A stretch of DNA of 64,000 nt from a virus. The position numbers and the translations under genes were made by a program. The notes beneath the pieces are model-generated. The model saw nothing but the letters and a program-made list of their open reading frames with translations, had not been told where the DNA came from and did no database searches. The stretch is taken from the IMG/VR virus record IMGVR_UViG_3300023174_000001, positions 62,001 through 126,000 of that record; one strand, 5' to 3'. Of this stretch, positions 1 through 64,000 are shown in pieces (position 1 is the stretch's first letter; every line of letters begins with the position of its first letter).

Positions 1-737
1 TTAGCAAGATTGACAGCAATATCCTGAGTCGCTGGTGGACAAGAATCGTCGTCTAGGGCAAAAACCATCGACGCTACTAATGGATTCATTGAGGCAGTTT
101 CTTTACTGCGTGGGTGAAGTTTAGGGAGTAGGTCATTGTCTTGAACATACTTAGGGTTGTTGGGCTTACCAGAGCGAACAAGTTTTAAGAAAGCATTTAC
201 ACGAGCCATAGCCCAAGAGTTTCTGTTTTGGTCTGGGCGGTGAGAAGTTGAGAACGCACCCGCTCCACGGCGATAGACAGCCTTGAGTTTTGCTAGCGTA
301 ACCTTGCGACCATTCTTTGCTTTAGCGTTGTGCTCTTCGACTTTCTTTTCAAGAGCCTTAGTAATCTCGGCAGTGAAAGTAATTCCTTTACCTGTATCTG
401 CTGAGCCTTCTTTGTTCTTATCAGAGCCTTTGATTTGGTCTTTCTTAGGTGCTGGCTTAGAACCTGCTGTGGCAGTAACAACAACGCCATCTGGAATAAC
501 AGCAAAGCGACATTTGCCATCTGGCTCCACTTCAGCAGAAATGATTGAGCACTCAGAGCCACCTCTGTATAGAACACAGTTTGAGCACTTTACGCCAATG
601 GCAGCGACTTCGTTAGCCTCGGCTGCTTCGTAGCCAGCCCAAATGCCAGTCTCGTCTTCATTAAACTTGCCATACTTCTGAGCGAGTAGGAGCAACGCAT
701 TAGCGAGGTCTCTCTCTTCAGGGTTTAAATTAGGCAT
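1..737 (-). CDS. Partial phage protein with CxxC cluster and RRGxGAFS motif
   Basis: An uninterrupted leftward frame starts with ATG at 737 and runs off the left edge, so the C-terminus is missing; at least 245 residues are visible. The N-terminal part has a small Cys cluster (CSNC, then CS and C) that could bind a metal. A Lys/Ala-rich linker follows, then a conserved-looking block with the motifs RRGAGAFSTSHRP and YVQDNDLLP. I recall similar blocks in actinophage head or tail-associated proteins but cannot name the family. It is the last visible gene of the leftward operon, 18 bp after the small membrane protein gene. The function is unknown. Confidence 0.75.
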   Translation of the reverse strand, partial: MPNLNPEERDLANALLLLAQKYGKFNEDETGIWAGYEAAEANEVAAIGVKCSNCVLYRGGSECSIISAEVEPDGKCRFAVIPDGVVVTATAGSKPAPKKDQIKGSDKNKEGSADTGKGITFTAEITKALEKKVEEHNAKAKNGRKVTLAKLKAVYRRGAGAFSTSHRPDQNRNSWAMARVNAFLKLVRSGKPNNPKYVQDNDLLPKLHPRSKETASMNPLVASMVFALDDDSCPPATQDIAVNLA

Positions 738-755
738 AGGTTTATTGTAAGACTT

Positions 756-995
756 TTAGGACTTCTTGATTTTCTTAGAAACTGGCTTTTCTTCTTCTTC
801 TTCTTCTTCTTCTTCTTCTGGCTTCTCATAGCGAAGTGGGAAAGTAAGCACCCAGATGCCAAGTGTCAGAGCAATTAACTTTCCAGTCAGGTCTTTAGCA
901 GAACCCTCCAGTACTAGCCAAGCCACAGCCATACCTAGTAGGGTCCAAGCCTGACCGATGATGTCCTTTAGCAGTTCTATTAGGAAGTTCTTCAT
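756..995 (-). CDS. Small membrane protein, holin-like candidate
   Basis: 79 residues. Two hydrophobic segments (about 10-32 and 38-53) are followed by a run of about ten Glu and a Lys-rich end. Small phage proteins with one or two membrane spans and a charged tail next to other lysis-type genes are often holins or antiholins, but there is no family signature here. Its ATG overlaps the stop of the gene upstream (TAATG), so translation is probably coupled. With the neighbouring 71-aa membrane protein it could form a holin/antiholin pair. Against a lysis role, the endolysin is about 8.5 kb away on the other strand. Confidence 0.7.
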   Translation of the reverse strand: MKNFLIELLKDIIGQAWTLLGMAVAWLVLEGSAKDLTGKLIALTLGIWVLTFPLRYEKPEEEEEEEEEEKPVSKKIKKS

Positions 996-1210
996 TATTT
1001 ATCTTCTTTCTTGCCAGCGAAGTATCCACCGATAATACCGATTAGACCTACGAGGGCGTTCTGTACCAGAGCGATTGCGTCTGGGTTTGTTCCTACTACT
1101 TCGCCAAGCATTTGCTGGGCATTTAGCATTGCTACATACTCACCAATGACCACTGTGCCAATAAACGCAAGTATGCCTATGGTGATGATTACCATGAGTT
1201 TGTCTTTCAT
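995..1210 (-). CDS. Small two-span membrane protein, holin-like candidate
   Basis: 71 residues with two predicted membrane segments: about 5-27 (VIITIGILAFIGTVVIGEY) and about 47-65 (ALVQNALVGLIGIIGGYFAG). It ends in a charged KKEDK tail. The length, topology and charged C-terminus fit a class II type holin or another phage inner-membrane protein. The start overlaps the stop of the thermonuclease gene (TAATG) and its own stop overlaps the next start, so three genes are tightly coupled. The holin call is by analogy only. Confidence 0.7.
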   Translation of the reverse strand: MKDKLMVIITIGILAFIGTVVIGEYVAMLNAQQMLGEVVGTNPDAIALVQNALVGLIGIIGGYFAGKKEDK

Positions 1211-1626
1211 TACTTTTCTTCTTTCTGAGCAAGTGCTCGTTTGGCTTTTAGTTCCTCAAAGTCTTTTACTTTTGTGTCTCCCATATACCCCCACGCATAA
1301 CCACCTGCGATAAGTGCGTGATTGACGGACTGTCCATCTCCGTCAAGGTATAGCCAGCCCAGAACGCGACCATACTTCTCTGATGAGTCTGGCTTCTCTG
1401 TTCTGATAACGATGACTGTGGCAGCCTTTAGTTTCTTCTTGAGAAGTTCTTTGACTTCAAGACCAAGAACCTTTTCTGCCTTATCTGTTGTGCGAGACTC
1501 TGGGGTGTCAATGCCAGCAAGACGAACTCGCTTGGTGATTGAAATGTCAAAGCCTAAGTCAATGTCGACATCGATAGTGTCTCCGTCAACTACTGCCAAG
1601 ACACTCTTGACTCTGTATTCGTACAT
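1210..1626 (-). CDS. Thermonuclease (SNase-like) family nuclease
   Basis: 138 residues, the size of a single staphylococcal-nuclease OB-fold domain. These enzymes cut DNA and RNA in a Ca2+-dependent way. The key residues of the family are visible: Asp21 in the VDGDTIDVDIDLGF block, Arg35 and Asp40 in RVRLAGIDTPESR with Glu43, and Arg87 in EKYGRVLGW. These happen to be the same numbers as in the classical enzyme. There is no signal peptide, so the protein acts inside the cell or in the virion. It sits between membrane proteins and the PA14 protein; possible roles are host DNA degradation or processing DNA at entry. Function in this phage is inferred from the fold only. Confidence 0.9.
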   Translation of the reverse strand: MYEYRVKSVLAVVDGDTIDVDIDLGFDISITKRVRLAGIDTPESRTTDKAEKVLGLEVKELLKKKLKAATVIVIRTEKPDSSEKYGRVLGWLYLDGDGQSVNHALIAGGYAWGYMGDTKVKDFEELKAKRALAQKEEK

Positions 1627-1628
1627 AC

Positions 1629-4355
1629 TTACTTTCCTATTCTTCTTGAACCGCTTGAGCCTGTGGAGCCACCTGCTGAAACGGCTGCTGATGTAGCAGC
1701 ACCTGCTGCTGCTTGTACTGCGACACCTGCTGCGACAACAGCAGTGACCACAATCTTCTTAGACTCTTCACGCTTTGCTGGAGACATATCCGCACCTGCG
1801 TTGCCAAAGAAGTTGAGGAGTTCTACTGCCCCTGCTAAACCTGGGATGGCTGCTAGTTCTGGTGAAAGTTCAATGTCATCTTGCTCGGCAGCAAGGTAGA
1901 GAGCATCCAACGCTTGTTTGTACTCTGGTGAGCCCTCTTCTGCTGTCTCAAAGACAACAAGGGCTGCTTCTACAAGTTGCTCTGCTTGTGCTTCGGTCAG
2001 TTCGGTAGGGTCTACTGCTTCTAAGTCGACATCCATAAGGTTCTCAATAACGGCAGGAATTTCGGCTGAACCCTTTTCTGGTTCTGGTTCTGGCTGAATT
2101 GGGGCTGGGGTATCAAGAATGGTTTCTAAGTCAGTGAAAGAGATGTCAGAGTTTATGTTGATTTCTAGGGGAGATGTTGCTTCTTCTAGAGACGCTTCTG
2201 CCTGTGTCTTAGTGGCTAATGCTACAGATTCACCTTCAACTGCTACTTGAAGGTTTGCTTCTTCTGTGGCTAAGTTTTGGGAAGCAAGTGCTTGTTCTGA
2301 TTGGGCGGAAGTTAGGGTTTGGGTCTTGGAGTTGTGTTCAGTCTCGGCCAAGCCTTCTTGTTCTATCGCATTGCTTAAGTTATTCCCGGCCTTCGCCTTC
2401 GCTGCCTCCCTAGTTTCTTTCTCTGAAAGGGCTTCTTCGTAAGAAGTTTGGGCATCGTTATGCTTTTCCTGGGAGTGGAGTAGGTCTTCCTGAGCCGAGT
2501 TATATAATCCTTGCTTCTGAGACTTATTACTTAGTGCTAAGTCATAAACGCTAGTAAGGCTATTTAGATTACTTTGGGCTTCGGAAGTTGCTGGTTGAAC
2601 CTGCTGTAAAATTGCGTAGGCTGAGTTCTCTATTTCGGCTAAAGCAATAAGAGTGTAGTAAGCGTTTGTTGTTGCTTGGGCTGCGAGTTGCTGGTTAGCC
2701 TGTGCTGTCTGCCACTCTTCCTCTGCTTGCTGGTTAGCAAGAACGGTAGCGTCATAGTAGACCTGTGCGTTATTTAGAGCAGGTAGTAGGTTAGGGTTCT
2801 TGACCATTGGAGTTGGTTGATTCTGTGAATACCAAGATGCTGGAACTACACCCCAATTAGTATTTGACTGATAGTAAAGGGTGGAACAGGCTCCACCACC
2901 CCACTCATAGAACCAAGCGTCAATGGCGTAAGACCGACCTGCTTGTAGGGAAGTAGAGTTCCAGTTTCCGCCACAGCCTTTTAGATACCAGTTGTTGATG
3001 ACATTGACCCCGTTGACATTCATATAGAAGCCATCGTCTGCTTGGTTCATAAGATAGGTAATGTTTTCGGTTGGTGTGATGTAGCCCGTGTAGTGAATCA
3101 TTACTCGGTCATTGCCACAACCCAAGATGTTTCCGCCACCCCAGTTGGCTTCTATATTGGTAAGAGTGGTGGTTAGACATAAGTTATAGGCAGTATCTGA
3201 ACGCTCTGGGTATGCTGAGTTTAGGTTGTTGTAAACCTTTACAGTAAGACCTTGTACTGTCGCCTCTCCTTGCCCTGATGGAATAAGAAGATTGTCGTAG
3301 TTCCACTGTGCTTGTGTAAGTTGATTGGTTGCTACCTGTAAGTTTGTGCGTGTGTTATTTACTGTTGCTTCGGCACCTACATACTCGTTATAAACGATGT
3401 TGTAGTCAGCAATTAGTGAGTTATAGGTGCTGATGTAATCTGTTGTGCCTGTGTGTGCTTGGTCGTAGTTCTGCTGTGCTTGGTCTTGAGTTGCCTTGAC
3501 TGCGTTGTAATTACTCTGTGCTTCTGCCTTATTAGTGCTGGCAGTGGTTAGTTCCTGCTGTGCTTGGTCTAGGTTTGATTGTGCTACTTGTAAGGCTTCT
3601 GTTGCTTGTGCTGTTAGCAACTTGGCGTTGTTGAAAGTGATGAGTGCGTTGTTGGTGATTTCTATTTGAGTAGTCAGAGATGCGTCAGCAGACGAAAGAA
3701 TATCTCTCTTTTGTTGGACATCTTGCTTGACTAACGAAAGAGTAGTCAGAGACGCGTCAGCAAGGGCTTGAGCATCCCTAGTTGCTTGGGCTTTCTCTTC
3801 GTAGGTGGCTGTGGCGGTAGAAAAAAGGGCTCTATTGTCGACGGTCCTCTGTTGTGCTAAAGAATAGTCAGCAAGGGTTTTGGTTAGGGTCTGCTTAGCC
3901 TTGTTGTATGTGGCTAAGTCTTCCTTGGCTGTGGAGATTTTGGCTTCTAGGGTGGCAATCTGAGTGGAAATGGTTTGGATTGCTGGGCCTAGTTGAGGCT
4001 TTAGGGCTGGGTCAAGCAAATCTTTATTAGAGAGTTGTGCCAGTTTAGACTTGTATTGTGATAGAGTATTTTGTAAAGCAGTAATGTCTGCTTCGGAAAT
4101 GATTGGAGTTAGAGATGCAAATTTCGTTTGACGGTTTTGAAATTGGTAGTTATCTACTAGGTGTTGCGACACCTTTTGTTGTTGCGATGGTGATTGCTGT
4201 AATCCAGACAATCCGAGGTAAGTAGTCGCTAAAGCAGACTGAGCCATACATAATGGCGTAGAGAAAATAAGCACTGTCAGAGCAATCTGAGGTGCTTTTC
4301 TTCTTTTATTATATTTCTTTGAATGCTCTCCCTCACCCTTTTTGGGGTGTAGCAC
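1629..4355 (-). CDS. Long coiled-coil protein with PA14 domain, signal peptide and C-terminal hydrophobic segment
   Basis: 908 residues. The N-terminus looks like a Sec signal: a basic stretch (KKYNKRRK), a hydrophobic core, and an Ala-x-Ala end before TTYLG. Residues about 85-345 and 530-730 are Gln/Ala/Glu-rich heptad-like helices, probably coiled coil. Between them (about 360-510) is a PA14-type beta domain with the pattern GYITP.....YLMNQADDGFYMNVNG and several Cys; PA14 domains usually bind carbohydrate. The C-terminus has an acidic region, then KKIVVTAVVAAGVAVQAAAG and a basic end, which could span a membrane. It may be an adhesin or tail fibre for cell-wall glycans. The signal peptide is unusual for a virion protein. 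It is 8 bp after the preceding gene. Confidence 0.8.
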   Translation of the reverse strand: MLHPKKGEGEHSKKYNKRRKAPQIALTVLIFSTPLCMAQSALATTYLGLSGLQQSPSQQQKVSQHLVDNYQFQNRQTKFASLTPIISEADITALQNTLSQYKSKLAQLSNKDLLDPALKPQLGPAIQTISTQIATLEAKISTAKEDLATYNKAKQTLTKTLADYSLAQQRTVDNRALFSTATATYEEKAQATRDAQALADASLTTLSLVKQDVQQKRDILSSADASLTTQIEITNNALITFNNAKLLTAQATEALQVAQSNLDQAQQELTTASTNKAEAQSNYNAVKATQDQAQQNYDQAHTGTTDYISTYNSLIADYNIVYNEYVGAEATVNNTRTNLQVATNQLTQAQWNYDNLLIPSGQGEATVQGLTVKVYNNLNSAYPERSDTAYNLCLTTTLTNIEANWGGGNILGCGNDRVMIHYTGYITPTENITYLMNQADDGFYMNVNGVNVINNWYLKGCGGNWNSTSLQAGRSYAIDAWFYEWGGGACSTLYYQSNTNWGVVPASWYSQNQPTPMVKNPNLLPALNNAQVYYDATVLANQQAEEEWQTAQANQQLAAQATTNAYYTLIALAEIENSAYAILQQVQPATSEAQSNLNSLTSVYDLALSNKSQKQGLYNSAQEDLLHSQEKHNDAQTSYEEALSEKETREAAKAKAGNNLSNAIEQEGLAETEHNSKTQTLTSAQSEQALASQNLATEEANLQVAVEGESVALATKTQAEASLEEATSPLEININSDISFTDLETILDTPAPIQPEPEPEKGSAEIPAVIENLMDVDLEAVDPTELTEAQAEQLVEAALVVFETAEEGSPEYKQALDALYLAAEQDDIELSPELAAIPGLAGAVELLNFFGNAGADMSPAKREESKKIVVTAVVAAGVAVQAAAGAATSAAVSAGGSTGSSGSRRIGK

Positions 4356-4363
4356 GCAATTTC

Positions 4364-4600
4364 CTAACTATCTGGTGATGGATTTCCTAGTTGATTTGCC
4401 CACACGACTTCACGAACTTCATCCATCAAATTGAAAGACGCTTCTAAAAGAGCCTCAGTTTGAAGGAGTAAATCAGCCTTTGAGTGTGGGTAGATAGGGT
4501 CTAAAAGTTGTTCGTGGACTTCGTTTACAACGGCAGTGGCTAATCTAATTCTTCTCAGATTGGCTTCTACTGCGAGTTGGTAATCATCTAATCCAGACAT
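4364..4600 (-). CDS. Small helical protein of unknown function
   Basis: 78 residues, predicted almost entirely alpha-helical, with no Cys cluster or membrane segment. It is the first gene of the leftward operon and lies 8 bp upstream of the PA14 protein gene. Its promoter must lie in the repeat-rich divergent region to the right, where a TATAGT-like -10 on the minus strand sits about 30 bp upstream of the start, but I see no good -35. I do not recognise the family. It could be a chaperone for the large protein that follows. Confidence 0.6.
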   Translation of the reverse strand: MSGLDDYQLAVEANLRRIRLATAVVNEVHEQLLDPIYPHSKADLLLQTEALLEASFNLMDEVREVVWANQLGNPSPDS

Positions 4601-4629
4601 AATTCATTTTACCGCACTTTTGATAGGGG

Positions 4630-4697
4630 GACTTACACTATACAAGTTTGGTGAATATGTATAGAAAATGGCAAAAACTATACAGGTTTAGTGTGGA
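4630..4697. repeat. Pair of TATACARGTTTRGTG direct repeats
   Basis: The block CTATACAAGTTTGGTG near 4638 recurs as CTATACAGGTTTAGTG near 4678. Both lie just upstream of the leftward operon. They may be operator half-sites or alternative promoter elements for it; this is an inference from position. Confidence 0.4.
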
Positions 4698-4891
4698 GAT
4701 ACTAGCAAGAAATAGCGAAAGAAAATGCGTGAAATTGGATAGTATCTAATGTATCGTTTTTTCTTGGGTTGGTTAGATACTAGCAAGATTTACAGATTAT
4801 TATTTGCGTTTCGTGCTAGTATGCCAAAAAGGGAAATTTGGGGATACTAGCAAAGAAATACAAAAGTTATTTGTAGTTTCGTGATAGTATC
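4698..4891. repeat. Three tandem ~49-bp inverted-repeat elements (GATACTAGCAA ... TAGTATC)
   Basis: GATACTAGCAA occurs at 4698, 4776 and 4843. Each copy is followed 37-42 bp later by the inverted form ending TAGTATC (4740-4746), TGCTAGTAT (4815-4823) or TGATAGTAT (4883-4891). The second copy has perfect 9-bp arms. The three elements fill the space between the divergent operons. They could be operators, an origin, or a partition/recombination site; the sequence does not decide. Confidence 0.65.
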
Positions 4892-4904
4892 CTATATCTA
4901 ATAG

Positions 4905-5019
4905 TATCTAACTATCTAATAGATTGAATTCCCTATACGCGTTAAGAGAGTGTTCCATGGGTTATGGGAAACTCAATCTATTAGAAAATTAGGTCTGTTA
5001 GATAGTTAGATATTTTTTT
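4905..5019. repeat. Nested long inverted repeat ending in a T-run
   Basis: The arm TATCTAACTATCTAA (4905-4919) has an exact inverted copy at 4998-5012. Nested inside, CTAATAGATTGA (4916-4927) has an exact inverted copy at 4973-4984. The right arm runs straight into seven T at 5013-5019. The structure could be a cruciform operator or a rightward terminator/attenuator upstream of the gene at 5084. The two pairings share four bases of the left arm. Confidence 0.6.
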
Positions 5020-5083
5020 GGACACTTCTAGGGAAAAACAGAAATTTGTGCTAGAGTGGGAGAAACTGAAAGTTGAGGTACAT

Positions 5084-5530
5084 ATGTCTTTTTATGGTTT
5101 GGACATGACGCAAGAAGAAGCACTTGCTGATTTGGAAAAAGTAAAGAAGTTTGGGAGTCGTGATGGTCGCGTCTGTGTTTGTGGACACGGACTTGGTTAT
5201 CACGCTTTTATCGATGGTCGTGGGGTTTACAAATGTAATGCTCAAAAGCAGACTTGTCCTTGTAAGAACCCAAGACCAGTTTTGACTACTGACAATGTGA
5301 AAGCGTTTTTATTCAAGACACACGGAAGTGCTGGTCTACACGCTTTGGGTCAAGGTATTGCCAACGCTAGCAAACTTGATAACTCAGTTGAGTGGATTAT
5401 TGATTTAGTATGCGACAGATGTGGGGCAGAAAATGTTGTCCCTTGTCCAGTAAATCAAAACGGGGTAGTAATGTTCAAAGCAACTGGTTATGACAAGTTG
5501 CTATGTAGAGATTGCCGTTCGGTAAAGTAA
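5084..5530 (+). CDS. Small protein with two Cys clusters (zinc-ribbon type)
   Basis: 148 residues from the ATG at 5084, chosen because GAGG lies 5-6 bases upstream. An in-frame TTG at 5018 would place the start inside the T-run of the inverted repeat and has no ribosome site. Two Cys-rich regions are visible: an N-terminal VCVCGHGLGYH followed by CNAQKQTCPC, and a C-terminal CDRCGAENVVPC followed by CRDC. These probably bind zinc. It is the first gene of the rightward block. Function is unknown; DNA or protein binding is plausible. Confidence 0.7.
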   Translation: MSFYGLDMTQEEALADLEKVKKFGSRDGRVCVCGHGLGYHAFIDGRGVYKCNAQKQTCPCKNPRPVLTTDNVKAFLFKTHGSAGLHALGQGIANASKLDNSVEWIIDLVCDRCGAENVVPCPVNQNGVVMFKATGYDKLLCRDCRSVK

Positions 5531-5546
5531 GAAACAAGGAGACGAA

Positions 5547-6089
5547 ATGACAGAGAAAAAAGTAGTACCTAAACCAACTACCAATATTTGGACCGAGAAA
5601 GAACTCAAAGAAGAATTTGCTCCTATGCTCTTAGAGCAAGCAAAGTTTTATAATGCTAACTATGAGTGGGAGCAGGGCTGGGCTCTTTATCCTAATCATC
5701 GCGGTGAGTTCCGTTTAGTAGTTTTCTTTGACCCTAACTATGTGCCAAGAAGTATTCAGTGTAAAGATATTGACCCAGCACCTAAATGCTGGACAGTTGT
5801 TTGCTTGAACAAGGCGGGTAAAATTGTAATGGGCTATGGTTGGGGTGAGAGAAACTATTTTGAGACAATTGATGAAGCCAGAGAAGAATTTGGCAAAACT
5901 GCTTTAGAGATAGAGCGAAGTTTCAATATGGCTGAAGTTACAAAACTCACACCACGCAGAGCACTATGTGGCTCTTGTATGAAAACTCACGACTGGGATG
6001 AAGAGAAACAAGAGTACTTCGGAATGTGGGAGTTTCAACCACACCGTGAATTTGACTCAACCTATGACGGTTGTAGAGGATGGGACTAA
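5547..6089 (+). CDS. Hypothetical protein
   Basis: 180 residues with a clear AAGGAG ribosome site. It is a soluble mixed alpha/beta protein rich in aromatic residues. There is a possible metal pair CGSC near the C-terminus, followed by acidic residues. Its stop overlaps the next ATG (TAATG), so the two genes are coupled. I do not recognise the family. Confidence 0.65.
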   Translation: MTEKKVVPKPTTNIWTEKELKEEFAPMLLEQAKFYNANYEWEQGWALYPNHRGEFRLVVFFDPNYVPRSIQCKDIDPAPKCWTVVCLNKAGKIVMGYGWGERNYFETIDEAREEFGKTALEIERSFNMAEVTKLTPRRALCGSCMKTHDWDEEKQEYFGMWEFQPHREFDSTYDGCRGWD

Positions 6090-6415
6090 TGGAAGAGAAA
6101 GATATCTTTCAGCAAATTGATGAAGTCTTTGAAGATGTCGTAACTGTCTTTACCATTGAAGTAGGTGGAGAAAGTTTCAAGATAACCTCAATGGCAGAAA
6201 TTCCAACTGAGAAAATGATGGAGTTTTTTGTAGGTCCAACGGATGTACATTTGAAGTTCAAAGATATGCTTGACCTAATCGCTATGTGTTTGATAAACCC
6301 AGAAGATATAGTAAGAATCAAACAGATGAAAATGAAAAGAATGATGGAGTTTGTTTCTAGTTGGGTAGAGCAAAGTTCAGATGCGTCAATGGGAGATGGA
6401 GAAGAAATTGACTAA
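6089..6415 (+). CDS. Tail-assembly-chaperone-like small protein
   Basis: 108 residues from the ATG at 6089. This start is preferred over the in-frame ATG at 6080 because GAGG is 9 bases upstream and the start overlaps the previous stop. The layout resembles phage tail assembly chaperones: a short beta N-terminus (FTIEVGGESFKI), an IPTEKMMEF stretch, then a helical half with pDDIVRI-like and MMEFVSSW segments and an acidic tail. Chaperones usually sit before the tape measure gene and end with a frameshift. Here the next gene is a glycosyltransferase in the +1 frame, so the call is tentative. Confidence 0.4.
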   Translation: MEEKDIFQQIDEVFEDVVTVFTIEVGGESFKITSMAEIPTEKMMEFFVGPTDVHLKFKDMLDLIAMCLINPEDIVRIKQMKMKRMMEFVSSWVEQSSDASMGDGEEID

Positions 6416-7076
6416 GCCCCACTACAACATTCTGATTGCTACCCCAGGTAGAACAATACATGGCCCCTATGTCAAAAGTTTAGTAGAAACCACAAAGTGG
6501 CTAAATGAGAGAGGCCTAACCTATAAGTTTCTAAACTATGGTTCCTCTCTTGTTTCTCAAGCAAGAGAATGTACTGCCATAGATTCAGATACATCCAACT
6601 GGGAGACACACGAAATTGGTTCGGGTAAATATACCTATGACCGAATTGTTTGGATTGACTCTGACATCTCTTGGGGAGCCGAAGCATTTGAGAAACTAAT
6701 CACAAGTGAGCACGAAATCATTAGCGGTATGTATTACACACAGATTGGCGATATGTCAGTTTCTGTTTCTATGTTTGCCCCCGATGGAAAAAGTCCTGTC
6801 AACTGTAAAGAACTAGATTTCTTTATGGTCGATGAACCAATAGAAATCTTCGGTGCTGGGTTCGGGTTTATTTCAATGAAGTCTGGTGTCTTTGAGCGTA
6901 TGCAAAGACCTTGGTTCAGAATAGAAAGAATTGACCACCCGCTATTCAAGATTACTTTAGATATCGGTGAAGACTATTCTTGGTGTATGAACGCTAGACG
7001 AGCAGGTATGAAAGTGATGCTTGACCCAAGTATCAAAGTAAATCACCACAAGGAAAGCGTATGGAGCCTGAGATAA
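6396..7076 (+). CDS. GT-A type glycosyltransferase
   Basis: 226 residues from ATG 6396; ATG 6381 and a TTG near 6408 are alternatives. Glycosyltransferase features: an N-terminal NILIATPGR strand, the metal-binding DxD in WIDSDIS at about 86-90, a central FGAGFGFI segment, and GEDYSWCMNARRAGMK near 190, which matches the ED acceptor motif of family 2 enzymes. A late His-His-Lys follows. It would add a sugar from a nucleotide sugar to an unknown acceptor. Given the Mom-like gene just downstream, modified DNA bases are one candidate acceptor; host glycans or virion proteins are others. It overlaps the previous gene by 20 bp. Confidence 0.75.
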   Translation: MEKKLTKPHYNILIATPGRTIHGPYVKSLVETTKWLNERGLTYKFLNYGSSLVSQARECTAIDSDTSNWETHEIGSGKYTYDRIVWIDSDISWGAEAFEKLITSEHEIISGMYYTQIGDMSVSVSMFAPDGKSPVNCKELDFFMVDEPIEIFGAGFGFISMKSGVFERMQRPWFRIERIDHPLFKITLDIGEDYSWCMNARRAGMKVMLDPSIKVNHHKESVWSLR

Positions 7077-7210
7077 TTGGAAGACCCAAGTGTGGTTTTT
7101 GTGCTACAGGACATCACGACAACTGTAAAAAAGAAATCAAGTACCACGACAAGATTTGGGTTTGCGAATGTGCCCACGAAGTAAAAGAGCAAGATAAACT
7201 CATTGAATGA
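7061..7210 (+). CDS. 49-aa zinc-ribbon protein
   Basis: ATG at 7061 has AAGGA seven bases upstream. The gene overlaps the glycosyltransferase end by 16 bp and the Mom-like start by an ATGA. The protein has CGFC, then HH and a Cys, then VCEC with a following Cys-Ala-His, so 4-6 metal ligands in 49 residues. Tight coupling on both sides argues it is real. Function is unknown; it could assist the DNA-modification genes around it. Confidence 0.6.
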   Translation: MEPEIIGRPKCGFCATGHHDNCKKEIKYHDKIWVCECAHEVKEQDKLIE

Positions 7211-7872
7211 TTGACTACACCATAAGACCCGTCTCATCAAAAGACGCTAACTTGATGGTTGTAGAAAATCACTACCTCCACCGAAGAGCCAGCACTATGT
7301 TTGCTTATGGTTTATTTGATGGCGAAGAAATGATTGGTTGTGTAATTTATGGAAAGCCAGCATCACCTAGCGTTTGCGTTGGAGTTTGTGGCAAAGATGA
7401 GTCCTCTAATGTTTTAGAACTAACTCGTCTTTGGATAAAAGATGGCACTCCTAAAAATACAGAGTCTTATTTGATTGGCCGAAGCCTAAGACTTTTGCCT
7501 AAGGAAAAAGATATAGTAATCTCTTACGCTGAAATTGGTGCTGGTCATATCGGAATTGTGTATCAAGCAACTAACTGGATTTACACTGGAATGTCTGACC
7601 GCCATGTTGAGTGGAGACTGGATGGGAAATCTGGCTCCCACTCTCGTCATATCTTTGATGCCCACGGTGGAGTGAATGGTGCGAAAGCATACTACGGTGA
7701 TAGACTTGAAAGACACGAGCGACCACGAAAGCATCGCTATGTGTATTTCAACTCTTCCTCGAAACAGAGGAAGAAAGAACTGCTGGATAAGTTGAAATAT
7801 AAAATCCAGCCTTACCCAAAGAAAGATACAAAAGATGAGTTGGATAACAAATCTATTCAAGAAGAAGCCTAA
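7207..7872 (+). CDS. Mom-like DNA modification protein (GNAT-fold family)
   Basis: 221 residues. It resembles the Mu Mom family, which converts adenine in DNA to N6-methylcarbamoyl-adenine and protects phage DNA from restriction. Visible signatures: ENHYLHRR at 20-27, a beta-rich GLFDGEEMIGCVIYG stretch, VLELTRLWIKDG at 69-80, and the GNAT-like core SYAEIGAGHIGIVYQATNW at 106-124. The C-terminal 40 residues are Lys-rich and may bind DNA. It starts inside the stop of the small zinc protein (ATGA). The modified base cannot be read from sequence. A plain GNAT acetyltransferase is the main alternative. Confidence 0.7.
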   Translation: MIDYTIRPVSSKDANLMVVENHYLHRRASTMFAYGLFDGEEMIGCVIYGKPASPSVCVGVCGKDESSNVLELTRLWIKDGTPKNTESYLIGRSLRLLPKEKDIVISYAEIGAGHIGIVYQATNWIYTGMSDRHVEWRLDGKSGSHSRHIFDAHGGVNGAKAYYGDRLERHERPRKHRYVYFNSSSKQRKKELLDKLKYKIQPYPKKDTKDELDNKSIQEEA

Positions 7873-8203
7873 GCGTCTTCCTGCCCGTGATGCGATTGGT
7901 CGCTTCCTTGCCGATGACAATGGCAATATTCTTTACACTGATTCACCTGCCGAACTAATTGAAAAGGCAAAAGCAAAAGCGTTGAAGAAGGATAGAGAAC
8001 TACTAAACCGAATCAACACTATTCACAAATTGACAACCTCTACAACTTGTGGTTGTGGTGGAGATTGTAAGTGTGCTTCAGAAAAGCCAGCCGTAAAAAA
8101 GCCAGCCGTAAAGAAAACAGCATCTAAACCTGTCGCAAAGAAGCCAGTTGCTAAAAAGACAACTTCAACAACTGCTAAGAAAGCAACACCAAAAAAGAAG
8201 TAA
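7835..8203 (+). CDS. Protein with CGCGGDCKC motif and histone-H1-like Lys/Ala/Pro tail
   Basis: 122 residues, overlapping the Mom-like gene by 38 bp. The N-terminal half is basic and helical. In the middle is a tight cluster TTCGCGGDCKC, like a metal-binding knuckle. The last 35 residues are repeats of KKPAVKK/KKPVAKK, as in histone H1 tails or bacterial HU-like proteins, so nonspecific DNA or RNA binding is likely. It ends directly before a strong terminator. Candidate roles are DNA compaction or packaging; this is inferred from composition only. Confidence 0.65.
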   Translation: MSWITNLFKKKPKRLPARDAIGRFLADDNGNILYTDSPAELIEKAKAKALKKDRELLNRINTIHKLTTSTTCGCGGDCKCASEKPAVKKPAVKKTASKPVAKKPVAKKTTSTTAKKATPKKK

Positions 8204-8227
8204 TTTCAAAACACTTTTTAGAATTAG

Positions 8228-8266
8228 CCCCGTAAAAATCTAATCCTTGATTTTTCGGGGTTTTTT
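8228..8266 (+). terminator. Rho-independent terminator
   Basis: CCCCGTAAAAATC pairs with GATTTTTCGGGG around a short loop and is followed by six T. It closes the 5084-8203 operon. Confidence 0.85.
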
Positions 8267-8269
8267 CTA

Positions 8270-8483
8270 TGTTTGTAAATGAAAAAGGTACCCCGGTCCC
8301 TCACCAGGGGCAAAATTTCGCCCAAAGCAGATTTCGCCAATAGCGTATAGTGGGAACTGTCGGGGTCTAGCCTCGACGGGTAGAGGCGTTCTTTGAATTG
8401 CGTAATTGCAAACAGAATGGGTTGAGTGGTCAGCAGCCTCTCCCCCGTCTGGCCACTCAACTCTTAGTGTTAGGTAATTACTT
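8270..8483 (+). other. Structured leader upstream of the terminase-small-subunit-like gene
   Basis: A 214-base noncoding stretch with three potential hairpins: 8292-8311 (CCCCGGT/ACCAGGGG), about 8360-8380 (GTCGGGG/CCTCGAC), and a 13-bp stem GTTGAGTGGTCAG/CTGGCCACTCAAC at 8421-8461 with a 15-base loop. I see no tRNA shape. Possible roles are a regulatory leader, or a packaging (cos/pac) site, which often lies next to the small terminase gene. Confidence 0.45.
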
Positions 8484-9413
8484 ATGACAGACGCAATTGA
8501 GAGAGACCCGTTTGCCAAACCTGAGTTGGAACTTCCAGATGTCCAAATCGACACCCCTATAAATCTCAGACCCGACCTCAGTCTCCACGGAATTGAAGAG
8601 ACCGACCGTGGCGTATGTCTGGACACATTTGAAAATAGACAAGCGTTGCGTAGGGCTAAGTTCAATTGGCTTCCCGTCTACGCTCTAAACGGAGTTCCGA
8701 CTGGACTAATCCAAGCCCTCTCCCCGGAGATGCAGAGCCAGCAACGGCTAATGTCGCTTGAAGAAAAGTTAGCAATTCTTTCGGACCCTAAAGATAAAAA
8801 TTCTGATTATATAACTGGCTATGACTTATTAGCCGAGTCTGCTTCAGACTACATCGCACCTCCTTGGGTACTTGGAGCAACACGGGCTTGGGCTAAGCAA
8901 CAGAATTCAGGCGAACTCTTGCATGGAAAAAAGGAACTCCCTTTTCCTCGACGCTGTAAAGCAATCAAAGATGATGGCATCAGATGTCAACTCTGGTCTG
9001 GGGGCCGAGGGGCAGACGATGGCTTGTGCCGCGTTCATTTGGGCTCCTTACGCAATAAACCTACCGACTCAGTTGAGCGTGCCCGTCATCGACTTACTCA
9101 AGCAACTCCATCCGCCGTTGATGTTCTCGAACAACTTATGGACAACGCTGAGTCCGAACCCGTCAAACTCAAGGCGGCCACCGAAATTCTTGACCGTGCT
9201 GGCATTCGTGCTGGTATTGACATCAATACCGATGTCACTATTGATGTCCGCCCCGCAGCATCCATCATCTCCGAACGGTTGGAGCGTTTAGCAAATAACG
9301 CCATAGAAGCACAACGGCGTTTACAATCAGCCCAGAGCGAACACGAGACTATAATAGAAGCAGAGGTCGTAGAAGACGACAAGAAAACCGAGACCGATGT
9401 CAAACCTGAATAG
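8484..9413 (+). CDS. Terminase-small-subunit-like protein with Cys/His knuckle
   Basis: 309 residues. A Cys/His motif (Cys158, Cys168, Cys182, His185) sits in an RCKAIKDDGIRC...CRVH block. It is followed by a helical repeat (VLEQLMDNAESEPVKLKAATEILDRAGI, about 213-241) that I associate with small terminase or other DNA-recognition proteins of actinophages. In packaging, the small subunit marks the DNA end for the large subunit. It lies 25 kb from the large terminase gene, which is unusual, so another DNA-binding role remains possible. It begins after a structured leader and overlaps the next gene by 17 bp. Confidence 0.5.
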   Translation: MTDAIERDPFAKPELELPDVQIDTPINLRPDLSLHGIEETDRGVCLDTFENRQALRRAKFNWLPVYALNGVPTGLIQALSPEMQSQQRLMSLEEKLAILSDPKDKNSDYITGYDLLAESASDYIAPPWVLGATRAWAKQQNSGELLHGKKELPFPRRCKAIKDDGIRCQLWSGGRGADDGLCRVHLGSLRNKPTDSVERARHRLTQATPSAVDVLEQLMDNAESEPVKLKAATEILDRAGIRAGIDINTDVTIDVRPAASIISERLERLANNAIEAQRRLQSAQSEHETIIEAEVVEDDKKTETDVKPE

Positions 9414-9591
9414 TATAGTAGAACAACTAACGGCGTTGACGGAGGGGCTTCACGAAGATGTTAAACTAGCGTCGACCAGATTGGAACACATCAGGCTGAC
9501 GGCGAGGGCCAACGAAGCGGTCAACATTCTTCACGACCTTATGCTATTCCAGGATGCGGAAGGCCAAGATGCCAACACCGACGGCGAGTGA
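9397..9591 (+). CDS. Short coiled-coil protein
   Basis: 64 residues, mostly one amphipathic helix (about 3-52) with Leu at heptad spacing, then a short acidic tail. It overlaps both neighbours, which supports translation. The DNA is rich in ACGGC/ACGG words like the intergenic repeats further right. Function is unknown; small phage coiled coils next to endolysins can be holin or Rz-like partners, but there is no membrane segment here. Confidence 0.5.
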   Translation: MSNLNSIVEQLTALTEGLHEDVKLASTRLEHIRLTARANEAVNILHDLMLFQDAEGQDANTDGE

Positions 9592-10333
9592 ATTACGCGA
9601 ACGCTTCATATCTAAAGCATTAGAGTATGTCGGTTATGAGACACTCAACGGCTTGGAGAATGTCTTCGGTCAACGGCTAGGTCTGAACGGCAAGCCATGG
9701 AACGGAATGTTTATTGATGTCGTCGCCGCAGAAGCGGGCGTGCGTTTACCTGTAGCACACACGGTGTCGACGGTAGCACTTGCCCATTACCTGGGTAGGG
9801 GTTTTTTCCATGTAAGACCACGGCGAGGAGATATCGTCTTCTTCCAAACATCAACGGCAAGCGAATTCGGTATGCCTCACATTGGTATCGTTCTGGACAC
9901 TAAACGGCACGCCACTGACGGTATTATACAAACCGTCGAAGCAATGACGGCAAGCGGATTGCCTAAAAAAGCACAAACACCTAACGGTGTCTATGTACGC
10001 ACCCGTCATCAAACGGAGGTCATTGGATACGCCAGACCAAAATATAAGACGGCTAGCCCTTTGACCCCAAATGAGAACGCACCAGAAGTAGTGCCCGCTC
10101 AGGTCCGAAGTGGGATAAAGCATAAGAGCGTTGTCCATGTGCAGATGGCGTTGTCTAAGGTGACCGGGATTACAGGCTTGCCAAGAGGACACTTTGACGC
10201 AAAGACCAAACTTGCTTACGCAAAGTTCCAAAGAGACATTGGTTATGTGGGCATCTCTGCGTCTGGAGACGCTGACTATAACTCCTTGAAATTACTGGGC
10301 GAACTAACGGGCTTCTTCAACGCAAAGCCATAG
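9569..10333 (+). CDS. Endolysin-like protein: CHAP-type domain plus peptidoglycan-binding domain
   Basis: 254 residues from ATG 9569, chosen over ATG 9554 because GGAAGG sits 5 bases upstream. The N-terminal half has the CHAP layout: GLNGKPWNGMFID at about 38-50, RRGDIVFF near 85-92, and GMPHIGIV at 101-108. CHAP enzymes cut peptidoglycan peptide bonds with a Cys-His pair. His104 is present, but the position of the nucleophile Cys (PWC) is Asn45 here. I recall the same W-N/S-G variant in related actinophage proteins. The C-terminal part (about 185-250) is a PG_binding_1-type repeat. It may be a lysin with altered chemistry or a noncatalytic wall-binding protein. Confidence 0.7.
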   Translation: MPTPTASELRERFISKALEYVGYETLNGLENVFGQRLGLNGKPWNGMFIDVVAAEAGVRLPVAHTVSTVALAHYLGRGFFHVRPRRGDIVFFQTSTASEFGMPHIGIVLDTKRHATDGIIQTVEAMTASGLPKKAQTPNGVYVRTRHQTEVIGYARPKYKTASPLTPNENAPEVVPAQVRSGIKHKSVVHVQMALSKVTGITGLPRGHFDAKTKLAYAKFQRDIGYVGISASGDADYNSLKLLGELTGFFNAKP

Positions 10334-10458
10334 CACAGACCACTGACATTCTGTTGGCGGGAACAAATCCTTATGCTTTTCCAGGCTCAGCGGCTGAAGG
10401 CGGGAAGCCGCGACGGCGGCTGGCATGGAAATAAATCTTAATCGTTATGCGATTCTGC

Positions 10459-10487
10459 TTGACAAATCCCAAAAATCGCTTTAGGAT
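10459..10487 (+). promoter_or_regulatory. Vegetative-type promoter
   Basis: TTGACA (10459-10464), 17-bp spacer, TAGGAT (10482-10487). The -10 lies inside an 11-bp-arm palindrome. Confidence 0.65.
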
Positions 10488-10504
10488 ATGTTCCATATCC
10501 TAAA
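10480..10504. promoter_or_regulatory. Perfect palindrome over the -10 region (candidate operator)
   Basis: TTTAGGATATG and CATATCCTAAA are exact inverted copies separated by TTC. The palindrome covers the -10 and start point of the 10459 promoter, the classic place for a repressor site. Confidence 0.6.
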
Positions 10505-10579
10505 GTAATTCCAGATATACTTGGCCCGGAACCCCAGTAAACAAGCGGGAGGCGGACCCCGGCCTAAATAAAAACATAA

Positions 10580-10746
10580 GACGGCAAGCCCTTATGCTAC
10601 ACATTTCAAACGGCGAGCGGGTGACTGAACGAAACAAACGGCAAGCGAAAAGACGGCAAGCCTGGGTACCCCCTTTTTCCATGCAGATGACGGCTTGCCT
10701 TCAACGGGGTATAGAATAAACACATAACGGCAAGCAACGGCAAGCC
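10580..10746 (+). repeat. ACGGCNNGC repeat cluster 1
   Basis: At least seven copies of ACGGC[AT/AA/TT/GA]GC(C), all in the same orientation, including two adjacent copies directly before the ATG at 10747. The core GGCNNGCC is a small palindrome. Confidence 0.75.
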
Positions 10747-11019
10747 ATGAGCAATAGAAAGATAACGGATATGACATTTGACGAGTGGGTAAAGGTAGGG
10801 TTCGATAACGGGTGGGTTGGTGCTCCTATATGCGAGACGCATGACGGCTTGCCTACAACAGAGGCTGAAGACAAAGAGTTTGAAGAGGGTGGAGACCCTT
10901 GCATTCATATCCTGCGTCTGTACGACACTGTTGAGCAGAAATTAGAAATTGAAGAGAACCATTCGCCATCTGTGTGGCGTGCAACAAACTCTGGACTTGG
11001 CGTTTCTGATTTAGGCTAA
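10747..11019 (+). CDS. Conserved small acidic protein
   Basis: 90 residues, acidic, soluble. The stretch DNGWVGAPICETHDGLPTTEAEDKEFEEGGDPC (two parts) matches my memory of a widespread family of unknown function in actinophages and cyanophages, with conserved Cys, His and Asp residues that suggest metal binding. There is no good ribosome site; the ATG follows two ACGGCAAGC copies directly. One further ACGGCTTGCC lies inside the gene. Confidence 0.7.
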   Translation: MSNRKITDMTFDEWVKVGFDNGWVGAPICETHDGLPTTEAEDKEFEEGGDPCIHILRLYDTVEQKLEIEENHSPSVWRATNSGLGVSDLG

Positions 11020-11049
11020 ATCTTAAAATCACAGGTTTTGTGATGTTTT

Positions 11050-11277
11050 ATGATAAAACCTATGAGACACATAGAACTGCACACAATTGAATCCTCTAAG
11101 GATGTCGCTACTGCTAACGAGGTTGGCCTGGAAGTGGCCGGGGCGGAAACTTGCGAGGAATGTTTCCAGCAAGTTGGCGAAAGTCCACTAAGCAAGAAGT
11201 TTGTCCCCTTTGTCTTTGCCCTAGATGATGAGGCAGAGTGGGTCGTCTGCTTCGAGTGTGCGTCTCCCATCCTCTAG
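11050..11277 (+). CDS. Small CxxC/CxxC protein
   Basis: 75 residues (ATG 11050; ATG 11062 is an alternative). It has CEEC in the middle and CFEC near the C-terminus, a likely zinc ribbon. The start codon lies inside an inverted repeat (AGGTTTT at 11033, AAAACCT at 11055), which could hide the ribosome site. Function is unknown. Confidence 0.5.
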   Translation: MIKPMRHIELHTIESSKDVATANEVGLEVAGAETCEECFQQVGESPLSKKFVPFVFALDDEAEWVVCFECASPIL

Positions 11278-11289
11278 CCCCCATCTAGC

Positions 11290-11362
11290 AACCAGGTTAC
11301 CCTTTTTTCCATGCAAGTGGATTCCATGCTGACGCATGGAAAAAGAGGGGACCTGGTTTTTT
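11290..11362. terminator. Large composite hairpin terminator with TTTTTCCATGC element
   Basis: AACCAGGT (11290-11297) pairs with ACCTGGTT (11351-11358), followed by T. Inside it, TTTTTTCCATGC pairs with GCATGGAAAAA. This is the first full copy of a hairpin that recurs in many intergenic regions of the window. Confidence 0.7.
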
Positions 11363-11420
11363 GCTTCCTCCCGGCTTCTCATCAGAACTCCTTATGCTTT
11401 TCCGGGGGATACCCTGAAGA

Positions 11421-11437
11421 TTTCGCTCACAGCGAAC
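11421..11437. promoter_or_regulatory. ClgR-type operator
   Basis: TTTCGC-TCACA-GCGAAC, one mismatch from GTTCGC-N5-GCGAAC. It lies 18 bp upstream of the GGGAAT box at 11456. Confidence 0.65.
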
Positions 11438-11455
11438 AAGATAATCTTGACATCC

Positions 11456-11484
11456 GGGAATGAATCTGGAATGATTGAGTTATA
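11456..11484 (+). promoter_or_regulatory. SigR/SigH-type promoter
   Basis: GGGAAT (11456), 17-bp spacer, GTTATA (11479-11484). A vegetative TTGACA-N17-AATGAT overlaps it at 11447-11475, so two sigma factors could share the site. Confidence 0.7.
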
Positions 11485-11490
11485 GATAGT

Positions 11491-11580
11491 ATGAACCAAA
11501 TAGAAACACCAGAAAAAAAGATTTCCAAAACCGGGAATAAATCTGGGAGAAGTTTAGTTCTACTTATTACAACTGAATAA
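11491..11580 (+). CDS. Possible leaderless 29-aa peptide
   Basis: ATG at 11491 lies about where transcription from the 11456 promoter should start, so the mRNA would be leaderless, which actinobacteria translate well. The frame runs 29 codons and ends in TAA. It has a basic first half and a hydrophobic end. A second SigR/SigH-type motif lies inside it. It may be a chance frame. Confidence 0.25.
   Translation: MNQIETPEKKISKTGNKSGRSLVLLITTE
11533..11562 (+). promoter_or_regulatory. SigR/SigH-type promoter (weaker -10)
   Basis: GGGAAT (11533), 18-bp spacer, GTTCTA (11557-11562). It would drive the gene at 11693. Confidence 0.5.
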
Positions 11581-11619
11581 AAAGTCAAGGACACGCCAAA
11601 AAAAGTTTTTGAAATGAAC

Positions 11620-11649
11620 TTGACAAGTGTAAGACCCTGTGCTTATACT
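11620..11649 (+). promoter_or_regulatory. Vegetative-type promoter
   Basis: TTGACA (11620-11625), 18-bp spacer, TATACT (11644-11649), 44 bp before the start codon at 11693. Confidence 0.75.
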
Positions 11650-11692
11650 TTCTAATACCAAATACAAATGCGTCAATTACTAAGGAGACCAA

Positions 11693-12217
11693 GTGAACGC
11701 AAAGACAGAAAAGGACTGTGCTGGCAAGGCACTTTACCTAGAGTTCCGTAAAGAGAACTACACCTACCAAATGATTGCCACTCCACCTGCGATAGATGTG
11801 AATGGCAACTTCATCCCTGCGTGTGCTATGGAGAGAAGACTCTCTTCTTATCACCCACGCAAAAACTGGAACTTTACCAGCGTTCCTGTGAACGACTCAT
11901 TCAAGATTGAGCGTGATGCTAGTGGCGATTTCTCACAGATAGATTTAACATCTGCTGGCGAGATTGGTGCTCTTCACATTCAGCGTTTGTTCGCTCGCAC
12001 CATTGACTCTCTATTCCACAGAGGTTGGACTTTGTTCAAGACACCTGTGGCAGTAGAAGTAACTTACAAGGACTTGGCAACAATCAAGTCTGGTAAGACT
12101 TCCAATGACCTTATTAGACGCATCGAGCGTTCTCGTAAGCACTTTGGATTCCCAGAAGAACTCTTCGACCAACCAGTCGTTGAGCCAACCACTGTCACAC
12201 TGACACCAGTAGTCTAA
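11693..12217 (+). CDS. Hypothetical protein, first gene of the AAA+/VWA block
   Basis: 174 residues starting with GTG at 11693; AAGGAG lies 7 bases upstream. It is a soluble mixed alpha/beta protein with no membrane segment or Cys cluster. It is 16 bp before the MoxR-like ATPase gene and probably shares its promoter. Position suggests a substrate or partner of the ATPase/VWA machine. I do not recognise the family. Confidence 0.7.
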   Translation: MNAKTEKDCAGKALYLEFRKENYTYQMIATPPAIDVNGNFIPACAMERRLSSYHPRKNWNFTSVPVNDSFKIERDASGDFSQIDLTSAGEIGALHIQRLFARTIDSLFHRGWTLFKTPVAVEVTYKDLATIKSGKTSNDLIRRIERSRKHFGFPEELFDQPVVEPTTVTLTPVV

Positions 12218-12233
12218 GAATAGGAGACCAATT

Positions 12234-13271
12234 ATGACTACAATCAACCCAACACAAACACCAACCCAGCAAGCAGTTGCTTGGACACGAGACCAAGTTA
12301 GATTGCACCCTAATCTGCCAGAACTACTAAACGCAGTCGTGGGTCAAACTCTAAACTCGGTTTCTGCATCTGACCTTAACCTTGTATTTGACGAGACAAC
12401 TGGTAAAGCAGTTATTCGTAATCGTGATGCAAATCCAGTTAGGAAAATTATGAACGCAGTCGATGCTCTCGCTGGCGAAAGTTTTTACCTGCGACCAAAT
12501 GGTCACAAGTATTACACTCGCTCGTGGGGTCAGCACACTGATGTTGAAGTTGTTCGCAACCAAAGAGCCAGTGAGCGTGGAAAATCAATCCTGCTCTATG
12601 GTGCTCCGGGAACTGGCAAGACTGCTATGTTCGAGGGTGCGTTTGGTGACGACCTAATCACAGTTCTTGGAACTGGCGACACCGAAGTTGGCGACCTAGT
12701 TGGTGGCTATGTTCAAACTGTTGCTGGTGGATTCGAGTGGATTGATGGGCCGCTGGTTCAAGCAGCAGAGCAAGGTAAAGTTTTGCTCATTGACGAGATT
12801 GGTCTAATCGACCCTAAGGTCTTGTCTGTTGTTTATGGACTTATGGATGGTCGTAAAGAACTCAAAGTAACTGCCAACCCTGAACGAGCAATCGTTAAGG
12901 CACAGCCGGGATTCTTTGTGGTTGCTGCGACTAACCCAAATGCTCCGGGAGTAAATCTTTCAGAGGCACTTCTATCTCGCTTTGGTATTCAAGCAGAAAT
13001 GACAACTGACTGGTCGCTTGCTCGTAAGTTAGGCGTTCCAGCACAAGCAGTAACTTGTGCACAGAACCTGTTCAAAAAGCAACAGTCTGACGAGGTCAAC
13101 TGGTCTCCACAGATGCGTGAACTTTTGGACTTCCGTGACATCGCAGAAGACTTGGGAACTGAATGGGCTGTAAGCAATCTAATTGCTCAAGCACCATTCG
13201 AGGACAGAGCGATTGTCGCAGATGTATTTACTCGTGTCTTTGGCACAGAGTTCAAGCCAGCCAAAATCTAG
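12234..13271 (+). CDS. MoxR/CobS-like AAA+ ATPase
   Basis: 345 residues. Walker A GAPGTGKT at 123-130, Walker B VLLIDEIG at 183-190, sensor-1 AATNPN near 227, and an SRFG arginine-finger-like motif near 244. This family remodels protein complexes or inserts metals and nearly always works with a VWA-domain partner (MoxR/VWA, CobS/CobT, RavA/ViaA). Such a partner is the next gene. About 110 N-terminal residues precede the ATPase core. The target in the phage cycle is unknown; control of host enzymes or virion assembly are options. Confidence 0.85.
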   Translation: MTTINPTQTPTQQAVAWTRDQVRLHPNLPELLNAVVGQTLNSVSASDLNLVFDETTGKAVIRNRDANPVRKIMNAVDALAGESFYLRPNGHKYYTRSWGQHTDVEVVRNQRASERGKSILLYGAPGTGKTAMFEGAFGDDLITVLGTGDTEVGDLVGGYVQTVAGGFEWIDGPLVQAAEQGKVLLIDEIGLIDPKVLSVVYGLMDGRKELKVTANPERAIVKAQPGFFVVAATNPNAPGVNLSEALLSRFGIQAEMTTDWSLARKLGVPAQAVTCAQNLFKKQQSDEVNWSPQMRELLDFRDIAEDLGTEWAVSNLIAQAPFEDRAIVADVFTRVFGTEFKPAKI

Positions 13272-13359
13272 GTCTCCCAAACAGAGATTTTGGCTAAAGG
13301 GGGGGAGTGGGTCGACAAAATCCCCACTCCCTCTACCCCAAAAAAAGTTTTGAAAAATA

Positions 13360-13400
13360 GGGAATAATACTTGACTAATGTCAGTTATAACTTATACAAT
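13360..13400 (+). promoter_or_regulatory. Overlapping SigR/SigH-type and vegetative promoters
   Basis: GGGAAT (13360), 18 bp, GTTATA (13384-13389); overlapped by TTGACT (13371), 18 bp, TACAAT (13395-13400). The TGACT-AA-TGTCA palindrome lies on the vegetative -35. It drives the VWA gene. Confidence 0.7.
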
Positions 13401-13425
13401 GTAGTTATTACACGAAAGGACTCAA

Positions 13426-15294
13426 ATGAGCCACTACAAATTAGATACTAAGCCAGTAGGTCGCACGCACTATGACTGGCTAGGCGTTGGTGCTAGCGTT
13501 GGAAAACTGGTCAACCAGTGGTCGCTACGCAACGACCTAGTTGTTGGTCTGGTCGAAGAGACCACCATTGGTGCACCTGCTTGTTTCAACCCTGCTAGTG
13601 CCGAGATTGAAGTTTGCATCAGCAAAGCATTTGGCAATGGAACTACTGCCAAAGAAGTTGGCGAACTAACTCAACGCAAGAACCAACTAAAGCACGCTGT
13701 TGCGACTGGTGCGATTTATCACGAGGCACTTCACGCTCGTGTTTCACGCTGGTCATTAGAGCAAGCATCCAAAGACCTAACTGCGAGAGAGTGGCGTTTC
13801 CTAAACTCTATGGAAGAGTCTCGTATCGAGTTCTGGGGTTGCAAGTATGTTCCACAGAACAGAACCCTACTTCGTGCTTGTGCGATTGAGATTGTCATTG
13901 GCGACTTGGAATCACACATTGAAAATGTTTCTAAGGTTGATGCCGCTGCGAACCTTGCGTTGCTAACTTTGGCTCGTGTTGATGCTGGCGTTCTAGACGA
14001 GAGAGACATTGTTGACTCTGTTCAGAAAATCCTTACCGAAGTTTTGAGCGAAGAAGTTATTTCTAAGTTGCGTGCTATCTGGAAAGATTTCCAGAACCAC
14101 CAAGACCACGCTAACGCTCTTCCACTTTACGACCTAACTCGTGAGTTCCTAAAAGTTCTAGACGAGCGTAAAGAAGAGACTGGCGAAGAAGAGGGTCAAG
14201 AACCAGAGGGCGAATGTGGCAAGCCGGGTGGAGAGCCGGGCACTGGAACTGGTAAGGGCGAACCTACACCAGAACAGATTAAAGAGTTCAAGGACTTTAT
14301 CGAAAAGGTCAAGGATGCTATCCAAGACATCAAAGAGCAGGTTCAGATTGCTAACCAGACTGAACTAGACGATGAACTCGATGCAGAAGAACGCAAAGAA
14401 GAAGTCGAGGCTCGTGAGCAAAAAGCAAACCAGCAGAAAGAAAACAAGAAAGAATCTAAAAAGGTTTTTGACAACACCTCAACTGATTCTCACATCACCA
14501 CTGCTGGAACTAAATCACGCTTAGTTGAATCTCGTAATCCAACTGGCGATGAAGTTGCTAGTGCTAATCGAATTGCTAACGCTCTGCGTAAAGCAAAGTA
14601 TCGTGAGCGTTCACAGACTCGCATTGGTAGTGTTGTTCCACCGGGTCGCTTGCGTTCTCGTGCTGTCGTTCAAGGTCAAGCACAAAAGGCTCGTGGTATC
14701 TTCACACCAGTCGAGGCTTGGAGAACTACTAAGCGTAAGACCACAGAAGACCCTACGCTGAATGTTGGCATTATGGTTGACATCTCTGGCTCTATGCGAC
14801 CAGCAATGACACCAATGGCTATTACTGCTTGGGTTATGTCAGAGGCTGTTCACAGAGTTCAGGGCAAGTCAGCAATGGTCTACTATGGTCAGGATGTATT
14901 CGCACCACTTAAGCCGGGACAGCGTTTGACTAAGGTCAACACTTTCACAGCACCAGACTCTACCGAAGAGTTTGATAGAGCGTTCAAGGCTCTAGACGGT
15001 GGCTTGGGTATCACTCACGCTGACGGTGCTAAGTTGCTTGTGATTGTTTCTGACGGTCATTACCGACCTGACCAGAAAGCAAAAGCACGCAAGATGCTGA
15101 AAGAGGCTGACCGTAATGGCGTGGCTATTCTGTGGTTGACCTTTGACGGTAAAGTTGCTGAACCGACTGAACTGTTGAGCGGAACTGCTGGCAAGGTTGT
15201 ATCACTGGCGAGCAACGAATCACCGACCAGAGCATCACAGGTTATCGGTGAGACCGCAGCCAAAGTTCTGTCGGCTATCGGTTCAAGGGTCTAA
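13426..15294 (+). CDS. CobT-like VWA-domain protein with N-terminal HEALH motif
   Basis: 622 residues. Near residues 99-103 is HEALH, an HExxH zinc-peptidase-like motif (YHEALHARVS) seen in phage and bacterial CobT-type proteins. The middle (about 245-345) is very charged and Gly/Glu-rich, probably disordered. A VWA domain fills the C-terminus, with the MIDAS motif DISGS near residue 449 and a later SDGH. VWA partners deliver substrates to MoxR-type ATPases, and the ATPase gene is directly upstream. It has its own promoter pair at 13360. Role in infection is unknown. Confidence 0.85.
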   Translation: MSHYKLDTKPVGRTHYDWLGVGASVGKLVNQWSLRNDLVVGLVEETTIGAPACFNPASAEIEVCISKAFGNGTTAKEVGELTQRKNQLKHAVATGAIYHEALHARVSRWSLEQASKDLTAREWRFLNSMEESRIEFWGCKYVPQNRTLLRACAIEIVIGDLESHIENVSKVDAAANLALLTLARVDAGVLDERDIVDSVQKILTEVLSEEVISKLRAIWKDFQNHQDHANALPLYDLTREFLKVLDERKEETGEEEGQEPEGECGKPGGEPGTGTGKGEPTPEQIKEFKDFIEKVKDAIQDIKEQVQIANQTELDDELDAEERKEEVEAREQKANQQKENKKESKKVFDNTSTDSHITTAGTKSRLVESRNPTGDEVASANRIANALRKAKYRERSQTRIGSVVPPGRLRSRAVVQGQAQKARGIFTPVEAWRTTKRKTTEDPTLNVGIMVDISGSMRPAMTPMAITAWVMSEAVHRVQGKSAMVYYGQDVFAPLKPGQRLTKVNTFTAPDSTEEFDRAFKALDGGLGITHADGAKLLVIVSDGHYRPDQKAKARKMLKEADRNGVAILWLTFDGKVAEPTELLSGTAGKVVSLASNESPTRASQVIGETAAKVLSAIGSRV

Positions 15295-15396
15295 CGGCTC
15301 GTGTAGGGGTCGGCTTGCTAAACGGCAAGCCTATCCCTATAATAAATAACGGCAAGCCTAACGGCTCGCCTAAACGACAAAGAGACGGCAAGCGTA
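15294..15396 (+). repeat. ACGGCNNGC repeat cluster 2
   Basis: Six copies in about 100 bp (ACGGCTCG, CGGCTTGC, ACGGCAAGCC, ACGGCAAGCC, ACGGCTCGCC, ACGGCAAGCG), all in the + orientation, between the VWA gene and the next gene. Confidence 0.75.
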
Positions 15397-15423
15397 ATGG
15401 CGTGCCAGATAAGGAGACTCACG

Positions 15424-15837
15424 GTGGGTCAGTATCACATTTTAGTAAACATAGATAAGCAGGAGTGGGTAGACCCTCACGGCTTAGGTCTAGGCTCAAA
15501 GCAATGGGAGAGTCAGGTTGGTTGCGAGGGTTCGCTATCAGACGCTATGTATGTCCTCACAATGACAAGCCCGGATAGTGGTGGTGGAGATTTACCACGC
15601 ACAGACATTTCAGGTCGCTGGTGTGGAGATAGGGTTTTGATTGTAGGAGACTACACAGGGGCAGATGCAGTTCCAGGATTTACTGGGGCTGACGCTATCT
15701 ACCAACTGGCTACGCAAAGTCCTGATTACAAGAACATAACTGGCGAAGTTCGTGAGGCGTTCTCCAAAATCTTCGAGATTGCTTATGTCCAAGAGAACAT
15801 TGGCAGTCATACATTCTGGAAGAGAACTCTGGTCTAG
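15424..15837 (+). CDS. Conserved actinobacterial/phage protein of unknown function
   Basis: 137 residues from GTG 15424. An upstream ATG at 15397 is in frame, but the ribosome site AAGGAG lies inside that extension, so GTG is the better start. The beginning GQYHILVNIDKQEWVDPHGLG and the later GRWCGDRVLIVGDY match a family of unknown function I recall from many actinobacteria and their phages. It is probably a single alpha/beta domain. A strong terminator follows. Confidence 0.75.
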   Translation: MGQYHILVNIDKQEWVDPHGLGLGSKQWESQVGCEGSLSDAMYVLTMTSPDSGGGDLPRTDISGRWCGDRVLIVGDYTGADAVPGFTGADAIYQLATQSPDYKNITGEVREAFSKIFEIAYVQENIGSHTFWKRTLV

Positions 15838-15851
15838 CCTCTAAATAAAAT

Positions 15852-15878
15852 AATCCCCTGCGAGTCAGGGGATTTTTT
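15852..15878 (+). terminator. Rho-independent terminator
   Basis: AATCCCCTG and CAGGGGATT form the stem, followed by six T. Confidence 0.85.
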
Positions 15879-15893
15879 ATGCTCGAAAAATAG

Positions 15894-15958
15894 GGTGTCC
15901 ACTTTTTCCATGCAAGATGGTTTCCATGCTTCGCATGGAAAAACACAAGACCCTAGTG
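15894..15958. repeat. TTTTTCCATGC hairpin element
   Basis: TAGGGTGTCC...CTTTTTCCATGC and GCATGGAAAAACAC...GACCCTA form a nested inverted repeat, like the copy at 11290. CTTATGCTTTT follows at 15962. Confidence 0.65.
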
Positions 15959-15998
15959 CTTCTTATGCTTTTTCTTCTCCCTCTGGGCTCATCTTCCT

Positions 15999-16015
15999 GT
16001 TCGCTAGGGGCGAAC
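15999..16015. promoter_or_regulatory. ClgR-type operator (perfect)
   Basis: GTTCGC-TAGGG-GCGAAC, a perfect match to the ClgR operator form, 17 bp upstream of the -35 box at 16033. Confidence 0.75.
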
Positions 16016-16032
16016 AAGAAACATTGACAATC

Positions 16033-16062
16033 AGGAATGAAATGCCATACGCTTAGGTTATA
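16033..16062 (+). promoter_or_regulatory. SigR/SigH-type promoter
   Basis: AGGAAT (16033), 18-bp spacer, GTTATA (16057-16062). TTGACA at 16024 may add a vegetative -35. Confidence 0.7.
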
Positions 16063-16095
16063 GTTAGAGTAATGACAAAACGATTGGAGACCAAA

Positions 16096-16377
16096 ATGGA
16101 ATACTCAACCCTTTTCCCAACAGTAGTTCTAGTTGCTCGCTCTCAGGGCGAGCGTGGGCAGTATGGTGGCAGAAAGGCATACAAGATTTATGTAAGCAAG
16201 TTTTCAGATAATCGCTGGTGCGTGTTTATGTCTTGGGGCAAAGAAGAAATGCCTAACTCTTGGATGGGCAGTGAAAAGATTTTTGCCACAGAGCAGAGAG
16301 CAGTTCAGTTTGCTTGGGACAAGTTCTACGAGAAGATTGACAAAGGCTACACAGAACGAGTTTTTGAAACTAATTAA
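16096..16377 (+). CDS. Small WGR-domain-like protein
   Basis: 93 residues from ATG 16096. The in-frame ATG at 16072 lies at the expected transcription start and has no ribosome site, while GGAG precedes 16096 by 7 bases. The pattern KAYKIYVSKF...WCVFMSWGK...EQRAVQFAWDKFYEKIDKGYTE resembles WGR domains, which bind nucleic acid and often accompany polymerase- or ligase-type enzymes. Here it stands alone. It is under a ClgR-type operator and SigR/SigH-type promoter. The WGR call is moderate. Confidence 0.6.
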   Translation: MEYSTLFPTVVLVARSQGERGQYGGRKAYKIYVSKFSDNRWCVFMSWGKEEMPNSWMGSEKIFATEQRAVQFAWDKFYEKIDKGYTERVFETN

Positions 16378-16385
16378 AAATAAAC

Positions 16386-16423
16386 TTGACATTTGGGAAT
16401 AAATCCTGAATAATCTAGTTATA
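16386..16423 (+). promoter_or_regulatory. SigR/SigH-type promoter overlapped by a vegetative promoter
   Basis: GGGAAT (16395), 17-bp spacer, GTTATA (16418-16423); overlapped by TTGACA (16386), 17 bp, AATAAT (16409-16414). The gene at 16458 follows. Confidence 0.7.
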
Positions 16424-16457
16424 GTTATTATAGAAGTTCTTTTGAAAGGAGAACAGA

Positions 16458-16691
16458 ATGGCTGAACGATTCACCACTCAGGTAATAAAGGTAAGCACAG
16501 ACGCAGACTACGCTATGTGGATTGCCGAAGATGGCTCTTATGGAATGTCCGACATACTCGTATTTAGAGAAGAAGACTTGGAAGACGAGCACTGGGAGAT
16601 TTTCAATGAACTCGGAGACAACGAGAGATTTGAGTTCGTCAAAGCAGTAATAAACAAAGAAGACCTATCACAATGGAAAGAGCAGGTATAA
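16458..16691 (+). CDS. Small acidic hypothetical protein
   Basis: 77 residues, acidic, soluble, with GAAAGGAG as ribosome site. No motif recognised. It is immediately upstream of, and probably coupled to, the next zinc-ribbon gene. Confidence 0.65.
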   Translation: MAERFTTQVIKVSTDADYAMWIAEDGSYGMSDILVFREEDLEDEHWEIFNELGDNERFEFVKAVINKEDLSQWKEQV

Positions 16692-16693
16692 AA

Positions 16694-16993
16694 ATGAACG
16701 AAGAGTTCAAGTGCCCTACTTGTAGTGGCTACATCCCTAACAACGATAACATTGGTGCTTACGCTGGTGCTATCTCTCGCAAAGACAACAAGACTGAAAT
16801 CTGTTCCGCTTGTGGAATGGATGAGGCTCTTGCTGACTTCAAGCAACATCTCAGAAAAGAATCTGGTATCGCTTGGCAGTCAACTGTTTTGGAAGAAATG
16901 GTTGAGCACCTAGACGACAACGAGATTTCATTACTCGTCAACGCTCTAAATGACGCAGTTGCCGAAATCTGTGAGTCATACGACATCAAGTAA
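16694..16993 (+). CDS. Zinc-ribbon small protein
   Basis: 99 residues from ATG 16694. The first 45 residues hold CPTC and CSAC separated by about 27 residues including YAGAISRKDNKTEI. This matches a common phage zinc-ribbon family with an ICSxCGxxEAL motif. A helical C-terminal half follows. It starts 2 bp after the previous stop. Function is unknown; such proteins may bind nucleic acid or host RNA polymerase. Confidence 0.75.
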   Translation: MNEEFKCPTCSGYIPNNDNIGAYAGAISRKDNKTEICSACGMDEALADFKQHLRKESGIAWQSTVLEEMVEHLDDNEISLLVNALNDAVAEICESYDIK

Positions 16994-17012
16994 AAACTTA
17001 GGCGTGTTGGGC

Positions 17013-17042
17013 TTGACAAATGTCAGCCCAGCACCCTATACT
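17013..17042 (+). promoter_or_regulatory. Vegetative-type promoter with TGACA-AA-TGTCA palindrome
   Basis: TTGACA (17013), 18-bp spacer, TATACT (17037-17042). The 12-bp palindrome TGACAAATGTCA covers the -35 end. Confidence 0.75.
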
Positions 17043-17085
17043 AAATAAGTAATAATAAAAGTTCTCTTGAAAGGAGACCTGCCAA

Positions 17086-17493
17086 ATGGCAAACTACTAC
17101 GAATCAGCACGCACCAACTACTTCTTGGTTAAGGACATTGACGCGTTCAAGAAAGAACTTGAAATGGTCAAGTCTCTTGAAGTGTGTGTCGAACACAAGA
17201 ACCTGAAAGATTATGTCTGCTTGCTCGGTGACAGCGAGGGTGGATTTGCTTTCGACTACTATGACGACAGCCTAGAAGATTACATTGAAATCGACTGGGA
17301 GGGTATTTTCAAAAAGCACCTACAAGATGATTCAGTAGCAATCATTATGGGTGCTGGTTCAGAGAAACTCCGTTACATTCGTGGCTACGCCTATGCGTTC
17401 AACAACAAGGGTGAGACCAAGTTCCTCAGCCTAGACGACATCTACGAAATGGCTAAGCCTCTTGGCTCAGACATTCAGAAAGCAGAATACTAA
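17086..17493 (+). CDS. Conserved hypothetical phage/plasmid protein
   Basis: 135 residues, with GAAAGGAG upstream. The start MANYYESARTNYF resembles a family I recall from actinobacterial phages and plasmids (beginning with an ARTNYF-like motif). It is probably an alpha/beta domain with alternating beta strands and an acidic surface. It is first in a run of four overlapping or abutting genes to 18244. Confidence 0.65.
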   Translation: MANYYESARTNYFLVKDIDAFKKELEMVKSLEVCVEHKNLKDYVCLLGDSEGGFAFDYYDDSLEDYIEIDWEGIFKKHLQDDSVAIIMGAGSEKLRYIRGYAYAFNNKGETKFLSLDDIYEMAKPLGSDIQKAEY

Positions 17494-17494
17494 A

Positions 17495-17824
17495 ATGGAA
17501 ACTAAAATCACTAAGCACACTTTCTATCCAGATGGAGAGAATGGCAACATCCCTGATGTTGAGTTAGTCAGCGTTCTAGGAGACGACAGAGACATGAGTG
17601 CTCACTTCCTATGGCGTGGCACTAAGCAATGGCTCGCTATGAGCAAGGACAACCCTTATGGCGATAACCAATGGCTAGTAGTCGAGACTGACTACTCCGA
17701 AGAGTTCCAAGAGTGGCTTGACGAAGAGTTGAGTGGCTATGACAGTTTGGAAACTATGTTTGGCACGATAGATTTTCTGCCTAACGAGTCCTACCTATTT
17801 ATTGTAGAAAGAGCAGGTGTCTAA
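17495..17824 (+). CDS. Hypothetical protein
   Basis: 109 residues from ATG 17495, directly after the previous stop; an upstream in-frame ATG at 17462 would overlap by 32 bp. The protein is acidic and aromatic-rich, without a recognisable motif. Its stop overlaps the next start (TAATG). Confidence 0.6.
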   Translation: METKITKHTFYPDGENGNIPDVELVSVLGDDRDMSAHFLWRGTKQWLAMSKDNPYGDNQWLVVETDYSEEFQEWLDEELSGYDSLETMFGTIDFLPNESYLFIVERAGV

Positions 17825-18048
17825 TGACACAGGTAAGCAAAGCAATCGAGTATCTATCTAAGTTAGACCCTAACGAAGAAATAGCGTTTACTGGTTATTG
17901 GGTGAAGAGTGATGTTGAGGAAAACAACAACATCAAACTTACTGACGAACAGTGGGAGACGATTTGTTGGAAACACGAAGACAACATTGAAGTCCACATT
18001 GACGAAATAGTCGAGTTGGTTTTATCACAGGAGGAAACAAATGAGTAA
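17824..18048 (+). CDS. Small acidic hypothetical protein
   Basis: 74 residues, strongly acidic, helical ends. It is coupled to its neighbours (TAATG upstream, 8-bp overlap downstream). The segment AIEYLSKLDPNEEIAFTGYW recalls small phage proteins of unknown function in which a helix is followed by a WHxxD-like acidic turn. Confidence 0.6.
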   Translation: MTQVSKAIEYLSKLDPNEEIAFTGYWVKSDVEENNNIKLTDEQWETICWKHEDNIEVHIDEIVELVLSQEETNE

Positions 18049-18244
18049 GCAAGTTTATTTCGTAGTTTATTACGACACCGAAGATAAGCAACTTTACCAA
18101 GACACTGGGACTTTATTGGCTCGTTTTGGTGAGGGCTCTATCTGGGACAGCGAAGAAGAAGAGTGGAATCATGAAACAGAAATCTCTGTCTTAGCAGAGG
18201 CTCAGAACGCAATGGACACTGTAATCAGTAATACAGCAGTCTAA
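18041..18244 (+). CDS. Small acidic hypothetical protein
   Basis: 67 residues, acidic, starting with a beta strand (KQVYFVVYYDTEDKQLY). CAGGAGG is the ribosome site, inside the previous gene. Last gene of this mini-operon; a strong vegetative promoter begins four bases after its stop. Confidence 0.6.
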   Translation: MSKQVYFVVYYDTEDKQLYQDTGTLLARFGEGSIWDSEEEEWNHETEISVLAEAQNAMDTVISNTAV

Positions 18245-18247
18245 GCA

Positions 18248-18276
18248 TTGACAGCGAGAGCCACTTACCCTATACT
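18248..18276 (+). promoter_or_regulatory. Strong vegetative-type promoter
   Basis: TTGACA (18248), 17-bp spacer, TATACT (18271-18276), near consensus. It overlaps the palindrome at 18261 and drives 18347 and the ClgR-like gene. Confidence 0.85.
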
Positions 18277-18290
18277 TGTAGGGTAGGTGG
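18261..18290. promoter_or_regulatory. Palindrome centred on the -10 (candidate operator)
   Basis: CCACTTACCCTA (18261-18272) and TAGGGTAGGTGG (18279-18290) are inverted copies with one mismatch. They cover the -10 and start point of the 18248 promoter. The likely reading is a repressor site, perhaps for self-control of the downstream regulator gene. Confidence 0.6.
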
Positions 18291-18346
18291 CAATCGCCAT
18301 TTCAAAAAAGAAGTAAAATGATTTAGAAAAGAAAGTTGGTAACTTT

Positions 18347-18613
18347 ATGAAAAAGTTCACAGTAATCGCAGAAATAAACTTCGAGGTTTATGACACTGAC
18401 GAGTTTTCGGCTGAGCGTCAAGGGCGTATTGCCCTAGCACGATTCGTTGGAGACCCTGATGCAAATGGCTACAAAGACGAATACGCAGACTTGCCTACTC
18501 CGTCTATCCATCCAATCAGAGTTAGAGTCGCAGACGAGAATGGAAAGTTCTTGGCTGGCTGGAATCCAGCAGACTTAGACGAGGCTGAACCGAAAGAAAA
18601 AGACGCAGAGTAA
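18347..18613 (+). CDS. Small hypothetical protein
   Basis: 88 residues. It starts with a beta strand (KKFTVIAEINFEVYDTDEFSAE), which resembles small phage proteins with one alpha/beta domain, and ends in a Glu/Lys-rich tail. It is 29 bp upstream of the ClgR-like regulator and probably cotranscribed from 18248. Function unknown. Confidence 0.65.
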   Translation: MKKFTVIAEINFEVYDTDEFSAERQGRIALARFVGDPDANGYKDEYADLPTPSIHPIRVRVADENGKFLAGWNPADLDEAEPKEKDAE

Positions 18614-18642
18614 TCTGCCCCGAATAGAAAGACAAAAAGACA

Positions 18643-18927
18643 ATGAACCTAGCACAAGCACTCGGTCACACGATTAGAAAAAATCGTCTTGCCAATGGTA
18701 TGACACTCAGAGACCTGAGCGTAAAGTCAAACACTTCACTTGGCTATCTATCTGAGATTGAAAGAGGAACGAAAGAAGTTTCTTCCACAGTCTTGGAGAG
18801 TATTGCTAAGGGATTGGGAACACCTCTCTACACGATTGTCTCAGGCTCGGCTTTGGAGATGATGTATTCATCTACCGAAATCATTGACGAACCCAGCAGA
18901 CACATGGAAAACCTAGTAACCCTATAA
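18643..18927 (+). CDS. ClgR-like XRE-family transcription regulator
   Basis: 94 residues. A helix-turn-helix fills about 17-60: NGMTLRDLSVKSNTSLGYLS followed by EIERGTKEVSSTVLESIAKG. The SLGYLSEIERGxKExSS block is the hallmark of ClgR/PopR proteins, which in actinobacteria activate clp protease genes by binding GTTCGC-N5-GCGAAC palindromes. Five such palindromes lie in this window upstream of SigR/SigH-type promoters, so this protein is the obvious candidate to control them. It has its own vegetative promoter with a palindrome at 18248-18290. The ribosome site is weak. Its length is typical for the family. Activation rather than repression is inferred from operator position. Confidence 0.85.
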   Translation: MNLAQALGHTIRKNRLANGMTLRDLSVKSNTSLGYLSEIERGTKEVSSTVLESIAKGLGTPLYTIVSGSALEMMYSSTEIIDEPSRHMENLVTL

Positions 18928-18947
18928 AAAGCATAAGAAAGACAAAG

Positions 18948-19085
18948 ATGAATACTTTAATGATGTTGTCAAACGAATCGACTGTTGATGTGAACCTACT
19001 CGCTGAGAGTCAGGAACTATTCGACCTAATCAAAAAGAACACCCCTTACAACGAACTTTTGGAGTGGGTGAACGAGAACTTCTAG
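18948..19085 (+). CDS. 45-aa hypothetical protein
   Basis: ATG 18948 to TAG 19085; a short, acidic, helical product with no motif. It lies 20 bp after the ClgR-like gene and ends exactly where a ClgR-type operator begins (19085). Possibly cotranscribed with the regulator; it could be a small modulator of it. No strong ribosome site. Confidence 0.45.
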   Translation: MNTLMMLSNESTVDVNLLAESQELFDLIKKNTPYNELLEWVNENF

Positions 19086-19101
19086 TTCTCTGTGGGCGAA
19101 C
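19085..19101. promoter_or_regulatory. ClgR-type operator
   Basis: GTTCTC-TGTGG-GCGAAC, one mismatch from the perfect palindrome, 17 bp upstream of the -35 box at 19119. Confidence 0.65.
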
Positions 19102-19118
19102 AAAAAAGTTTGGCATTT

Positions 19119-19148
19119 CGGAATAAAATGTCGTTGTATCGTGTTATA
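19119..19148 (+). promoter_or_regulatory. SigR/SigH-type promoter
   Basis: CGGAAT (19119), 18-bp spacer, GTTATA (19143-19148). It drives the gene at 19237. Confidence 0.7.
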
Positions 19149-19236
19149 GTTTATGTAGCAAGAAAAACGAAAGTTCCGATTGCTACCTCAGACCAAAAGG
19201 CTCTGGGAAATACATAAAGACGAAGGATGTGGCAAA

Positions 19237-19560
19237 GTGGCAAAAACACTTACCCCAACTGTAAAAGGCAAGTCAGTCGAACTAGGCTGGTCTGCCGAAG
19301 TTAGACAAGCGTTAGAGAAGTATCGTAACGCCCTAGAAGCGAAGAAGGAAGCAGACAAGGCTAAGGCTGAGGCTGAGGTCATTCTTCGTGAGCAACTCGG
19401 TGACGCTGAGTTCGCTACCATTGGTGGCTCAAAGGCATTCAAGATGTCTCAGGTCATTATGGAAAGAGTGGACAACGCAAAGTTGTTAGCCGAGTTCCCA
19501 GCAGTTCACGCAGAAGTTCTGGTTGACGGTTCTTACGAGTTCATCAAGACCGTAAACTAG
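19237..19560 (+). CDS. Coiled-coil protein, YqaJ-exonuclease-associated-like
   Basis: 107 residues from GTG 19237, which has GAAGGA upstream; a longer reading from TTG 19180 lacks a ribosome site. A charged Ala/Lys/Glu coiled coil (about 22-55) is followed by a small beta domain (GDAEFATIGGSKAFKMSQVIMERVDNAKLL). I recall this arrangement at the C-terminus of YqaJ-type recombination nucleases in actinophages. No nuclease domain is present here, so it may be a stand-alone accessory protein. It is downstream of a ClgR-type operator and SigR/SigH-type promoter. Confidence 0.6.
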   Translation: MAKTLTPTVKGKSVELGWSAEVRQALEKYRNALEAKKEADKAKAEAEVILREQLGDAEFATIGGSKAFKMSQVIMERVDNAKLLAEFPAVHAEVLVDGSYEFIKTVN

Positions 19561-19745
19561 AAACGGCTTGGCTAGCCGTATCACCTGATACCTTAGTGCC
19601 TAAGATACACGGCTAGTCAAAACGGCAAGCCCCTTAACCGATAACGGTTAGGGGGTTTTGCTTTACCCTAACGGCTAGCCCTGCACGGATAAGACGGCAA
19701 GCACAAACGGCAAGCCCCTATACGCAATGACGGCAAGCCTTATGC
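19560..19745 (+). repeat. ACGGCNNGC repeat cluster 3 with internal terminator
   Basis: Seven or more ACGGC[TT/TA/AA]GC(C) copies, all in + orientation, among them the sequence around the terminator at 19630. Confidence 0.7.
19630..19659 (+). terminator. Rho-independent terminator
   Basis: CCCCTTAACC and GGTTAGGGG form the stem, followed by TTTT. Confidence 0.75.
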
Positions 19746-20202
19746 GTTCTTATGTAATAAGCCCCCGCAGAAGCCAACGGGTCGTCTTTTTTACGCTCTA
19801 TGTATAGACGCACACAAAAACCTGACGGGTCGTGTTTTTAAGAAACAGAAGCAGAGGAGAAGCAGAAGCCAGATGACTGATGACACATGGGGGAAAAGCA
19901 TAAGACCTTATGAAATAAAGCCAGATGGAAGCGAAGATGGAAGGGAGATGGAAGCGAAGGGGGAGAAGTAAAAGCATAAGAAAGCAAAGAACCAAGCAGA
20001 TGAGATAGAAGACGCAAAAAAATGTGGGTGTAAAGATTTTCCTTGCGAGCCTCAGATTTTTTGTCCATGCCTCGCATGGAAAAACAAGGGACTTGACTTT
20101 TTTTGGATTTTGTTTTTTTTGTTTTCTTTTTTTTATTTTGGATTTGGATTTGGATTTTTATTTCTCTTATGTTTTTAATCTTGATTTGTTCCCAGTTATC
20201 GT
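19746..20202. other. Noncoding region: purine-rich then pyrimidine-rich, with CCATGC hairpin
   Basis: No convincing gene. 19835-20030 is a polypurine-rich stretch with repeated GAAG/AGCATAAG words. At 20070-20095 there is a TCCATGC/GCATGGA hairpin with A/T flanks. 20098-20165 is T-rich with GGATTT repeats. Downstream are the operator and promoter at 20203. Confidence 0.6.
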
Positions 20203-20219
20203 GTTCGCCCTGAGCAAAC
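20203..20219. promoter_or_regulatory. ClgR-type operator
   Basis: GTTCGC-CCTGA-GCAAAC, one mismatch from the palindrome, 17 bp upstream of the -35 box. Confidence 0.65.
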
Positions 20220-20236
20220 AAAAAAGATTGGCACTA

Positions 20237-20266
20237 GGGAATAAAAACCTTGCTTATCGTGTTATC
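20237..20266 (+). promoter_or_regulatory. SigR/SigH-type promoter
   Basis: GGGAAT (20237), 18-bp spacer, GTTATC (20261-20266). The transcript would begin with the shared AGGCACTAAGGAGGTG leader. Confidence 0.75.
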
Positions 20267-20295
20267 TTATGTATAGGCACTAAGGAGGTGATTTT

Positions 20296-20451
20296 ATGAA
20301 GTGTAAAGTTTGGTTAGTCGTCAAGTATGACAACTCTATTCCTGCGACCTGCGTGGAGTTTGAGTGGGCAGATTTGGCTGTTGCGACTGCTTTTGTTCAA
20401 TGGTTCAACCTGAACAATAGCGACAGACACGCCTCAATAGAGGCAGAGTAG
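20296..20451 (+). CDS. 51-aa hypothetical protein
   Basis: ATG 20296 with a near-perfect ribosome site AAGGAGGTG. The product starts with a beta strand (KCKVWLVVKYD) and continues with a helix (WADLAVATAFVQWF). It has one N-terminal Cys and one at residue 19. The promoter, operator and leader upstream make the gene convincing. No family recognised. Confidence 0.65.
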   Translation: MKCKVWLVVKYDNSIPATCVEFEWADLAVATAFVQWFNLNNSDRHASIEAE

Positions 20452-20492
20452 TCCTGAGACCTGAGCAAGTCCTAAAAAGGCTCACACACACA

Positions 20493-20510
20493 TTTCCTGG
20501 GTCCAGGAAA
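20493..20510. repeat. Perfect short palindrome
   Basis: TTTCCTGG-GT-CCAGGAAA, an 8-bp-arm palindrome 17 bp before the start at 20527. It could be an operator or an RNA hairpin near the ribosome site. Confidence 0.5.
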
Positions 20511-20526
20511 CTACATAGGAGACAAA

Positions 20527-20766
20527 GTGAAAAGAAAACTAGAACTGGAAGTCAAAACTGTTGATACCATTTTGGACATTTTAGGTGGATTGCTTCACGC
20601 TGGGATGGAGATGGAAAAGTTTTTGGAAAATGAAGGGCAACCTGTTCCTAAAAAACTTAGAAAACAAAATGCTAGAACTTTGATGGCTCACATGGAACTG
20701 GCAATGGCACTTCGTTCAGTTGAGATTGCTGAACTGGAAGAAGTGTTCGCTCTCGAACAAAACTAA
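20527..20766 (+). CDS. Small helical hypothetical protein
   Basis: 79 residues from GTG 20527, with AGGAG upstream. It is predicted all-helical with many Met and Leu, a basic centre and an acidic end. No motif. A strong terminator follows 8 bp after the stop. Confidence 0.6.
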   Translation: MKRKLELEVKTVDTILDILGGLLHAGMEMEKFLENEGQPVPKKLRKQNARTLMAHMELAMALRSVEIAELEEVFALEQN

Positions 20767-20774
20767 ATAAAAAG

Positions 20775-20804
20775 ATTCCACCTCGAAAGAGGTGGGATTT
20801 TTTT
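20775..20804 (+). terminator. Rho-independent terminator
   Basis: CCACCTC-GAAA-GAGGTGG stem with a GNRA-type loop, followed by seven T. Confidence 0.9.
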
Positions 20805-20825
20805 ATCAAAAAAATAGGGTTAGAG

Positions 20826-20912
20826 GTTTTTCCATGCGTTCCATGAGTCCATGCCTCGCATGGAAAAAGCGACCACCTGGCTTCGCCCGGCTTCGCCCGG
20901 CTTCGCTTGCTT
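20826..20912. repeat. TTTTTCCATGC hairpin and CGGCTTCGCC triplet repeat
   Basis: TTTTTCCATGC (20826) pairs with GCATGGAAAAA (20858). Next to it, GGCTTCGCCC is repeated three times (20879-20908). CTTATGCTTT follows at 20927. Confidence 0.6.
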
Positions 20913-20957
20913 CTTCTGGTTCTTATGCTTTATCTGGCTGATGAGTTCTCCCTCCCT

Positions 20958-20974
20958 GTTCGCTGTGAGCAAAC
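20958..20974. promoter_or_regulatory. ClgR-type operator
   Basis: GTTCGC-TGTGA-GCAAAC, one mismatch from the palindrome, 17 bp upstream of the -35 box. Confidence 0.65.
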
Positions 20975-20991
20975 AAGAAAGTTTGCTGTAT

Positions 20992-21021
20992 GGGAAGAAA
21001 AAGGGACTGTATTGGGTTATT
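20992..21021 (+). promoter_or_regulatory. SigR/SigH-type promoter
   Basis: GGGAAG (20992), 18-bp spacer, GTTATT (21016-21021), followed by the shared GGCACTAAGGAGGTG leader. Confidence 0.65.
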
Positions 21022-21049
21022 ATTTGTATAGGCACTAAGGAGGTGAAAA

Positions 21050-21418
21050 ATGGAAAACTTACAGACAACAGAGGTGACGCTTACAAGCGACTGCACTTGC
21101 GTTGATGAGGATGGCAACTACATTGAAGAATGTTTTGGTTGCTGGGATGACTCTAAGTATGACTTAGGGGAGTTAGTATCAACTGTTCAGACTGAAAAAG
21201 GCTGGACTCAGGTTGCTGTCGAATACAAGGGAGTTTCATGGCGTAGAGTTTCTGGCGAGTTCTTTATGGACTTCGATACCGAAAACTTGATTCGAGCATT
21301 CTCCCTCAATGGTGACTTCAGATTGGTATTTACCTATACCAATGGAGAGTTATCACTTGTTCGATACTCGCATGATGAGCCAACTGGGACTGGCAAGATT
21401 ATCTTCAAGGCAATCTAG
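21050..21418 (+). CDS. Hypothetical protein with CxC/CxxC cluster
   Basis: 122 residues, with AAGGAGGTG 6 bases upstream. An N-terminal Cys group (CTCVDEDGNYIEECFGCW) looks metal-binding. The rest is beta-rich. It has the full control set upstream: CCATGC hairpin, ClgR-type operator, SigR/SigH-type promoter and conserved leader. I recall similar small phage proteins with CxCxDEDGN but no function. Confidence 0.65.
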   Translation: MENLQTTEVTLTSDCTCVDEDGNYIEECFGCWDDSKYDLGELVSTVQTEKGWTQVAVEYKGVSWRRVSGEFFMDFDTENLIRAFSLNGDFRLVFTYTNGELSLVRYSHDEPTGTGKIIFKAI

Positions 21419-21470
21419 TCTCCCTAACCTGAGCAAGTTATAAAAAGGCTCAAAAAAACTTTTGGGATTC

Positions 21471-21500
21471 GGGAATAAAAACTGAGTTCCTAGTGTTATA
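21471..21500 (+). promoter_or_regulatory. SigR/SigH-type promoter
   Basis: GGGAAT (21471), 18-bp spacer, GTTATA (21495-21500). The upstream GTTATA...GCTCAA resembles the operator only weakly. Confidence 0.75.
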
Positions 21501-21540
21501 GTTATTGTAGTTCGAAAAAAGTTTCTTGAAAGGAGACCCC

Positions 21541-22005
21541 ATGAACAACACCCTAACCCCGGCGAGCGAGCGTCAAATCTCGTTCCTTAACTCTCTACTT
21601 GCTGAGCGTGAGAACACGCTAGTCGTAGAGTTCGCTGGCTTGACTTCTAAGCAAGCCTCAGAGTTCATTGGGACTCTAATCAACGCCCCTAAGCGTGTTG
21701 CTGGTGTTCGTGCCGACTTCCCGGTTTTAGAGGGTATGTATCGCAACAACGCTGGCGTTATCTACAAGGTTCAGGCTAGCCGAGAGACTGGTCGCCTTTA
21801 CGCCAAGTTCCTTGATGTTGCTATGCGTAAGTTCGAGTTCGAGGCTGGTGCAATGCGTAACCTCAGTGCCGAAATGCGTATGAGCGTGGAGGAGGCTAAG
21901 GCGTTCGGTGTCGAATACGGTTTCTGCGTAGTCTGTGGAAAGTTCCTTACCGACCCTGTATCTGTTGCTCAGGGTATCGGCCCGGTCTGTATCACTAAGG
22001 TCTAA
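21541..22005 (+). CDS. DUF6011-type protein
   Basis: 154 residues from ATG 21541 (GAAAGGAG upstream); the in-frame TTG at 21526 is inside the ribosome site. The C-terminus has CVVCGKFLTDPVSVAQGIGPVC, the signature of DUF6011, a short Cys4 motif found in many actinobacterial and phage proteins. The N-terminal part (ASERQISFLNSLLAER, then helices) resembles the region that often precedes this motif. It probably binds zinc; function unknown. GC content is higher than in its neighbours. Confidence 0.8.
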   Translation: MNNTLTPASERQISFLNSLLAERENTLVVEFAGLTSKQASEFIGTLINAPKRVAGVRADFPVLEGMYRNNAGVIYKVQASRETGRLYAKFLDVAMRKFEFEAGAMRNLSAEMRMSVEEAKAFGVEYGFCVVCGKFLTDPVSVAQGIGPVCITKV

Positions 22006-22031
22006 GCCGATACGGTTCACCCCCTAGAAAG

Positions 22032-22059
22032 CCCTTGCTGGAAACGGCAAGGGTTTTTT
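22032..22059 (+). terminator. Rho-independent terminator containing an ACGGC repeat
   Basis: CCCTTGC and GCAAGGG form the stem, followed by six T. Confidence 0.85.
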
Positions 22060-22345
22060 AGTATCTGGCACGGCTGGCTTGCTGAACACGGCTGGCAAGA
22101 CTAACGGCTGGCTTGTAGAGACGGCTAGGGTTTGACGGCTGGCAAGGGTAAAGGCTTGCTAAAAGCCAACGGCTAGCCTTTTTGACGGCTTGCTCTAACG
22201 GCTAGCCCCTTAAATGACTAACGGCTCGCCTTTATGACGGCAAGCGTGTAAATAATCAACGGCAAGCCTTATAAGAGTTAAAAAGCCAACGGTGAGCCTT
22301 TTTTGGACTGGTATGTAGGTAAGCGTGAAAAAAGCCAACGGTAAG
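22040..22345 (+). repeat. ACGGCNNGC repeat cluster 4 (densest)
   Basis: About 14 copies in 305 bp, all in + orientation, with variable centre: ACGGCTGGC, ACGGCTAGCC, ACGGCTTGC, ACGGCTCGCC, ACGGCAAGCC, and two diverged forms ACGGTGAGCC and ACGGTAAGCC. No coding capacity. Confidence 0.8.
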
Positions 22346-23280
22346 CCTTTTTAATAAAATAATAAAAAGTCGCAAGAGGACTTGCGAAAAAGCATAAGAA
22401 ATGCAAAAAAGCATAAAAAGGCGAAGAAATGCGAAAAAAGAGGCGAAGAAGCGAAGGCGAAGAAAATAAATAAAAGCAAAAAGAGGCGAAGGCGAGGAAA
22501 AATAAAAGCATAAGACACATAGAAAAAATGGATACCTGCAAAAAAAAACTGATGCCTCAGCGAAAAAACCTGATGCCTCAAAAAAAGATTCATGGGAAAT
22601 GAAAGTTTCACTCTGGCGAAAGAAGTTTCAGGCTGGCTGAGGCTGGAAAAGTGCGTCTAGATAGGCTCTGGGAAGCCTATTCAGGCGTGAAAGCGTGAAA
22701 AGTGGGGGAAGGTGCGTAGTTTCAGGAAAAAGCGAAGGGGAGGGAGTCGAAAAGAGGGTGAGGGGTTTTTCCATGCAAGTTTTTAGTCCATGCTTCGCAT
22801 GGAAAACTAGATGACCGGGCTTGCTTCCAGGTAAGCCTCCCATCCAGGATTTCCAGGGCCTGGAGGAAGAAAAAGCATAAGGATAAAGAAAAAAGCGAAG
22901 GAAGCGGCTCATCTCATGTGAAAAAGAAATGAAAAAGAAAGAAGAAAGAAAGAAAAAGCAAAAAGTATAGAAGAACTGATGAGTAAAGTCAAGCGAGTCG
23001 AAAAAAGTTTTCCATCTTGCATGGAAAATAAAGCCGCGTGCTTCACTTTGCGGCACAAGGAAGTTGAGTGGATTCATGTATCCTCAGGTCGAGGAAGAAA
23101 AAGTATAGATAATGTTTTATGTTTGTCAAGTCGATTTGTAAAAAAGTTGATGAGTCCCATGCAACTCTGCTTCTGGAAAATAGGGTAGCCGCATTTTCCA
23201 TGTGCCGCAGTTTGCTTTTTCACTTGACTTTTCCTGCTTCTTGTGTTTTTTCTTATTATAACTTTTTGATAACAGCGTCT
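22346..23280. other. ~930-bp noncoding region, strongly purine-biased
   Basis: Long + strand purine stretches (about 22360-22750 and 22860-22985) are built from GCGAAG, AAAAGCATAAG and GAAAAA words. A TTTTTCCATGC hairpin sits at 22766-22805 and another at 23008-23030. Open frames on either strand here have low-complexity products and no ribosome sites, so I treat the region as noncoding. It could encode an untranslated RNA. Confidence 0.6.
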
Positions 23281-23286
23281 TCAGTC

Positions 23287-23316
23287 GGGAATAAATGTTG
23301 GGCTTCATGGGTTATC
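23287..23316 (+). promoter_or_regulatory. SigR/SigH-type promoter
   Basis: GGGAAT (23287), 18-bp spacer, GTTATC (23311-23316), followed by AGGCACTAAGGGAGGTG. Confidence 0.75.
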
Positions 23317-23347
23317 TATCATGTAGGCACTAAGGGAGGTGATTAGT

Positions 23348-23476
23348 ATGGTCAAGTTCTATTTTATTTTTGATGGCTTCGGTTATCCACTTTGCGAGAA
23401 GCACTCAGGAGGGTTGCTTCTTGGGGTGGATACTCACCTGAGTTGTCATGCTTGCGACAAACTCGATAAGGAGTAG
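23348..23476 (+). CDS. 42-aa small protein with Cys/His residues
   Basis: ATG 23348, GGAGGTG ribosome site, conserved leader and promoter upstream. The product has CEKH and CHAC, so four or five ligands that may form a mini zinc finger. A terminator follows. No family recognised. Confidence 0.6.
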   Translation: MVKFYFIFDGFGYPLCEKHSGGLLLGVDTHLSCHACDKLDKE

Positions 23477-23488
23477 TCGTCAGCGAAG

Positions 23489-23526
23489 TTGCTCCCCTGA
23501 TTAAGTTCAGGGGGGCAATTTTTTTT
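23489..23526 (+). terminator. Rho-independent terminator
   Basis: TTGCTCCCCTGA and TCAGGGGGGCAA form a long stem, followed by a run of T. Confidence 0.85.
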
Positions 23527-23675
23527 GCATGGGCAGGAAAAAAGTTGCCGTGCGTGCATGGAAACTCTTGCCGCCTGGCTTGATGCCGATACATGATGAA
23601 TCGCAATGGGATTTGTGTGCCGAAGATTTTTTTTTGGAACGCCGTTTATTTTCTTTTTCTTTTTTTCTGCAACAC

Positions 23676-23705
23676 GGGAATAATTTGTCACCTGTGAGTG
23701 TTATT
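23676..23705 (+). promoter_or_regulatory. SigR/SigH-type promoter
   Basis: GGGAAT (23676), 18-bp spacer, GTTATT (23700-23705), followed by AGGCACTAAGGAGGTGATT. Confidence 0.75.
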
Positions 23706-23735
23706 ATATATGTAGGCACTAAGGAGGTGATTGAT

Positions 23736-23933
23736 ATGGCAAAAACTTACAAGATTGGACTTGTGTTTTCTTTCGAACCTGAGGGAGAACACGCCGACAT
23801 CTTCGAGGGCATGGACAAGACCGAGGAACAACTCATCGTGTTAATGAAGAACCTCGTGTGTGAGGACATCGATAGATATGTGAAATACAACGAAGTCTTC
23901 GAAGGTCTTTCAGTAGAAATTATAGAAGAGTAA
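23736..23933 (+). CDS. Small acidic hypothetical protein
   Basis: 65 residues from ATG 23736. A longer in-frame reading from 23529 would begin before the promoter, so it is rejected. AAGGAGGTG is 6 bases upstream. The product is acidic, beginning with a beta strand (KTYKIGLVFSFEPEGE). No family recognised. Confidence 0.65.
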   Translation: MAKTYKIGLVFSFEPEGEHADIFEGMDKTEEQLIVLMKNLVCEDIDRYVKYNEVFEGLSVEIIEE

Positions 23934-23950
23934 TCTTCGCCGAACCCTCT

Positions 23951-23980
23951 GGGAATAATTTGTCAGGGGGTTCGGTTAAT
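23951..23980 (+). promoter_or_regulatory. SigR/SigH-type promoter
   Basis: GGGAAT (23951), 18-bp spacer, GTTAAT (23975-23980), followed by AGGCACTAAGGGAGGTGAG. Confidence 0.7.
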
Positions 23981-24011
23981 ATCTTTATAGGCACTAAGGG
24001 AGGTGAGAACT

Positions 24012-24236
24012 ATGGAACTAACAGAACTAGAAGCATTAGCAGTAAAGTCTATCTACACCGATTACCACGCTGGAGCAACTAACGCCGATGAAGCGTTGCA
24101 CGCTTTAGAACAACTAATCAATGGCGGGCTAACACCTTGCGACAAGTGTGGCGACAAGATACAGACAGATATCCACGCCGAAGAACTCGGTATGTGCGTT
24201 GATTGCTCTAACGAGTATTTCAGTCATGAAGAGTAG
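24012..24236 (+). CDS. Zinc-ribbon small protein
   Basis: 74 residues from ATG 24012; the GTG at 24003 is part of the ribosome site. A helical N-terminal half (TELEALAVKSIYTDYHAGATNADEAL, split by a turn) is followed by CDKCGDKI and CVDC, a zinc ribbon. Terminator downstream. Function unknown. Confidence 0.7.
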   Translation: MELTELEALAVKSIYTDYHAGATNADEALHALEQLINGGLTPCDKCGDKIQTDIHAEELGMCVDCSNEYFSHEE

Positions 24237-24261
24237 GAACTAACGCCGACTCATCTCAAGA

Positions 24262-24289
24262 CCCTCGAACAGAAATGTTCGGGGGTTTT
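24262..24289 (+). terminator. Rho-independent terminator
   Basis: CCCTCGAACA-GAAA-TGTTCGGGGG stem, then TTTT. Confidence 0.85.
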
Positions 24290-24383
24290 GTTTTACGCCG
24301 AGAGGCTGAGCCGCTTCCATCACGCATGGAATAAGCGGCTACCCCGGTTCGCCTCCGTGCGAGGAAAAATACTTACGCCGATT

Positions 24384-24413
24384 GGGAATAAAAGTGAGGC
24401 GATTGTGGTTTAT
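24384..24413 (+). promoter_or_regulatory. SigR/SigH-type promoter
   Basis: GGGAAT (24384), 18-bp spacer, GTTTAT (24408-24413). A degenerate GTTCGC...GCGAGG with 6-bp spacing lies upstream near 24345. Confidence 0.6.
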
Positions 24414-24440
24414 ATTAATGAAGGAAGATTGGAGAAAGAA

Positions 24441-24623
24441 ATGTTTGTAGAGAAAAAAGGTGATGCTGAACTAGCAGAACTATTTGCTTTGGGACTTATC
24501 GCCGAACCAGAAGATAATGGAACGCTTGTGTTAGTGCCGTGTGCCGACCCTGTTATGTGTGAGATACACGGAACTTATTGGATTGAGAAAAGAATAAAAA
24601 AAGTCTTGACACCGACCAAGTAA
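24441..24623 (+). CDS. Small hypothetical protein
   Basis: 60 residues from ATG 24441, which follows the promoter at 24384 and has GGAG 8 bases upstream. A longer frame from 24288 starts before the promoter. The product has one CEIH-like pair and a basic end. A vegetative promoter for the next gene overlaps its last codons. Confidence 0.6.
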   Translation: MFVEKKGDAELAELFALGLIAEPEDNGTLVLVPCADPVMCEIHGTYWIEKRIKKVLTPTK

Positions 24624-24634
24624 AGTTGTATAGT
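24606..24634 (+). promoter_or_regulatory. Strong vegetative-type promoter
   Basis: TTGACA (24606), 17-bp spacer, TATAGT (24629-24634), 30 bp before the start at 24664. Confidence 0.8.
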
Positions 24635-24663
24635 AGTAGTATGTCAATGAAAGGACACCGATA

Positions 24664-24882
24664 ATGAACCAAGATAAACTAATCGCCGTTTGTGAAAAAC
24701 TCTATGACAAGCGTGGTGCTAGTGCTATTTACGACTACATCAACGCTAATCACCGAGAACTAGATTGGTATTTTTGCCAGCCTTGCGACACCGATACACC
24801 AGCAACTAACCAACTAAAATGCTTAGTTTGTGGAAGTGCCGTGCTTCTAGGGTATCAAGATAAGTTCGCCGAGTTCATGTAA
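24664..24882 (+). CDS. Zinc-ribbon small protein
   Basis: 72 residues with AAAGGACA upstream. A helical first half is followed by CQPC and CLVC about 18 residues apart, a likely zinc ribbon. Promoter at 24606 and terminator at 24892 make it a single-gene unit. Function unknown. Confidence 0.7.
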   Translation: MNQDKLIAVCEKLYDKRGASAIYDYINANHRELDWYFCQPCDTDTPATNQLKCLVCGSAVLLGYQDKFAEFM

Positions 24883-24891
24883 TCCAAATCG

Positions 24892-24931
24892 AACCAAGAC
24901 CTCGTGCTGAAAAGTGCGAGGTTTGGTTTTT
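24892..24931 (+). terminator. Rho-independent terminator
   Basis: AACCAAGACCTCG and CGAGGTTTGGTT form a long stem, followed by T. Confidence 0.85.
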
Positions 24932-24970
24932 AGCAATCCAGGTGCACGGAAAAACAGAACACCCAGGCAC

Positions 24971-24999
24971 TTGACAAAAAGAGTTTCATCAATAACAAT
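24971..24999 (+). promoter_or_regulatory. Vegetative-type promoter
   Basis: TTGACA (24971), 17-bp spacer, AACAAT (24994-24999), just upstream of the start at 25028. Confidence 0.65.
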
Positions 25000-25027
25000 A
25001 GAAACAACAACACCGAAAGGAAACAAA

Positions 25028-25159
25028 ATGAACTACGAGTTCTTATTTACAATGTGGGAGTGTATTGGTTGCCGTCTGCTTTACAACGACGAGCAAGACA
25101 AATGCACCAACTGCAAAAACAAGTGCGAGCCAATTAAAATCAAAGGCGTAAGGGCATAA
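25028..25159 (+). CDS. 43-aa zinc-ribbon protein
   Basis: From ATG 25028 with GAAAGGA upstream; the longer in-frame reading crosses the promoter. CIGC and CTNC plus a further Cys form a compact zinc ribbon that takes up most of the protein. Such mini-ribbons are common in phage accessory regions. Function unknown. Confidence 0.65.
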   Translation: MNYEFLFTMWECIGCRLLYNDEQDKCTNCKNKCEPIKIKGVRA

Positions 25160-25190
25160 ACTCCGTTATCAAAAAGTTATACGGAAATGC

Positions 25191-25219
25191 TTGACAATGC
25201 CGTTCATTACAATAAACTA
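25191..25219 (+). promoter_or_regulatory. Vegetative-type promoter (weak -10)
   Basis: TTGACA (25191), 17-bp spacer, AAACTA (25214-25219). The -10 is poor; the -35 is perfect. Confidence 0.5.
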
Positions 25220-25253
25220 GAAGTGTAGTGAAACAACTAACAAGGAGATAAAA

Positions 25254-25433
25254 ATGAAGATTCTTATTGGATTACTAGGTATCTGGTGCTTTTGGAACGC
25301 TTTGCGTATTACCGACCAACTCGGTCATGTAATGGTTTTTGGTGGCGACCAAAGTGTTCTTTGGGCTGGATTAGTTTTATTCTTATCTGGAACTTTTGGC
25401 TGTGTTATTGCCATCTGTGCTGAAAAGAAGTAG
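25254..25433 (+). CDS. Two-span small membrane protein
   Basis: 59 residues, AAGGAG upstream. Two hydrophobic segments (ILIGLLGIWCFWNAL and WAGLVLFLSGTFGCVIAIC) are separated by a polar loop, with a short charged C-terminus. It may be an inner-membrane protein for superinfection exclusion or membrane remodelling, or an antiholin-like protein. Single-gene unit with own promoter and terminator. Confidence 0.65.
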   Translation: MKILIGLLGIWCFWNALRITDQLGHVMVFGGDQSVLWAGLVLFLSGTFGCVIAICAEKK

Positions 25434-25448
25434 CCAACACCGAAAAGT

Positions 25449-25476
25449 CCCCTCATCTCAGGTGGGGGGATTTTTT
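25449..25476 (+). terminator. Rho-independent terminator
   Basis: CCCCTCATCTCAGGTGGGGGG stem-loop followed by six T. Confidence 0.75.
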
Positions 25477-25545
25477 CTGCCCATGCCATTTTGGTAGGCG
25501 GCAGGTTTTTCCATGCTCCCGTGTTGGATTTTTTTTTTCGGATAC

Positions 25546-25575
25546 GGGAATAATTTCTCCATCATCGTGGTTGTC
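25546..25575 (+). promoter_or_regulatory. SigR/SigH-type promoter
   Basis: GGGAAT (25546), 18-bp spacer, GTTGTC (25570-25575). Confidence 0.6.
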
Positions 25576-25605
25576 TTATGTATGAGCAAAGAAAGGAGAA
25601 ATCCA

Positions 25606-25737
25606 ATGGACACCGACAAGAACAAAACTTGGGAAGAGTGGCTAAATACGCCTGGGAACGCTAAGAAGTTTCTAGAGTGGGTATTTGACCCTAAAGTAGA
25701 TGCCGAACTAGAAGCCCTTGCAAAAGAAACCAACTAA
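25606..25737 (+). CDS. 43-aa hypothetical protein
   Basis: From ATG 25606 with GAAAGGAG upstream and a SigR/SigH-type promoter before it. Acidic and helical, two Trp-containing segments. The next gene starts 13 bp downstream, so the two form an operon. No family recognised. Confidence 0.55.
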   Translation: MDTDKNKTWEEWLNTPGNAKKFLEWVFDPKVDAELEALAKETN

Positions 25738-25750
25738 GGAAAGAGAAACT

Positions 25751-25912
25751 GTGAGAACTAAACTAACTCAGGAAAGAATCACCGAACTGGACAAACTTGA
25801 CCGAATTAGAACTTACGACTTGCTATACCGAGCGATGTCTGTGGGGCTAATTCCGTTTCAGCCGAACCTTAGGCTAAAGCGTATGGTCAGAGTAAAGAAG
25901 TCTGGCAACTAA
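25751..25912 (+). CDS. 53-aa basic hypothetical protein
   Basis: From GTG 25751 with AAGGAAAG upstream. Basic, Arg/Lys-rich, helical start (LTQERITELDKLDRIRTYDLLYRAM), which could bind nucleic acid. Second gene of a two-gene operon. Confidence 0.55.
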   Translation: MRTKLTQERITELDKLDRIRTYDLLYRAMSVGLIPFQPNLRLKRMVRVKKSGN

Positions 25913-25939
25913 AAACACCGAAAACATTTTTTACCAAAT

Positions 25940-25969
25940 GGGAATAAAATGTCGGACTAATGTGTTATT
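25940..25969 (+). promoter_or_regulatory. SigR/SigH-type promoter
   Basis: GGGAAT (25940), 18-bp spacer, GTTATT (25964-25969). Confidence 0.75.
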
Positions 25970-26015
25970 ATCAGTATGTGAGTAATCACAAAGACAAAAA
26001 GACAAAGGAGATAAA

Positions 26016-26213
26016 GTGGCTTCATCAGCAACTTACACCGTTACACTAACGACTAACTCTACGAGTTACATTACAACTATCACCACTCCGTCTAGCGACG
26101 AAGAAACTATTTACGAGTTGGCGATAGAACGCATCAAAGAAGAAGATGGCTTTGATTTATCTGGACACCGATTAGTTGATACAACTTACGAAGTATTGGA
26201 AGTGTGGGACTAA
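26016..26213 (+). CDS. Small Thr/Ser-rich hypothetical protein
   Basis: 65 residues from GTG 26016 with AAAGGAG upstream. A Thr/Ser-rich beta start is followed by a helix (EETIYELAIERIKEEDGF) and a beta end. It is first of a four-gene operon to 27049. No family recognised. Confidence 0.6.
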   Translation: MASSATYTVTLTTNSTSYITTITTPSSDEETIYELAIERIKEEDGFDLSGHRLVDTTYEVLEVWD

Positions 26214-26215
26214 TA

Positions 26216-26494
26216 ATGAGTGCTACCGATTACAACGACCTAAGCAGACACATTGGACACAAGGTGGAAGTAGTTACTTACGCCGATACTAATGTCGCCA
26301 TTGAGTGCGAAGAGTGTAGTGAAGTGCTACTGGACTTTGATAAAGAAGTTGAGTGCGAGAACCACACTTGGACTTTACAAATGAATCTTCCGAACATACC
26401 AATTCGCAACTACTGCGAAGAGTGTGGTGCGATAGGAGAAGCCGACCCCGATGATGTAGCAGAACAAATCCGACTATTAGGAGAGAACGAATAA
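26216..26494 (+). CDS. Zinc-ribbon small protein
   Basis: 92 residues from ATG 26216, two bases after the previous stop. CEEC near residue 32 and CEEC near 69 (YCEECGAIGEADPDDV) form a probable zinc ribbon with a His-containing insert. Its stop overlaps the next ATG. Confidence 0.65.
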   Translation: MSATDYNDLSRHIGHKVEVVTYADTNVAIECEECSEVLLDFDKEVECENHTWTLQMNLPNIPIRNYCEECGAIGEADPDDVAEQIRLLGENE

Positions 26495-26673
26495 TGATGA
26501 ATAACACCGAACTACTTAATTATCTACAAGACAAGGTAGGTGAATTGTTTGAGAACATCAGACATGACGACACCTATGGCGATTTCAGAGATGGTGCTAA
26601 AGATTACCTAATCCAAATCACAGACATAATCGCAGAACTACAAAGGGAGAACCTAAATGAATCAGGAAACTAA
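26494..26673 (+). CDS. 59-aa helical hypothetical protein
   Basis: ATG 26494 overlaps the previous stop (TAATG) and a second ATG follows at once. The acidic, helical product has no motif. It overlaps the next gene by 17 bp. The coupling on both sides supports translation. Confidence 0.55.
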   Translation: MMNNTELLNYLQDKVGELFENIRHDDTYGDFRDGAKDYLIQITDIIAELQRENLNESGN

Positions 26674-27049
26674 AATCAACACCGATAAGTTATCCCCTGA
26701 GTTTTATGTGTGGGAGAACGACTACGAAGAAGTCTGGGCTACTGAGAGTAATCCTTTCTTCGTAATCCGTAATGGCGAGATGCGAATCATCGTCAAGAGT
26801 GCCGATGAATCACAAGAGATAATCAGATACACCGATGCTCTGGAGAAGTTTGGCATCACTACCGATAAAGAACTAGAAGAGTGGTCTGGGAAGAGTGAAG
26901 AACTATTCTCAGTTGGTATGAATCCTTGGTTTGAGATTTGGTCTGTGAAAGACACCGAGTTTTACTCAGAGCCATACTTTGACCTGAAAGAAGCCATCGC
27001 ACAAGCCGAAGTAATGCTTGCCGAGTATCCAACTGGCATCGTAGATTAG
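26657..27049 (+). CDS. Acidic hypothetical protein
   Basis: 130 residues with AAAGGGAG upstream. The first two thirds are beta-rich (FYVWENDYEEVWATESNPFF); the end is helical and acidic. The repeated NPWFEIWSV/NPFFVIRNG pieces suggest an internal duplication of a small beta unit. Last gene of its operon; terminator follows. Function unknown. Confidence 0.6.
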   Translation: MNQETKINTDKLSPEFYVWENDYEEVWATESNPFFVIRNGEMRIIVKSADESQEIIRYTDALEKFGITTDKELEEWSGKSEELFSVGMNPWFEIWSVKDTEFYSEPYFDLKEAIAQAEVMLAEYPTGIVD

Positions 27050-27068
27050 TCAGAACTAAAAAGGAAAG

Positions 27069-27092
27069 CCCATGCTGAAGAGCATGGGTTTT
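27069..27092 (+). terminator. Rho-independent terminator
   Basis: CCCATGCT-GAAG-AGCATGGG followed by TTTT. Confidence 0.85.
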
Positions 27093-27171
27093 CTTATGTT
27101 ATTCCGAAACACCTGGGTATCCACTTTTTCCGTGTGCCGTGATGGTTGCCTTCATCTGCTAAGTTGTTCTC

Positions 27172-27438
27172 ATGTCAGTATTTCATCAAGCGACCCCCGT
27201 AAAACTCGTAAATGCAGATGAAGAACGCATTTCCTTCATCTATTTCTTATCTGGTGGGGAATACGACAGTAAGTTTGTGCTGGTTTCTTCCGTTATTACA
27301 CCGAATTATGAAGAAACAGCAGTATTCATCTGCAACGACTCAACTGGCGAAGAAGCAGAGTGGGAGAACACATTGGCAAAAATCTATCATGTGGATACAG
27401 AAGAAGTGCTAAACAAGATGGGATACACAACAAAGTAG
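27172..27438 (+). CDS. Hypothetical protein
   Basis: 88 residues, ATG 27172. No clear ribosome site, so the start is uncertain and the transcript may be nearly leaderless. The product is mixed alpha/beta without Cys motifs. No family recognised. Confidence 0.5.
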   Translation: MSVFHQATPVKLVNADEERISFIYFLSGGEYDSKFVLVSSVITPNYEETAVFICNDSTGEEAEWENTLAKIYHVDTEEVLNKMGYTTK

Positions 27439-27442
27439 CCGC

Positions 27443-27471
27443 TTGACATGGAAAATAATAAGACTTATTAT
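27443..27471 (+). promoter_or_regulatory. Strong vegetative-type promoter
   Basis: TTGACA (27443), 17-bp spacer, TATTAT (27466-27471). Confidence 0.8.
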
Positions 27472-27505
27472 TAGCCGCAAAGAAGAAATGACGAAAGGAA
27501 CTCAG

Positions 27506-28006
27506 ATGGGCACAAATGTTCATGGTCTGAAGCCAAAGCACTCCGTAGGCGAGCAGTTTGGTAGAAATGTTTGGGGCTGGACTCCGTTGATGGGCTACAT
27601 CTCAGCACAGCACAAGAAGTTTGAGAAGTTGTTTGAGAAAAACCGACTCACAGAACTGCAAGCCAACAAAATTGCCGATGCATTATTTGACGACATCGCA
27701 TCTGGCAAGGCCGAAGCATACGCCGATAAGTTTATGAATAAAATCGCTACCCTCCCTGAAGTCCCATGTGAATTTTGCGAGGCCACAGGCATCAGAAAAG
27801 ATGCCGTAGGCATGGAAAAGGGTATGACCCACCTAGTGCTAGACCCCCGCCTCGCTCAACAACTTGGAAGACAGCGTGGGTGGTGCAATGGATGCTTTGG
27901 TTATGGGATGAAGAAGAGTTCCGACAGTGCTTACTATCTAGAACTTACGGATGTAGTGGAATTCGCCGAGTTCTTACGCAACTGTGGTGGAGCAAAAATA
28001 TCTTAA
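27506..28006 (+). CDS. DnaJ-type Cys-motif protein, paralog 1
   Basis: 166 residues from ATG 27506 (AAAGGA upstream, after the promoter at 27443). The start MGTNVHGLKPKHSVGEQFGRNVWGW matches a phage/bacterial family beginning MGMDVYG.KP...G.YFR.NVWWW. Two zinc-finger-like repeats follow, CEFCEATG and CNGCFGYG, like the CxxCxGxG repeats of DnaJ. It is a paralog of the gene at 28296. The Cys motifs suggest zinc binding and protein contact. Function in phage unknown. Confidence 0.75.
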   Translation: MGTNVHGLKPKHSVGEQFGRNVWGWTPLMGYISAQHKKFEKLFEKNRLTELQANKIADALFDDIASGKAEAYADKFMNKIATLPEVPCEFCEATGIRKDAVGMEKGMTHLVLDPRLAQQLGRQRGWCNGCFGYGMKKSSDSAYYLELTDVVEFAEFLRNCGGAKIS

Positions 28007-28025
28007 AAAATCTTTTGCGACACGC

Positions 28026-28055
28026 TTGACAAATGTCAGATGTGTTGTGTAGATT
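28026..28055 (+). promoter_or_regulatory. Vegetative-type promoter with TGACA-AA-TGTCA palindrome
   Basis: TTGACA (28026), 18-bp spacer, TAGATT (28050-28055). TGACAAATGTCA spans 28027-28038. Confidence 0.65.
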
Positions 28056-28092
28056 ATCTATGTATCCACTCGACAACGAAAGGCAGATACAA

Positions 28093-28293
28093 ATGTACGA
28101 AGACTACGAAGACGAAAAACAGTATGTTAGAGAACTTTACTGGGAGTCAAAAGGTTTGGGCGGTTACGACAGAGTTACCGTAGAGCCGATTGTTTTAGCA
28201 GGAGAAGAAATCTCTTGCCCTAAGTGCAACAGGATAAGAGACAAAGCAATAATCGAACAACACTTGCCTAAGTGCAGTGGGACTGGAGAATAA
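28093..28293 (+). CDS. Small C2HC-finger-like protein
   Basis: 66 residues from ATG 28093; the longer frame from 28033 would start inside the promoter. CPKCNRIRDKAIIEQHLPKC resembles a C2HC zinc knuckle with helix between the ligands. It lies between the two DnaJ-motif paralogs and 2 bp before the second. Confidence 0.65.
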   Translation: MYEDYEDEKQYVRELYWESKGLGGYDRVTVEPIVLAGEEISCPKCNRIRDKAIIEQHLPKCSGTGE

Positions 28294-28295
28294 AA

Positions 28296-28811
28296 ATGGG
28301 TATGGATGTTTATGGCACTAAGCCGAAGAACGAAACTGGAGAATACTTCCGCCGTAATGTTTGGGGCTGGAGAGGTCTTTGGGACTACTGCTTAGATACT
28401 TTTGAGATTGCTAACAAAGTAGAAGATGGGCACTCTAATAGTGGAGATGGTCTAAACGCCGAGAACAGCAGACAACTTGCTGAGCAGATGAAAGCAGACA
28501 TAGCAAGTGGTGCCGCTCAGGACTACATCACAGCACGCAATCACAAACTGGCTAGTTTAGAGAGACTCGCTTGCGATACATGTGCTGGCACTGGTATTCG
28601 TACCGATGATGTTGGTGTCTTCCACGATATGCCGACAAGAGAGTTGTCTCCAGAGATGGCATCACTAACTGGTCGCACACACGGATTCTGTAATGCTTGC
28701 TCTGGTGAGGGTAAGACAGACGACTGGGAAACTAACTATCAGTTCGACCTAGAAGACATTAAAGAGTTTGCCGAGTTCGTTGAGAACTCTGGTGGATTTA
28801 GGATTTGCTAA
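28296..28811 (+). CDS. DnaJ-type Cys-motif protein, paralog 2
   Basis: 171 residues from ATG 28296 (GGAG upstream). Starts MGMDVYGTKPKNETGEYFRRNVWGW and carries CDTCAGTG and CNACSGEG, the DnaJ-like CxxCxGxG repeats. The C-terminal EFAEFVENSGGF matches EFAEFLRNCGG of paralog 1, so the two arose by duplication. This copy fits the family consensus more closely. Likely zinc binding; role unknown. Confidence 0.75.
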   Translation: MGMDVYGTKPKNETGEYFRRNVWGWRGLWDYCLDTFEIANKVEDGHSNSGDGLNAENSRQLAEQMKADIASGAAQDYITARNHKLASLERLACDTCAGTGIRTDDVGVFHDMPTRELSPEMASLTGRTHGFCNACSGEGKTDDWETNYQFDLEDIKEFAEFVENSGGFRIC

Positions 28812-28826
28812 AAGATGGAGAATAAA

Positions 28827-29075
28827 ATGAAAGCAAAGACAAAAACAGAAACAAAAATGAATACCGTTGCTTGGGATTGGTTTATCGCAAGATATACCAA
28901 GATGGGCTACAAATCACTCAACCAGTTTGCTATCGCAACTGGACTACAAAAGAGTAGCCTAAGTCGCTACTTTCATCGCCAACGCCAGATGCCGTCAGGC
29001 ATGATGGCAACACTTTGCCGAGAACTCAAAGTAACTCCTAACGAGTTGATGCGAGCCCTTGGGGAGTGGCAATAA
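28827..29075 (+). CDS. Small helix-turn-helix (XRE-like) regulator
   Basis: 82 residues from ATG 28827 (GGAG upstream; the ATG at 28815 is part of the ribosome site). The helix-turn-helix is LNQFAIATGLQKSSLSRYFH followed by RQRQMPSGMMATLCREL. This is a Cro/CI-type DNA-binding domain with a basic N-terminus and no extra domain. It may be a repressor of one of the palindromes in the region. Operon with the DnaJ-motif genes. Confidence 0.8.
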   Translation: MKAKTKTETKMNTVAWDWFIARYTKMGYKSLNQFAIATGLQKSSLSRYFHRQRQMPSGMMATLCRELKVTPNELMRALGEWQ

Positions 29076-29129
29076 GACCCCGCTATAAGTAGCAAACACC
29101 TGAGGTATGTGTCTAAAATGCCTCTTTTT

Positions 29130-29157
29130 CTCCATAAACACCGATTTATGGGGTAAA
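29130..29157. repeat. CCATAAA/TTTATGG hairpin
   Basis: A 7-bp inverted repeat with a short loop in the gap between the HTH gene and the lipoprotein gene; possible operator or terminator without a T-run. Confidence 0.4.
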
Positions 29158-29239
29158 ATAGACCTCACAACTGAATATAGTGTCACTTCGACAATAAACG
29201 ACCCCAGTGCTAACTAACAAGGAAAGGTAAGGTCGCTAA

Positions 29240-29800
29240 ATGAAAAAGTATGTATTAAGTGCCAGCATAGTTTTAACTCTCGCTGGTTGTACTGCATCTG
29301 CCTCAATAGCAGATATGCAAACAGCATTAGTAACACCTATTAGTGCCGTAAAAGAAAAACAAACAGCATCTAAAGAAGTATCAGTTACTCACTCTCTAAT
29401 CAAAGAGGCTAAGAGTAGGCGTAATACCGTTAGGATGCAAAAACTAATAAAGTATCTGAAGACCCGTGTAAATAGGACTTCCTATGTGTTTTCAGGTTCC
29501 AGTCCCCGTGGGTGGGACTGCTCAGGTATGGTTCGATGGACTTACGAGCAATTTGGTTTAGAAATACCACACTCCGCTAATAAGCAAGCACACATAGGAC
29601 AAAGAGTGTCTAAACCAAAACAGGGAGATATCGTTGTATTCGCATACAAAGGCTCCACCTCTTTCTACCACTCCGCCATCTATATTGGAAATGGCAAAAT
29701 TATCAACGCACATTACGAGGCTGACTCCACGATTATTCAGCCACTTACCGACTACAAAAGTAGTCAGATAAGGTTCGTAAGGTTAGTGCCCACCATGTAA
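29240..29800 (+). CDS. NlpC/P60 peptidase lipoprotein
   Basis: 186 residues. The N-terminus is a lipoprotein signal: basic start, hydrophobic core and the lipobox LAGC ending at Cys17. After a linker, an NlpC/P60 domain (about 70-180) shows the catalytic Cys94 in GWDCSGM, His144 in YHSAIYIG and a third polar residue near His158. Such enzymes cut D-Glu-diaminopimelate-type bonds in wall peptides. A membrane-anchored phage-encoded wall peptidase could block superinfection, remodel the wall or aid lysis. Ribosome site AAGGAAAGG. Single-gene unit with terminator. Confidence 0.85.
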   Translation: MKKYVLSASIVLTLAGCTASASIADMQTALVTPISAVKEKQTASKEVSVTHSLIKEAKSRRNTVRMQKLIKYLKTRVNRTSYVFSGSSPRGWDCSGMVRWTYEQFGLEIPHSANKQAHIGQRVSKPKQGDIVVFAYKGSTSFYHSAIYIGNGKIINAHYEADSTIIQPLTDYKSSQIRFVRLVPTM

Positions 29801-29807
29801 AGGAACT

Positions 29808-29833
29808 CCCCGTCAGAAATGGCGGGGATTTTC
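29808..29833 (+). terminator. Rho-independent terminator
   Basis: CCCCGTC and GGCGGGG form the stem, followed by ATTTTC. Confidence 0.75.
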
Positions 29834-29880
29834 TTTTACCGATAGACCTGGGTGGCAGGTTTTTCCTTTCAGGAATGTGC

Positions 29881-29918
29881 TTGACAACGGGAATATTTTG
29901 CTATAACTTATAGTTATT
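29881..29918 (+). promoter_or_regulatory. SigR/SigH-type promoter overlapped by a vegetative promoter
   Basis: GGGAAT (29889), 18-bp spacer, GTTATT (29913-29918); overlapped by TTGACA (29881), 17 bp, TAACTT (29904-29909). Confidence 0.7.
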
Positions 29919-29939
29919 ACACATGACGAAAGGCTTCAA

Positions 29940-30152
29940 ATGAAGACAATGTTTATTTCTATCCCTGTTGGGGCTCTACTTGTGATGCTAGCGTTTAGCA
30001 TCAAGGCTGGGCTAATCAATCTAACTGCCGTTCAGGTGGCTGGAATGCTAGGTGGTATTGCTCTCCTAATTGGTGGTGCTGTTGGCATCGTTGATGTTTG
30101 GCAGAACAGACCTGCTCAGTTCCGCCGTATGAGGAAAGGTCGTAGAGGCTAA
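29940..30152 (+). CDS. Two-span small membrane protein
   Basis: 70 residues. Two hydrophobic segments (about 4-24 and 30-52) and a strongly basic Arg-rich C-terminus, so the tail is probably cytoplasmic. GAAAGG upstream. The stop overlaps the next ATG (TAATG). Function unknown; holin-like or membrane-remodelling roles are possible. Confidence 0.7.
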   Translation: MKTMFISIPVGALLVMLAFSIKAGLINLTAVQVAGMLGGIALLIGGAVGIVDVWQNRPAQFRRMRKGRRG

Positions 30153-30343
30153 TGCGTATCAGACTTATATCAACTACCGACCCTTACACCGACCTAAAGG
30201 CTGGAGACGAGGGAGAAGTTATCTCTACTAAGCAGAGCAATTGGCTTGGCTTTATTGACTACAGACTAGAAGTTCAGTGGGACAATGGCTCAACTCTGGC
30301 TCTCTATGAATCTCAGGATAAGTGGGAAGTAATCTCAGAGTAG
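30152..30343 (+). CDS. DUF4314-type small protein
   Basis: 63 residues. The pattern MRIRLISTTDPYTDLKAGDEGEV...QWDNGSTLALYESQDKWEVI matches DUF4314, a small SH3-like beta-barrel family common in phages and mobile elements of Gram-positive bacteria. Molecular function unknown. Coupled to the membrane protein upstream. Confidence 0.8.
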   Translation: MRIRLISTTDPYTDLKAGDEGEVISTKQSNWLGFIDYRLEVQWDNGSTLALYESQDKWEVISE

Positions 30344-30349
30344 AGATGC

Positions 30350-30378
30350 TTGACAATGATACCGATTGACTGTATCCT
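30350..30378 (+). promoter_or_regulatory. Vegetative-type promoter
   Basis: TTGACA (30350), 17-bp spacer, TATCCT (30373-30378). Confidence 0.75.
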
Positions 30379-30408
30379 TATAGCAACACAAACGACAGAA
30401 AGACCCTA

Positions 30409-31233
30409 ATGACAACACCAGTAATTATTGACACCGAGATAGCAGAAGTTATGAAGGCTATCGACACAAAGCGTAGTCGCATCTATCTACTGAATGAGCG
30501 TATTGCTTACAACAAAAAGCACGCTTGGCTATCAAGAGATACAGAGACTAAAGAAATAGAGCGAGACAAACTCGATAAAGAGGTTGCCGAACTCGTAGAG
30601 AAACTTAGAACCTTAGAAAGTTTCTACACTGGCTGGTCTCGTGCGTTTTTAGTGCGGAATAGTAATGGACACATTCACAGGAGTCGTGAGTGCGGTACTT
30701 GCTTTGACACAACTCAGTATGTTTGGCTTACCGATATGTCTGGTCGTGATGAACTAGAGATTGCGTTCCTTGCTGGTGAAAAGGCTTGTACTGTTTGCTA
30801 CTCTCACGCCCCGTCTTCTTACTTTCTTCGTGAGAGCGGATTAGAAGACCCAGAAGTTACTGAGGCTCGTTTGGCTCGTCAGGCTCGTAAGGCAGAGATT
30901 GAGGCCAAGCGTCTGAAGACTGGCATCTGGAATCCAGATGGCACACCGCTAGTGGTGCTTGAATACGCATTTAGTAGATACAAGACTGAGGTCAAGGCAG
31001 AAAGAACTGCTCAGTCAATTGCGGTCAATATGCTAGTTGGTATTCAAAGTATGGGTCGCTCACCTGAAGAGATTGAGCGTAGCAAAGATGCTATTGAAAC
31101 TATCTTGATTGCCTTGGCTCACAAGCGAGGCACTTCAGTTGAGGAACAGCGTTCTCTAATTCAGACTAAAGCCGATGCTATGATAAAAAAGAACAAGCGT
31201 GATTATCCAGATGTGAATTGGTCTTCAAGATAA
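30409..31233 (+). CDS. Coiled-coil protein with Cys/His motif domain
   Basis: 274 residues. An N-terminal coiled coil (about 5-70) leads into a small domain with HIHRSRECGTCF (about 92-103) and ACTVCYSHAP (about 130-139), which recalls a recurrent actinophage pattern H-S..C....W...C..CxxxAP that probably binds zinc. The C-terminal half is helical and basic. Its own vegetative promoter lies 31 bp upstream. I recall homologs as hypothetical proteins only. Confidence 0.7.
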   Translation: MTTPVIIDTEIAEVMKAIDTKRSRIYLLNERIAYNKKHAWLSRDTETKEIERDKLDKEVAELVEKLRTLESFYTGWSRAFLVRNSNGHIHRSRECGTCFDTTQYVWLTDMSGRDELEIAFLAGEKACTVCYSHAPSSYFLRESGLEDPEVTEARLARQARKAEIEAKRLKTGIWNPDGTPLVVLEYAFSRYKTEVKAERTAQSIAVNMLVGIQSMGRSPEEIERSKDAIETILIALAHKRGTSVEEQRSLIQTKADAMIKKNKRDYPDVNWSSR

Positions 31234-31249
31234 GCATCTAGGTTTGGGC

Positions 31250-31255
31250 TATAAT
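31250..31255 (+). promoter_or_regulatory. TATAAT -10 element
   Basis: Consensus TATAAT 27 bp before the start at 31282; no good -35 was seen. Confidence 0.45.
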
Positions 31256-31281
31256 TGGATTACTTACAGCAAAGGATTATG

Positions 31282-31611
31282 ATGGCAGAAGAAAAAGCAT
31301 CTCCTACACCAAATAACTTCACTCAAATGAGTGCCGAAGATATGCACGCTCTCATCGAGAAAGAGGGCAAGAACTTTGTCACTCAGACTGAAGAGGGAGA
31401 TATACCGCTAAATGACTACCTAGCATCAGAGGGGTTTGACCTTACTCGGTTGATGAACCTATTCTTTGCTTTTGAGTACTTTGAGCGTAGCAACCCTAGT
31501 CAAAAGAATTACGATGGCAGATATGGCTTGTTGTATGAAATTGTATATACTGAACTGGGTAAGTTGCTTGGCAATGACCTATACGGACCTGAGTATGTAA
31601 TAGGTCTATAA
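31282..31611 (+). CDS. Hypothetical protein
   Basis: 109 residues from ATG 31282 (AAAGGA five bases upstream; the adjacent ATG 31279 is also possible). Acidic and helical, with an aromatic centre (LMNLFFAFEYFERSN). No motif recognised. Confidence 0.6.
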   Translation: MAEEKASPTPNNFTQMSAEDMHALIEKEGKNFVTQTEEGDIPLNDYLASEGFDLTRLMNLFFAFEYFERSNPSQKNYDGRYGLLYEIVYTELGKLLGNDLYGPEYVIGL

Positions 31612-31643
31612 ACTAGACACAAACAAAGAAAGACAAAAAGACG

Positions 31644-31829
31644 ATGATACACAGGCTACTAAAATCCATAAGCGGTATTGGTTTCAGACTTGGCCACTGG
31701 GCACAGTGGCAGTCAATGAAATTCCCTAGCAAGAAATACCGAAAGAGATACTTGACAAATGTCCTAGGCTATGCCTATGATTATCTTGTTGGAAAAATCC
31801 AACAACTAAAAGCCGAAAGGAAAAAGTAA
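31644..31829 (+). CDS. Small basic hypothetical protein
   Basis: 61 residues, very basic (Lys/Arg at both ends), one amphipathic or weakly hydrophobic helix. Its stop overlaps the next ATG (TAATG). It may bind membranes or nucleic acid. An internal promoter at 31752 drives the next gene. Confidence 0.55.
   Translation: MIHRLLKSISGIGFRLGHWAQWQSMKFPSKKYRKRYLTNVLGYAYDYLVGKIQQLKAERKK
31752..31781 (+). promoter_or_regulatory. Internal vegetative-type promoter
   Basis: TTGACA (31752), 18-bp spacer, TATGAT (31776-31781), with TGACAAATGTC on the -35. Lies inside the 31644 gene. Confidence 0.55.
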
Positions 31830-32068
31830 TGTCAGAAAAACTAATTGGGTTTACCGATGATGAAATCGCATTTGCTGTATCAGTACTAAAGTACACAGGA
31901 ACTAAACTTAAGGAACAGCACGATGCTAGCCACTCAGGTGTAGACCAGTTGCTAATCAACAGTTGGGCTATCTCGACAAGCGAACTGCTATCTAAGTTTG
32001 AGGTACTGCTACCAACACCAGAGCCTTCAATCGCCGATGAAGACATTCCAGAGCGACCAGAGGCATAA
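31829..32068 (+). CDS. Small helical hypothetical protein
   Basis: 79 residues, AAAGGAAA upstream. Helical with an acidic, Pro-rich tail. Coupled to the previous gene and followed by a terminator. No family recognised. Confidence 0.6.
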   Translation: MSEKLIGFTDDEIAFAVSVLKYTGTKLKEQHDASHSGVDQLLINSWAISTSELLSKFEVLLPTPEPSIADEDIPERPEA

Positions 32069-32090
32069 TTTATGCTCTTAGATAGAAAAG

Positions 32091-32119
32091 CCCCCCTAGC
32101 AGTCGCTAAGGGGGTTTTT
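32091..32119 (+). terminator. Rho-independent terminator
   Basis: CCCCCTAGC-AGTC-GCTAAGGGGG followed by five T. Confidence 0.9.
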
Positions 32120-32130
32120 CTCTGCTATGA

Positions 32131-32144
32131 TTGACATTTGTCAA
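32131..32144. promoter_or_regulatory. TTGACA-TT-TGTCAA palindrome (candidate operator)
   Basis: A perfect 14-bp palindrome 18 bp before the start at 32162 and just downstream of a TATGAT -10-like box. Confidence 0.5.
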
Positions 32145-32161
32145 GTCAATCGAGGTGAATT

Positions 32162-32308
32162 ATGGAACTATTTATTGCTCTAGCAACAATTTTTATATTT
32201 GTTTGTCTAACTGGGCTATCTATACTCTTCATAGCATTTTGGTTAGTAAATTCTGTTCTCGGAAGTAAAGAATCTCGGATAGATTACGGATTAGACGAAG
32301 AAGATTAG
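32162..32308 (+). CDS. 48-aa single-span membrane protein
   Basis: ATG 32162, GAGGTG upstream. A long hydrophobic segment (about 4-32) is followed by a polar, acidic tail. No family recognised; small phage membrane proteins of this type may act in exclusion or lysis timing. Confidence 0.6.
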   Translation: MELFIALATIFIFVCLTGLSILFIAFWLVNSVLGSKESRIDYGLDEED

Positions 32309-32319
32309 TAAAGACCCCC

Positions 32320-32348
32320 TTGACTTATTTATCAACATTTGATAGCAT
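32320..32348 (+). promoter_or_regulatory. Vegetative-type promoter
   Basis: TTGACT (32320), 17-bp spacer, TAGCAT (32343-32348). Confidence 0.6.
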
Positions 32349-32381
32349 AAGGATATGGAAACAATGACGAAAGGACAGAAT

Positions 32382-33350
32382 ATGTCTAAAAAACTAACTG
32401 TCGCATATAGCGACGACTACCTAAATTGGAAACTAGGTTCAGGTGATGGCAATCACCCTACAAAGCCTATCCGAGCAAAGATTGCTACCGACCATCTGGT
32501 TGAGGAACTTGGTGCGGACAATGTAGAAATCATTGAGCCTGAGTTCAGAGATGGAGACAGAGCCAAGATTGAATCTATCCACGACCCCGTTTATGTGTCT
32601 CAGGTAATTGATGATGGAATATCTTTTGACTGGACTGAACAGAGGCCAGAGATGGGGCACACCGCTGCTCAGATGTTCTCAGGTACAGTACGCCTAGTCG
32701 AGAAGATGCTGGCTGGTGAAACTCAGGTTGGTTTCAATCCTCAAGGTGCTAAGCATCACGCACAAGAGGGTTGGAGCGAAGGCTTCTGTGTATTCAATGA
32801 CCACGCTTGGGCTGCCAAAGAGTTCGTAAAGAATGGGCTCAAGGTTGTGTATATCGACTGGGATGTGAATGCTGGAGATGGTGTTCAGAATTTGCTTGCG
32901 GACACTGACATTCCAACTTTCAGTATCCACGGACACGGAATCTATCCAACTCACTCAGACACTTGGCTCAAAGAAGCAGGTACAAGTGATAACTATGTTT
33001 ACCAAAATGATGAGCAACACTGGTACAACTACTGCTTACAGCGAGACCAAGGCGACGAGGCTTTCAAGTGGGCTATTGATGAGATTGCCAAGAAGGTTGC
33101 CGAGTACAAGCCTGATGTCATTCTGCTAGCAACTGGAGCAGATGGGCACGAAGGCGAACACTGGGGCCTAAAGTACACATATGATGGCTACCACTATGCC
33201 GCTGGAGTGATTGCTGACCTAGCAAACAAGTATTCGGATGGTCGTGTACTCATTGGTGGTGCGGGTGGGTATCAACCATTCACACATACACCGAGAGTAT
33301 GGGCCAATGTGGTCAAAGATATCTATCAGCAGACTCAGAAATCTGAGTAG
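32382..33350 (+). CDS. Histone-deacetylase-superfamily amidohydrolase
   Basis: 322 residues from ATG 32382 (AAAGGAC upstream; ATG 32355 is at the transcription start). Matches the HDAC/acetylpolyamine amidohydrolase fold: NHPTKPIR at 24-31, the His pair in GAKHHAQEGWSEGF at 122-135, the metal strand VVYIDWDVNAGDG at 155-167, TFSIH near 180, and GGAGGY late. In the family the metal motif is usually DxDxHxGDG; here Asn163 replaces the His. These Zn enzymes remove acyl groups from protein lysines, polyamines or small amides. The phage substrate is unknown. Confidence 0.85.
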   Translation: MSKKLTVAYSDDYLNWKLGSGDGNHPTKPIRAKIATDHLVEELGADNVEIIEPEFRDGDRAKIESIHDPVYVSQVIDDGISFDWTEQRPEMGHTAAQMFSGTVRLVEKMLAGETQVGFNPQGAKHHAQEGWSEGFCVFNDHAWAAKEFVKNGLKVVYIDWDVNAGDGVQNLLADTDIPTFSIHGHGIYPTHSDTWLKEAGTSDNYVYQNDEQHWYNYCLQRDQGDEAFKWAIDEIAKKVAEYKPDVILLATGADGHEGEHWGLKYTYDGYHYAAGVIADLANKYSDGRVLIGGAGGYQPFTHTPRVWANVVKDIYQQTQKSE

Positions 33351-33361
33351 ATGCTAGGATT

Positions 33362-33403
33362 GCGATGCGGGGAGATGTAAATCTCCTCCTGCATCGTGAT
33401 TTG
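33362..33403. repeat. Long imperfect hairpin
   Basis: GCGATGCGGGGAGAT and ATCTCCTCCTGCATCGT form an imperfect stem of about 16 bp with a GTAA loop, after the deacetylase-like gene. No T-run; possible attenuator, RNA-stabilising hairpin or operator. Confidence 0.55.
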
Positions 33404-33441
33404 CACGAAAAACAGGGGTGACCCAGGTCAAGGAGTAGTAA

Positions 33442-33612
33442 ATGTTTGAATTTTGGAGCATCGTAGTGCTCGTAGTAGGTCTTCCACTGATTGCATGGCT
33501 CGCTTGGGTCGTTGACCACAAGAATGACTTCTTCGATAACGAGGATGAAGATGAAATTAAGCCACTTTTGGGTGTAGTAGCACCTAAAACTAAAGAAAAA
33601 GAGGAAAAATAA
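33442..33612 (+). CDS. 56-aa single-span membrane protein
   Basis: ATG 33442, AAGGAG upstream. One membrane segment (about 5-24, FWSIVVLVVGLPLIAWLAWV) followed by a charged cytoplasmic-type tail. Its stop overlaps the next ATG (TAATG), so the two membrane proteins are coupled and may act together. Confidence 0.65.
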   Translation: MFEFWSIVVLVVGLPLIAWLAWVVDHKNDFFDNEDEDEIKPLLGVVAPKTKEKEEK

Positions 33613-33782
33613 TGCCAAATTGGTGGATTATCGTAAGAGATATCGTTTGGGCTTCAGTTCTTGCTATTTTAGCCGTGATTTTGACTGTTTTGGTCGCTCT
33701 TTTTGCTCCAAGTAGCCTCGGACTCATCTGCGGACTTGGATTTTCAGCAATTGCGTTGTCAATTCTGGCTTTACGAGACTAA
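33612..33782 (+). CDS. 56-aa two-span membrane protein
   Basis: Two hydrophobic segments (about 9-31 and 34-54) and almost no soluble part. Coupled to the gene upstream. A holin/antiholin pair or an exclusion protein is possible, but nothing specific is visible. Confidence 0.6.
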   Translation: MPNWWIIVRDIVWASVLAILAVILTVLVALFAPSSLGLICGLGFSAIALSILALRD

Positions 33783-33936
33783 TTTAGCCTGGGTTGCCAT
33801 TTTTTCATTGTAAATGATAAGAAATGGCAATTCCACCAGTAGCAAACACTACTTGCGTAGTTTTGCATACCGATATAGCCTTTTATTAGGGACAATCGCC
33901 CACTTGGGGCCAAATAATAGAAAGAAAAATGACACA

Positions 33937-34485
33937 ATGAGTAAAATCAAAAAAGCAAACCAGAGTTTGCCACCCAATATAAAGTGGATGCTGGAAGATT
34001 CAATGAGTTCTGCGGATAGAGATAATCTAATTCGTTCACTGAACTTGATTGGTTGGACACAGAGTAGCATTGCTCGCTCGCTAGATATAACCAGAGAGCG
34101 TGTTCGTCAGATATGCGTATCACCGATGGACTCGTCTGCTAGGACAGAGTTCAGACTGCCACTACCACCACAGCACATAGTAAAAGAGAAGCGTGAGTTC
34201 ATTGAGCCTAACCCAGAGATACTGGCTCGCTTGCTTGAACTACAGCCACTAGCACAGCAGGTTCGCTCTAATGCTATGCGGTTTAGAGCAGAGGCAGAAG
34301 AGTACAGTGCTCTAGTCGCTAAACTACACAATGAAGATGGAGTTACGCTATACCGATTGGCTCTTCGCCTAGGAGTAACTCACTCAGCATTGAGATTTAG
34401 ATTGGCTCGCTATGGATACAAGACATCAGACAAAGGTGCTAGCAAAGTCTATACACCAATCAAATCCAATAACCGAATTCGCTAA
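33937..34485 (+). CDS. DNA-binding protein with two helix-turn-helix segments
   Basis: 182 residues from ATG 33937; the longer frame from 33814 has no ribosome site. The first helix-turn-helix (GWTQSSIARSLDITRERVRQIC, split in two helices) looks like sigma region 4. The second is near 145-170 (VTLYRLALRLGVTHSALRFRL). There is no sigma region 2, so it is a regulator or terminase-type DNA-binding protein, not a sigma factor. It resembles in design the 174-aa protein at 37921. Confidence 0.65.
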   Translation: MSKIKKANQSLPPNIKWMLEDSMSSADRDNLIRSLNLIGWTQSSIARSLDITRERVRQICVSPMDSSARTEFRLPLPPQHIVKEKREFIEPNPEILARLLELQPLAQQVRSNAMRFRAEAEEYSALVAKLHNEDGVTLYRLALRLGVTHSALRFRLARYGYKTSDKGASKVYTPIKSNNRIR

Positions 34486-34490
34486 TAGAG

Positions 34491-34518
34491 AAACCCACAG
34501 CAAATGTTGTGGGTTTTT
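34491..34518 (+). terminator. Rho-independent terminator
   Basis: AAACCCACA and TTGTGGGTTT form the stem, followed by T. Confidence 0.85.
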
Positions 34519-34536
34519 CTATGTTTGTGATACATT

Positions 34537-34812
34537 ATGAGTATGAGTAATTTAGACAAAGTGACACAGAAAATGTACGAGAAGTACCACAGCCAACTGC
34601 CTTGGGAAACTCTCACCACCGAGCAGAAGTGTGCTTCGATGGCAACATCAATAACTAAAGTATTAGCCGACCTTATGGAAGTGCGAGACTCTGGGGTACC
34701 AACACCAGCCCCAGTCGGAGGGATGAATACAGCAAAGATAGATGCTCTTGTTATGCTATCTGCCGATGTAGCCTTGCGTGGTCTTGAGTGTATGTTGAGG
34801 GACAGGGTATAA
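34537..34812 (+). CDS. Small hypothetical protein
   Basis: 91 residues, ATG 34537 or 34543; no ribosome site but a -10-like GATACAT just upstream, so the mRNA may be near-leaderless. Helical at both ends with a Pro/Gly turn in the middle. No family recognised. Confidence 0.5.
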   Translation: MSMSNLDKVTQKMYEKYHSQLPWETLTTEQKCASMATSITKVLADLMEVRDSGVPTPAPVGGMNTAKIDALVMLSADVALRGLECMLRDRV

Positions 34813-34821
34813 CCTGAGCCG

Positions 34822-34948
34822 TTTTGACTTGGCACTTTTAAAAATTGCCTTTCAAATTTAACCTGCTGCGATTTTTTGACTTGGCACTTTTAAAAATTGC
34901 CTTTCAAATTTAACCTGCTGCGATTTTTGACTTGGCACTTTTAAATAG
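34822..34948. repeat. 51/52-bp tandem repeat (2.4 copies) before the terminase
   Basis: The unit begins TTTTGACTTGGCACTTTTAA and ends AACCTGCTGCGAT. GACTTGGCAC recurs at 34826, 34878 and 34929, so the periods are 52 and 51 bp; the third copy is cut short. Each unit has a TTGACT that could be a -35. Possible packaging site or promoter array. Confidence 0.8.
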
Positions 34949-35023
34949 CAGCCATTTTTTACCTCGTGCTTTCATGCATCTTTTACCCAGGTTGCCAGTT
35001 TTTCCTTGTATTACAATGAAGAC

Positions 35024-36412
35024 ATGGCTAAATCTATTATGGAACAGTTGGCTGAACTACCAGAAGCCGAGCGTGCTCTAGCACTTGCTGGCATGGACCC
35101 AGAGACTTTGCTTTGGGACTGGTCAGTTTGGGGCAGACCTGAACAGCAAGCACCTGAAGGTGATTGGAATATCTGGATGTATCTCGCTGGCCGTGGTGCT
35201 GGTAAGACTAGGAGTGCTGCCGAGTGGGTAAGAGAGCAAGCCAAGCACACTAACACGGGTCAAAGGCGTTTCGCTCTTGTTGCTCGTACTGCCGCAGATG
35301 TGCGAGATGTAATCGTTGAAGGTGAGAGTGGGATTATCAATGTGTCTCCTCCTAGCGAGAGGCCATTGTATGAGCCATCAAAGAGAAGACTAACTTGGCC
35401 TAATGGCAACACTGCCACCTGCTTCACAGCAGATGAGCCTGACTCACTTCGTGGTCCTCAGTTCACTCACGCTTGGGGAGATGAGGTCGCTGCTTGGAGG
35501 CAGACACCCGATGCTGCTGGTATGACAGCCTTTGACAACCTTCGTGTTGGTACTCGTCTAGGACAACAGCCAAAGATTATGATTACCACTACACCTAAGC
35601 GTGTGCCGTTGCTCTACAAACTTATTGAAGAGGCAAAGGGTGGTCGTGTAGTAATCAGTCGTGGTTCTACAATGGATAACTCAGGCAACTTGTCTAGTGC
35701 TTATCTAGATGCTATTACTGGAGTGTACGCTGGTACTCGCCTTGCTCAACAGGAACTTTATGGCGAGATGCTTGACAGCGTTGAAGGTGCTCTATGGACA
35801 GATGAGTTGATTGAACTAAACAGGCAGAATGCTCTTCCATTGAATACACCACTTCGTTGTATTGGTGTTGACCCATCAGTAGCAGAGAACCCTAGAGATG
35901 AATGTGGGATTGTTGTAGTCGCATCCACTGGCGAGAGAGATTTATATAAGCGTCAGGCTTGGGTACTTGAAGATGCTTCAGTACATGGCTCGCCTGAAGT
36001 GTGGGCTAACCGAGTAGTTGCTATGGCTCGTAAGTGGGGATGTCCAGTTATTGCTGAAGTAAACCAAGGTGGTGCTTTAGTTCGTAATGCTATCAATGCT
36101 ATTGACCCTAACATCAAAGTATTAGAAGTACACAGCAAGTACGGTAAGCAACTTAGAGCAGAGCCAGTAGTGCTTGGGTATGAACAGGGTCGTGTACATC
36201 ACATCGGGTTCTTAGCCGAACTTGAATCACAGATGCTTAGTTGGATTCCAGGTGAAGGTAAATCTCCAGACAGAGTAGATGCTTTAGTCCACGCTCTTAC
36301 GGCTCTTATGATTAAGCCACCTGCTGGATTTGTTGGTGGCAAACTAACTGCCAAATCAATGGCTAGTCGTAGAATGCCAGATGCTAGAAGTAGTTTGTTT
36401 AGATTGAGATAA
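35024..36412 (+). CDS. Terminase large subunit
   Basis: 462 residues from ATG 35024. ATPase: Walker A LAGRGAGKT at 54-62 and Walker B HAWGDEVAAW near 150. Nuclease: GVDPSVA near 290 and DRVDALVHAL near 425 supply the acidic residues of the RNase-H fold. The enzyme cuts and pumps DNA into the head. The ATG is 6 bases after TACAAT, so the mRNA may be leaderless. It follows a tandem repeat and is followed by a bidirectional terminator, not by the portal, because a reverse-strand gene lies between. Confidence 0.95.
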   Translation: MAKSIMEQLAELPEAERALALAGMDPETLLWDWSVWGRPEQQAPEGDWNIWMYLAGRGAGKTRSAAEWVREQAKHTNTGQRRFALVARTAADVRDVIVEGESGIINVSPPSERPLYEPSKRRLTWPNGNTATCFTADEPDSLRGPQFTHAWGDEVAAWRQTPDAAGMTAFDNLRVGTRLGQQPKIMITTTPKRVPLLYKLIEEAKGGRVVISRGSTMDNSGNLSSAYLDAITGVYAGTRLAQQELYGEMLDSVEGALWTDELIELNRQNALPLNTPLRCIGVDPSVAENPRDECGIVVVASTGERDLYKRQAWVLEDASVHGSPEVWANRVVAMARKWGCPVIAEVNQGGALVRNAINAIDPNIKVLEVHSKYGKQLRAEPVVLGYEQGRVHHIGFLAELESQMLSWIPGEGKSPDRVDALVHALTALMIKPPAGFVGGKLTAKSMASRRMPDARSSLFRLR

Positions 36413-36417
36413 AAGAA

Positions 36418-36449
36418 ATCCCCCTACCAATTGATAGGGGGTTCTTTTT
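36418..36449. terminator. Bidirectional terminator between convergent genes
   Basis: TCCCCCTA-CCAATTGA-TAGGGGG with T-rich sequence on both sides. It ends the terminase gene and the reverse-strand phosphatase gene. Confidence 0.85.
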
Positions 36450-36454
36450 GTATC

Positions 36455-37042
36455 TTAGTTTCTCCACTTCCAGAGTGCTACCTTGTCTTCGTTGAGACCA
36501 AGTAGATAATCTACAAAGTGTTTATTACATAAGACTGCTTCTGAACGCTTCTCACGCATTACGGTGATTGCTTGTTCAGGTGAGTAGCCTTCACGGATGA
36601 GCACAAGTGCCATCACAATACCACTGCGATTGAGACCTGCTTGGCATCTGATTAGCACACGCTTACCAGACTTCCAATCCTTGTGAGCCATCTTTACTAT
36701 ATCTTCTAGTTCAGTCTCTGGGTTGAAGTCTCCCATAGCACTGTCATAGAAACCTAGTCGTACTTCTTTGACAAACCAATCAACAGGTTCAGCATCTGCG
36801 TAGAGAGTGAATACAGAATCAAAGTGCTTTGGTGTTATCTTAGTGCCGATGGTAGTCGCTTGGTCAAACCATTCTTGGTCAGCCCATCTATCTAGAGTCC
36901 CACCTTGCCATAGGTTAGGTACGGTCTCAGTCCATAGTTGATGTGGCAACACTGGATATACGGGTCGTCTTAGTTCTTCTAGACTTTGAGCAGTTATGTC
37001 CAAGCGTTCATTGACATTTGTTATTTTCTTAGGTAATGTCAT
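36455..37042 (-). CDS. Dual-specificity protein phosphatase
   Basis: 195 residues. The phosphatase signature CX5R is clear: IRCQAGLNRSG with Cys133 and Arg139. Upstream residues (VPNLWQGG, DSVFTLYADAE, and Asp near 100-105 as general acid) fit the dual-specificity/atypical tyrosine phosphatase fold. It would remove phosphate from Tyr/Ser/Thr of host or phage proteins, or from other substrates. It is the only reverse-strand gene in the right 59 kb and has its own promoter (37082-37110), so it looks like an inserted moron. Ribosome site AAAGGA. Confidence 0.9.
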   Translation of the reverse strand: MTLPKKITNVNERLDITAQSLEELRRPVYPVLPHQLWTETVPNLWQGGTLDRWADQEWFDQATTIGTKITPKHFDSVFTLYADAEPVDWFVKEVRLGFYDSAMGDFNPETELEDIVKMAHKDWKSGKRVLIRCQAGLNRSGIVMALVLIREGYSPEQAITVMREKRSEAVLCNKHFVDYLLGLNEDKVALWKWRN

Positions 37043-37081
37043 AAGTTATCAATCCTTTCGTCTTTATGTATTGATATATCT

Positions 37082-37110
37082 ATTATCAGTCATCTGTACC
37101 TATTTGTCAA
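37082..37110 (-). promoter_or_regulatory. Vegetative-type promoter for the phosphatase gene
   Basis: On the minus strand TTGACA (37110-37105), 17-bp spacer, GATAAT (37087-37082). Confidence 0.75.
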
Positions 37111-37575
37111 GCCCTACTTGACTTGCGGTTAGGTGGTTAGGTGTCCTACTACTAATACTACCACTTACATATCATTCTGTCAAGTTCAGCACACATATGC
37201 GGGCACGGCCATATACGCCGATGCCTGGCTTCAAAGAGACGAGTGCTTTTTTGCCTAGGTGGTTAGATTTTCCTTGTAAATAATTATTAGATGGCCTGAA
37301 GCCCTGTCAGTTGCTACTTCTTATGCGATAGTCGTATGTGATGAGGCTTCTGGCCTCAACTTCAGTCGGGATACTTGATGCGGTCAGCCCACATAACACA
37401 TACCTATACATCATTGACCTATCCAACACAACAACTATGTCCGTAGTTAGAGTGTGGGCAGTTGGCACTTCTTGCTCATCTTTGCTGACACCAGCAGAGA
37501 AATGGGCTCTCGCCCACCCTTACTTGACCATGATGGGCAGTAAAGCCCCCCTTGACTGCCTAGGTAGGCGGCTCA
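37111..37575. other. Intergenic region without recognised gene
   Basis: A copy of the (C)AGGTNG...TTTTCCTTGTAA element lies at about 37253-37285. A 90-codon frame at 37338 has no ribosome site and an unconvincing product. Together with the next two features it separates the terminase from the portal operon. Confidence 0.5.
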
Positions 37576-37695
37576 ATAAGTGTTTGATAAGTCATCATGG
37601 GCCTACATAGGTGTCAAATAAGTATAAACAAGTGCTCACATATGTCAAATAAGTCTTTGATAAGTCTAAATAAGTCTAAATAAGCCTAAAATAAG
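37576..37695 (+). repeat. Helically phased ATAAG repeat array
   Basis: ATAAG begins at 37576, 37587, 37618, 37649, 37660, 37670, 37680 and 37691. The steps are 11, 31, 31, 11, 10, 10 and 11 bp, all close to multiples of 10.5 bp, so all copies face the same side of the helix. Five have the wider form AAATAAGTC or close. A terminator-like hairpin follows at 37693. Confidence 0.75.
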
Positions 37696-37726
37696 TGCCT
37701 GGAGGCCGCTAAATCGGCACTTTTTT
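37693..37726 (+). terminator. Terminator-like hairpin
   Basis: AAGTGCC and GGCACTT form the stem, followed by six T in total. Confidence 0.65.
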
Positions 37727-37920
37727 CGGTATTTTTTGGCACTTTTTTAGGAAACAAATTTGAATGACTCGAAAAACAAGCGTAGCCATCTCGCACGCCA
37801 AAGGCAAATATCGGTAATGTATCTTTTTTCTCCGTCAGTAATAAGTTTTTATCGCATAAGGGCCACTCCCGGAATTTTCAAAAAAATCGTTCCTAGTACA
37901 GATGCTAAAATAAATACATT

Positions 37921-38445
37921 ATGAGTGATGACAGAGAATATGCCCGTGAACGCCCTCTCCCCCAAGACGAGGTTGATTTACTCACCACTGTTGGTAAGAA
38001 AGAACGCTACTATCGAGCCAAGCAACTCTTTGATGCTGGCTGGACACTTCAATCGATAGGTAATGCGTTTGACCCTGTACAGAAACGCTCGACGGTTCAA
38101 TATTGGACAACACAAGCAAACCCTAAGTTTGATACTAACAAGAGAGTGCCATCTCCTTGGGGCGGTTTCGTCGACGCTCCTATGCCCAAACCAATCAGAG
38201 GTTATCAACTAAAGAACCCTAAATCTCCCGGCATCCCTAAGGAGACCCAAGAGCGTCTACGCTATCTAGCCCCCCTTGCTCGTTATTATAGAAGTGGTAT
38301 GTCGTCGACATCCCTAAATGGATTAGCCAACTCGGAGATGAACGAGATAGTTCAAGACCTATACAATAAGAATGTCAAGATTGCTGAGATTGCGAAGGCA
38401 GCGGGCGTGACCAGCAGAGCAATTGCTCGCAGATTAGGAAAATAG
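37921..38445 (+). CDS. DNA-binding protein with helix-turn-helix segments
   Basis: 174 residues. Two helix-turn-helix-like parts: AKQLFDAGWTLQSIGNAFD with following helix (about 33-60), and VKIAEIAKAAGVTSRAIARRLG at the C-terminus. It opens the portal operon, where small terminase or late regulators are often found, so either role is possible. The phased ATAAG array lies just upstream and could be its target. A TAAAAT -10-like box is 9 bases before the ATG. Confidence 0.65.
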   Translation: MSDDREYARERPLPQDEVDLLTTVGKKERYYRAKQLFDAGWTLQSIGNAFDPVQKRSTVQYWTTQANPKFDTNKRVPSPWGGFVDAPMPKPIRGYQLKNPKSPGIPKETQERLRYLAPLARYYRSGMSSTSLNGLANSEMNEIVQDLYNKNVKIAEIAKAAGVTSRAIARRLGK

Positions 38446-38447
38446 CA

Positions 38448-38825
38448 ATGAAAATTATTCACGATGTTTTTCCAGCCCACTTGAGCGTTGCTCCATCCGA
38501 CTATTCAGACGATGAGTTCTCAATAAGGTCTAAGGGAAATCCCGAAGGCGTTTTCTACAAAGACATAACCCGTGTTGTTCTTGTTGAAGATGACATCGGT
38601 CTCACGATTTGGGTTGCTCAAGACTCCCCTACTGGCCCACAAATTATCTTTCAAGAGCGTTTAGCAATTTTACACAAGGCAGACAAGCCAGAACAAGACT
38701 CTCACGCTAGGACCGTCAGCGGAAAGATACTAGCGTTTTCAAAAGACAATAACTGCGGATGTGGCTCTAGGCTCAAGAGTTGGAACCCGTACCGAACACT
38801 TCACTCAATAAAGGACCAGTTTTGA
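38448..38825 (+). CDS. Hypothetical protein of the portal operon
   Basis: 125 residues, 2 bp after the previous gene. The middle is beta-rich; the C-terminus has NCGCGSRLKSWNPYRTL, a short Cys motif that I recall from phage proteins next to DUF1360 genes. It overlaps that gene by 4 bp here. Function unknown. Confidence 0.65.
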   Translation: MKIIHDVFPAHLSVAPSDYSDDEFSIRSKGNPEGVFYKDITRVVLVEDDIGLTIWVAQDSPTGPQIIFQERLAILHKADKPEQDSHARTVSGKILAFSKDNNCGCGSRLKSWNPYRTLHSIKDQF

Positions 38826-39112
38826 ACATAGACCCACTTACTTTCATAATCTTATGTCTAGCAACTTTTAGAATTACTAGATTCATAGTTTCAGACTACA
38901 TTTTTGAGTGGTTGAGAAACAGAATTTGGAAAAGATTTCCGCCGTCGACCACTTTTGGTTATCTGTTCACTTGTACTTGGTGTACAAGCATTTGGATTTC
39001 ATTGGGTATCGTAATTTGCTATACAATAGTTCCTATGGCAACAACCATAGTTGCACTTCCGTTTGCATTATCGGCAGTTGCCTCCCTAATTTCCAAGCGT
39101 CTAGACGACTAA
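38822..39112 (+). CDS. DUF1360 membrane protein
   Basis: 96 residues from TTG 38822 (AAAGGA upstream, ATG absent). The pattern ATFRITRFIVSDYIFEWLRN...FGYLFTCTWCTSIWIS matches DUF1360, a family of small proteins with two or three membrane segments and a CxWC motif, common in Gram-positive bacteria and their phages. Hydrophobic stretches lie near 5-20, 50-70 and 75-90. It sits 16 bp upstream of the portal gene. Function unknown. Confidence 0.75.
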   Translation: MNIDPLTFIILCLATFRITRFIVSDYIFEWLRNRIWKRFPPSTTFGYLFTCTWCTSIWISLGIVICYTIVPMATTIVALPFALSAVASLISKRLDD

Positions 39113-39128
39113 CAGTAGGAGAATAACT

Positions 39129-40949
39129 TTGGGCGTTTTCAGGCGTGATAAGTCAGCAACACAGAATGCTCCAACAAGAGGTATTCGTGCGTCTGCTCCA
39201 ATCACTAACAATCTACCTGCCAACTCTGTCTTCCTAAAGCCAGTTCCTAACGCTGCTTCTTCCGTTGCTTACAATGCCCCAAGAGCGTTGACTGCTGCCG
39301 CCACTCAGTTGAAGATTGGCGACAGAAGTGAAGCCGAACAATTCAAAAACAGAAGGGCAGCAGCCTCTTCAGCGTGGCAACAAGAAGCGTGGGAATACTA
39401 CGACGCTATCGGTGAAGTAAAGTATGCGTTCAACTTAGTTGCGTCTGTTGTCTCTCGTATCCGTCTTTACCCAGCAGTAGTTTCTAATCCTGCCGAATCA
39501 CCTAGCCCGATTAGGAATGTCGAAGCATTTGACCAGCGTTTAGTTGCCGCAGCAGAGCGTGCTCTACAACGCCTTGATTCAGCGTACGGAGGTCAGGCTG
39601 GACTTCTAAGAGACGCAGCCCTAAACCTACAAGTAACAGGTGAGTGCTACCTAAGCCAAATTCCTATGCGACCATCAGACGGAACTCCAGAGTCTTGGGA
39701 CATTCGTTCCGTTGACGAAATCTCAGTAGATAGTCGTGGAAACATTGTTATTGCCCCTAGACGAGAACTCAAGACTATGGGTGGCGGTTCTCAGAAGGGC
39801 GTTTACCTTTTGCCTAAGGGTGCGTTCATTGGTCGCATTTGGAAAGCACACCCACGCTACTCAGAAGAAGCAGATTCTTCAATGCGTGGAATTCTAGACC
39901 TTTGCTCTGAACTACTTCTTCTAAACAGAACTTTCCGTGCGACAGCCCGCTCCCGTCTAAACGCTGGTGCTCTTTACTTGCCAGACGGTCTTTCAGTTGC
40001 TGCTAACCCAGACCCAGACTTCCCATACACAGACGCGGATGGTATCTACGACGCTCCTACTCCAGAGGAGTTGGAAGACGAGTTTGAAGACCAGTTGATG
40101 GATGCTATGACAACTCCTATCAAGGATGAAGATTCAGCATCTGCCGTTGTTCCACTTATTATTCGTGGTCCAGCAGAACTCGGCGACAAAATTAAGCAGT
40201 TCAAGTTCGAGCGTTCATTTGACCCTATGCTTGCTGCTCGTGCTGACCGTGTGCTTGAGAGAATTATGCAGGGTCTAGATGTCCCTAAGGATATCGTTTC
40301 TGGTCTAGCAAATGTGAAGTACTCGAACGCACTTCAGATTGACGAGTCGCTATACAAGGCACACATTGAGCCTCTTATGCTTTTGATTGCTGATGCTTTG
40401 ACCGTCGTCTATCTACGCCCTTACCTACTTGCTAACGGGTTCACCGAACCAGAAGTAGACCGCATTGTTGTTTGGTACGACCCATCACAGGTTGCTACCC
40501 GTAATGACCGTGCGGCAGACGCTGATATGGGATTTGAGAAGATGGCAGTTTCATTTGAGACTTGGCGTAGAGCACACGGTTTCTCTGAAGCAGAAGCACC
40601 AAGCCCTACTGAAGTTGCCTTGCGTCTACTTGTTGAAAAGGGAATGATTACTCCAGAACTAACGGAAGCAATGCTTGGCGTTGTTGCCCCAGATGTTATG
40701 GAGAAAATCCGTGGAGCAGCACAGGCAGCACAGCCAACTCCAGCAGTTCCAGGTCTAGACCAAATGCTTCAAGGTGGCGAGCCACCAGCAGAAGGGGAAC
40801 AAGCAGCACCCCCAGCCGAAGCCCCGCCTGGACTAGCAGAGCCTACCGCGACTCCTGAAGCACCAGCCGAAGCACCTGCTGAAGAAGTACCAGCACCAAT
40901 TGTTCCAGCAGATGCCACTCCACCCGACCTAGCCGAACCTACTCAGTAA
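39129..40949 (+). CDS. Portal protein
   Basis: 606 residues from TTG 39129 (AGGAG upstream). It resembles actinophage portals: WEYYDAIGEVKYAFNLVASVVSRIRLYP near 90-115, a central stem region, and DVPKDIVSGLANVKYSNALQIDESLYKAHIEPL near 385-415. Portals form a 12-mer ring at the head vertex through which DNA enters and leaves. The last 70 residues are Pro/Ala/Glu-rich and probably disordered. The next genes are a Dps-like protein and the giant proteins, where a MuF-type gene is usual. Confidence 0.9.
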   Translation: MGVFRRDKSATQNAPTRGIRASAPITNNLPANSVFLKPVPNAASSVAYNAPRALTAAATQLKIGDRSEAEQFKNRRAAASSAWQQEAWEYYDAIGEVKYAFNLVASVVSRIRLYPAVVSNPAESPSPIRNVEAFDQRLVAAAERALQRLDSAYGGQAGLLRDAALNLQVTGECYLSQIPMRPSDGTPESWDIRSVDEISVDSRGNIVIAPRRELKTMGGGSQKGVYLLPKGAFIGRIWKAHPRYSEEADSSMRGILDLCSELLLLNRTFRATARSRLNAGALYLPDGLSVAANPDPDFPYTDADGIYDAPTPEELEDEFEDQLMDAMTTPIKDEDSASAVVPLIIRGPAELGDKIKQFKFERSFDPMLAARADRVLERIMQGLDVPKDIVSGLANVKYSNALQIDESLYKAHIEPLMLLIADALTVVYLRPYLLANGFTEPEVDRIVVWYDPSQVATRNDRAADADMGFEKMAVSFETWRRAHGFSEAEAPSPTEVALRLLVEKGMITPELTEAMLGVVAPDVMEKIRGAAQAAQPTPAVPGLDQMLQGGEPPAEGEQAAPPAEAPPGLAEPTATPEAPAEAPAEEVPAPIVPADATPPDLAEPTQ

Positions 40950-40958
40950 GAAAGAAAA

Positions 40959-41432
40959 ATGCATCAGAAACTAGCAGAAAAGTTAGCGGTATGTTTAGGA
41001 GACACCGTTACCTATAAATTTATTGCTCACGGTTATCACTGGAATGTAAAAGGACCTGAGTTCACTCAGTTCCACGATTTCTTCCAAGAACTTTACGAGG
41101 ATGCGGACTCAGCAATTGACCCGCTTGCCGAAAACATTCGCAAACTTGGGTATGACTCTCCGTTCACATTAGAAGATTTTTCTTCATTGACCTGCGTACA
41201 TGTAAATCCAGTTTCTGGAGACCCGATGAAGATGGCTGAAAATCTTTACACAATCAATAAGCACCTGAAAGACTGTCTTACTGAAGCCTTTGACATTGCT
41301 AATGCTTGTAATGAGCAGGGAATTGCTAACTTCCTAGCAGAGCGTATTGATATGCACGGTAAGTGGATTTGGCAGATTGGGACCACTATTGGTGCTGACG
41401 CAACAGTTATCACAAGAATCGAGATTAAGTAA
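40959..41432 (+). CDS. Dps-like ferritin
   Basis: 157 residues, the usual Dps length. The ferroxidase ligands fit exactly: His27, His39, Asp54 and Glu58, with spacings 12, 15 and 4 as in E. coli Dps. The surrounding AHGYHWNVKGPEFTQFHDFF and the helix with ELYEDADSAIDPLAENIRKLG are typical. Dps proteins form 12-mers that oxidise iron, protect DNA from peroxide and can bind DNA. Its position between portal and giant virion proteins suggests a virion or head-linked role. ATG overlaps the next gene's start codon region (stop at 41432). Confidence 0.9.
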   Translation: MHQKLAEKLAVCLGDTVTYKFIAHGYHWNVKGPEFTQFHDFFQELYEDADSAIDPLAENIRKLGYDSPFTLEDFSSLTCVHVNPVSGDPMKMAENLYTINKHLKDCLTEAFDIANACNEQGIANFLAERIDMHGKWIWQIGTTIGADATVITRIEIK

Positions 41433-44400
41433 TGAGCGAATACGAAGATTTTGAGCCAATCAATGAGATAAATAAAATCATCCAAAGTGAGGACATTCAA
41501 GCACTTCCTTCTATTTACGAGAAGAAAGAGAAAACAAATGTTGTCACCGAGGGAACTGCTCTAGTAGCATCAGCAAATAAGAAAACTCTACCTAACCGTA
41601 GAGTTGGAAGATTTGAAATGCTTGAAGTTCTAGAGAGAAGTCTCAGCAGGACAGTTTTAAACTTCAACAACCCATCTCAAAGAGCGTTTACCGCAATGAG
41701 AGAATTATCAGACTTTGTGAATATGGCAACTACTGGAGCAACTCCAAAGATTGCTGACGCACATAGAGACCTACTTCCAGTAGGACACCCACTATCAACC
41801 AAGAAACACAACTTTTCTCAAGAAGAGTTGGCTTACGCTCGTGCTGAGTGGATGTCGGCAGACCCTAGAATTGCCGAAGAGTTCCGCCCAATGGTCGCTA
41901 CTGCTTTTGTTACACCAGCAGATAGCGTAGAGCGTGAGTATCTAATAGCAAAGTTGGAAGCAACAGACGCTACCCTAGTACCAAGGGATGTCATCCTCGG
42001 CCTAACGGCTGGCGGAGACCCCTATGGCGGGGGGAACTCTTTTTTAGCCCGTTCGACGCGTGCTAGGGCACAGCGTCGAGACAGAAAAGGTCGATTTGCT
42101 TGGATGGGCGGAGGAGCCAAAGTATGGCTCGGCGAATTATTCAACGCTGTATCCTCGCTTTTTAGATTTGCTGGCTATAACTCTAAAACTGACTCGTTTG
42201 ACCTAGAAGGTATCCCTGGCAGTCCTTACTTCGGGAAGATTGTTAGCGTACCTGCTTCCAAGGTAGAGGCAGTAAAAGCAATTCTTCCTGAAATTCCTGG
42301 ACTTGCCCTGCCTAAATCAAAGAGCGTTTCTAAAAACCTTATTGTTGACCCAGCATCTTTAGTTGTAAAGGATGCTCCAACTGGTTGGACAAAAGTTTCT
42401 AGCGAGAACGGCGTTGACACTTTCCGTTCTGCTGATGGCTGGGTAGCAACTCGCTACCCTAACCTTGCTTCAGCACCTAATGAGCCAAGCATTACTAGAG
42501 TTCGCGGTGTCAATGATGACAAGAGTATAAATCCAGACCTTCCTGTTTACCACATTGCTAAAGGTTCTAGCGACGGTCTAATTACAGATAAGCCATTTGC
42601 CATAACTCAAGGTTGGGGAGACGCTCAGGCGTTGATTGCTCGCTATGACAAAAAGATTACTTCTAGTGGAAAGCGAAAAAAGGCTAGCAAGTCAGCCCAG
42701 CAAAAGTTTATAAAGGGCTGGACAAAAGGCGAGGGTGGCTACATTCCAGGTAAATGGAATGCTTACACTGGAACATCAGATACAGCAGGTGGAAAAGATT
42801 TCTACACAGACCCAAGCGGAAGATATGTTGCCGTAAAATTAGCAACCAAACAAGAAGATATACAAGACTGGATGCCAGACAGAGAAGGCATTATAAAAAG
42901 AAGCGACGAGCGTACAAGAAAGCAAGTACTGGAGAGTGGGCTACCAATTCACACCTTTGACGGTGCTAAAGATTGGGATGGAAATGTCGACAACCTATAC
43001 AGACTTGAAAGAGTAAAGAGCGACGGTAGGAGAGAACTACTAGGTTTCTATCAAGACCTAGAGGATATCGAGAGAGATACAGAAATCCCACTTACCGAAG
43101 ATAAATCTCAAGATTTCTACGAGAGCGTTATTGCCGATACTATCCAAAATGGTGGAAACACAATTGACTTTGTTGATGGAAGTTGGCCAGAGGATGGTTA
43201 TATCGTTGCTCACGAGGCAGACATTCCACAAAAGGGCGGGACTCTAGCCAAGAGAGAAGAGTTAGTTACCCCAGAAGATTTTGCTGACCCAATTGAAGGT
43301 CCAAAAAAACTTCGTGCTTTTGTACTAAAAAACCAAGACAAACTTTCTCAGCAAGGTTTCTACCTAGGTACTTGGCTAGACACCGTTGATGTAACAGATG
43401 AAAACGGAAAAGTTGTAGACCAGCGTGAGATGGTATTCCTAGATGTTAGCGAATACGAGCCTAACTTTGATAAGGCGTTTGATAAAGCCGAAGCCAGAAG
43501 CGAACTTGCTTACTATGGCGTATCTGAGGGTAGAAGTTTCTATGTAAAGGATGAAAAGCATAGGCGAGAAGTAGTCCGCAAAACTCCAGTCTTCGATGAA
43601 GCAGAAGAAAAAAGAGTTAGAGCAGAAGCCGACAAGATTATCAAAGAAGAAGGTAAGTGGTTTTCTGATAACAACCTAGAACTACAGAGAACTAGAGTTG
43701 CCTTCTGGAAGGGTAGTGGCGATGACGCAATTCCTAATCCTGAACTACAAAAAGATTACCCAGAAATATATAGAAGACTAACTCGCAGATTTGAAGCCGA
43801 AAAATCGAGAGGGTCTGTATTTAGAGAATACATTCGTTCTGTCTTCCAAATGTCTGACGGTATGGACCCAGGTGGTAGAAACGATGGTCTATCTGGTGAA
43901 TTGCTAAGAACTAGAGATAACTATGTCGGAAACGACAGAAAAACTTTAGAAATGAACAAAGCCCTGCGTGATGGCGGGGATGTTACTTCCAAAGTACAGA
44001 AGATAGATGCTCTAGTAAACAAATCTAAGTTGAAAGACGACACTCAGTTCTTTAGAGGTGCTTGGCTTGACCCAGAACTTGTAAAAGATATGGAAGTCGG
44101 AGATATGTTCTTTGACAGAGCATTCCAGTCTATGGGCCTAGAAGAAGACACTGCTTCAAGTTATTTGGATTTTAGAGAAGAAGTTGCTCCAGGTAAATCT
44201 AGGGTCATATTTAGATTACTCTTGCCAAAGGGTATGAACGCTATCCATGTTGGCGATGATGAAGTTATTGGTAGACGCAACACCAAAATGCGTATAATTA
44301 GAAAATCAAAACTAGACGGTACAACCTACTTTGATGTAGATGTTGAGCCTCAAACGAAAGAAGAAATAGATGCCAGAATCCAAGGGCGAGTCGCAAAACC

Positions 44401-47400
44401 TGAAGAATCTAAAGATGGTGCAAGTTCCAGCAAACTTCCAGCAAATGACGGAGGAGGAACAGATGGCTTGGGCGACGGAGGCACACTCCCAATTAATTAC
44501 GGCCCTAAACCAGCAGGACAAAGGCAAAACAACAGAGAGTTAGAGTCATTTGACCCTAACGACCCAGTACCAGCAGCACCAAGAAACGCTGGTGGTATGA
44601 CAACAGGTACTTGGTGGGCTTGGGAGAAGGGTCCTGACGGTCAGCAATACATTGACTATATGAGGCAAGTGGCTTGTCGTTTGACCGGGTTGCCAGTGCC
44701 AGAAACTCAATTTGATAAAGGTAGAGGCCTACACTTTATGCTAAGCAGGGGTTGGGGTGCTCCTAATGAAAAAAGCATTGCTGGTATGGTCAATGCAATT
44801 GCTGATGGTCCAGCACAGCCTACTTTATTCCGTGGATTAGGAATAAGCGATGTTGAAGGTGACGCTTCTTTGCTAGGCAAGCAAGTGGGCGACACTATAG
44901 ATATGCCTTTGGCATCTTTTACTCGTTCTGCTGGTGTAGCGACTTGGTACGCCAATGACAGGTCCAGAACTTCTGGCACACCAGTGATAATCAAAGTACA
45001 GCAGGGTGCTAATGGTGTATCTCTATCAGCAAAAAGTTCTTACTATCCTATGGACTACGAGACTGTAGTAAATGGAAAATTTGAAGTAGTAAGTACTGAA
45101 GATGTAACTATGCCTTTCTGGGATAGAAGTTATGTTACTTTTCACAGTGGCAATACCCAAGCCGGGGAGCCTGTCGATTTAGACCCAGTTATTGCTAGGA
45201 GAGAATTTGACATTCCACCTGAGGTTCTAGTTAAAGTTAGAGAAGCACTAAAAGCAAACCCTGATGCCGATTTGTCGGAATTTGGCTCAGACACAATAAG
45301 ATTTACTAATGACCGTAGGCAATATGACCGCCAACTGTCAGTTTCGGTGTGGAAACTTTCAGAGCCTAAAACTTTTAAAGTATTAGAACTAAAGCAAGTA
45401 GAGCCACTTAGAATCAAAACTAATAACTCCGATGGTACCGAGCAGTCAGACTCCACTTTACTTATGGGGCCAATTTCTCAAAATCCAGCCCCAACTCTTT
45501 CACTGAACAACTCCCCTAAACTTATGGGCGAAAGACCAGAGCAAGCCACAAGAATAGCCGACCCAGAAGAAGCAATCTGGGATAGGGCACTGATTGACAT
45601 TGGAATAAGAGATGAGGTCATAGACGAGACCATAAGAACTCAAGATAATTTAGAAAATGTCACAAGACAGGCGTTGAAAGACCATGTTTCCTTAGAAATA
45701 AGGAAAAAACTAAAGGGTGTCAGCGACAAAGAGTTTGTAGAGTTGATGACGCAGGGGTTAGCCAATAACCTAACGGTAGAAGATTTTGGTTTTGAAGGCA
45801 CTAGAAATATTGATTTTATTGGGGTAGTAGATATAGATGGAAACAGTAATAGAACTCGTGGTCTATATACCAGCATCGGTAGATTAATAAGTTCAAGTGG
45901 AGGCGTGCCTCGTAATTTTCCAAAAGATTTGGCTGACCGTCTAAAGACTGGAAAAATTACACGCAAAGATGCTGAAGAAGTTGTAAGGCTACTAAACGAG
46001 TTCAGAGCAACTCCACCTTTTGTTGATAATGGAAAATTACACATTCCAAGTGTTGACGACAAAGATTTTATGGAATACCTGAGATATAGAACTGTCTCTA
46101 ATTTAATTTCAATGTGGGCTGTAAGTTCTAACGGAACTAATCCTTTATCTCTTGCTATTCAGTCAGTAGCCGAAAAAGAATTTGGCGTAAAAGGTATGGC
46201 GGAATGGGATATGCCTATTGGAGTTGCTAATGAAGTTAAAGATATTGCCAAAAAGAACGAAAACATACTTAGAAAATTCTTAAGGGCTCAGTATGACCTC
46301 ACTCAAGAATATTTTCAAAAAAAGGGAATATCAAAAATAACTCTCTATCGTGGAATAAAAGAGTTTATGAGACACGATATCAAAGATGCCACCTTCCCTT
46401 CAGAAAATGGATTTATGGCCTCAATAAAACTTAGACCACTTTCTGCTTGGTCTACCAGCATGGGAATTGCTAATAGATTTAGAAACATTCAAAGTGGAAA
46501 AATGTTCCGTAAAGAGTTTGATGTGAAAGATATATTCTCTCTACCAAGCACTGGCGTTGGATGTTTTCCTGAAAAAGAAATTGTAGTACTAGGTGGACTA
46601 ACTAAAGATGTGGATATATCTGGTGAATACAAGGTTGACCAGCCTAGAGCAGTGTTCCCTTCTCCAGAGCCAAGACCAATAACATACAAAGAAGACCAGC
46701 CACAAATACAAGTAAACAATGCTCCAATTGACCTAAGCAGAATTCCGCCAGATGATGGCGGGGAAGAGCCAGAACTAGACATCTTTGACCTAGAAGGTGT
46801 AAACCCATTCTACGCAGACCCTGCTTTCCACAAACAACAAGTTGCTAGAAATATAGCGGACTCGGATGAAATGGTGGAAGTCAGCGACTTCGATATGGTT
46901 GAACTATCTGGTTGGTTCAACTTATTCTCCACTGACGAATTGGAGTGGGGCGATGATGGAAAAAGAGCAGTTGGCTCTATTCGACTACTTGCTTTGGATA
47001 ACGGCGAATGGTCTGGCGATTATGATTTTTCTGACCTCCTCTCTAGTGTTGAAGAAAACATTAAGTTTGGCGGAGTCGAGCCATTTAAAAAGGGCAGTGT
47101 TCTTGAACGCGTTGTAAACGGGTATATAAACGGAGAAGACCCGTCAATTTCAAAAGAAGAACTGGCTAAATTCTTTGAAGAATACAACGAACACTTTGAT
47201 GTAGATTACGCCGACTCTTACCTAGTTCCAGACATTGAAAATCAGCAATTTATGAACCTTCTTAGAGAAGAAATTGCTTCAAACTTAATCCATGTTTGGG
47301 CAGAGACTTCAAATGGCGACCACCCAATGTCTCACGCCATTCAAGAAATTGCCGCCGACATTTTGGACATAAAAGAGCCAGCAGAGTGGGATGAAGGTAA

Positions 47401-49903
47401 TAAAACACAAGATGAAAAAGATACTTTATTCAATTCTATTTTAGACATTAGAGAAAACTACGGAGAGGCTTTAGAGGCATTTGTCAAAGCCCAGTATCGA
47501 ATTACTCAAGAGTGGTTTGAAGAGCGTGGGATAAAACAACTTAGAGTTTATCGTGGCGTAAAAAAGCCTATCGGGGCGGATGAGAAGAGTGGGATAGTAA
47601 AACTTAGACCGCTATCCGCTTGGTCTCAAAGACTGGACACTTCTTTGGATTTTACAGGTGGCACAATTAATCCTAATGGGACAGTTTTTAGGTCAATAGT
47701 CGATGTAAAAGATATTTTCTCTACTCCTTTTACTGGGTTTGGTTGCTTAGAAGAAGAAGAAATTGTACTTCTTGGTGGCAAAAAACAAGTTGACGCAAAA
47801 CCAGTAAAGGATGTTTGGGGCGGTTTTTGGAAAGACGAGCCACAAGTTGTCATAAACAACGCCCCTATCCCAAACCTTGGGCCAAAAAAGGGTAAAGGCG
47901 GTCTGTCTAAAGAAATCGAAAGAAGACAGAAGCGGGTACAGCAACAACAAGAAGAATATGCTAAACGCCTAGAAGAGCAAGAAAAAGCCAAAGAAAATAT
48001 CAAGGGTCAGGTTGAAGCAGATAGAGAAGAGTTACAGCAACAAATTCCTCAAATTGCTCAGTCGCTACCGCCTATGGTAGAGGATTTATTTGACCCAAAT
48101 AACCCTATGAATATTTTAGATGCTAAAGACATAACTCAAGACATTTTTGGACTTCCTGGCAGTCCAGACATTAGAGAACCTTACTCGGTTTCGGTTTTGG
48201 AGCCAAACCAAGTTTGGAAAGATTTAGTAAAAAATCTAGAAAATCTAGGTTTATCAAATGCTAAAGATATTGAAAGTGAAGTAAATGACAAATTTAATTC
48301 ACAGATATTAGACATAAAAAGAAAAAGAAAAAATGCTTCTGAATCAAAAGAAAAATTAGAAAAATCTTTAGTGAGGGTGGAAAGAAGTATAAAGGCTCTT
48401 GAAGACGAGATGATAATAAATAATTTTGGACTCAATCGGCCTTCGACTGACCCTGCTACTGCACAATTTTTAGCCCTTATCTCTAGAATTAAATCCGATT
48501 TTGATAGTTGGGCTAACCAATATTATCACTTAAGAGCGGGTGGCCCCGCCGATATTGCTAGTTCTCCACTATATGATTTGGCAACTATGCTACATAAAGG
48601 CGAATGGTCAAGAATTGTGACAGGTGCTAATTCTCAACTAAATGAAATTGGAAAATTACAGGACAGCAGAGAGAGACAAAAAGGATTTGACAGAGTATTT
48701 GCAAAGGTTGTATTAGGCACCTACTTAGTTCCAAACATGGACTACGAGCAGAATCTTAAAAAAATACATGAGGAAAAGTATGTAGAAGTTATGTTAGGTA
48801 GAAAAGTACCTAAGAGCGTAGTAGATTCTGCTATTTTTGGTCTAAACAACGATTGGATGGAGTGGTATAAAGACGCGAGCAAACTAAGAAAAGCCACTGA
48901 CGATTTCTCTAAAAAGGTTTCTGAAGTTATAAAAGAGAAATTAAAGGAACTTGGAATTGAATTTGAACATGATGTGTCTATATCAGCAAACAACATAAAT
49001 TACATCGGCACTGGCAAAGTTAATATATTAAAACTGGCAGAAGGTAAGCCAAAGAGCGAGTGGTGGGAGGCTGATGGAAATGTCGGTACGCATCTAAAAA
49101 ATGCTTCCTCGTACGCCTCTATTTTAACAGAGGCTTTACAAGCATTCCCTAGGCCAATTGCCGTAGTCCTACAAAAATTTATAGTGGAGCATCCAGAAAT
49201 AATATTCTTTGGTAGCCGTAGAGGTGCTTGGGGTACCACCCCTAAAGACACAGATATAAAAGAAATAAAAAATGTTGACCCTAAAGATAAGCATATGTTC
49301 CTACAACTAGACGGTAGTACTAGGGAAGAGTCCGTGATTACCGCATCTCACGAACTAACCCATATGCTGATAACTCAAATTCTTCCTGAAATGCAACCAG
49401 TTGAGTGGGCAGTGTTGTCGTCGCTTATTAATCAGACAGATGCAAATGGTAAAATAAGCCACGACTTAATTGGAGCAAACGGTGGGGACATTTTGATAGG
49501 CGGGGAGTTGACATCTCTTTATCCTAACGATGCTAGGGCCCTAATGACGGCTGAGCCATCTGGCTACACTCCAAAAGTGGCAACTCCATACTCCACTAAG
49601 TATCAAAATTACGCAGGATTAGGGGCAAAAAGAGGCAGTGTAGTTGGCTTAAATCCATACGGACACGGAGAGTTACTATCTACATTGACGGAATCTATGT
49701 TTAATGGCTCTAATCAGGTGTTTTACGGGCAAGATGGAGTATCTCCTGGCGACAAAGTGCGTATAGGATATAATGCAGATGGAACAGTAAAATACTTTAC
49801 AATACCAGAATCGCCAATTTTTAATACTGGAGCACTTCCGCTTGGACTTGCGATAGCATTGTTAATGAACCAATTAGCGAAAGATAAGTTAGAGGTAATA
49901 TAA
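41432..49903 (+). CDS. Giant polyvalent protein with four ADP-ribosyltransferase-like domains and HExxH peptidase
   Basis: 2823 residues. An N-terminal part ends in a QRRDRKGRFAWMGGG motif (about 213-228) shared with the next giant. Four ADP-ribosyltransferase-like domains follow: about 870-985 (FRGAW, QSMG, DDE), 1128-1220 (FRGLG, ASFTRSAG), 1636-1722 (YRGIK, LSAWSTS, EKE) and 2038-2115 (YRGVK, LSAWSQ, EEEE). The last two belong to a ~400-residue tandem duplication. A coiled coil lies at about 2159-2205. HELTH at about 2639-2643 marks a zinc peptidase near the C-terminus. It overlaps the Dps-like stop. Such proteins may be injected with DNA to modify host targets; one or more domains may be inactive. 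Confidence 0.8.
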   Translation: MSEYEDFEPINEINKIIQSEDIQALPSIYEKKEKTNVVTEGTALVASANKKTLPNRRVGRFEMLEVLERSLSRTVLNFNNPSQRAFTAMRELSDFVNMATTGATPKIADAHRDLLPVGHPLSTKKHNFSQEELAYARAEWMSADPRIAEEFRPMVATAFVTPADSVEREYLIAKLEATDATLVPRDVILGLTAGGDPYGGGNSFLARSTRARAQRRDRKGRFAWMGGGAKVWLGELFNAVSSLFRFAGYNSKTDSFDLEGIPGSPYFGKIVSVPASKVEAVKAILPEIPGLALPKSKSVSKNLIVDPASLVVKDAPTGWTKVSSENGVDTFRSADGWVATRYPNLASAPNEPSITRVRGVNDDKSINPDLPVYHIAKGSSDGLITDKPFAITQGWGDAQALIARYDKKITSSGKRKKASKSAQQKFIKGWTKGEGGYIPGKWNAYTGTSDTAGGKDFYTDPSGRYVAVKLATKQEDIQDWMPDREGIIKRSDERTRKQVLESGLPIHTFDGAKDWDGNVDNLYRLERVKSDGRRELLGFYQDLEDIERDTEIPLTEDKSQDFYESVIADTIQNGGNTIDFVDGSWPEDGYIVAHEADIPQKGGTLAKREELVTPEDFADPIEGPKKLRAFVLKNQDKLSQQGFYLGTWLDTVDVTDENGKVVDQREMVFLDVSEYEPNFDKAFDKAEARSELAYYGVSEGRSFYVKDEKHRREVVRKTPVFDEAEEKRVRAEADKIIKEEGKWFSDNNLELQRTRVAFWKGSGDDAIPNPELQKDYPEIYRRLTRRFEAEKSRGSVFREYIRSVFQMSDGMDPGGRNDGLSGELLRTRDNYVGNDRKTLEMNKALRDGGDVTSKVQKIDALVNKSKLKDDTQFFRGAWLDPELVKDMEVGDMFFDRAFQSMGLEEDTASSYLDFREEVAPGKSRVIFRLLLPKGMNAIHVGDDEVIGRRNTKMRIIRKSKLDGTTYFDVDVEPQTKEEIDARIQGRVAKPEESKDGASSSKLPANDGGGTDGLGDGGTLPINYGPKPAGQRQNNRELESFDPNDPVPAAPRNAGGMTTGTWWAWEKGPDGQQYIDYMRQVACRLTGLPVPETQFDKGRGLHFMLSRGWGAPNEKSIAGMVNAIADGPAQPTLFRGLGISDVEGDASLLGKQVGDTIDMPLASFTRSAGVATWYANDRSRTSGTPVIIKVQQGANGVSLSAKSSYYPMDYETVVNGKFEVVSTEDVTMPFWDRSYVTFHSGNTQAGEPVDLDPVIARREFDIPPEVLVKVREALKANPDADLSEFGSDTIRFTNDRRQYDRQLSVSVWKLSEPKTFKVLELKQVEPLRIKTNNSDGTEQSDSTLLMGPISQNPAPTLSLNNSPKLMGERPEQATRIADPEEAIWDRALIDIGIRDEVIDETIRTQDNLENVTRQALKDHVSLEIRKKLKGVSDKEFVELMTQGLANNLTVEDFGFEGTRNIDFIGVVDIDGNSNRTRGLYTSIGRLISSSGGVPRNFPKDLADRLKTGKITRKDAEEVVRLLNEFRATPPFVDNGKLHIPSVDDKDFMEYLRYRTVSNLISMWAVSSNGTNPLSLAIQSVAEKEFGVKGMAEWDMPIGVANEVKDIAKKNENILRKFLRAQYDLTQEYFQKKGISKITLYRGIKEFMRHDIKDATFPSENGFMASIKLRPLSAWSTSMGIANRFRNIQSGKMFRKEFDVKDIFSLPSTGVGCFPEKEIVVLGGLTKDVDISGEYKVDQPRAVFPSPEPRPITYKEDQPQIQVNNAPIDLSRIPPDDGGEEPELDIFDLEGVNPFYADPAFHKQQVARNIADSDEMVEVSDFDMVELSGWFNLFSTDELEWGDDGKRAVGSIRLLALDNGEWSGDYDFSDLLSSVEENIKFGGVEPFKKGSVLERVVNGYINGEDPSISKEELAKFFEEYNEHFDVDYADSYLVPDIENQQFMNLLREEIASNLIHVWAETSNGDHPMSHAIQEIAADILDIKEPAEWDEGNKTQDEKDTLFNSILDIRENYGEALEAFVKAQYRITQEWFEERGIKQLRVYRGVKKPIGADEKSGIVKLRPLSAWSQRLDTSLDFTGGTINPNGTVFRSIVDVKDIFSTPFTGFGCLEEEEIVLLGGKKQVDAKPVKDVWGGFWKDEPQVVINNAPIPNLGPKKGKGGLSKEIERRQKRVQQQQEEYAKRLEEQEKAKENIKGQVEADREELQQQIPQIAQSLPPMVEDLFDPNNPMNILDAKDITQDIFGLPGSPDIREPYSVSVLEPNQVWKDLVKNLENLGLSNAKDIESEVNDKFNSQILDIKRKRKNASESKEKLEKSLVRVERSIKALEDEMIINNFGLNRPSTDPATAQFLALISRIKSDFDSWANQYYHLRAGGPADIASSPLYDLATMLHKGEWSRIVTGANSQLNEIGKLQDSRERQKGFDRVFAKVVLGTYLVPNMDYEQNLKKIHEEKYVEVMLGRKVPKSVVDSAIFGLNNDWMEWYKDASKLRKATDDFSKKVSEVIKEKLKELGIEFEHDVSISANNINYIGTGKVNILKLAEGKPKSEWWEADGNVGTHLKNASSYASILTEALQAFPRPIAVVLQKFIVEHPEIIFFGSRRGAWGTTPKDTDIKEIKNVDPKDKHMFLQLDGSTREESVITASHELTHMLITQILPEMQPVEWAVLSSLINQTDANGKISHDLIGANGGDILIGGELTSLYPNDARALMTAEPSGYTPKVATPYSTKYQNYAGLGAKRGSVVGLNPYGHGELLSTLTESMFNGSNQVFYGQDGVSPGDKVRIGYNADGTVKYFTIPESPIFNTGALPLGLAIALLMNQLAKDKLEVI

Positions 49904-50133
49904 TGTCAGAAAATGATAAAGAAGAAGTAATTTGGTCCGAGACCGACAATGACAATGCCGATTGGATAAAGTCTTCCAGTTGGGATTTGCCAACCGATGT
50001 AGATGAGTTCCTGAGGTCACTAGGAAATTTGTCTATTGAACACTTTATGACCCTGCCAGCGTCTAAGGCTATGCCAGCCGAACTAATCAACAAACTTATT
50101 GAGTACGGGCACTTAAAACCAAAAGGCTTATAA
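49903..50133 (+). CDS. Small acidic hypothetical protein
   Basis: 76 residues; its ATG overlaps the stop of the giant gene (TAATG). Acidic and helical, no motif. It may be a partner or immunity/chaperone protein for the giant protein; this is inferred only from position. Confidence 0.6.
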   Translation: MSENDKEEVIWSETDNDNADWIKSSSWDLPTDVDEFLRSLGNLSIEHFMTLPASKAMPAELINKLIEYGHLKPKGL

Positions 50134-50134
50134 A

Positions 50135-50443
50135 ATGAAAATCACATTTCCAGATGGAAGTTTTCTAGAGTATTACTATTCTGTAGATATAAGTACTAAG
50201 TATCTAGACGATGAAAATTCTATAGCCCACCGTGCTTGGCTTGACTGGAGAATTTTACTTATGGGCAAAGAGCAAAAAACCTATAAGTTTAAAAAATTTC
50301 TAGGGTCAATGGACATAAAGGCAGATGACCCGCTTTTCTTTAGAATGTTTATTGAGGATAACTTCCCGCTTGCCAAATTTAATGGCGACTTAGTTCAAGA
50401 AATTCCAGAAGAATATAGGCCTTTAGGATTTATTGTAGAATAG
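50135..50443 (+). CDS. Hypothetical protein
   Basis: 102 residues, 1 bp after the previous gene. Aromatic-rich, mixed alpha/beta, no motif recognised. Between the two giants; possibly a chaperone. A 90-bp gap with TATAAT and TATACAAT boxes follows. Confidence 0.6.
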   Translation: MKITFPDGSFLEYYYSVDISTKYLDDENSIAHRAWLDWRILLMGKEQKTYKFKKFLGSMDIKADDPLFFRMFIEDNFPLAKFNGDLVQEIPEEYRPLGFIVE

Positions 50444-50477
50444 GACTACCTAATAAATAGGCTAATAGACGCACTGC

Positions 50478-50500
50478 TATAATTTTTTTATACAATAGCG
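50478..50500 (+). promoter_or_regulatory. -10-like boxes before the second giant gene
   Basis: TATAAT (about 50478) and TATACAAT (about 50490) lie 35-50 bp before the ATG at 50534, but no good -35 was seen. Confidence 0.4.
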
Positions 50501-50533
50501 GTTCCTTTTGAAGTCAGTCCAGGAGAATTTTTA

Positions 50534-53500
50534 ATGACCTACGCCTTTGGCATTTACTTTGAAGATGATGACAACCTCGGACTGGTAGCGGCTGGTAATC
50601 GCTGGAATTCTGGCGGAAACTCTACTTTAGCCCGTCGTCTCCGTGTGGCTATGCAACGCCGTGACCGTTATGGTCGCTGGGCTGAAATGGGTGGAGGAAT
50701 CTCCTTCAAAGGTAGGTTCGGCAACACTGGAAGAGTCATGGATGCCGTTGGTCGTTATGTCGGCCCCGCTGAGCGTGAAGGCTATATGCGTGTCTATGTC
50801 ACCAGCGGAAGAGGTCTTCAAACTGGTGTCTATGAAGTGCCATCAAAAGTTGCCACTGTAGCAAAGGCTCTTCTAAGTGAAGAAGCCCTAAAAGATGTCG
50901 GCGTAAACCTAGATGTCAATGGAAACCAAGTTGGCGATGTTTTAGATAGAGATATTGAATTCTTCGCTGGAATGTTCAAGGGCAAGCCAACCGATTTTGA
51001 ATTGGATATGGCTCGTGGCAAGGTTAGCCCGAAAGAGAAAAATACAATTGTAAAGGCTCGTCTAAAGGCTCCAGCCCACAAGTCATACAACATTGTTGAT
51101 AAGAACGGCGTTCGTATTGACAAAGATGAAGAGCCTACTAAGCCAGATGTAAAGAAGCCAAGCAAAAAGGCTAAGCCAGCCGAAGTCTTCCCGCTACCAG
51201 ACTTAGATAAAGATATAGCGGAAGAGAACCCTAAGAAATGGGCAACGCTATCTGAAGAAGAACGAGCAGCAAAACTTAAAAAAGAGCGTAGTCGTCGTGA
51301 CTTTTATGTAGGTGCTAATGGCAAGCGTATTCCAGATAATAAACTAACTGACGCAGATAAAACTCCAGAGAACCGCCGTATCCGTGACTTAAAGAACCAC
51401 CGTGTTCTTGACGGCAATGGTCGTCTTATAGAGTTCATTCCAGAGTATAAGCCAGAAGCAAACCCAGTGCCACAGGGCGAATTCCACCCAGTGGAAGACC
51501 CAGATGAAGGCTTTTGGAACGCCAACCAAGTAAAGCCGGGGGAAGTTCAAAAGAACCTGACTACTCCTGAAGAAGTTTACGAAGCACTATATAACGGTGG
51601 ATTTGTTGAAGTACCAATAGAACTAGCACTAGCAGCGGGTGATATTGCTTATGCTGATTTGCCATTCATAGGTAGAGACGAAAACCCTCTATTCCAGTCA
51701 AATCCTAATGACCCTAGATTTAGAGAAATTGCTAATATCCTCTCTTCTCTACCTCCAGCACAGGAAAACAGACTAAAGCGTGCCATAAACCTAGCCCTCA
51801 TGAGTGAAGAAAAAATTGATGCTCTAAAGGCTTATCTAGAAGAAAATGTTGGAGAGGCTACTGGTTTATCCCCAGAAGCGTTTGCTGAACTGCACAAAAA
51901 ATTCCGTAACCTAGGTGTCGACCTCACCAACATGCGTATCCAAGGTGTAGATGCTTTCAGCAACGATAACCTCGGTGCTGAGCGTATTAATATGCCTCAA
52001 CTTGACGCAGACGACCAAGCGGATTTCTTGGCATACTGCGACAGACTTGGTATCAACTACAAAGAAGCAATGGCTAGACCGCAAGAACTGCACCCTATCC
52101 AAGCAGAAATGGACTTTGGGGATGTCATAAAGATTAAGAAATCTTGGCTGGACCCTGAACTTCGCAAGAGGTTTGGTATGGATGACCAGTACCTATTTGT
52201 TACTAGAGACGGTTATGTTCTAGACGGACATCACAGATGGTCATCTGCTCTTCTTGCTGAGATGGAGAGCGGTAAGCCAATCAACCTAAAGGTAATGGTT
52301 CTAGATATGGACCACGAAGATGCCTTGAAGTTTGTGAACGAGTACAACGACCATGTTGGTATCACTCGTCAAATGGTTGGCGGAAATAAGGTCGCTGACC
52401 CTAGACCTGAGGCCCCTAAAGCCGAACTACCTACAGGTCCATCTGTTGTTTCTGATGATGGCGGAATTGTTCCAAATTATGGCCCAGAAGGACCAACGCC
52501 ACCTGATGGCGGGGACAATGTAGTAACTCCTAGTGGAGAAAACTTTAATAACTGGCTCGATAGAGAACTTGCCAATGTTGGCGACAGGATTATTCCAGAA
52601 TTTAGCGGAAAACTAACTAACGATACCCCTAACCCAGAGAGCAGAACCAGCCCTTTCCCTGGCTCTCGCACCGTGGTAACTAATCTTTTGGCATATAGAG
52701 ACTCACTGATGTCTGCACTGAAAGAAAGTGCACTTGACGGAAACACTGAAAAATTCAAGTTTCAATTTGAAATTGCTAAAAGAGTTACAAAACTCTTAAA
52801 TAAGATACACGAAAATTTTTCTAACGACAAAAAATATGGTGCCGATACCGAACTAGAACTTAGTACTAGCAATCCTGAAGAAAAACTAAAAGCAATTAGA
52901 GTTCTTCCAGAAACTATGAAGACCGAAATTGATAATAGAGGAATTAAGAGAATAAAGTCATTTAGTGCCGTAATTATTGCTAAAAACGGAAAACCTTTCT
53001 TACTAAAGTGGTCTACGCATTCTTCACAGGCTTACAGTATTAAGCCAGATGGAAGCATTAACTCTACTAATGACGGCGGTGGAACAACTTTTGCAGAAAT
53101 CCAAGACTATAACAGTGTAGTTGATGGAAAACCAGTAGCAACGATTGCCCATGTGGGTGGAGCATTTACCGAAGATAGCCACCATGCTCTAGGCTTTGGT
53201 GGTGCCCACATTATGCTATCCCGCTGGGTTATGCATATGTTTAATGGTGGAAAACTTCAGCACAGTTCAAACTTGAGTGCTAGAGGAAACGCATACTCAA
53301 AGATGGTCTCTAGAGACATGCGTTGGAACAATAGAGCACAGGCGGACAAAGCAGTTCAAGTAAATTGTCCAAATGCGGATATTTTTAAAGTCCTCACAGA
53401 CATGGGATTGGTTGACGGGGAATATATTCCAGCAACACCTGGTGCTAAGCAGAATGATAATACTCCTGGTGGACATGGAAGTTCCAGTGGTGGAAGAGGT

Positions 53501-56500
53501 TGGCTAAAGAGACTAACATTCACAAATAATCAAGGTTGGTCTGACAATGCTTCTGTTTTAAGAAGTTTTAGCATAAACGGCATTGTTTCAGATTTAGAGC
53601 AAAGATTTAATGCCAAGACCGATGAAGAGAAACAGGCAGCACTAGATGCTATGCCACCTATTTTTAGAGATTTCTTTGCTGGAGATAAGTCTAGAAATAT
53701 TGAATTCCGTTTCGAGGATTTTGATGTTCAGTATAATTTGCTTGCTACTGCTTATAGCGATGGAATGAAGCAGCAGGAAGCCGTAGATTTCTTAAACACA
53801 TTAATTGATGGATTGCCTCAACTTGACGCTGCCTTTGGGTTAAACAGAGCACATACAGACTCAATTCAAAAATTAAAGCGTCTAAGAGACGCTATAGCGG
53901 CTCGTCAATGGGACCAAGCCAACAATAACTACAACAGACCTAAGCCTTTCAATACAAACAGCATTCGTGCTATTCAATCCCCATTTGCTGGACACTTCAA
54001 GTTCAATGAATGGCAACTTCCTAGAGATGTAAATAGGATTATGAATGACCTGCCGTTTGACCCAAGACCAAGAAGCAACGGAGAACATGCTGACTGGACA
54101 GAAGACCCTCAACGACTACAAGAGTTGTACGGACCTGAAACTCTTCTCGCTTCTCTTAGAGACTCTATTCTCAGGAATAAAGGTAAAATTGCCAATCTTC
54201 CAGCACTATCTACTGGTGCTGATGGTGTAAACAATGTAAATCCAACTGCTGTCTACAAAGCATTGGAAAACCACGGATACGATACTGAACTTATCCTTGC
54301 TGGAATTTACGATGAACTAAATGGCAACACCGCTAACACAGATGCTTTGACTGCAAAAAGAAGTGAACTTGGAAACCTACAAGGCATCATTGAGCAGTTG
54401 GCAAGAGAAGTTGGACAATTAGACGAGCCAGTAGAATTTTCTAGCATTGGTGGAGACTATGACCCAGCAAGCCGTATTCTTCAATCAGACATTGTAAAGC
54501 GTGGAGATGTCGGAGAAGTTCCTACATCACTTCAACTAAAACCGCTTGCCTTAGACAATGAATCTTACGATTATGTAAACGCTAACGGCGGTAGAAGTCA
54601 AGTAATGCGAAATGCATCCTATGTTCCGCAAATACCTCTTTCTAAATTTTACATTGATGGGGTAGCAGATAATCCAAAGATTATTGCTAGAAACTTTAAC
54701 CCAACTGGTCTAAGGAACGCTCTAATTGACGCTGTTTCAAACAACAGAAACTCAGTCAAACTAAGATTCCCTAATGGAAATGAACTAATTGTTGAAAACG
54801 CTGCTATTAGAGATGCTCTACAACTTCAGGGTTATGACATCAACAGAGTTTTGTCAGAACAGACAACCATAAGACCAGCAATAAAACAGATTTCTAGTAT
54901 TCAAGATAGAGATGATGTTGACGGCAATGGCACTAGAGTTACTGATTTTGGTATTGGAACAGACATAGCAAATGGTCCTGGATTTAGACAAAAGAGAAAT
55001 GATGGAACAGGCGAGTTTGATTTCTCATTAGTAGATTTAACTAATCCAGCAAGAAATACAGTCGCTCAAATAGCAAAAATAAAGAAAAATGCAGACGGTA
55101 AATTTGAAGTTTGGGTGGCAAAAAGGGCAGATGGAAAAACTGACGAGTTTACTGGAGAGCCTAACGGTGTATATGAAAATGTACAAAATGCTCTTTTTGA
55201 TGTAAAAAACCACATTCAAAAAGAACTAAATATTAATGCCAACACAAACCTTCTAGGAACCGCTTCAAAACCTGTTGCTAGTCCTGACTATTCTATTGTC
55301 GGCGGTCAAGATGACGAGTCTCAAATTACCGTCGGAGATATGGTCCTAACTAAGCCAGACGGGGCTGAATCTTTTGTAGTTTACACAAACGGAGACAGTG
55401 CAAGAGGATTTAGAAGAATACCTGGCTCTGAAGATGGTGTCAGTACTGGAACGGTATACACTCAGACCGTTCAATCAACTGGAGACATATATTCAGAATC
55501 ATTCAAGCATGTCTCTAAAGATGTAGATGGCCAACTCAAAGAAAAGCAAGTATTTGCTATTACAAAGATTGGCGATAAGTTCCAACTAACCACCAACAGG
55601 TTTGGTAGTGACAACTTAAGTCCAGATAGGACAGAGACTCTAATTTTTGGTAGTTATGATGATGCCAAAGATTTTGCAGTTAGAGGACTAATTAACGGCA
55701 AAATTGGTTTTCAAACTGACCAAGTTAAAAACTTCCCTAACCTAACAACAACTAGAGAAGTAACTAAGCCATCAGCAGATTTGCCAAATCAACAGATTAC
55801 TCAGGATGCTGCCTCTATTCAGATAGTTACACCTGCAACTATGACTAGCGGAGTAGTTGGAGAACTGAAAGTAACTGTCCAAAAAGGTGCCCACCCTGCT
55901 TGGAGAAATGGTGTTGTAAACACCCCTTATGTTTTTGCTGAGTTTAGTTTCTCTCCACCAGCATCACAAGGCGGAGAGCCAGCATACATAACTGGTAAAA
56001 TTATTAGAACTGGTCGCTCAGAGTGGCAAGTAAAGATGACTGGAAACAGTCCTAGTTTTAATGAAAATGGTCAATATATTAGCGGTTCTCTCAGGGAGGG
56101 CACCAATTACGAATCTACTAAGCAAGATGCCCTAGACAGACTAAAAAAGAAACTTGATGCTGCTTTTGGTATAGAAGAATCCCAAAGAGACCGAGGAGAG
56201 TCTGTTCTACCTAGAATTAGACTTGTTGATAAGGCCGTTGAACTTGAGCCTAAACCAGAACCTCCTGCCTCGGATGACCCTAGTCTGCTTGCAGATGGTG
56301 TCTTTGATGAATTCTTGGCAGTTAGAAACACTCCTCTTGATATTCCAGACGCTACAAGTCGTGGGTACATGGGTCTGGGGATGTCTGACTCTGCGAGATT
56401 TGAAACTCCAGATGGTAAAAACTACAAGGTCAAAGATGAGGGCAGTAGAAAAGCAGCATCCGAGTCATTAAACCACGCTCTACATTTGGCCTTGGGAATT

Positions 56501-59500
56501 CCAGCAACTCCCGCTAGAACTGGAAAAGCACCTGGCACAAGAAACCAAGTCAACCTAATTGACCCGTTCGAACCAGACATTGTTCCAGGTCGAGTAAATG
56601 GTAATATGAATGGTCAAGAACTATTTACTAATGCCGAGTTCAACAAGCCAGAAAACCAGCAAGCAATTGCCGACATACAAGAGGGTCTAATAATTGACTA
56701 CTGGCTTGGAAATGTTGACTTTGTACTAAATTCAGGAAACTCTTTTGTCGCCGTGAGAGATGGCGTAAGAAGAGGTGTTCGTTGCGATGTTGGTGGAGGA
56801 ATGTTCTCCGCAATTGGACAACAGGTAATTAATGACTGGACTGACCCAAACGAAGCGGTAAGAGAGTTTAAGCACTATAACAACGATTTCATGGGCAATA
56901 ATGATACAGTCGCTGGCTCAACCACCGATGGGCACATGAGACGAGGCCTCACTAAAGAAAAGTATGTTGAGATGGGCAGAAGAACCCTTCTCCGCCTAAC
57001 AGACGATAAAATCGACAGATTAGTTGATGCCCACATCACCGACCCTACCGATAACGCTAGAGCAAAACAGGCTCTAAAGGCTAGACGCGTAGCAATGCTT
57101 AATTATCTAGGCATTGACCCTAATGAGGCACCACCAACAGGTGGACAGCCTAGGCCGACATACGCAATTTTACCGAATGCTCAGTTGGCCAGAGACGGCT
57201 ATGAGTTTGTCGGAATCAATGTTGAAGGTAAAAAAATTGTAAGAACTAGGGGAGCCGTTCTATCCGACGGAGTCTTTGTTGCCCCGATTGAGAATATTCC
57301 AGAAGCAGTCAGAGAAAACATAATTAATGGAATTTTTGTTCCAGAAAATCTACCTTTCCACGCCATAGATAGAAATGACCAAAGTAAATCTATCGTCATT
57401 GACGGTGCTGGATTGGTTAGACCTGCTTCATCTATTGCTGCTGGATACACATCTCTAATTATTAGAAAGAAACTTCCTAACGGGCAGTACGGATATTTGA
57501 TTGCTAGACCTGGCAACACTGAACTAACTAAACCACATGGTAAGGCAAACGCAAATAAGTTTGGTCCAATCATTCATGAAAACACACCTGGCCAACCTCC
57601 AAAAAATGCAAAAGATATTGTAAATGAGATTTTTGGAACAGGCAATGCTGGAATTGGCGACAGAGTTATTGCTGAAAAAGAGATTCTTTTAGATATTCCT
57701 GGTTTACTTGGGAAGCAAAGAGTTTTAGTTGCCGATATTGATGACTTTGACTTCTCTGCTACTAGAGATTTTGCAATGGCTAATGGTCAAATTGGGCCAT
57801 CAAAATTTGCAACAGGTGCGAACTTTATAAAAGGATACCCACACACTCCTATTCTTTCTCAGGCTCCTGGCGATGGCGATAGAATTGCAAACAAACTTAG
57901 AGAGTGGGAACAAAACTGGCATTCTACTGCTAGCAATGTTCCTACTGAATCAGACAACAGAAGCGGTGGAGACGACGGAAGCGGTCCATCAAATCCTGGC
58001 GGTGGCGATGGCGGAGGTGGAACTAGCGGACCTCCTCCATCTGGCTCGTCAGATGATTGGAAGACTCACTCTAGAATTTCTTTGGTATCTAGAAGACCTG
58101 GATTCCCAGAAACAATAACACGACTCAACATTTTTAGTAGAGCAGACGGTGCTCTTGCTGTAGATGATGTGAGTTCAGGAAACACAATTGGCCATATCAA
58201 GCCACTTGAGCACGGCCACTGGGTAGCAACATTTATGCCTGGCCTTATCGGAGATAATAATAACGGTAATGCTGCTAAGGCGTTCTTTGCAAATAAAAAA
58301 GATGCTGAGAACTGGCTAACTAAAAAAATCTATGACCTAAGTTATGCTGACCCTAGAGGTGGAGAAAGAATTGCCACCACGGTTGGCGTTTCAGGAGATA
58401 GGTCTTATGACGAAAATGCTCCTCAACCTCCTTTTGTTGTAGAAAGAGGATTCCTAAACCCAACCACTCCTGCTCAAACTCGTTTGGCTAAGAGACTTGT
58501 CAAGGGTAAGAAGGCAACTCCTGAAGAAAGGGCTATGTACAAAGCCATTCTTTCTCAGAAAAACCCTACCGTTGGCGATGTTGGTTGGATAATTGGTCAA
58601 CTTAGAGATAGAGAAGATAGGGATTCAGCAGAACTAGCAGCATCAAAGCAAGCACAAAACGATGCTGTAAATGCTGGCAATCCTATTAGAGAGTCTTCTT
58701 TGGATAACGGCGGAGATGGCTCTAACAGAGAGCACACTGTTCTCGCTAAAAACCTACAAGTTGGTCAAAGAATTCTTGGCAATATCAATGCTGATGTTGT
58801 ATTCACCGTTCCAGGTGAAAACGACACTATCAATATTGGTGTAGTTGGAGATGACGGAAAACTTAAGGTTTACAAGGTCAATAAAAATAGAAATCTTACT
58901 TGTATTTTTGGAAGACAGCCACAAGTTGCCCCAGCACAGCAAGCAACTCCGCATCCAGCCGTCGCTGCTCGTGCAAATAGAAGCAGACTAATTCAAGAAG
59001 CAATTAGAACAGCGTATCCAAATTCTCACGCTCTTCCTAACGGCGACTTAGTTATTGGTCAAAGAGACCACCGTCAAGCCGATGGTAGAGTATTCCGCTA
59101 CGAAGCAGTGGTCCACAAACTGAAGTCAGATGAGTTTGTTGGTTATGTGAGAAGACAACTTCTAGATGCTAACGGAAACCCTACTGGAACTGGCGAGGCT
59201 GCTTACCTAACTAAGCCAGCCCACTCTCCAAGAGCATTGAAGAACAGATTGTCAGGTAGAGTTATTCCTGCTCTTATGGCAAACAACCCAGCAAACGGGT
59301 TCAACCAGCCAAATGGTGACCGTCAGAACGAAGCAATTGACCCAGCAACTGGATTGCCACTACCAGAGAGCCTAGTATCTCAAACACGATTTGTTGGCAA
59401 TACTGGAATTGAAAGCACTGGACACCCTGCCAAAGACGCTCTTATTGAGTATGTTCAAACACTTGTTGCTAGAGGAGTTTCTGCTCCAGAGATTATTAAC

Positions 59501-62500
59501 CAAGTAGTTGGGCCTAACCAGCGTCTATTCTCTCGTCAGCAGATGGATGACATTATCGAGCGTCTTGAGGCTAACCGTCTATATCCTGGTGTGAATGTTA
59601 TTCCTTATGTATCTAAGGACAACAAGACCATTGTTCGTGTTGGAGACCGTGTAACTCACTATGACGCATTCGGTCAGCCAAAACTGATGGCTAACGGTCA
59701 ACCTAGAACTGGTACTGTAACTGAACGCAGACCATACACGCTAAACATGAAACCAAATGGTGAGTATGAATACACCGACCAAGTTTATGTACAGTGGGAT
59801 GACACACCAAGACCGCATCAGGCTGCTCCACGCCGTTTAGAAGTAAACAGAAGAGCAGATGGAAGTGACCCAGTTCCAGCGGTACAAAATGCCAACGAAG
59901 AAGGCACACCTCCTTACATTGAAACCATGCCATTACAACCAAAGCGTGTTGTCCCTAGACCAGTTGCCCGCAGACCAGTAGCACCCCCTCCTGCTGACTC
60001 ACAAGACATTGCAAATATTGGAAATGTAAGAATCCTAGTAGTTCCTAACGGACCTACATATAGTGTTGACCGTGGAGATGAGTACACTCAGTTCCAAGAT
60101 GTAACCGACGCTGGAAACTACTCTGGTATTTATGTAATAAAGGTTAGCAACGGCGGTAAATGGCTTGTGAAAGAGAGAGATGGAGTCGATGTACAAGTTC
60201 TAGCCGAGTTTGATGACAGAAATCAAGCCGAAGCACACGCTATGGACCTCATCAATCAAAATGGTGGAAGGCAGACTCAGGAGAGGCTAGAGACTAGGGC
60301 CGATGCTCCTATCGCTGAAAGAGGGACACTTATCAATGCCAACAATGTTGGTGAATTTGAAAGAGTAGTAGACCCTAGCGGAATGGGTCACACTATTCTG
60401 CGTGGTGCCAATATGACTAGGTTTGACAAAGACCAAGGCGATGGAATACCTAATGCTATTTATGTCCAGCAAAGAGACGATGGCAAGTGGCATGTCATCC
60501 AACAAATGCCAGACGGAAATGGTGGATACGACACTAGAAGTGTTGCTATCAACGATGACAGAAATTTGATGGAAGCAGTTGCTACAAATATCGTTGCTGG
60601 CAATACTACTGCCGAAGCCTACATGCAAATGTGGGGAAATCCAAACCAGCCAAACGCTCCAGAAAACAACGATAGTGCCATCACCCCATTGATAGAGCGA
60701 TTCAACGCTAATAGAATGCCATTTGGTTTCTCTCTTGTTAGAGGTGCTGATTTAGGTGGAGAATTTGGTACCAACATAATGCTTAAGGATACTCAAGCGG
60801 ATGCTGCTGGTCTAAACTCCATAAAAGGTCGTATCACTCAAAACGAAAACGGTAATTATGTAGTTCAAAAGTGGGGCGGTAACGGCGGATTTGTAGGCAG
60901 AGAAGAATATCCAGGTATTATGACTGCTCTAGAAGTTCTTAGTATGCACGCTCTGTCTGTAAGACTTGAAAGAGATGGAAATAACTCTCCAGAATCTAGT
61001 AAGCCTTCGTCTAGCCCATCTTCTCCTAATGGCGGAGATGGCGGTGGAGTTCCACCTACCAACCCACCTGCTGGTGGAGATGGCGGAGCATCAGATGGTC
61101 CGGGACTAGACTTGAATATGGGTAGATGGAGACAAGGCCAGCCACCTCAGGGAGTCGGCCGCGTTGACGGTGTAGTTCCAAAGGTAAACACATTCTGGGA
61201 TGATGACCAGCCACCTACTCGGTACGATGTTGTCAGAGATGAAAACCGTACCAAGTTTATTGGTCGTGCTGGAGACAACCCTGGTGCAGAAGCGTTTGTT
61301 TATGTTGAAAAAACTCCGCTCGGCAACTGGAGAATGGTTGACCCTAGAGAAAGAGGCGATGCTAGATACAGTGCCGAGTATGGTGACCGTAATGTCGCAG
61401 AAGCAATTGCTATCAACAAGATGGCTGGTCGTGAAGACCTAAACCAAGAAGTTCTTGGTCAGCCTGACTCGAATGTTGCTCCTGCTCCTCAGACGCTACC
61501 TAACGGTATAGTCGAAAGTCGTAGCGAATCTATGACTCTATATGTTAACCGAGATGGTAATCTCAATGAAATTCAGGTAGTCGCTCTTGGTGGCGGAAAG
61601 GCTTGGCAAGTAAATAGAAATGTGCCTGGCCAAGCCACAGAAGGATTGTCATACCACGGGACCCGTGAGGATGCTGAAAGAGAGGCTAGAGAAAGAATTG
61701 CTCAAGAAAATGCTCCTGCCAACAATGCTCCAGCGGGACCTGCTGCCACAGACAGCGAATCCCCTACTAGCGGAAAATCTGACTCTGGACTGAGACTTGG
61801 CGAGTTCCGTGCTCCAGACGGAATGATTGAAGAGATGAATGCCGACGGAACCTACTCTACCGATTTCCGCATTGGCGACAAAACTTTCCAAAGAGTTAGA
61901 ACTCCAAGTAGTGCTTCTTATTACTACAACGGTTTTGAAATTGCTACTACTGAAAAGAATTCAGATGGAACTTTCAATGTAAAAACCATTTGGGCAAAAG
62001 ATGCTAGCGATTTTGTAGTAGCAAGAGATGAAGAAAATGCATTACTAAATGCTCAGTCTCAAATTTGGGCAGCAACTCAAGACGGCAGAGTTAGCAAAAT
62101 AGATGGTGACCAAGGCCCTAGCGATGGTGGCAACCCACCTGCTGGACCTTCGGGTGGAGATGATGGTAACGGTGGTAACGGCGGAAACGGTGGAACCCCA
62201 CCTACCAATAATCCGCCAGCGGGACCTGCTCCAGCAGCACCTACTCCAAGCCAGCCAAGCAGACAGCCTCGCACAAGAAAGCCTGTTGTAAATGAAGTTC
62301 AACCTGGCGATAGATATGTTAGATACAACTCAAGGCGTAACGATAAGCCTGGAGGCGAAAGAACTCACTGGGATATCTACGATAAAAGAACTGGCAAGGT
62401 AATTGCTAGGGCAACTGAAAAAGAAGTAGCGGATGACATTGCTGCTGGAGTTAGGGACAAGAATGGAAACCCTATAAACTTTGACACTCCATCTGGCGGT

Positions 62501-63217
62501 CAAAGTGGCAATGCTCCAGCAACTCCACAAGCAAATGCCCCAACTGCTGGTCAGCCTACTGGAACTAGAACTAACCTTGGCGATGGGATATTCTCAGTTC
62601 ACAATGAAAATGAGGAATACGGTATTGCGATTAGAGGTGCTGACGGTAAGTGGTCAGCAAGAGTCCACGAAAACGCTGTGGATGCCATAAGCAACAATAA
62701 CCCAATCTCTACTGGAACTTATGACACCCCAGAAGAAGCCGAAGCCGCTATTCGTAAAGCAATCGCTGAGCGTCAAGCCCAGCGTAAAGCAGCCAACACT
62801 CTTCAGTGGCAGTCTGGTTCAGACGGCAAGCAGTACTTGGGTCTAGACGGAGTTGCTGGAGTAGATGCTGAAAACTCACCTGTTTATGGCGTAAGCCCTA
62901 GTCCTTTCGGGGGTTGGGTAATGGCTCGCTGGGACTCAAAGGCTGCTAAAGATGCTGGAGCACCACCAAACTCAATCGTGGCTCAGCCAGATGAAGAGGC
63001 TGCCAAGAATGATGCCCTTCAGCAAATAAATGATTTCTTGCGTAATTTGACTGGACAAAACCCACCATTAGTAAATGATGAAAATCCAACCACTCCAACT
63101 AATAGAGCGGAGCAATTGCCACCCGGTACCACGATACAGGACCAAGTTGATGCTGGGTTAACTACCCCGTTCAACCCAAATGCTGATTTGCCGGGAAGCA
63201 ACCCCCCAAAAGCATAA
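50534..63217 (+). CDS. Giant modular protein with ParB-like, HipA-like kinase and many repeated beta modules
   Basis: 4227 residues, AGGAG upstream. Starts with an N-terminal GGNSTLARRLRVAMQRRDR block (about 25-55) shared with the first giant. Visible domains: ParB/sulfiredoxin-like VLDGHHRWSSALL (about 561-573); a HipA-like kinase region (about 1950-2195) with LGNVDFVLNSGN and RCDVGGGMF; a possible KOW-like segment near 3020-3090. From about 1500 on, at least a dozen 70-95-residue beta modules, each ending in a helix with an AE..A pattern, are joined by Gly/Pro-rich linkers. It ends at TAA after CCCAAAA, where the -1 frame continues. Likely a polyvalent or virion protein ejected with DNA. 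Confidence 0.8.
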   Translation: MTYAFGIYFEDDDNLGLVAAGNRWNSGGNSTLARRLRVAMQRRDRYGRWAEMGGGISFKGRFGNTGRVMDAVGRYVGPAEREGYMRVYVTSGRGLQTGVYEVPSKVATVAKALLSEEALKDVGVNLDVNGNQVGDVLDRDIEFFAGMFKGKPTDFELDMARGKVSPKEKNTIVKARLKAPAHKSYNIVDKNGVRIDKDEEPTKPDVKKPSKKAKPAEVFPLPDLDKDIAEENPKKWATLSEEERAAKLKKERSRRDFYVGANGKRIPDNKLTDADKTPENRRIRDLKNHRVLDGNGRLIEFIPEYKPEANPVPQGEFHPVEDPDEGFWNANQVKPGEVQKNLTTPEEVYEALYNGGFVEVPIELALAAGDIAYADLPFIGRDENPLFQSNPNDPRFREIANILSSLPPAQENRLKRAINLALMSEEKIDALKAYLEENVGEATGLSPEAFAELHKKFRNLGVDLTNMRIQGVDAFSNDNLGAERINMPQLDADDQADFLAYCDRLGINYKEAMARPQELHPIQAEMDFGDVIKIKKSWLDPELRKRFGMDDQYLFVTRDGYVLDGHHRWSSALLAEMESGKPINLKVMVLDMDHEDALKFVNEYNDHVGITRQMVGGNKVADPRPEAPKAELPTGPSVVSDDGGIVPNYGPEGPTPPDGGDNVVTPSGENFNNWLDRELANVGDRIIPEFSGKLTNDTPNPESRTSPFPGSRTVVTNLLAYRDSLMSALKESALDGNTEKFKFQFEIAKRVTKLLNKIHENFSNDKKYGADTELELSTSNPEEKLKAIRVLPETMKTEIDNRGIKRIKSFSAVIIAKNGKPFLLKWSTHSSQAYSIKPDGSINSTNDGGGTTFAEIQDYNSVVDGKPVATIAHVGGAFTEDSHHALGFGGAHIMLSRWVMHMFNGGKLQHSSNLSARGNAYSKMVSRDMRWNNRAQADKAVQVNCPNADIFKVLTDMGLVDGEYIPATPGAKQNDNTPGGHGSSSGGRGWLKRLTFTNNQGWSDNASVLRSFSINGIVSDLEQRFNAKTDEEKQAALDAMPPIFRDFFAGDKSRNIEFRFEDFDVQYNLLATAYSDGMKQQEAVDFLNTLIDGLPQLDAAFGLNRAHTDSIQKLKRLRDAIAARQWDQANNNYNRPKPFNTNSIRAIQSPFAGHFKFNEWQLPRDVNRIMNDLPFDPRPRSNGEHADWTEDPQRLQELYGPETLLASLRDSILRNKGKIANLPALSTGADGVNNVNPTAVYKALENHGYDTELILAGIYDELNGNTANTDALTAKRSELGNLQGIIEQLAREVGQLDEPVEFSSIGGDYDPASRILQSDIVKRGDVGEVPTSLQLKPLALDNESYDYVNANGGRSQVMRNASYVPQIPLSKFYIDGVADNPKIIARNFNPTGLRNALIDAVSNNRNSVKLRFPNGNELIVENAAIRDALQLQGYDINRVLSEQTTIRPAIKQISSIQDRDDVDGNGTRVTDFGIGTDIANGPGFRQKRNDGTGEFDFSLVDLTNPARNTVAQIAKIKKNADGKFEVWVAKRADGKTDEFTGEPNGVYENVQNALFDVKNHIQKELNINANTNLLGTASKPVASPDYSIVGGQDDESQITVGDMVLTKPDGAESFVVYTNGDSARGFRRIPGSEDGVSTGTVYTQTVQSTGDIYSESFKHVSKDVDGQLKEKQVFAITKIGDKFQLTTNRFGSDNLSPDRTETLIFGSYDDAKDFAVRGLINGKIGFQTDQVKNFPNLTTTREVTKPSADLPNQQITQDAASIQIVTPATMTSGVVGELKVTVQKGAHPAWRNGVVNTPYVFAEFSFSPPASQGGEPAYITGKIIRTGRSEWQVKMTGNSPSFNENGQYISGSLREGTNYESTKQDALDRLKKKLDAAFGIEESQRDRGESVLPRIRLVDKAVELEPKPEPPASDDPSLLADGVFDEFLAVRNTPLDIPDATSRGYMGLGMSDSARFETPDGKNYKVKDEGSRKAASESLNHALHLALGIPATPARTGKAPGTRNQVNLIDPFEPDIVPGRVNGNMNGQELFTNAEFNKPENQQAIADIQEGLIIDYWLGNVDFVLNSGNSFVAVRDGVRRGVRCDVGGGMFSAIGQQVINDWTDPNEAVREFKHYNNDFMGNNDTVAGSTTDGHMRRGLTKEKYVEMGRRTLLRLTDDKIDRLVDAHITDPTDNARAKQALKARRVAMLNYLGIDPNEAPPTGGQPRPTYAILPNAQLARDGYEFVGINVEGKKIVRTRGAVLSDGVFVAPIENIPEAVRENIINGIFVPENLPFHAIDRNDQSKSIVIDGAGLVRPASSIAAGYTSLIIRKKLPNGQYGYLIARPGNTELTKPHGKANANKFGPIIHENTPGQPPKNAKDIVNEIFGTGNAGIGDRVIAEKEILLDIPGLLGKQRVLVADIDDFDFSATRDFAMANGQIGPSKFATGANFIKGYPHTPILSQAPGDGDRIANKLREWEQNWHSTASNVPTESDNRSGGDDGSGPSNPGGGDGGGGTSGPPPSGSSDDWKTHSRISLVSRRPGFPETITRLNIFSRADGALAVDDVSSGNTIGHIKPLEHGHWVATFMPGLIGDNNNGNAAKAFFANKKDAENWLTKKIYDLSYADPRGGERIATTVGVSGDRSYDENAPQPPFVVERGFLNPTTPAQTRLAKRLVKGKKATPEERAMYKAILSQKNPTVGDVGWIIGQLRDREDRDSAELAASKQAQNDAVNAGNPIRESSLDNGGDGSNREHTVLAKNLQVGQRILGNINADVVFTVPGENDTINIGVVGDDGKLKVYKVNKNRNLTCIFGRQPQVAPAQQATPHPAVAARANRSRLIQEAIRTAYPNSHALPNGDLVIGQRDHRQADGRVFRYEAVVHKLKSDEFVGYVRRQLLDANGNPTGTGEAAYLTKPAHSPRALKNRLSGRVIPALMANNPANGFNQPNGDRQNEAIDPATGLPLPESLVSQTRFVGNTGIESTGHPAKDALIEYVQTLVARGVSAPEIINQVVGPNQRLFSRQQMDDIIERLEANRLYPGVNVIPYVSKDNKTIVRVGDRVTHYDAFGQPKLMANGQPRTGTVTERRPYTLNMKPNGEYEYTDQVYVQWDDTPRPHQAAPRRLEVNRRADGSDPVPAVQNANEEGTPPYIETMPLQPKRVVPRPVARRPVAPPPADSQDIANIGNVRILVVPNGPTYSVDRGDEYTQFQDVTDAGNYSGIYVIKVSNGGKWLVKERDGVDVQVLAEFDDRNQAEAHAMDLINQNGGRQTQERLETRADAPIAERGTLINANNVGEFERVVDPSGMGHTILRGANMTRFDKDQGDGIPNAIYVQQRDDGKWHVIQQMPDGNGGYDTRSVAINDDRNLMEAVATNIVAGNTTAEAYMQMWGNPNQPNAPENNDSAITPLIERFNANRMPFGFSLVRGADLGGEFGTNIMLKDTQADAAGLNSIKGRITQNENGNYVVQKWGGNGGFVGREEYPGIMTALEVLSMHALSVRLERDGNNSPESSKPSSSPSSPNGGDGGGVPPTNPPAGGDGGASDGPGLDLNMGRWRQGQPPQGVGRVDGVVPKVNTFWDDDQPPTRYDVVRDENRTKFIGRAGDNPGAEAFVYVEKTPLGNWRMVDPRERGDARYSAEYGDRNVAEAIAINKMAGREDLNQEVLGQPDSNVAPAPQTLPNGIVESRSESMTLYVNRDGNLNEIQVVALGGGKAWQVNRNVPGQATEGLSYHGTREDAEREARERIAQENAPANNAPAGPAATDSESPTSGKSDSGLRLGEFRAPDGMIEEMNADGTYSTDFRIGDKTFQRVRTPSSASYYYNGFEIATTEKNSDGTFNVKTIWAKDASDFVVARDEENALLNAQSQIWAATQDGRVSKIDGDQGPSDGGNPPAGPSGGDDGNGGNGGNGGTPPTNNPPAGPAPAAPTPSQPSRQPRTRKPVVNEVQPGDRYVRYNSRRNDKPGGERTHWDIYDKRTGKVIARATEKEVADDIAAGVRDKNGNPINFDTPSGGQSGNAPATPQANAPTAGQPTGTRTNLGDGIFSVHNENEEYGIAIRGADGKWSARVHENAVDAISNNNPISTGTYDTPEEAEAAIRKAIAERQAQRKAANTLQWQSGSDGKQYLGLDGVAGVDAENSPVYGVSPSPFGGWVMARWDSKAAKDAGAPPNSIVAQPDEEAAKNDALQQINDFLRNLTGQNPPLVNDENPTTPTNRAEQLPPGTTIQDQVDAGLTTPFNPNADLPGSNPPKA

Positions 63218-64000
63218 GCCCTAGCGGTGGTGGTCTAGGGATAAACTACTCTCCAATAGGGCTAAGCGATGAAAGAAATAATAGGTTAGTTGCACAAGCC
63301 AACGGTCTAGATTTCAATCAATTAAGGGCTTTAATTGCCTCTGCTGCGATAGATTCAAATACTCCGCCCGGAGAAAGACGCAGGTTCCCTGACCCGTCTT
63401 TAGACCACGACAACGCAAAATTAAAAAGATTAGCGATTGACCAAGCAATTGCTGACGGTCTACCAGTAGAAGAAGCATTTGAGTATGGTTCGGCAGTTGC
63501 CAAGAGAGCACTAAATTATGCTAGAAGACTTGCCAGCCTCGCTAATTTTGAAAAAAGACTTAATGCCGAGCGGGAAAACAATCCAGAGGGCGGGCAACTG
63601 TCTATACGCCAAAGGGCTGGAGAAGGATTAATTAAACATACCCTTCAAAATGGCCAAGTTGCCGTAGGTCTACAAACTAGAGCCCTGCTTAGCATAATAA
63701 ATGGCGATGGTCAGTACCGAACTCTTTTTGAGTCAACTGGTGTTGTGAACCCTGGTGTTATGGTTATGCCCATGGCAAGAGCCAAAAATGAATTAATTAA
63801 TTTTGGTATCCCTGTTGACGCTGACCCAACTACTAGACCAGCGTTTGGCTACCTAATTTCTGATGGATTTGAAAATGAAGATTGGTTTAAGGCACTCAGT
63901 CCAAAAGAGCAAGAAAAATATAAAGCACTTGTTTCTATAGATGCTATTGGTAGGGTCGGTCAACCGTCTGCCCGTGGTCTTGGTTCGGTTGCTTTCGGAG
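63205..64000 (+). CDS. -1 frame continuation of the giant protein (partial)
   Basis: From the slippery heptamer C-CCA-AAA (63205-63211) the -1 frame is open for at least 260 codons to the right edge. There is no ATG, GTG or TTG in this frame between 63187 and 63744, so it is not a separate gene with a normal start. The product begins with a Gly-rich linker (SGGGLGINYSP) like linkers inside both giants. It then has helices and a segment RALLSIINGDGQYRTLFES...RPAFGYL that recalls DUF3626. Either a programmed -1 frameshift or a one-base sequence error at the C6A4 run explains it. Confidence 0.65.

What the first reader, a model, noticed from the sequence alone, without database searches (positions are those of the whole stretch)
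41432..49903. One protein with four ADP-ribosyltransferase-like domains and a zinc peptidase
R-G, S-T-S-like and E-x-E-like motifs recur in order four times, and the third and fourth are part of a tandem duplication of about 400 residues. HELTH near residue 2640 indicates a metallopeptidase at the C-terminus. Established: T4 Alt and phage polyvalent proteins carry such domains into the host at infection. A single protein with four such domains next to the portal is unusual. The peptidase might cut the protein into separate effectors.
Basis: partly seen in the sequence, partly recalled or inferred. Interest (0 to 1): 0.85.

Follow-up and report, generated by a model that had tools for sequence, protein, structure and literature searches.

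The report
Four-ADP-ribosyltransferase phage head-locus polyprotein
A freshwater actinobacterial virus carries, among its head-building genes, one 2,823-residue protein holding four predicted host-modifying (ADP-ribosylating) enzymes and a zinc protease, separated by copies of one short peptide, which suggests a packaged string of effectors that is delivered into the host and may be cut apart.

Summary
The ORF at 41432-49903 (2823 aa) contains four ADP-ribosyltransferase (ART) domains, the last two a tandem duplication (33% identity, E=2e-41), and a C-terminal zincin with HELTH at residue 2640. AlphaFold models match ART toxin structures by Foldseek (E to 6e-10 for ART1-3; probability 1.00 but E=0.16 for ART4). 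ART3/4 belong to a DraT-like R-S-E family found in about 40 other phage loci. The gene lies in the head cluster: terminase, portal, Dps-like, this gene, second giant gene, prohead protease, capsid. Relatives keep the N-terminal module and zincin but shuffle, gain or lose ARTs; the same N-terminal module in other phages carries helicase, exonuclease or NUDIX domains instead. It is therefore a polyvalent protein in the sense of Iyer et al. 2017, who already reported up to 12 ARTs in one protein, so four is not unprecedented. New here: R-S-E-type ARTs in such a protein, and a peptide (VN[NY]AP-like) at every module boundary, kept although its codons have diverged. Unrelated multi-ART phage proteins have their own boundary peptides. 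Packaging, catalysis and cleavage are inferred, not shown. New variant of a known kind.

The parts
41432..49903 (+). polyvalent-type protein, 2823 aa, four ART domains plus zincin
41432..41989 (+). N-terminal helical region (res 1-186), conserved in 30 viral loci; a separate 199-aa ORF in L018-L020
41990..42451 (+). constant module (res 187-340) with GNSxxARxxRxxxQRRDRxGRFAxMGGG; also in the next gene and in phage DSL-LC01 proteins
43988..44380 (+). ART1 core (res 853-983): R875, FQS900, DDE944
44495..44506 (+). boundary peptide 1 (NYGP, res 1022) between ART1 and ART2
44645..45139 (+). ART2 core (res 1072-1236): R1134, SFTRS, DYE1210
45506..45517 (+). boundary peptide 2 (NNSP, res 1359) between ART2 and ART3
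45566..46624 (+). ART3, DraT-like (res 1379-1731): R1640, LRPLSAWS, E1714-x-E1716
46715..46726 (+). boundary peptide 3 (NNAP, res 1762) between ART3 and ART4
46820..47815 (+). ART4, tandem duplicate of ART3 (res 1797-2128): R2041, LRPLSAWS, E2108-x-E2110
47855..47866 (+). boundary peptide 4 (NNAP, res 2142) between ART4 and the zincin part
49091..49891 (+). zincin-like metallopeptidase (res 2554-2820): HELTH 2640-2644, E2747
39129..40949 (+). portal protein (phrog_776), 68% identical to DSL-LC01 portal
40959..41432 (+). Dps/ferritin-like protein; its stop overlaps the start of the ART gene by one base
50534..63217 (+). second giant protein (4227 aa) starting with the same QRRDRxGRWAxMGGG module
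35006..36412 (+). terminase large subunit, 78% identical to DSL-LC01

Best explanation
The gene encodes a head-associated polyvalent effector protein of a tailed phage related to Actinomycetia phage DSL-LC01. The constant N-terminal part (about 340 residues) is inferred to place the protein in the prohead. The middle is a row of exchangeable R-S-E-type ADP-ribosyltransferases, two of them DraT-like. The end is a zinc peptidase. The protein is inferred to be packaged and ejected with the DNA, after which the ARTs modify several host proteins. The hydrophobic-N-[NY]-[AGS]-P peptide at every boundary is inferred to be a recognition site, most likely for proteolysis by the protein's own zincin or by the prohead protease, that frees the modules. 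Shown: domains, order, duplication, cassette shuffling, gene neighbourhood, conservation of the boundary peptide. Inferred: packaging, ejection, catalysis, targets, cleavage.
For: ART folds by Foldseek and invariant R and E residues across 38 ART3/4 homologues; DRAT Pfam matches in 23 of 38 members. Zincin HExxH plus distal E invariant in five relatives. Head-gene neighbourhood. Relatives with the same ends but shuffled or different cargo: ART1-ART3'-ART4'-ART2-ART1'-zincin (L010), ART1-ART2-zincin (L017), helicase/exonuclease/NUDIX (L019, L022, L024). Boundary peptide at 4 of 4 boundaries here and 16 of 19 over six distinct members, expected 0.11 per protein by shuffling; codons of the copies are as different as random synonymous codons. 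All four copies lie in segments with pLDDT below 50.
Against: No proteomics or activity data. The peptide is absent from L017, which has a zincin, and missing at one L010 boundary. The shuffle statistic was run on a motif chosen after seeing the sequence, and the relatives are not independent. ART1 and ART2 lack E-x-E, and extra ART1-like copies in L007 and L010 lack the catalytic Glu, so some ARTs may be inactive. Foldseek support for the zincin is weak (lethal factor, probability 0.18).
Confidence: 0.6

Rival explanations
1. The protein is packaged and injected uncut, like the N4 virion RNA polymerase; the boundary peptide is only a flexible spacer or a docking motif, and the zincin acts on host proteins.
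For: Iyer et al. 2017 cite N4 vRNAP, ArdC and TraC1 as full-length transferred proteins with zincins. L017 keeps a zincin but has no boundary peptide.
Against: A simple spacer would not need a conserved N-[NY]-[AGS]-P core at boundaries with different neighbours and randomised codons.
Confidence: 0.3
2. The boundary peptide is cut or bound in trans by the phage's prohead protease or another head protein, as T4 gp21 processes packaged proteins; the zincin is just one more effector.
For: A prohead-protease-containing protein lies downstream. In L049, L053 and L052 the repeated peptide also occurs in separate neighbouring ORFs, as expected for a site recognised in trans. L051 and L064 have repeated peptides without an HExxH motif.
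Against: In this genome the N-[NY]-[AGS]-P peptide is essentially confined to the ART protein, with one similar site in the next gene.
Confidence: 0.35
3. The boundary peptides are leftovers of module exchange (recombination joints) with no present function.
For: Module order differs between relatives and the peptide sits at the joints.
Against: Codons of the copies have diverged to the level of random synonymous codons while the residues stay, which argues for selection on the peptide.
Confidence: 0.12
4. The ART folds are mostly decayed and serve as structural or binding domains.
For: ART1/2 have D-x-E instead of E/Q-x-E; extra ART1 copies in L007 and L010 lost the Glu.
Against: R and the last E of E-x-E are invariant in 38 ART3/4 homologues from diverse phages; R and E are kept in all full ART2 sequences.
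Confidence: 0.15

Closest known systems
Polyvalent proteins of phages and conjugative elements (Iyer et al. 2017, PMC5512222)
   Same: Giant multidomain protein in a phage head-gene context with several ARTs and a zincin; variable effectors; zincin proposed to process the chain
   Different: [quoted passage not shown] here all four are R-S-E type. The words linker, short motif and repeated motif do not occur in the text of that paper.
Phage T4 Alt and the MuF-fused Alt/VIP2 ARTs (PMC9503650)
   Same: R-S-E ART encoded with head genes; Alt is packaged and injected
   Different: Alt is a single-ART enzyme (own knowledge); no Pfam Alt/VIP2-type match here; four ARTs plus zincin, no MuF domain detected
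DraT, dinitrogenase reductase ART (PF07357)
   Same: ART3/4 family matches the C-terminal part of the profile in 23 of 38 members
   Different: This protein scores 19.5 bits, below the curated cut-off of 25; phage multidomain context; no DraG-like partner was searched for
Bacillus phage SP-15 gp258 (469 aa)
   Same: 28% identical over ART3, same R / PLSSxS / ExE motifs
   Different: Single ART in a short protein, not a giant polyvalent protein
Actinomycetia phage DSL-LC01 giant protein WJZ48510
   Same: Same locus, same N-terminal module (34% identity); TerL 78% and portal 68% identical to this phage
   Different: Cargo differs; no significant BLAST match to the ART or zincin parts

Membership tests
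Polyvalent protein | one polypeptide with two or more different effector-type domains | tested here: met
   four ARTs and a zincin
Polyvalent protein | encoded among phage late/head genes | tested here: met
   TerL, portal, Dps-like, this gene, giant gene, prohead protease, scaffold/MCP
Polyvalent protein | packaged and delivered into the host | not testable with these tools
   needs virion proteomics
R-S-E clade ART | ART fold | tested here: met
   Foldseek to iota-type, VIP2, C3 and Vis ARTs, E=6e-10 to 6e-7, for the model with ART1-3; ART4 model probability 1.00, E=0.16 to TreX. Query ranges are not reported, so the hits are not assigned to single ARTs.
R-S-E clade ART | R in strand 1, S in strand 2, catalytic E | tested here: met
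   all four domains; invariant R and E in 38 ART3/4 homologues
Alt/VIP2 family (arginine type) | E-x-E at the catalytic turn | tested here: inconclusive
   met by ART3/4, not met by ART1/2 (D-x-E); no Pfam ADPrib_exo_Tox match
DraT (PF07357) | score above the curated Pfam cut-off | tested here: not met
   19.5 bits against 25; the related L049 protein does pass with 26.1
Tox-ART-HYD2 clade | H, Y, D active site | tested here: not met
   R, S, E residues instead
Zincin metallopeptidase | HExxH helix and downstream Glu, three-stranded sheet | tested here: met
   H2640, E2641, H2644, E2747 invariant; model strands 837-840, 845-850, 866-872 and helix 877-896 (model numbering)
Zincin metallopeptidase | fold match to a solved zincin | tested here: inconclusive
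   anthrax lethal factor only at E=1.5, probability 0.18

The most novel reading that the evidence does not exclude
Some phages package polyproteins of host-modifying enzymes in which every module is bounded by a phage-specific peptide recognised by a phage protease (own zincin or prohead protease), so that one packaged chain yields several independent ARTs; the peptide also tags other co-delivered proteins of the same phage.
Probability: 0.35. Interest if true: 0.78.

Novelty: new variant of a known kind. Interest (0 to 1): 0.6.

Why it matters
If right, it extends head-packaged R-S-E ARTs from single enzymes such as T4 Alt to exchangeable sets in one chain, and it gives concrete candidate processing or sorting sites for polyvalent proteins, whose processing has been proposed but, as far as I could find, not mapped. 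The boundary peptides make the idea directly testable by expression, mutation and mass spectrometry, and they could serve as markers for finding delivered effectors in phage genomes.

Tried and rejected
Whole-protein scan of viral contigs found no relatives, probably because the patterns chosen were too specific; the N-terminal segment then found 30. BLAST of the protein against itself did not show the duplication, probably because hits inside the full-length self-match are dropped; segments showed it. Sequence search against PDB with the ART3/4 profile found nothing credible. Profile comparison of ART1 against ART3/4 was only marginal (6% probability), ART2 against ART3/4 moderate (70%), so the case for ART1 rests on motifs and the structure model. 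NCBIfam gave no useful match. The idea that the boundary peptides are recent DNA repeats was rejected because their codons differ as much as random ones. The idea that four ARTs in one protein is unprecedented was rejected by the literature.

Full report
What is there. The window is bases 62001-126000 of a 135,069-base viral record. The ORF 41432-49903 (+) encodes 2823 residues. Its ATG overlaps by one base the stop of a 157-residue Dps/ferritin-like gene, which follows the portal gene (phrog_776, E=3e-104); the terminase large subunit lies further upstream. Downstream come a 4227-residue protein, then (outside the window) a 1620-residue protein homologous to three DSL-LC01 proteins annotated 'capsid maturation protease', and what reads as a scaffold/major-capsid gene (the last assignment is by reading the sequence only). 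TerL and portal are 78% and 68% identical to Actinomycetia phage DSL-LC01, isolated from a lake, so the virus most likely infects an actinobacterium.

The four ARTs. Motifs R / S-x-S-like / E occur in order four times: ART1 R875, FQS900, DDE944; ART2 R1134, SFTRS1162-1166, DYE1210; ART3 R1640, LRPLSAWS, E1714-x-E1716; ART4 R2041, LRPLSAWS, E2108-x-E2110. ART3 and ART4 regions are 33% identical, E=2e-41, repeat distance about 387 residues. A profile of ART3/4 finds 49 viral loci, among them Bacillus phage SP-15 and some loci of the present family, and two actinobacterial genomes. Across 38 aligned members R and the last E of E-x-E are invariant, and 23 of 38 match Pfam DRAT, best E=2e-7. This protein alone scores DRAT 19.5 bits, below the cut-off of 25.

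Structure. A model of residues 690-1765 (mean pLDDT 76) matches two-ART binary toxin components and VIP2 at E=6e-10 to 1e-8, with alignments of 460-590 columns that cover more than one domain, and single ARTs (C3, Vis, Certhrax) mostly with target TM-scores of 0.51-0.59. Foldseek did not report query ranges, so which ART gives which hit is not resolved, although each of the three has its motif residues at the expected strands of the model. A model of 1755-2823 has ART4 mostly above pLDDT 85; its best PDB hits are the Rhs ART toxin TreX (probability 1.00, but E=0.16 for the long query) and cholera-type ARTs. Among viral models it matches a phage head-morphogenesis-domain protein (E=1e-10), SP-15 gp258 (1e-9) and an annotated ADP-ribosyltransferase of cyanophage S-PM2 (probability 0.51).

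The peptidase. H2640, E2641, H2644 and E2747 are invariant in five relatives (HELTH, HELLH or HEMWH). The model shows three strands, the HExxH helix and a later helix bearing the Glu, as in zincins. A solved zincin (lethal factor) is hit only weakly.

Relatives and shuffling. The N-terminal 361 residues find 30 viral loci. Close relatives keep the N-terminal module, ART1 and the zincin, but differ in the middle: L010/L014 run ART1, ART3-like, ART4-like, ART2, a second ART1-like, zincin; L007 runs ART1, ART3-like, ART1-like, ART4, zincin; L016 has ART1, ART3-like, zincin; L017 has ART1, ART2, zincin. The extra ART1-like copies in L007 and L010 lack the catalytic Glu. More distant loci attach the N-terminal module to UvrD helicase, RNase T-type exonuclease and NUDIX domains. 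The core of that module, GNSxxARxxRxxxQRRDRxGR[FW]AxMGGG, also begins the neighbouring giant protein and occurs in other DSL-LC01 proteins. In L018-L020 the gene is split by a stop and a new ATG just before this core, so the first ~190 residues can exist as a separate protein.

Boundary peptides. N-[NY]-[AGS]-P preceded by a hydrophobic residue occurs four times in the protein, at residues 1022, 1359, 1762 and 2142, precisely between ART1, ART2, ART3, ART4 and the zincin part; shuffled sequences give 0.11 on average and none of 2000 gave four. By hand count it marks 16 of 19 module boundaries in six distinct members although the neighbouring modules differ; L017 has none. An unbiased search for 5-mers recurring at least three times picks out VNYAP in L010. 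Codons of equal residues differ between copies as often as random synonymous codons (0.59 observed, 0.52 expected here), so the peptide rather than the DNA is being kept. The motif was chosen after looking, and the relatives are homologous, so the numbers are descriptive.

The same pattern elsewhere. Other phage proteins with the ART3/4 domain have their own repeated boundary peptides: KGDxxGHxFHGNQ[WY] eight times in L049 and in L053, GPS[PQ]K[EQ]E-like eight or nine times in L070/L085, EYHGPxPPGEGW-like four times in L064, ETVDAPK in L051, KGGPGSGR in L052. In L049, L053 and L052 the same peptide also occurs in separate neighbouring ORFs. A literature search for the peptide found no paper; this library is not complete.

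How it probably works. The best reading is a packaged polyvalent effector: the N-terminal module places it in the head, the ARTs act on host proteins after ejection, and the boundary peptides are recognition sites, probably for proteolysis. Whether the zincin, the prohead protease or nothing cuts there cannot be decided here. Iyer et al. 2017 (PMC5512222) defined this class, reported a 12-ART example and proposed zincin self-processing, citing P1 DdrB as processed and N4 vRNAP as not. [quoted passage not shown] The ARTs here are R-S-E type, which is a real difference. The 2022 survey (PMC9503650) describes Alt/VIP2 ARTs fused to MuF and located among head genes.

Verdict. Observation confirmed; interpretation partly supported; new variant of a known kind. 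The most interesting part, the boundary peptides, was not in the original finding and needs experiment.

Noticed in passing
L049, L053 and L110-L189: Peptide KGDxxGHxFHGNQ[WY] is widespread in viral contigs, often repeated within one ORF (up to 8 copies) and also present in neighbouring ORFs; looks like a phage-wide tag or processing site.
   Followed up: partly
L070, L085, L064, L052, L051: Other giant phage proteins with the DraT-like ART carry their own repeated boundary peptides (GPS[PQ]K[EQ]E, EYHGPxPPGEGW, KGGPGSGR, ETVDAPK).
   Followed up: partly
L018-L020, about 10580: The gene is split by TAA followed a few bases later by an in-frame ATG, between the N-terminal region and the QRRDRxGRF module, in contigs that are 94-99% identical.
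   Followed up: yes
L007 res 1560-1800, L010 res 2150-2530: Second ART1-like copies in which the catalytic EVI reads AVL, apparently decayed.
   Followed up: partly
window 50534-63217: 4227-aa second giant protein with the same start module and a ParB-like DGHHR stretch near residue 560 (by eye); no Pfam match above cut-off.
   Followed up: partly
window 40959-41432: Dps/ferritin-like DNA-binding protein between the portal and the ART gene, an unusual place for it.
   Followed up: no
window 7207-7872: Mom-family DNA-modification protein (Pfam E=8e-44).
   Followed up: no
window 1629-4355 (-): 908-aa protein with a PA14 domain on the opposite strand.
   Followed up: no
G000 127305-132167 (outside the window): 1620-aa protein joining what are three separate 'capsid maturation protease' genes in DSL-LC01; contains two further RDxxG[RK]F motifs.
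   Followed up: partly

What the first reader, a model, noticed from the sequence alone, without database searches (positions are those of the whole stretch)
50534..63217. A 12.7-kb gene: giant modular protein with ParB-like and HipA-like domains
4227 residues is very large even for phages. A ParB/sulfiredoxin-like motif, a HipA-like kinase region and many repeated beta modules with Gly/Pro linkers are visible. The repeats share G-x-W-x-V strands and end in an AE..A helix but differ strongly in sequence, so they are old duplications. The design fits polyvalent proteins that travel with phage DNA and act on host defence.
Basis: partly seen in the sequence, partly recalled or inferred. Interest (0 to 1): 0.75.

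Follow-up and report, generated by a model that had tools for sequence, protein, structure and literature searches.

The report
Giant multi-enzyme phage head-cargo protein
This 4,227-residue phage protein appears to carry a kinase, a ParB-like enzyme and many small beta modules behind a short tag that also occurs in the phage's head protease and in giant proteins of many related phages, so it may be a swappable enzyme payload that is loaded into the virus head and injected into the bacterium.

Summary
The gene is real: one 4,227-aa frame at 50534-63217 with a ribosome-binding site, a 52%-identical full-length relative and purifying selection. It lies in the head gene cluster, between portal and head protease/major capsid genes. 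The ParB reading is supported by sequence and fold. The HipA-like kinase reading is well supported: the model matches CtkA (Z 15.7) and HipA/HipT (Z about 11-13), and catalytic Lys, Glu, Asp and Asp are invariant in 18 sequences. The beta modules are real, but only three are demonstrably homologous, and modules are gained, lost and relocated. A new observation: an N-terminal module (helix, RDxxGRF motif, small beta barrel) with no Pfam, PHROG or NCBIfam match heads this protein, its 2,823-aa neighbour and giants in 80 viral loci examined. 71 of these have the portal gene just upstream, and a diverged copy sits inside the head protease. Tagged relatives carry ArdC-N, MPTase-PolyVal, helicase, exonuclease and acetyltransferase domains. 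Best reading: a polyvalent head-cargo protein, the tag probably directing it into the prohead. Packaging, injection and targets remain inferred.

The parts
50534..63217 (+). g2, the 4,227-aa giant protein
50615..50872 (+). N-terminal 'GRF' module (aa about 28-113): helix, QRRDRYGRWAEMGGG, five-stranded small barrel
   Evidence: A1/A7 alignments; AF2 pLDDT 73-87 over aa 41-110; weak Tudor/SH3-like matches, Z up to 4.8; no Pfam, PHROG or NCBIfam match
51899..52378 (+). ParB/sulfiredoxin-like domain (aa 456-615; fold core about 504-618; Arg568)
   Evidence: phrog_2859 E 2.9e-20; ParB-N 5k5d E 0.01, prob 1.00, Z 6.5; viral ParB/Srx models; present in 4 of 6 family members
53996..54403 (+). d1160: uncharacterised domain (aa 1155-1290) always N-terminal to the kinase; partial second copy at aa 1355-1442
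   Evidence: 16 of 16 representatives with both have the order tag, d1160, kinase
54971..56173 (+). three beta modules (strands plus C-terminal helix), aa about 1480-1880
   Evidence: AF2 model m0e2bb4e3c30f
56351..57148 (+). HipA/CtkA-like kinase domain (aa about 1940-2205): Lys1967, Glu1977, Asp2062, Asn2069, Asp2085
   Evidence: A4, residues, Foldseek CtkA E 2.8e-5, Z 15.7
58055..58363 (+). beta module, aa 2508-2610 (assigned from sequence; not modelled)
59981..60643 (+). stretch with two modules (aa about 3150-3370) present here, absent in L011, L008 and L019
60059..60262 (+). module aa 3176-3243 (GKWLV)
60383..60604 (+). module aa 3284-3357 (GKWHV)
61217..61429 (+). module aa 3562-3632 (GNWRM); homologue at aa 231-309 of L020
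61496..61708 (+). module aa 3655-3725 (KAWQV); homologue at aa 313-383 of L019; DUF2188 only at E 0.076
61781..63058 (+). further C-terminal modules, aa 3750-4175, with Gly/Pro linkers (not modelled)
41432..49903 (+). g1, 2,823-aa neighbour with the same module at aa about 200-290 and weak ART matches
39129..40949 (+). portal protein
   Evidence: phrog_776 E 3.3e-104
35006..36412 (+). terminase large subunit
   Evidence: PF03237 E 4e-20

Best explanation
g2 is a polyvalent head-cargo protein of a phage that probably infects actinobacteria. Inferred mechanism: late in infection the N-terminal GRF module binds a prohead component (scaffold, inner shell or portal). g2, the tagged neighbour g1 and the head-maturation protease, which has a diverged copy of the module, are thereby brought into the prohead. 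g2 leaves with the DNA at the next infection. In the new host the HipA/CtkA-like kinase phosphorylates host proteins and the ParB/Srx domain acts on nucleotides or nucleic acid, while the swappable beta modules serve as binding or spacer units. Shown here: gene, location, ParB and kinase folds with conserved catalytic residues, the shared module and its distribution, module turnover, purifying selection. Inferred: binding of the module in the prohead, packaging, injection, enzyme activity and targets.
For: Position between portal and head protease/MCP. Module found in all 80 loci kept (of 185 found); 71 of 80 have a portal upstream on the same strand, median 1,731 bases, none with a portal on the other strand. 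15 of 80 loci show two or more module motifs. A module HMM finds the head protease of this phage and of relatives at E 8e-6 to 0.014, best reversed decoy 1.0. In 16 tagged giants scanned (of 41 representatives): RNase_T in 7, UvrD in 6, MPTase-PolyVal in 2, ArdC-N in 2, ADP-ribosyltransferase in 2, GNAT in 1. Kinase fold: CtkA Foldseek E 2.8e-5, Z 15.7; catalytic residues invariant in 18 of 18. ParB. The ParB stretch also matches a Klebsiella phage giant that carries LPD39, 'large polyvalent protein associated domain 39'. dN/dS below 1 in every segment where it could be computed.
Against: No virion proteomics, no activity data. No curated polyvalent-protein domain of Pfam is found in g2 itself. 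ParB is missing in 2 of 6 family members (L019, L020), so it is not essential to the design. 13 of 30 representatives of 1,900 aa or more lack the kinase, several of them cut off by the locus end. The linker stretch tested is about as constrained as the domains, so dN/dS does not single out the enzymes. The module's barrel has no confident structural match. Nine of 80 loci show no portal upstream; most are cut short or preceded by another tagged giant, but L041 is unexplained.
Confidence: 0.68

Rival explanations
1. An internal head structural or scaffold-like protein: the giant's main job is building or filling a large head, and the enzyme folds are vestigial or work in assembly only.
For: Location in the head cluster; low-complexity linkers and many beta modules; module shared with the head protease.
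Against: Kinase catalytic residues invariant in 18 of 18; tagged relatives swap clearly enzymatic domains, including ArdC-N and helicases; core order tag, d1160, kinase in 16 of 16.
Confidence: 0.14
2. A late-expressed, non-packaged kinase that acts in the producing cell, for example against superinfecting phages, as proposed for the HipA-family kinase encoded between portal and MCP in Gratiaviridae (PMC8008677).
For: Same gene position and kinase family as in that report (passages read).
Against: It does not account for the N-terminal module shared with the head protease and with g1 or for the polyvalent domains of relatives.
Confidence: 0.14
3. A tail-fibre or adhesin protein whose beta modules are receptor-binding repeats.
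For: Repeated beta modules with Gly/Pro linkers; one module weakly matches a tail-collar fibre model (PF12571, E 0.055).
Against: Gene lies upstream of protease and MCP; kinase and ParB folds are embedded; the weak match is below the Pfam cut-off.
Confidence: 0.02

Closest known systems
Polyvalent proteins of phages and conjugative elements (Iyer et al. 2017, PMC5512222)
   Same: Very large, several unrelated activities in one chain, ParB/Srx domain, late phage genes near virion genes; tagged relatives carry MPTase-PolyVal and ArdC-N.
   Different: The kinases described there lost the C-terminal subdomain and occur mainly in Verrucomicrobia-Chlamydia and Bacteroidetes elements; 'HipA' does not occur in the text (passages read). 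The kinase here matches CtkA/HipA over 226 residues. The GRF module matches no Pfam, PHROG or NCBIfam model here.
HipA-family kinase between portal and MCP in Gratiaviridae gut phages (PMC8008677)
   Same: HipA-like kinase gene between portal and MCP (passages).
   Different: Different hosts (Bacteroidetes); no mention of polyvalent proteins in that paper (0 occurrences); the authors propose immunity to other phages.
CtkA of Helicobacter pylori (3akl, 3akk) and HipA/HipT kinases
   Same: Fold: Z 15.7, rmsd 3.7, 226 residues for 3akl_A; HipA/HipT Z about 11-13.
   Different: Sequence identity about 13%; here one domain of a 4,227-aa protein, no toxin-antitoxin operon recognised.
Microbacterium phage Pumpernickel gp82 and Actinomycetia phage DSL-LC01 WJZ48510.1
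   Same: Giant (2,235 and 3,289 aa), same gene position, same N-terminal module; DSL-LC01 also shares d1160 and the kinase.
   Different: Annotated as hypothetical proteins; the remaining domains differ. gp82 has a weak PI3/PI4-kinase match near its C-terminus.
Klebsiella phage vB_KpnP_ZX1 PLxRFG protein
   Same: ParB-like stretch (34% identity).
   Different: Otherwise different domains (SLT transglycosylase, helicase, methyltransferase, LPD39); no GRF module found.
T4 capsid targeting sequence (cited in PMC10052503)
   Same: Concept: an N-terminal signal that takes proteins into the prohead.
   Different: T4 signals are short propeptides (recalled); here about 85 residues with a predicted folded barrel, and no cleavage has been shown.

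Membership tests
Polyvalent proteins (PMC5512222) | Domains with disparate biochemical activities in one polypeptide | tested here: met
   ParB/Srx fold plus HipA/CtkA-like kinase in one chain
Polyvalent proteins (PMC5512222) | Encoded by a phage with portal-terminase packaging, near virion genes | tested here: met
   TerL, portal, protease and MCP in the same cluster
Polyvalent proteins (PMC5512222) | Carries a curated polyvalent-associated domain (MPTase-PolyVal, ArdC-N, LPD) | tested here: inconclusive
   None in g2 by Pfam; present in tagged relatives and in the ParB-sharing Klebsiella phage giant
Polyvalent proteins (PMC5512222) | Packaged in the virion and delivered with the DNA | not testable with these tools
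   needs virion proteomics and an injection assay
HipA/CtkA-like kinases | Two-lobed HipA-like kinase fold | tested here: met
   CtkA Z 15.7, HipA and HipT Z about 11-13
HipA/CtkA-like kinases | ATP-binding Lys, catalytic Asp, Mg-binding Asn/Asp | tested here: met
   Lys1967, Asp2062 and Asp2085 sit in columns invariant in 18 of 18; Asn2069 lies in a pattern shared by eye, not an invariant column; the roles are assigned by analogy
HipA toxin-antitoxin toxins | Adjacent antitoxin gene | tested here: inconclusive
   Neighbouring 102-aa and 202-aa ORFs have no PHROG match; no antitoxin-specific search was made
[quoted passage not shown]
   Strands 509-514, 554-557, 561-564, 585-590 in the model; Arg568 in GHHRW, kept in the four members with the domain
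DdrB-like ParB domains | Asp/Asn at end of strand 2 and a Tyr-bearing extra helix | tested here: inconclusive
   An Asp (RDG) follows strand 2 closely; the Tyr of NEYND is Trp in L008
Phage tail fibres | Encoded in the tail module | tested here: not met
   Lies between portal and protease/MCP
T4-type capsid targeting sequence | Sufficient to take a foreign protein into the prohead; removed by the prohead protease | not testable with these tools
   needs a reporter-fusion assay

The most novel reading that the evidence does not exclude
The roughly 85-residue GRF module (helix, RDxxGRF, small beta barrel) is a previously unnamed prohead docking tag. In a large group of phages that includes actinophages it is carried by the head protease and by one to three giant cargo proteins per phage. 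The cargo behind it is freely exchanged (kinase, ParB, helicase, exonuclease, ART, ArdC-N, beta modules), which makes it a general system for loading a virus head with enzymes.
Probability: 0.45. Interest if true: 0.8.

Novelty: new variant of a known kind. Interest (0 to 1): 0.62.

Why it matters
If the shared module is the loading signal, one short tag explains how dozens of unrelated giant proteins of these phages, most without useful annotation, reach the virion. It gives a handle (a profile search) to list injected phage effectors, a route to assign them to host takeover, and a simple laboratory test with isolated Microbacterium phages. It also extends polyvalent proteins to HipA/CtkA-like kinases with an intact C-lobe and offers another reading for HipA-like kinase genes seen between portal and MCP in other phages.

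Tried and rejected
DUF2188 as the identity of the beta modules: no match in the genome, and only E 0.076 for one module; AP2 E 0.043, tail-collar fibre E 0.055 and the others are all below the Pfam cut-offs. Rejected as unproven.

Sequence searches of the Protein Data Bank with the kinase alignments A2 and A4 and with A7 gave nothing significant; the kinase rests on fold and conserved residues. Pfam HipA_2 reached only E 0.25 in one of 18 members. PDB searches with two stretches of g1 also gave nothing.

The first ParB profile seemed to hit L020 (E 9e-46). L020 had been a misaligned row of that profile; the stricter profile from four members does not find it, so ParB is counted as absent in L019 and L020. 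The helA profile hit in the C-terminus of g2 probably has the same kind of cause and was not used. The module hit at 499-556 of L020 was left out by hand; it is now read as a 3655-type module (E 0.046).

The module was not found in 84,980 bacterial and archaeal genomes: 30 stretches matched the pattern, none was a relative. This does not exclude diverged prophage copies.

Near-identity DNA search of phage records found nothing. The defence library gave no match.

Papers: PMC5512222, PMC8262856, PMC7824862, PMC10611076, PMC8008677 and PMC10052503 were read as passages only; the others were seen as listings and abstract starts. Searches for print on such a module or on polyvalent proteins in Microbacterium or actinobacterial phages. 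I saw no description of the module in those listings; subscription journals and preprints are mostly not held.

An earlier count said 12 loci carry two or more tagged ORFs; the table gives 15, which is the figure used.

Full report
What is there. The window lies in a 135,069-base virus record (positions 62001-126000). Two WhiB-like genes in the record, a family that in the 14 control genomes rings only in Corynebacterium, point to an actinobacterial host. The reported frame is real: 50534-63217, 4,227 aa, uninterrupted, with CAGGAGAA ahead of the ATG. A 4,242-aa relative in L002 is 52% identical over residues 1-3143, another of 4,108 aa is in L008, and three partial ones (L012, L019, L020) complete a family of six (L002 and L011 are the same contig, as are L003 and L012). 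dN/dS for W-L008 is about 0.27 overall, 0.13 for the kinase and 0.15 for the N-terminal module; synonymous sites are near saturation in parts, and a linker of 35 codons is about as constrained (0.21), so the measure supports the frame, not a particular domain.

Neighbourhood. Upstream on the same strand are the terminase large subunit (35006-36412, PF03237 E 4e-20), the portal (39129-40949, phrog_776 E 3.3e-104), a 157-aa protein (phrog_3636) and a 2,823-aa protein, g1. Downstream, in L007, follow ORFs of 202, 71 and 228 aa, a 1,620-aa protein matching head maturation protease and other head families, and a major head protein (phrog_777 E 4.1e-69). The gene thus sits inside the head cluster, not among tail genes.

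ParB. Residues 456-606 match phrog_2859 (E 2.9e-20). The AF2 model of aa 1-640 (mean pLDDT 69; about 80-91 over most of the domain) gives as best solved structures ParB-N and sulfiredoxin (5k5d E 0.01, probability 1.00; Z 6.5, rmsd 4.3, 99 residues, with ParB, Noc and Srx filling ranks 1-14). Against viral models it finds proteins named ParB/Sulfiredoxin at E 4.9e-8 and weaker, behind three other rows. The PDB E-value is above 0.001, so that match alone would be modest; sequence and fold together make it likely. The stretch is 34% identical to part of a 3,867-aa Klebsiella phage protein that also has LPD39, 'large polyvalent protein associated domain 39'. With a strict profile the domain is present in W, L008, L011 and L012 and absent from L019 and L020.

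Kinase. Eighteen sequences (W and 17 loci) align over about 250 residues with invariant Lys1967, Glu1977, Asp2062 and Asp2085 and several glycines. The AF2 model of aa 1480-2210 has mean pLDDT 77; in the kinase part the 10-residue means are mostly 71-94, with a loop at 56-61. Foldseek ranks Helicobacter CtkA first (E 2.8e-5; three chains below 0.001, all CtkA). VIA-align gives CtkA Z 15.7 (rmsd 3.7, 226 residues), then HipA and HipT at about 11-13, and PI3-kinases below 10.

Beta modules. The model shows three units of several strands ending in a helix between aa 1480 and 1880. In the C-terminal third, modules at 3176-3243, 3284-3357 and 3562-3632 detect each other at E about 4e-5 (best reversed decoy 0.69); the others are too different to prove common descent. 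Modules move: the 3562 type is at aa 231-309 in L020 (E 2.7e-24), the 3655 type at 313-383 in L019 (E 5.6e-19), and the stretch 3150-3370 exists in W but in none of the three relatives that reach that far. Synonymous distance is also patchy: W is close to L011 in the tag, ParB and 3555-3640 segments (dS 0.35-0.64) but not in the 660-960 or kinase segments (saturated or about 2.0), which suggests exchange by recombination.

The GRF module. Alignment of g2 with g1 and with giants of DSL-LC01 and Pumpernickel shows one shared piece: a helix, then QRRDRxGRFAxMGGG and a small barrel. A scan of viral contigs found 185 loci; the best 80 were kept. Ninety-nine module-bearing frames from the loci L008-L093 reduce to 41 representatives; the motif lies at aa 7-342 (median 201) and 30 frames are at least 1,900 aa long. 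In 71 of the 80 loci a portal gene lies upstream on the same strand, 155-2,486 bases from the motif (median 1,731); none has a portal on the other strand. Of the other nine, L014-L016 and L042 begin in or close to the giant, L079 begins in the phrog_3636 gene, L060 has only 3.6 kb upstream, and L053 has another module-bearing frame of at least 3,032 aa upstream; L051 was not checked separately and L041 is unexplained. Fifteen of 80 loci show two or more motifs. A profile of 36 module sequences also finds a diverged copy (QVRDGGGRFATQG plus barrel-like sequence) at about aa 350-415 of this phage's head protease and in the corresponding proteins of relatives (E 8e-6 to 0.014; best reversed decoy 1.0). 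In the pieces that cover G000 the looser pattern R[DN]xxG[RK][FWY] occurs five times in frames of 80 aa or more: g1, g2, twice in the protease and once in an unrelated small frame. The AF2 barrel (aa about 38-118) matches only Tudor/SH3-like folds weakly (Z up to 4.8). No Pfam, PHROG or NCBIfam model matches the module.

What else the tag carries. Sixteen of the 41 representatives were scanned with Pfam at E 0.01: RNase_T in 7, UvrD helicase in 6, MPTase-PolyVal in 2, ArdC-N in 2, KTSC in 2, ADP-ribosyltransferase in 2, GNAT in 1, PI3/PI4 kinase in 1. The kinase occurs in 17 of 41, an uncharacterised domain d1160 in 17, both in 16, and in all 16 the order is module, d1160, kinase.

How it most likely works. 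A polyvalent head cargo: the module docks the giant in the prohead (inferred from sharing with the head protease, which is expected to work inside the prohead, as established for tailed phages such as T4 and SPN3US). The giant is injected (inferred) and the kinase and ParB domain act on the new host (inferred from folds and conserved residues). The beta modules are likely binding or spacer units (speculative). Iyer et al. (PMC5512222, passages) define polyvalent proteins and describe ParB domains of the DdrB kind in late phage genes; the kinases they report lack the C-terminal subdomain, and HipA is not mentioned. A HipA-family kinase between portal and MCP was reported in Gratiaviridae and read as immunity to other phages (PMC8008677, passages). 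The present case differs in the tag, the size and the domain set, hence 'new variant of a known kind'. The step that would lift it is proof that the module is a loading signal.

Noticed in passing
window 41432-49903 (g1): The neighbouring giant has repeated stretches with YRG ... LSAWS ... EKEI/EEEI spacing (about aa 1600-1770 and 2090-2170, by eye) that look like duplicated R-S-E ADP-ribosyltransferase domains; Pfam support is weak (DRAT E 6e-4, ADPrib_exo_Tox E 5e-4, both below cut-off). It also has an HELTH zincin-like motif near its C-terminus (by eye).
   Followed up: partly
G000:C1:33083-33280 and 51213-51410: Two WhiB-like genes in the phage genome.
   Followed up: no
window 50440-50533: AT-rich intergenic stretch ahead of g2 with a TATAAT-like word and a short GCTAT...ATAGC inverted repeat (by eye).
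   Followed up: no
L031 3506-11551: Three consecutive module-bearing frames (669, 1,113 and at least 701 aa) downstream of one portal gene.
   Followed up: partly
L005 17962-24669 (Pumpernickel gp82): Weak PI3/PI4-kinase match near the C-terminus (E 7e-5, below cut-off), possibly a second kinase type behind the same tag.
   Followed up: no
window 53996-54403 and 54596-54859 (aa 1155-1290 and 1355-1442 of g2): Domain d1160, duplicated in the family and always before the kinase (16 of 16); function unknown.
   Followed up: partly
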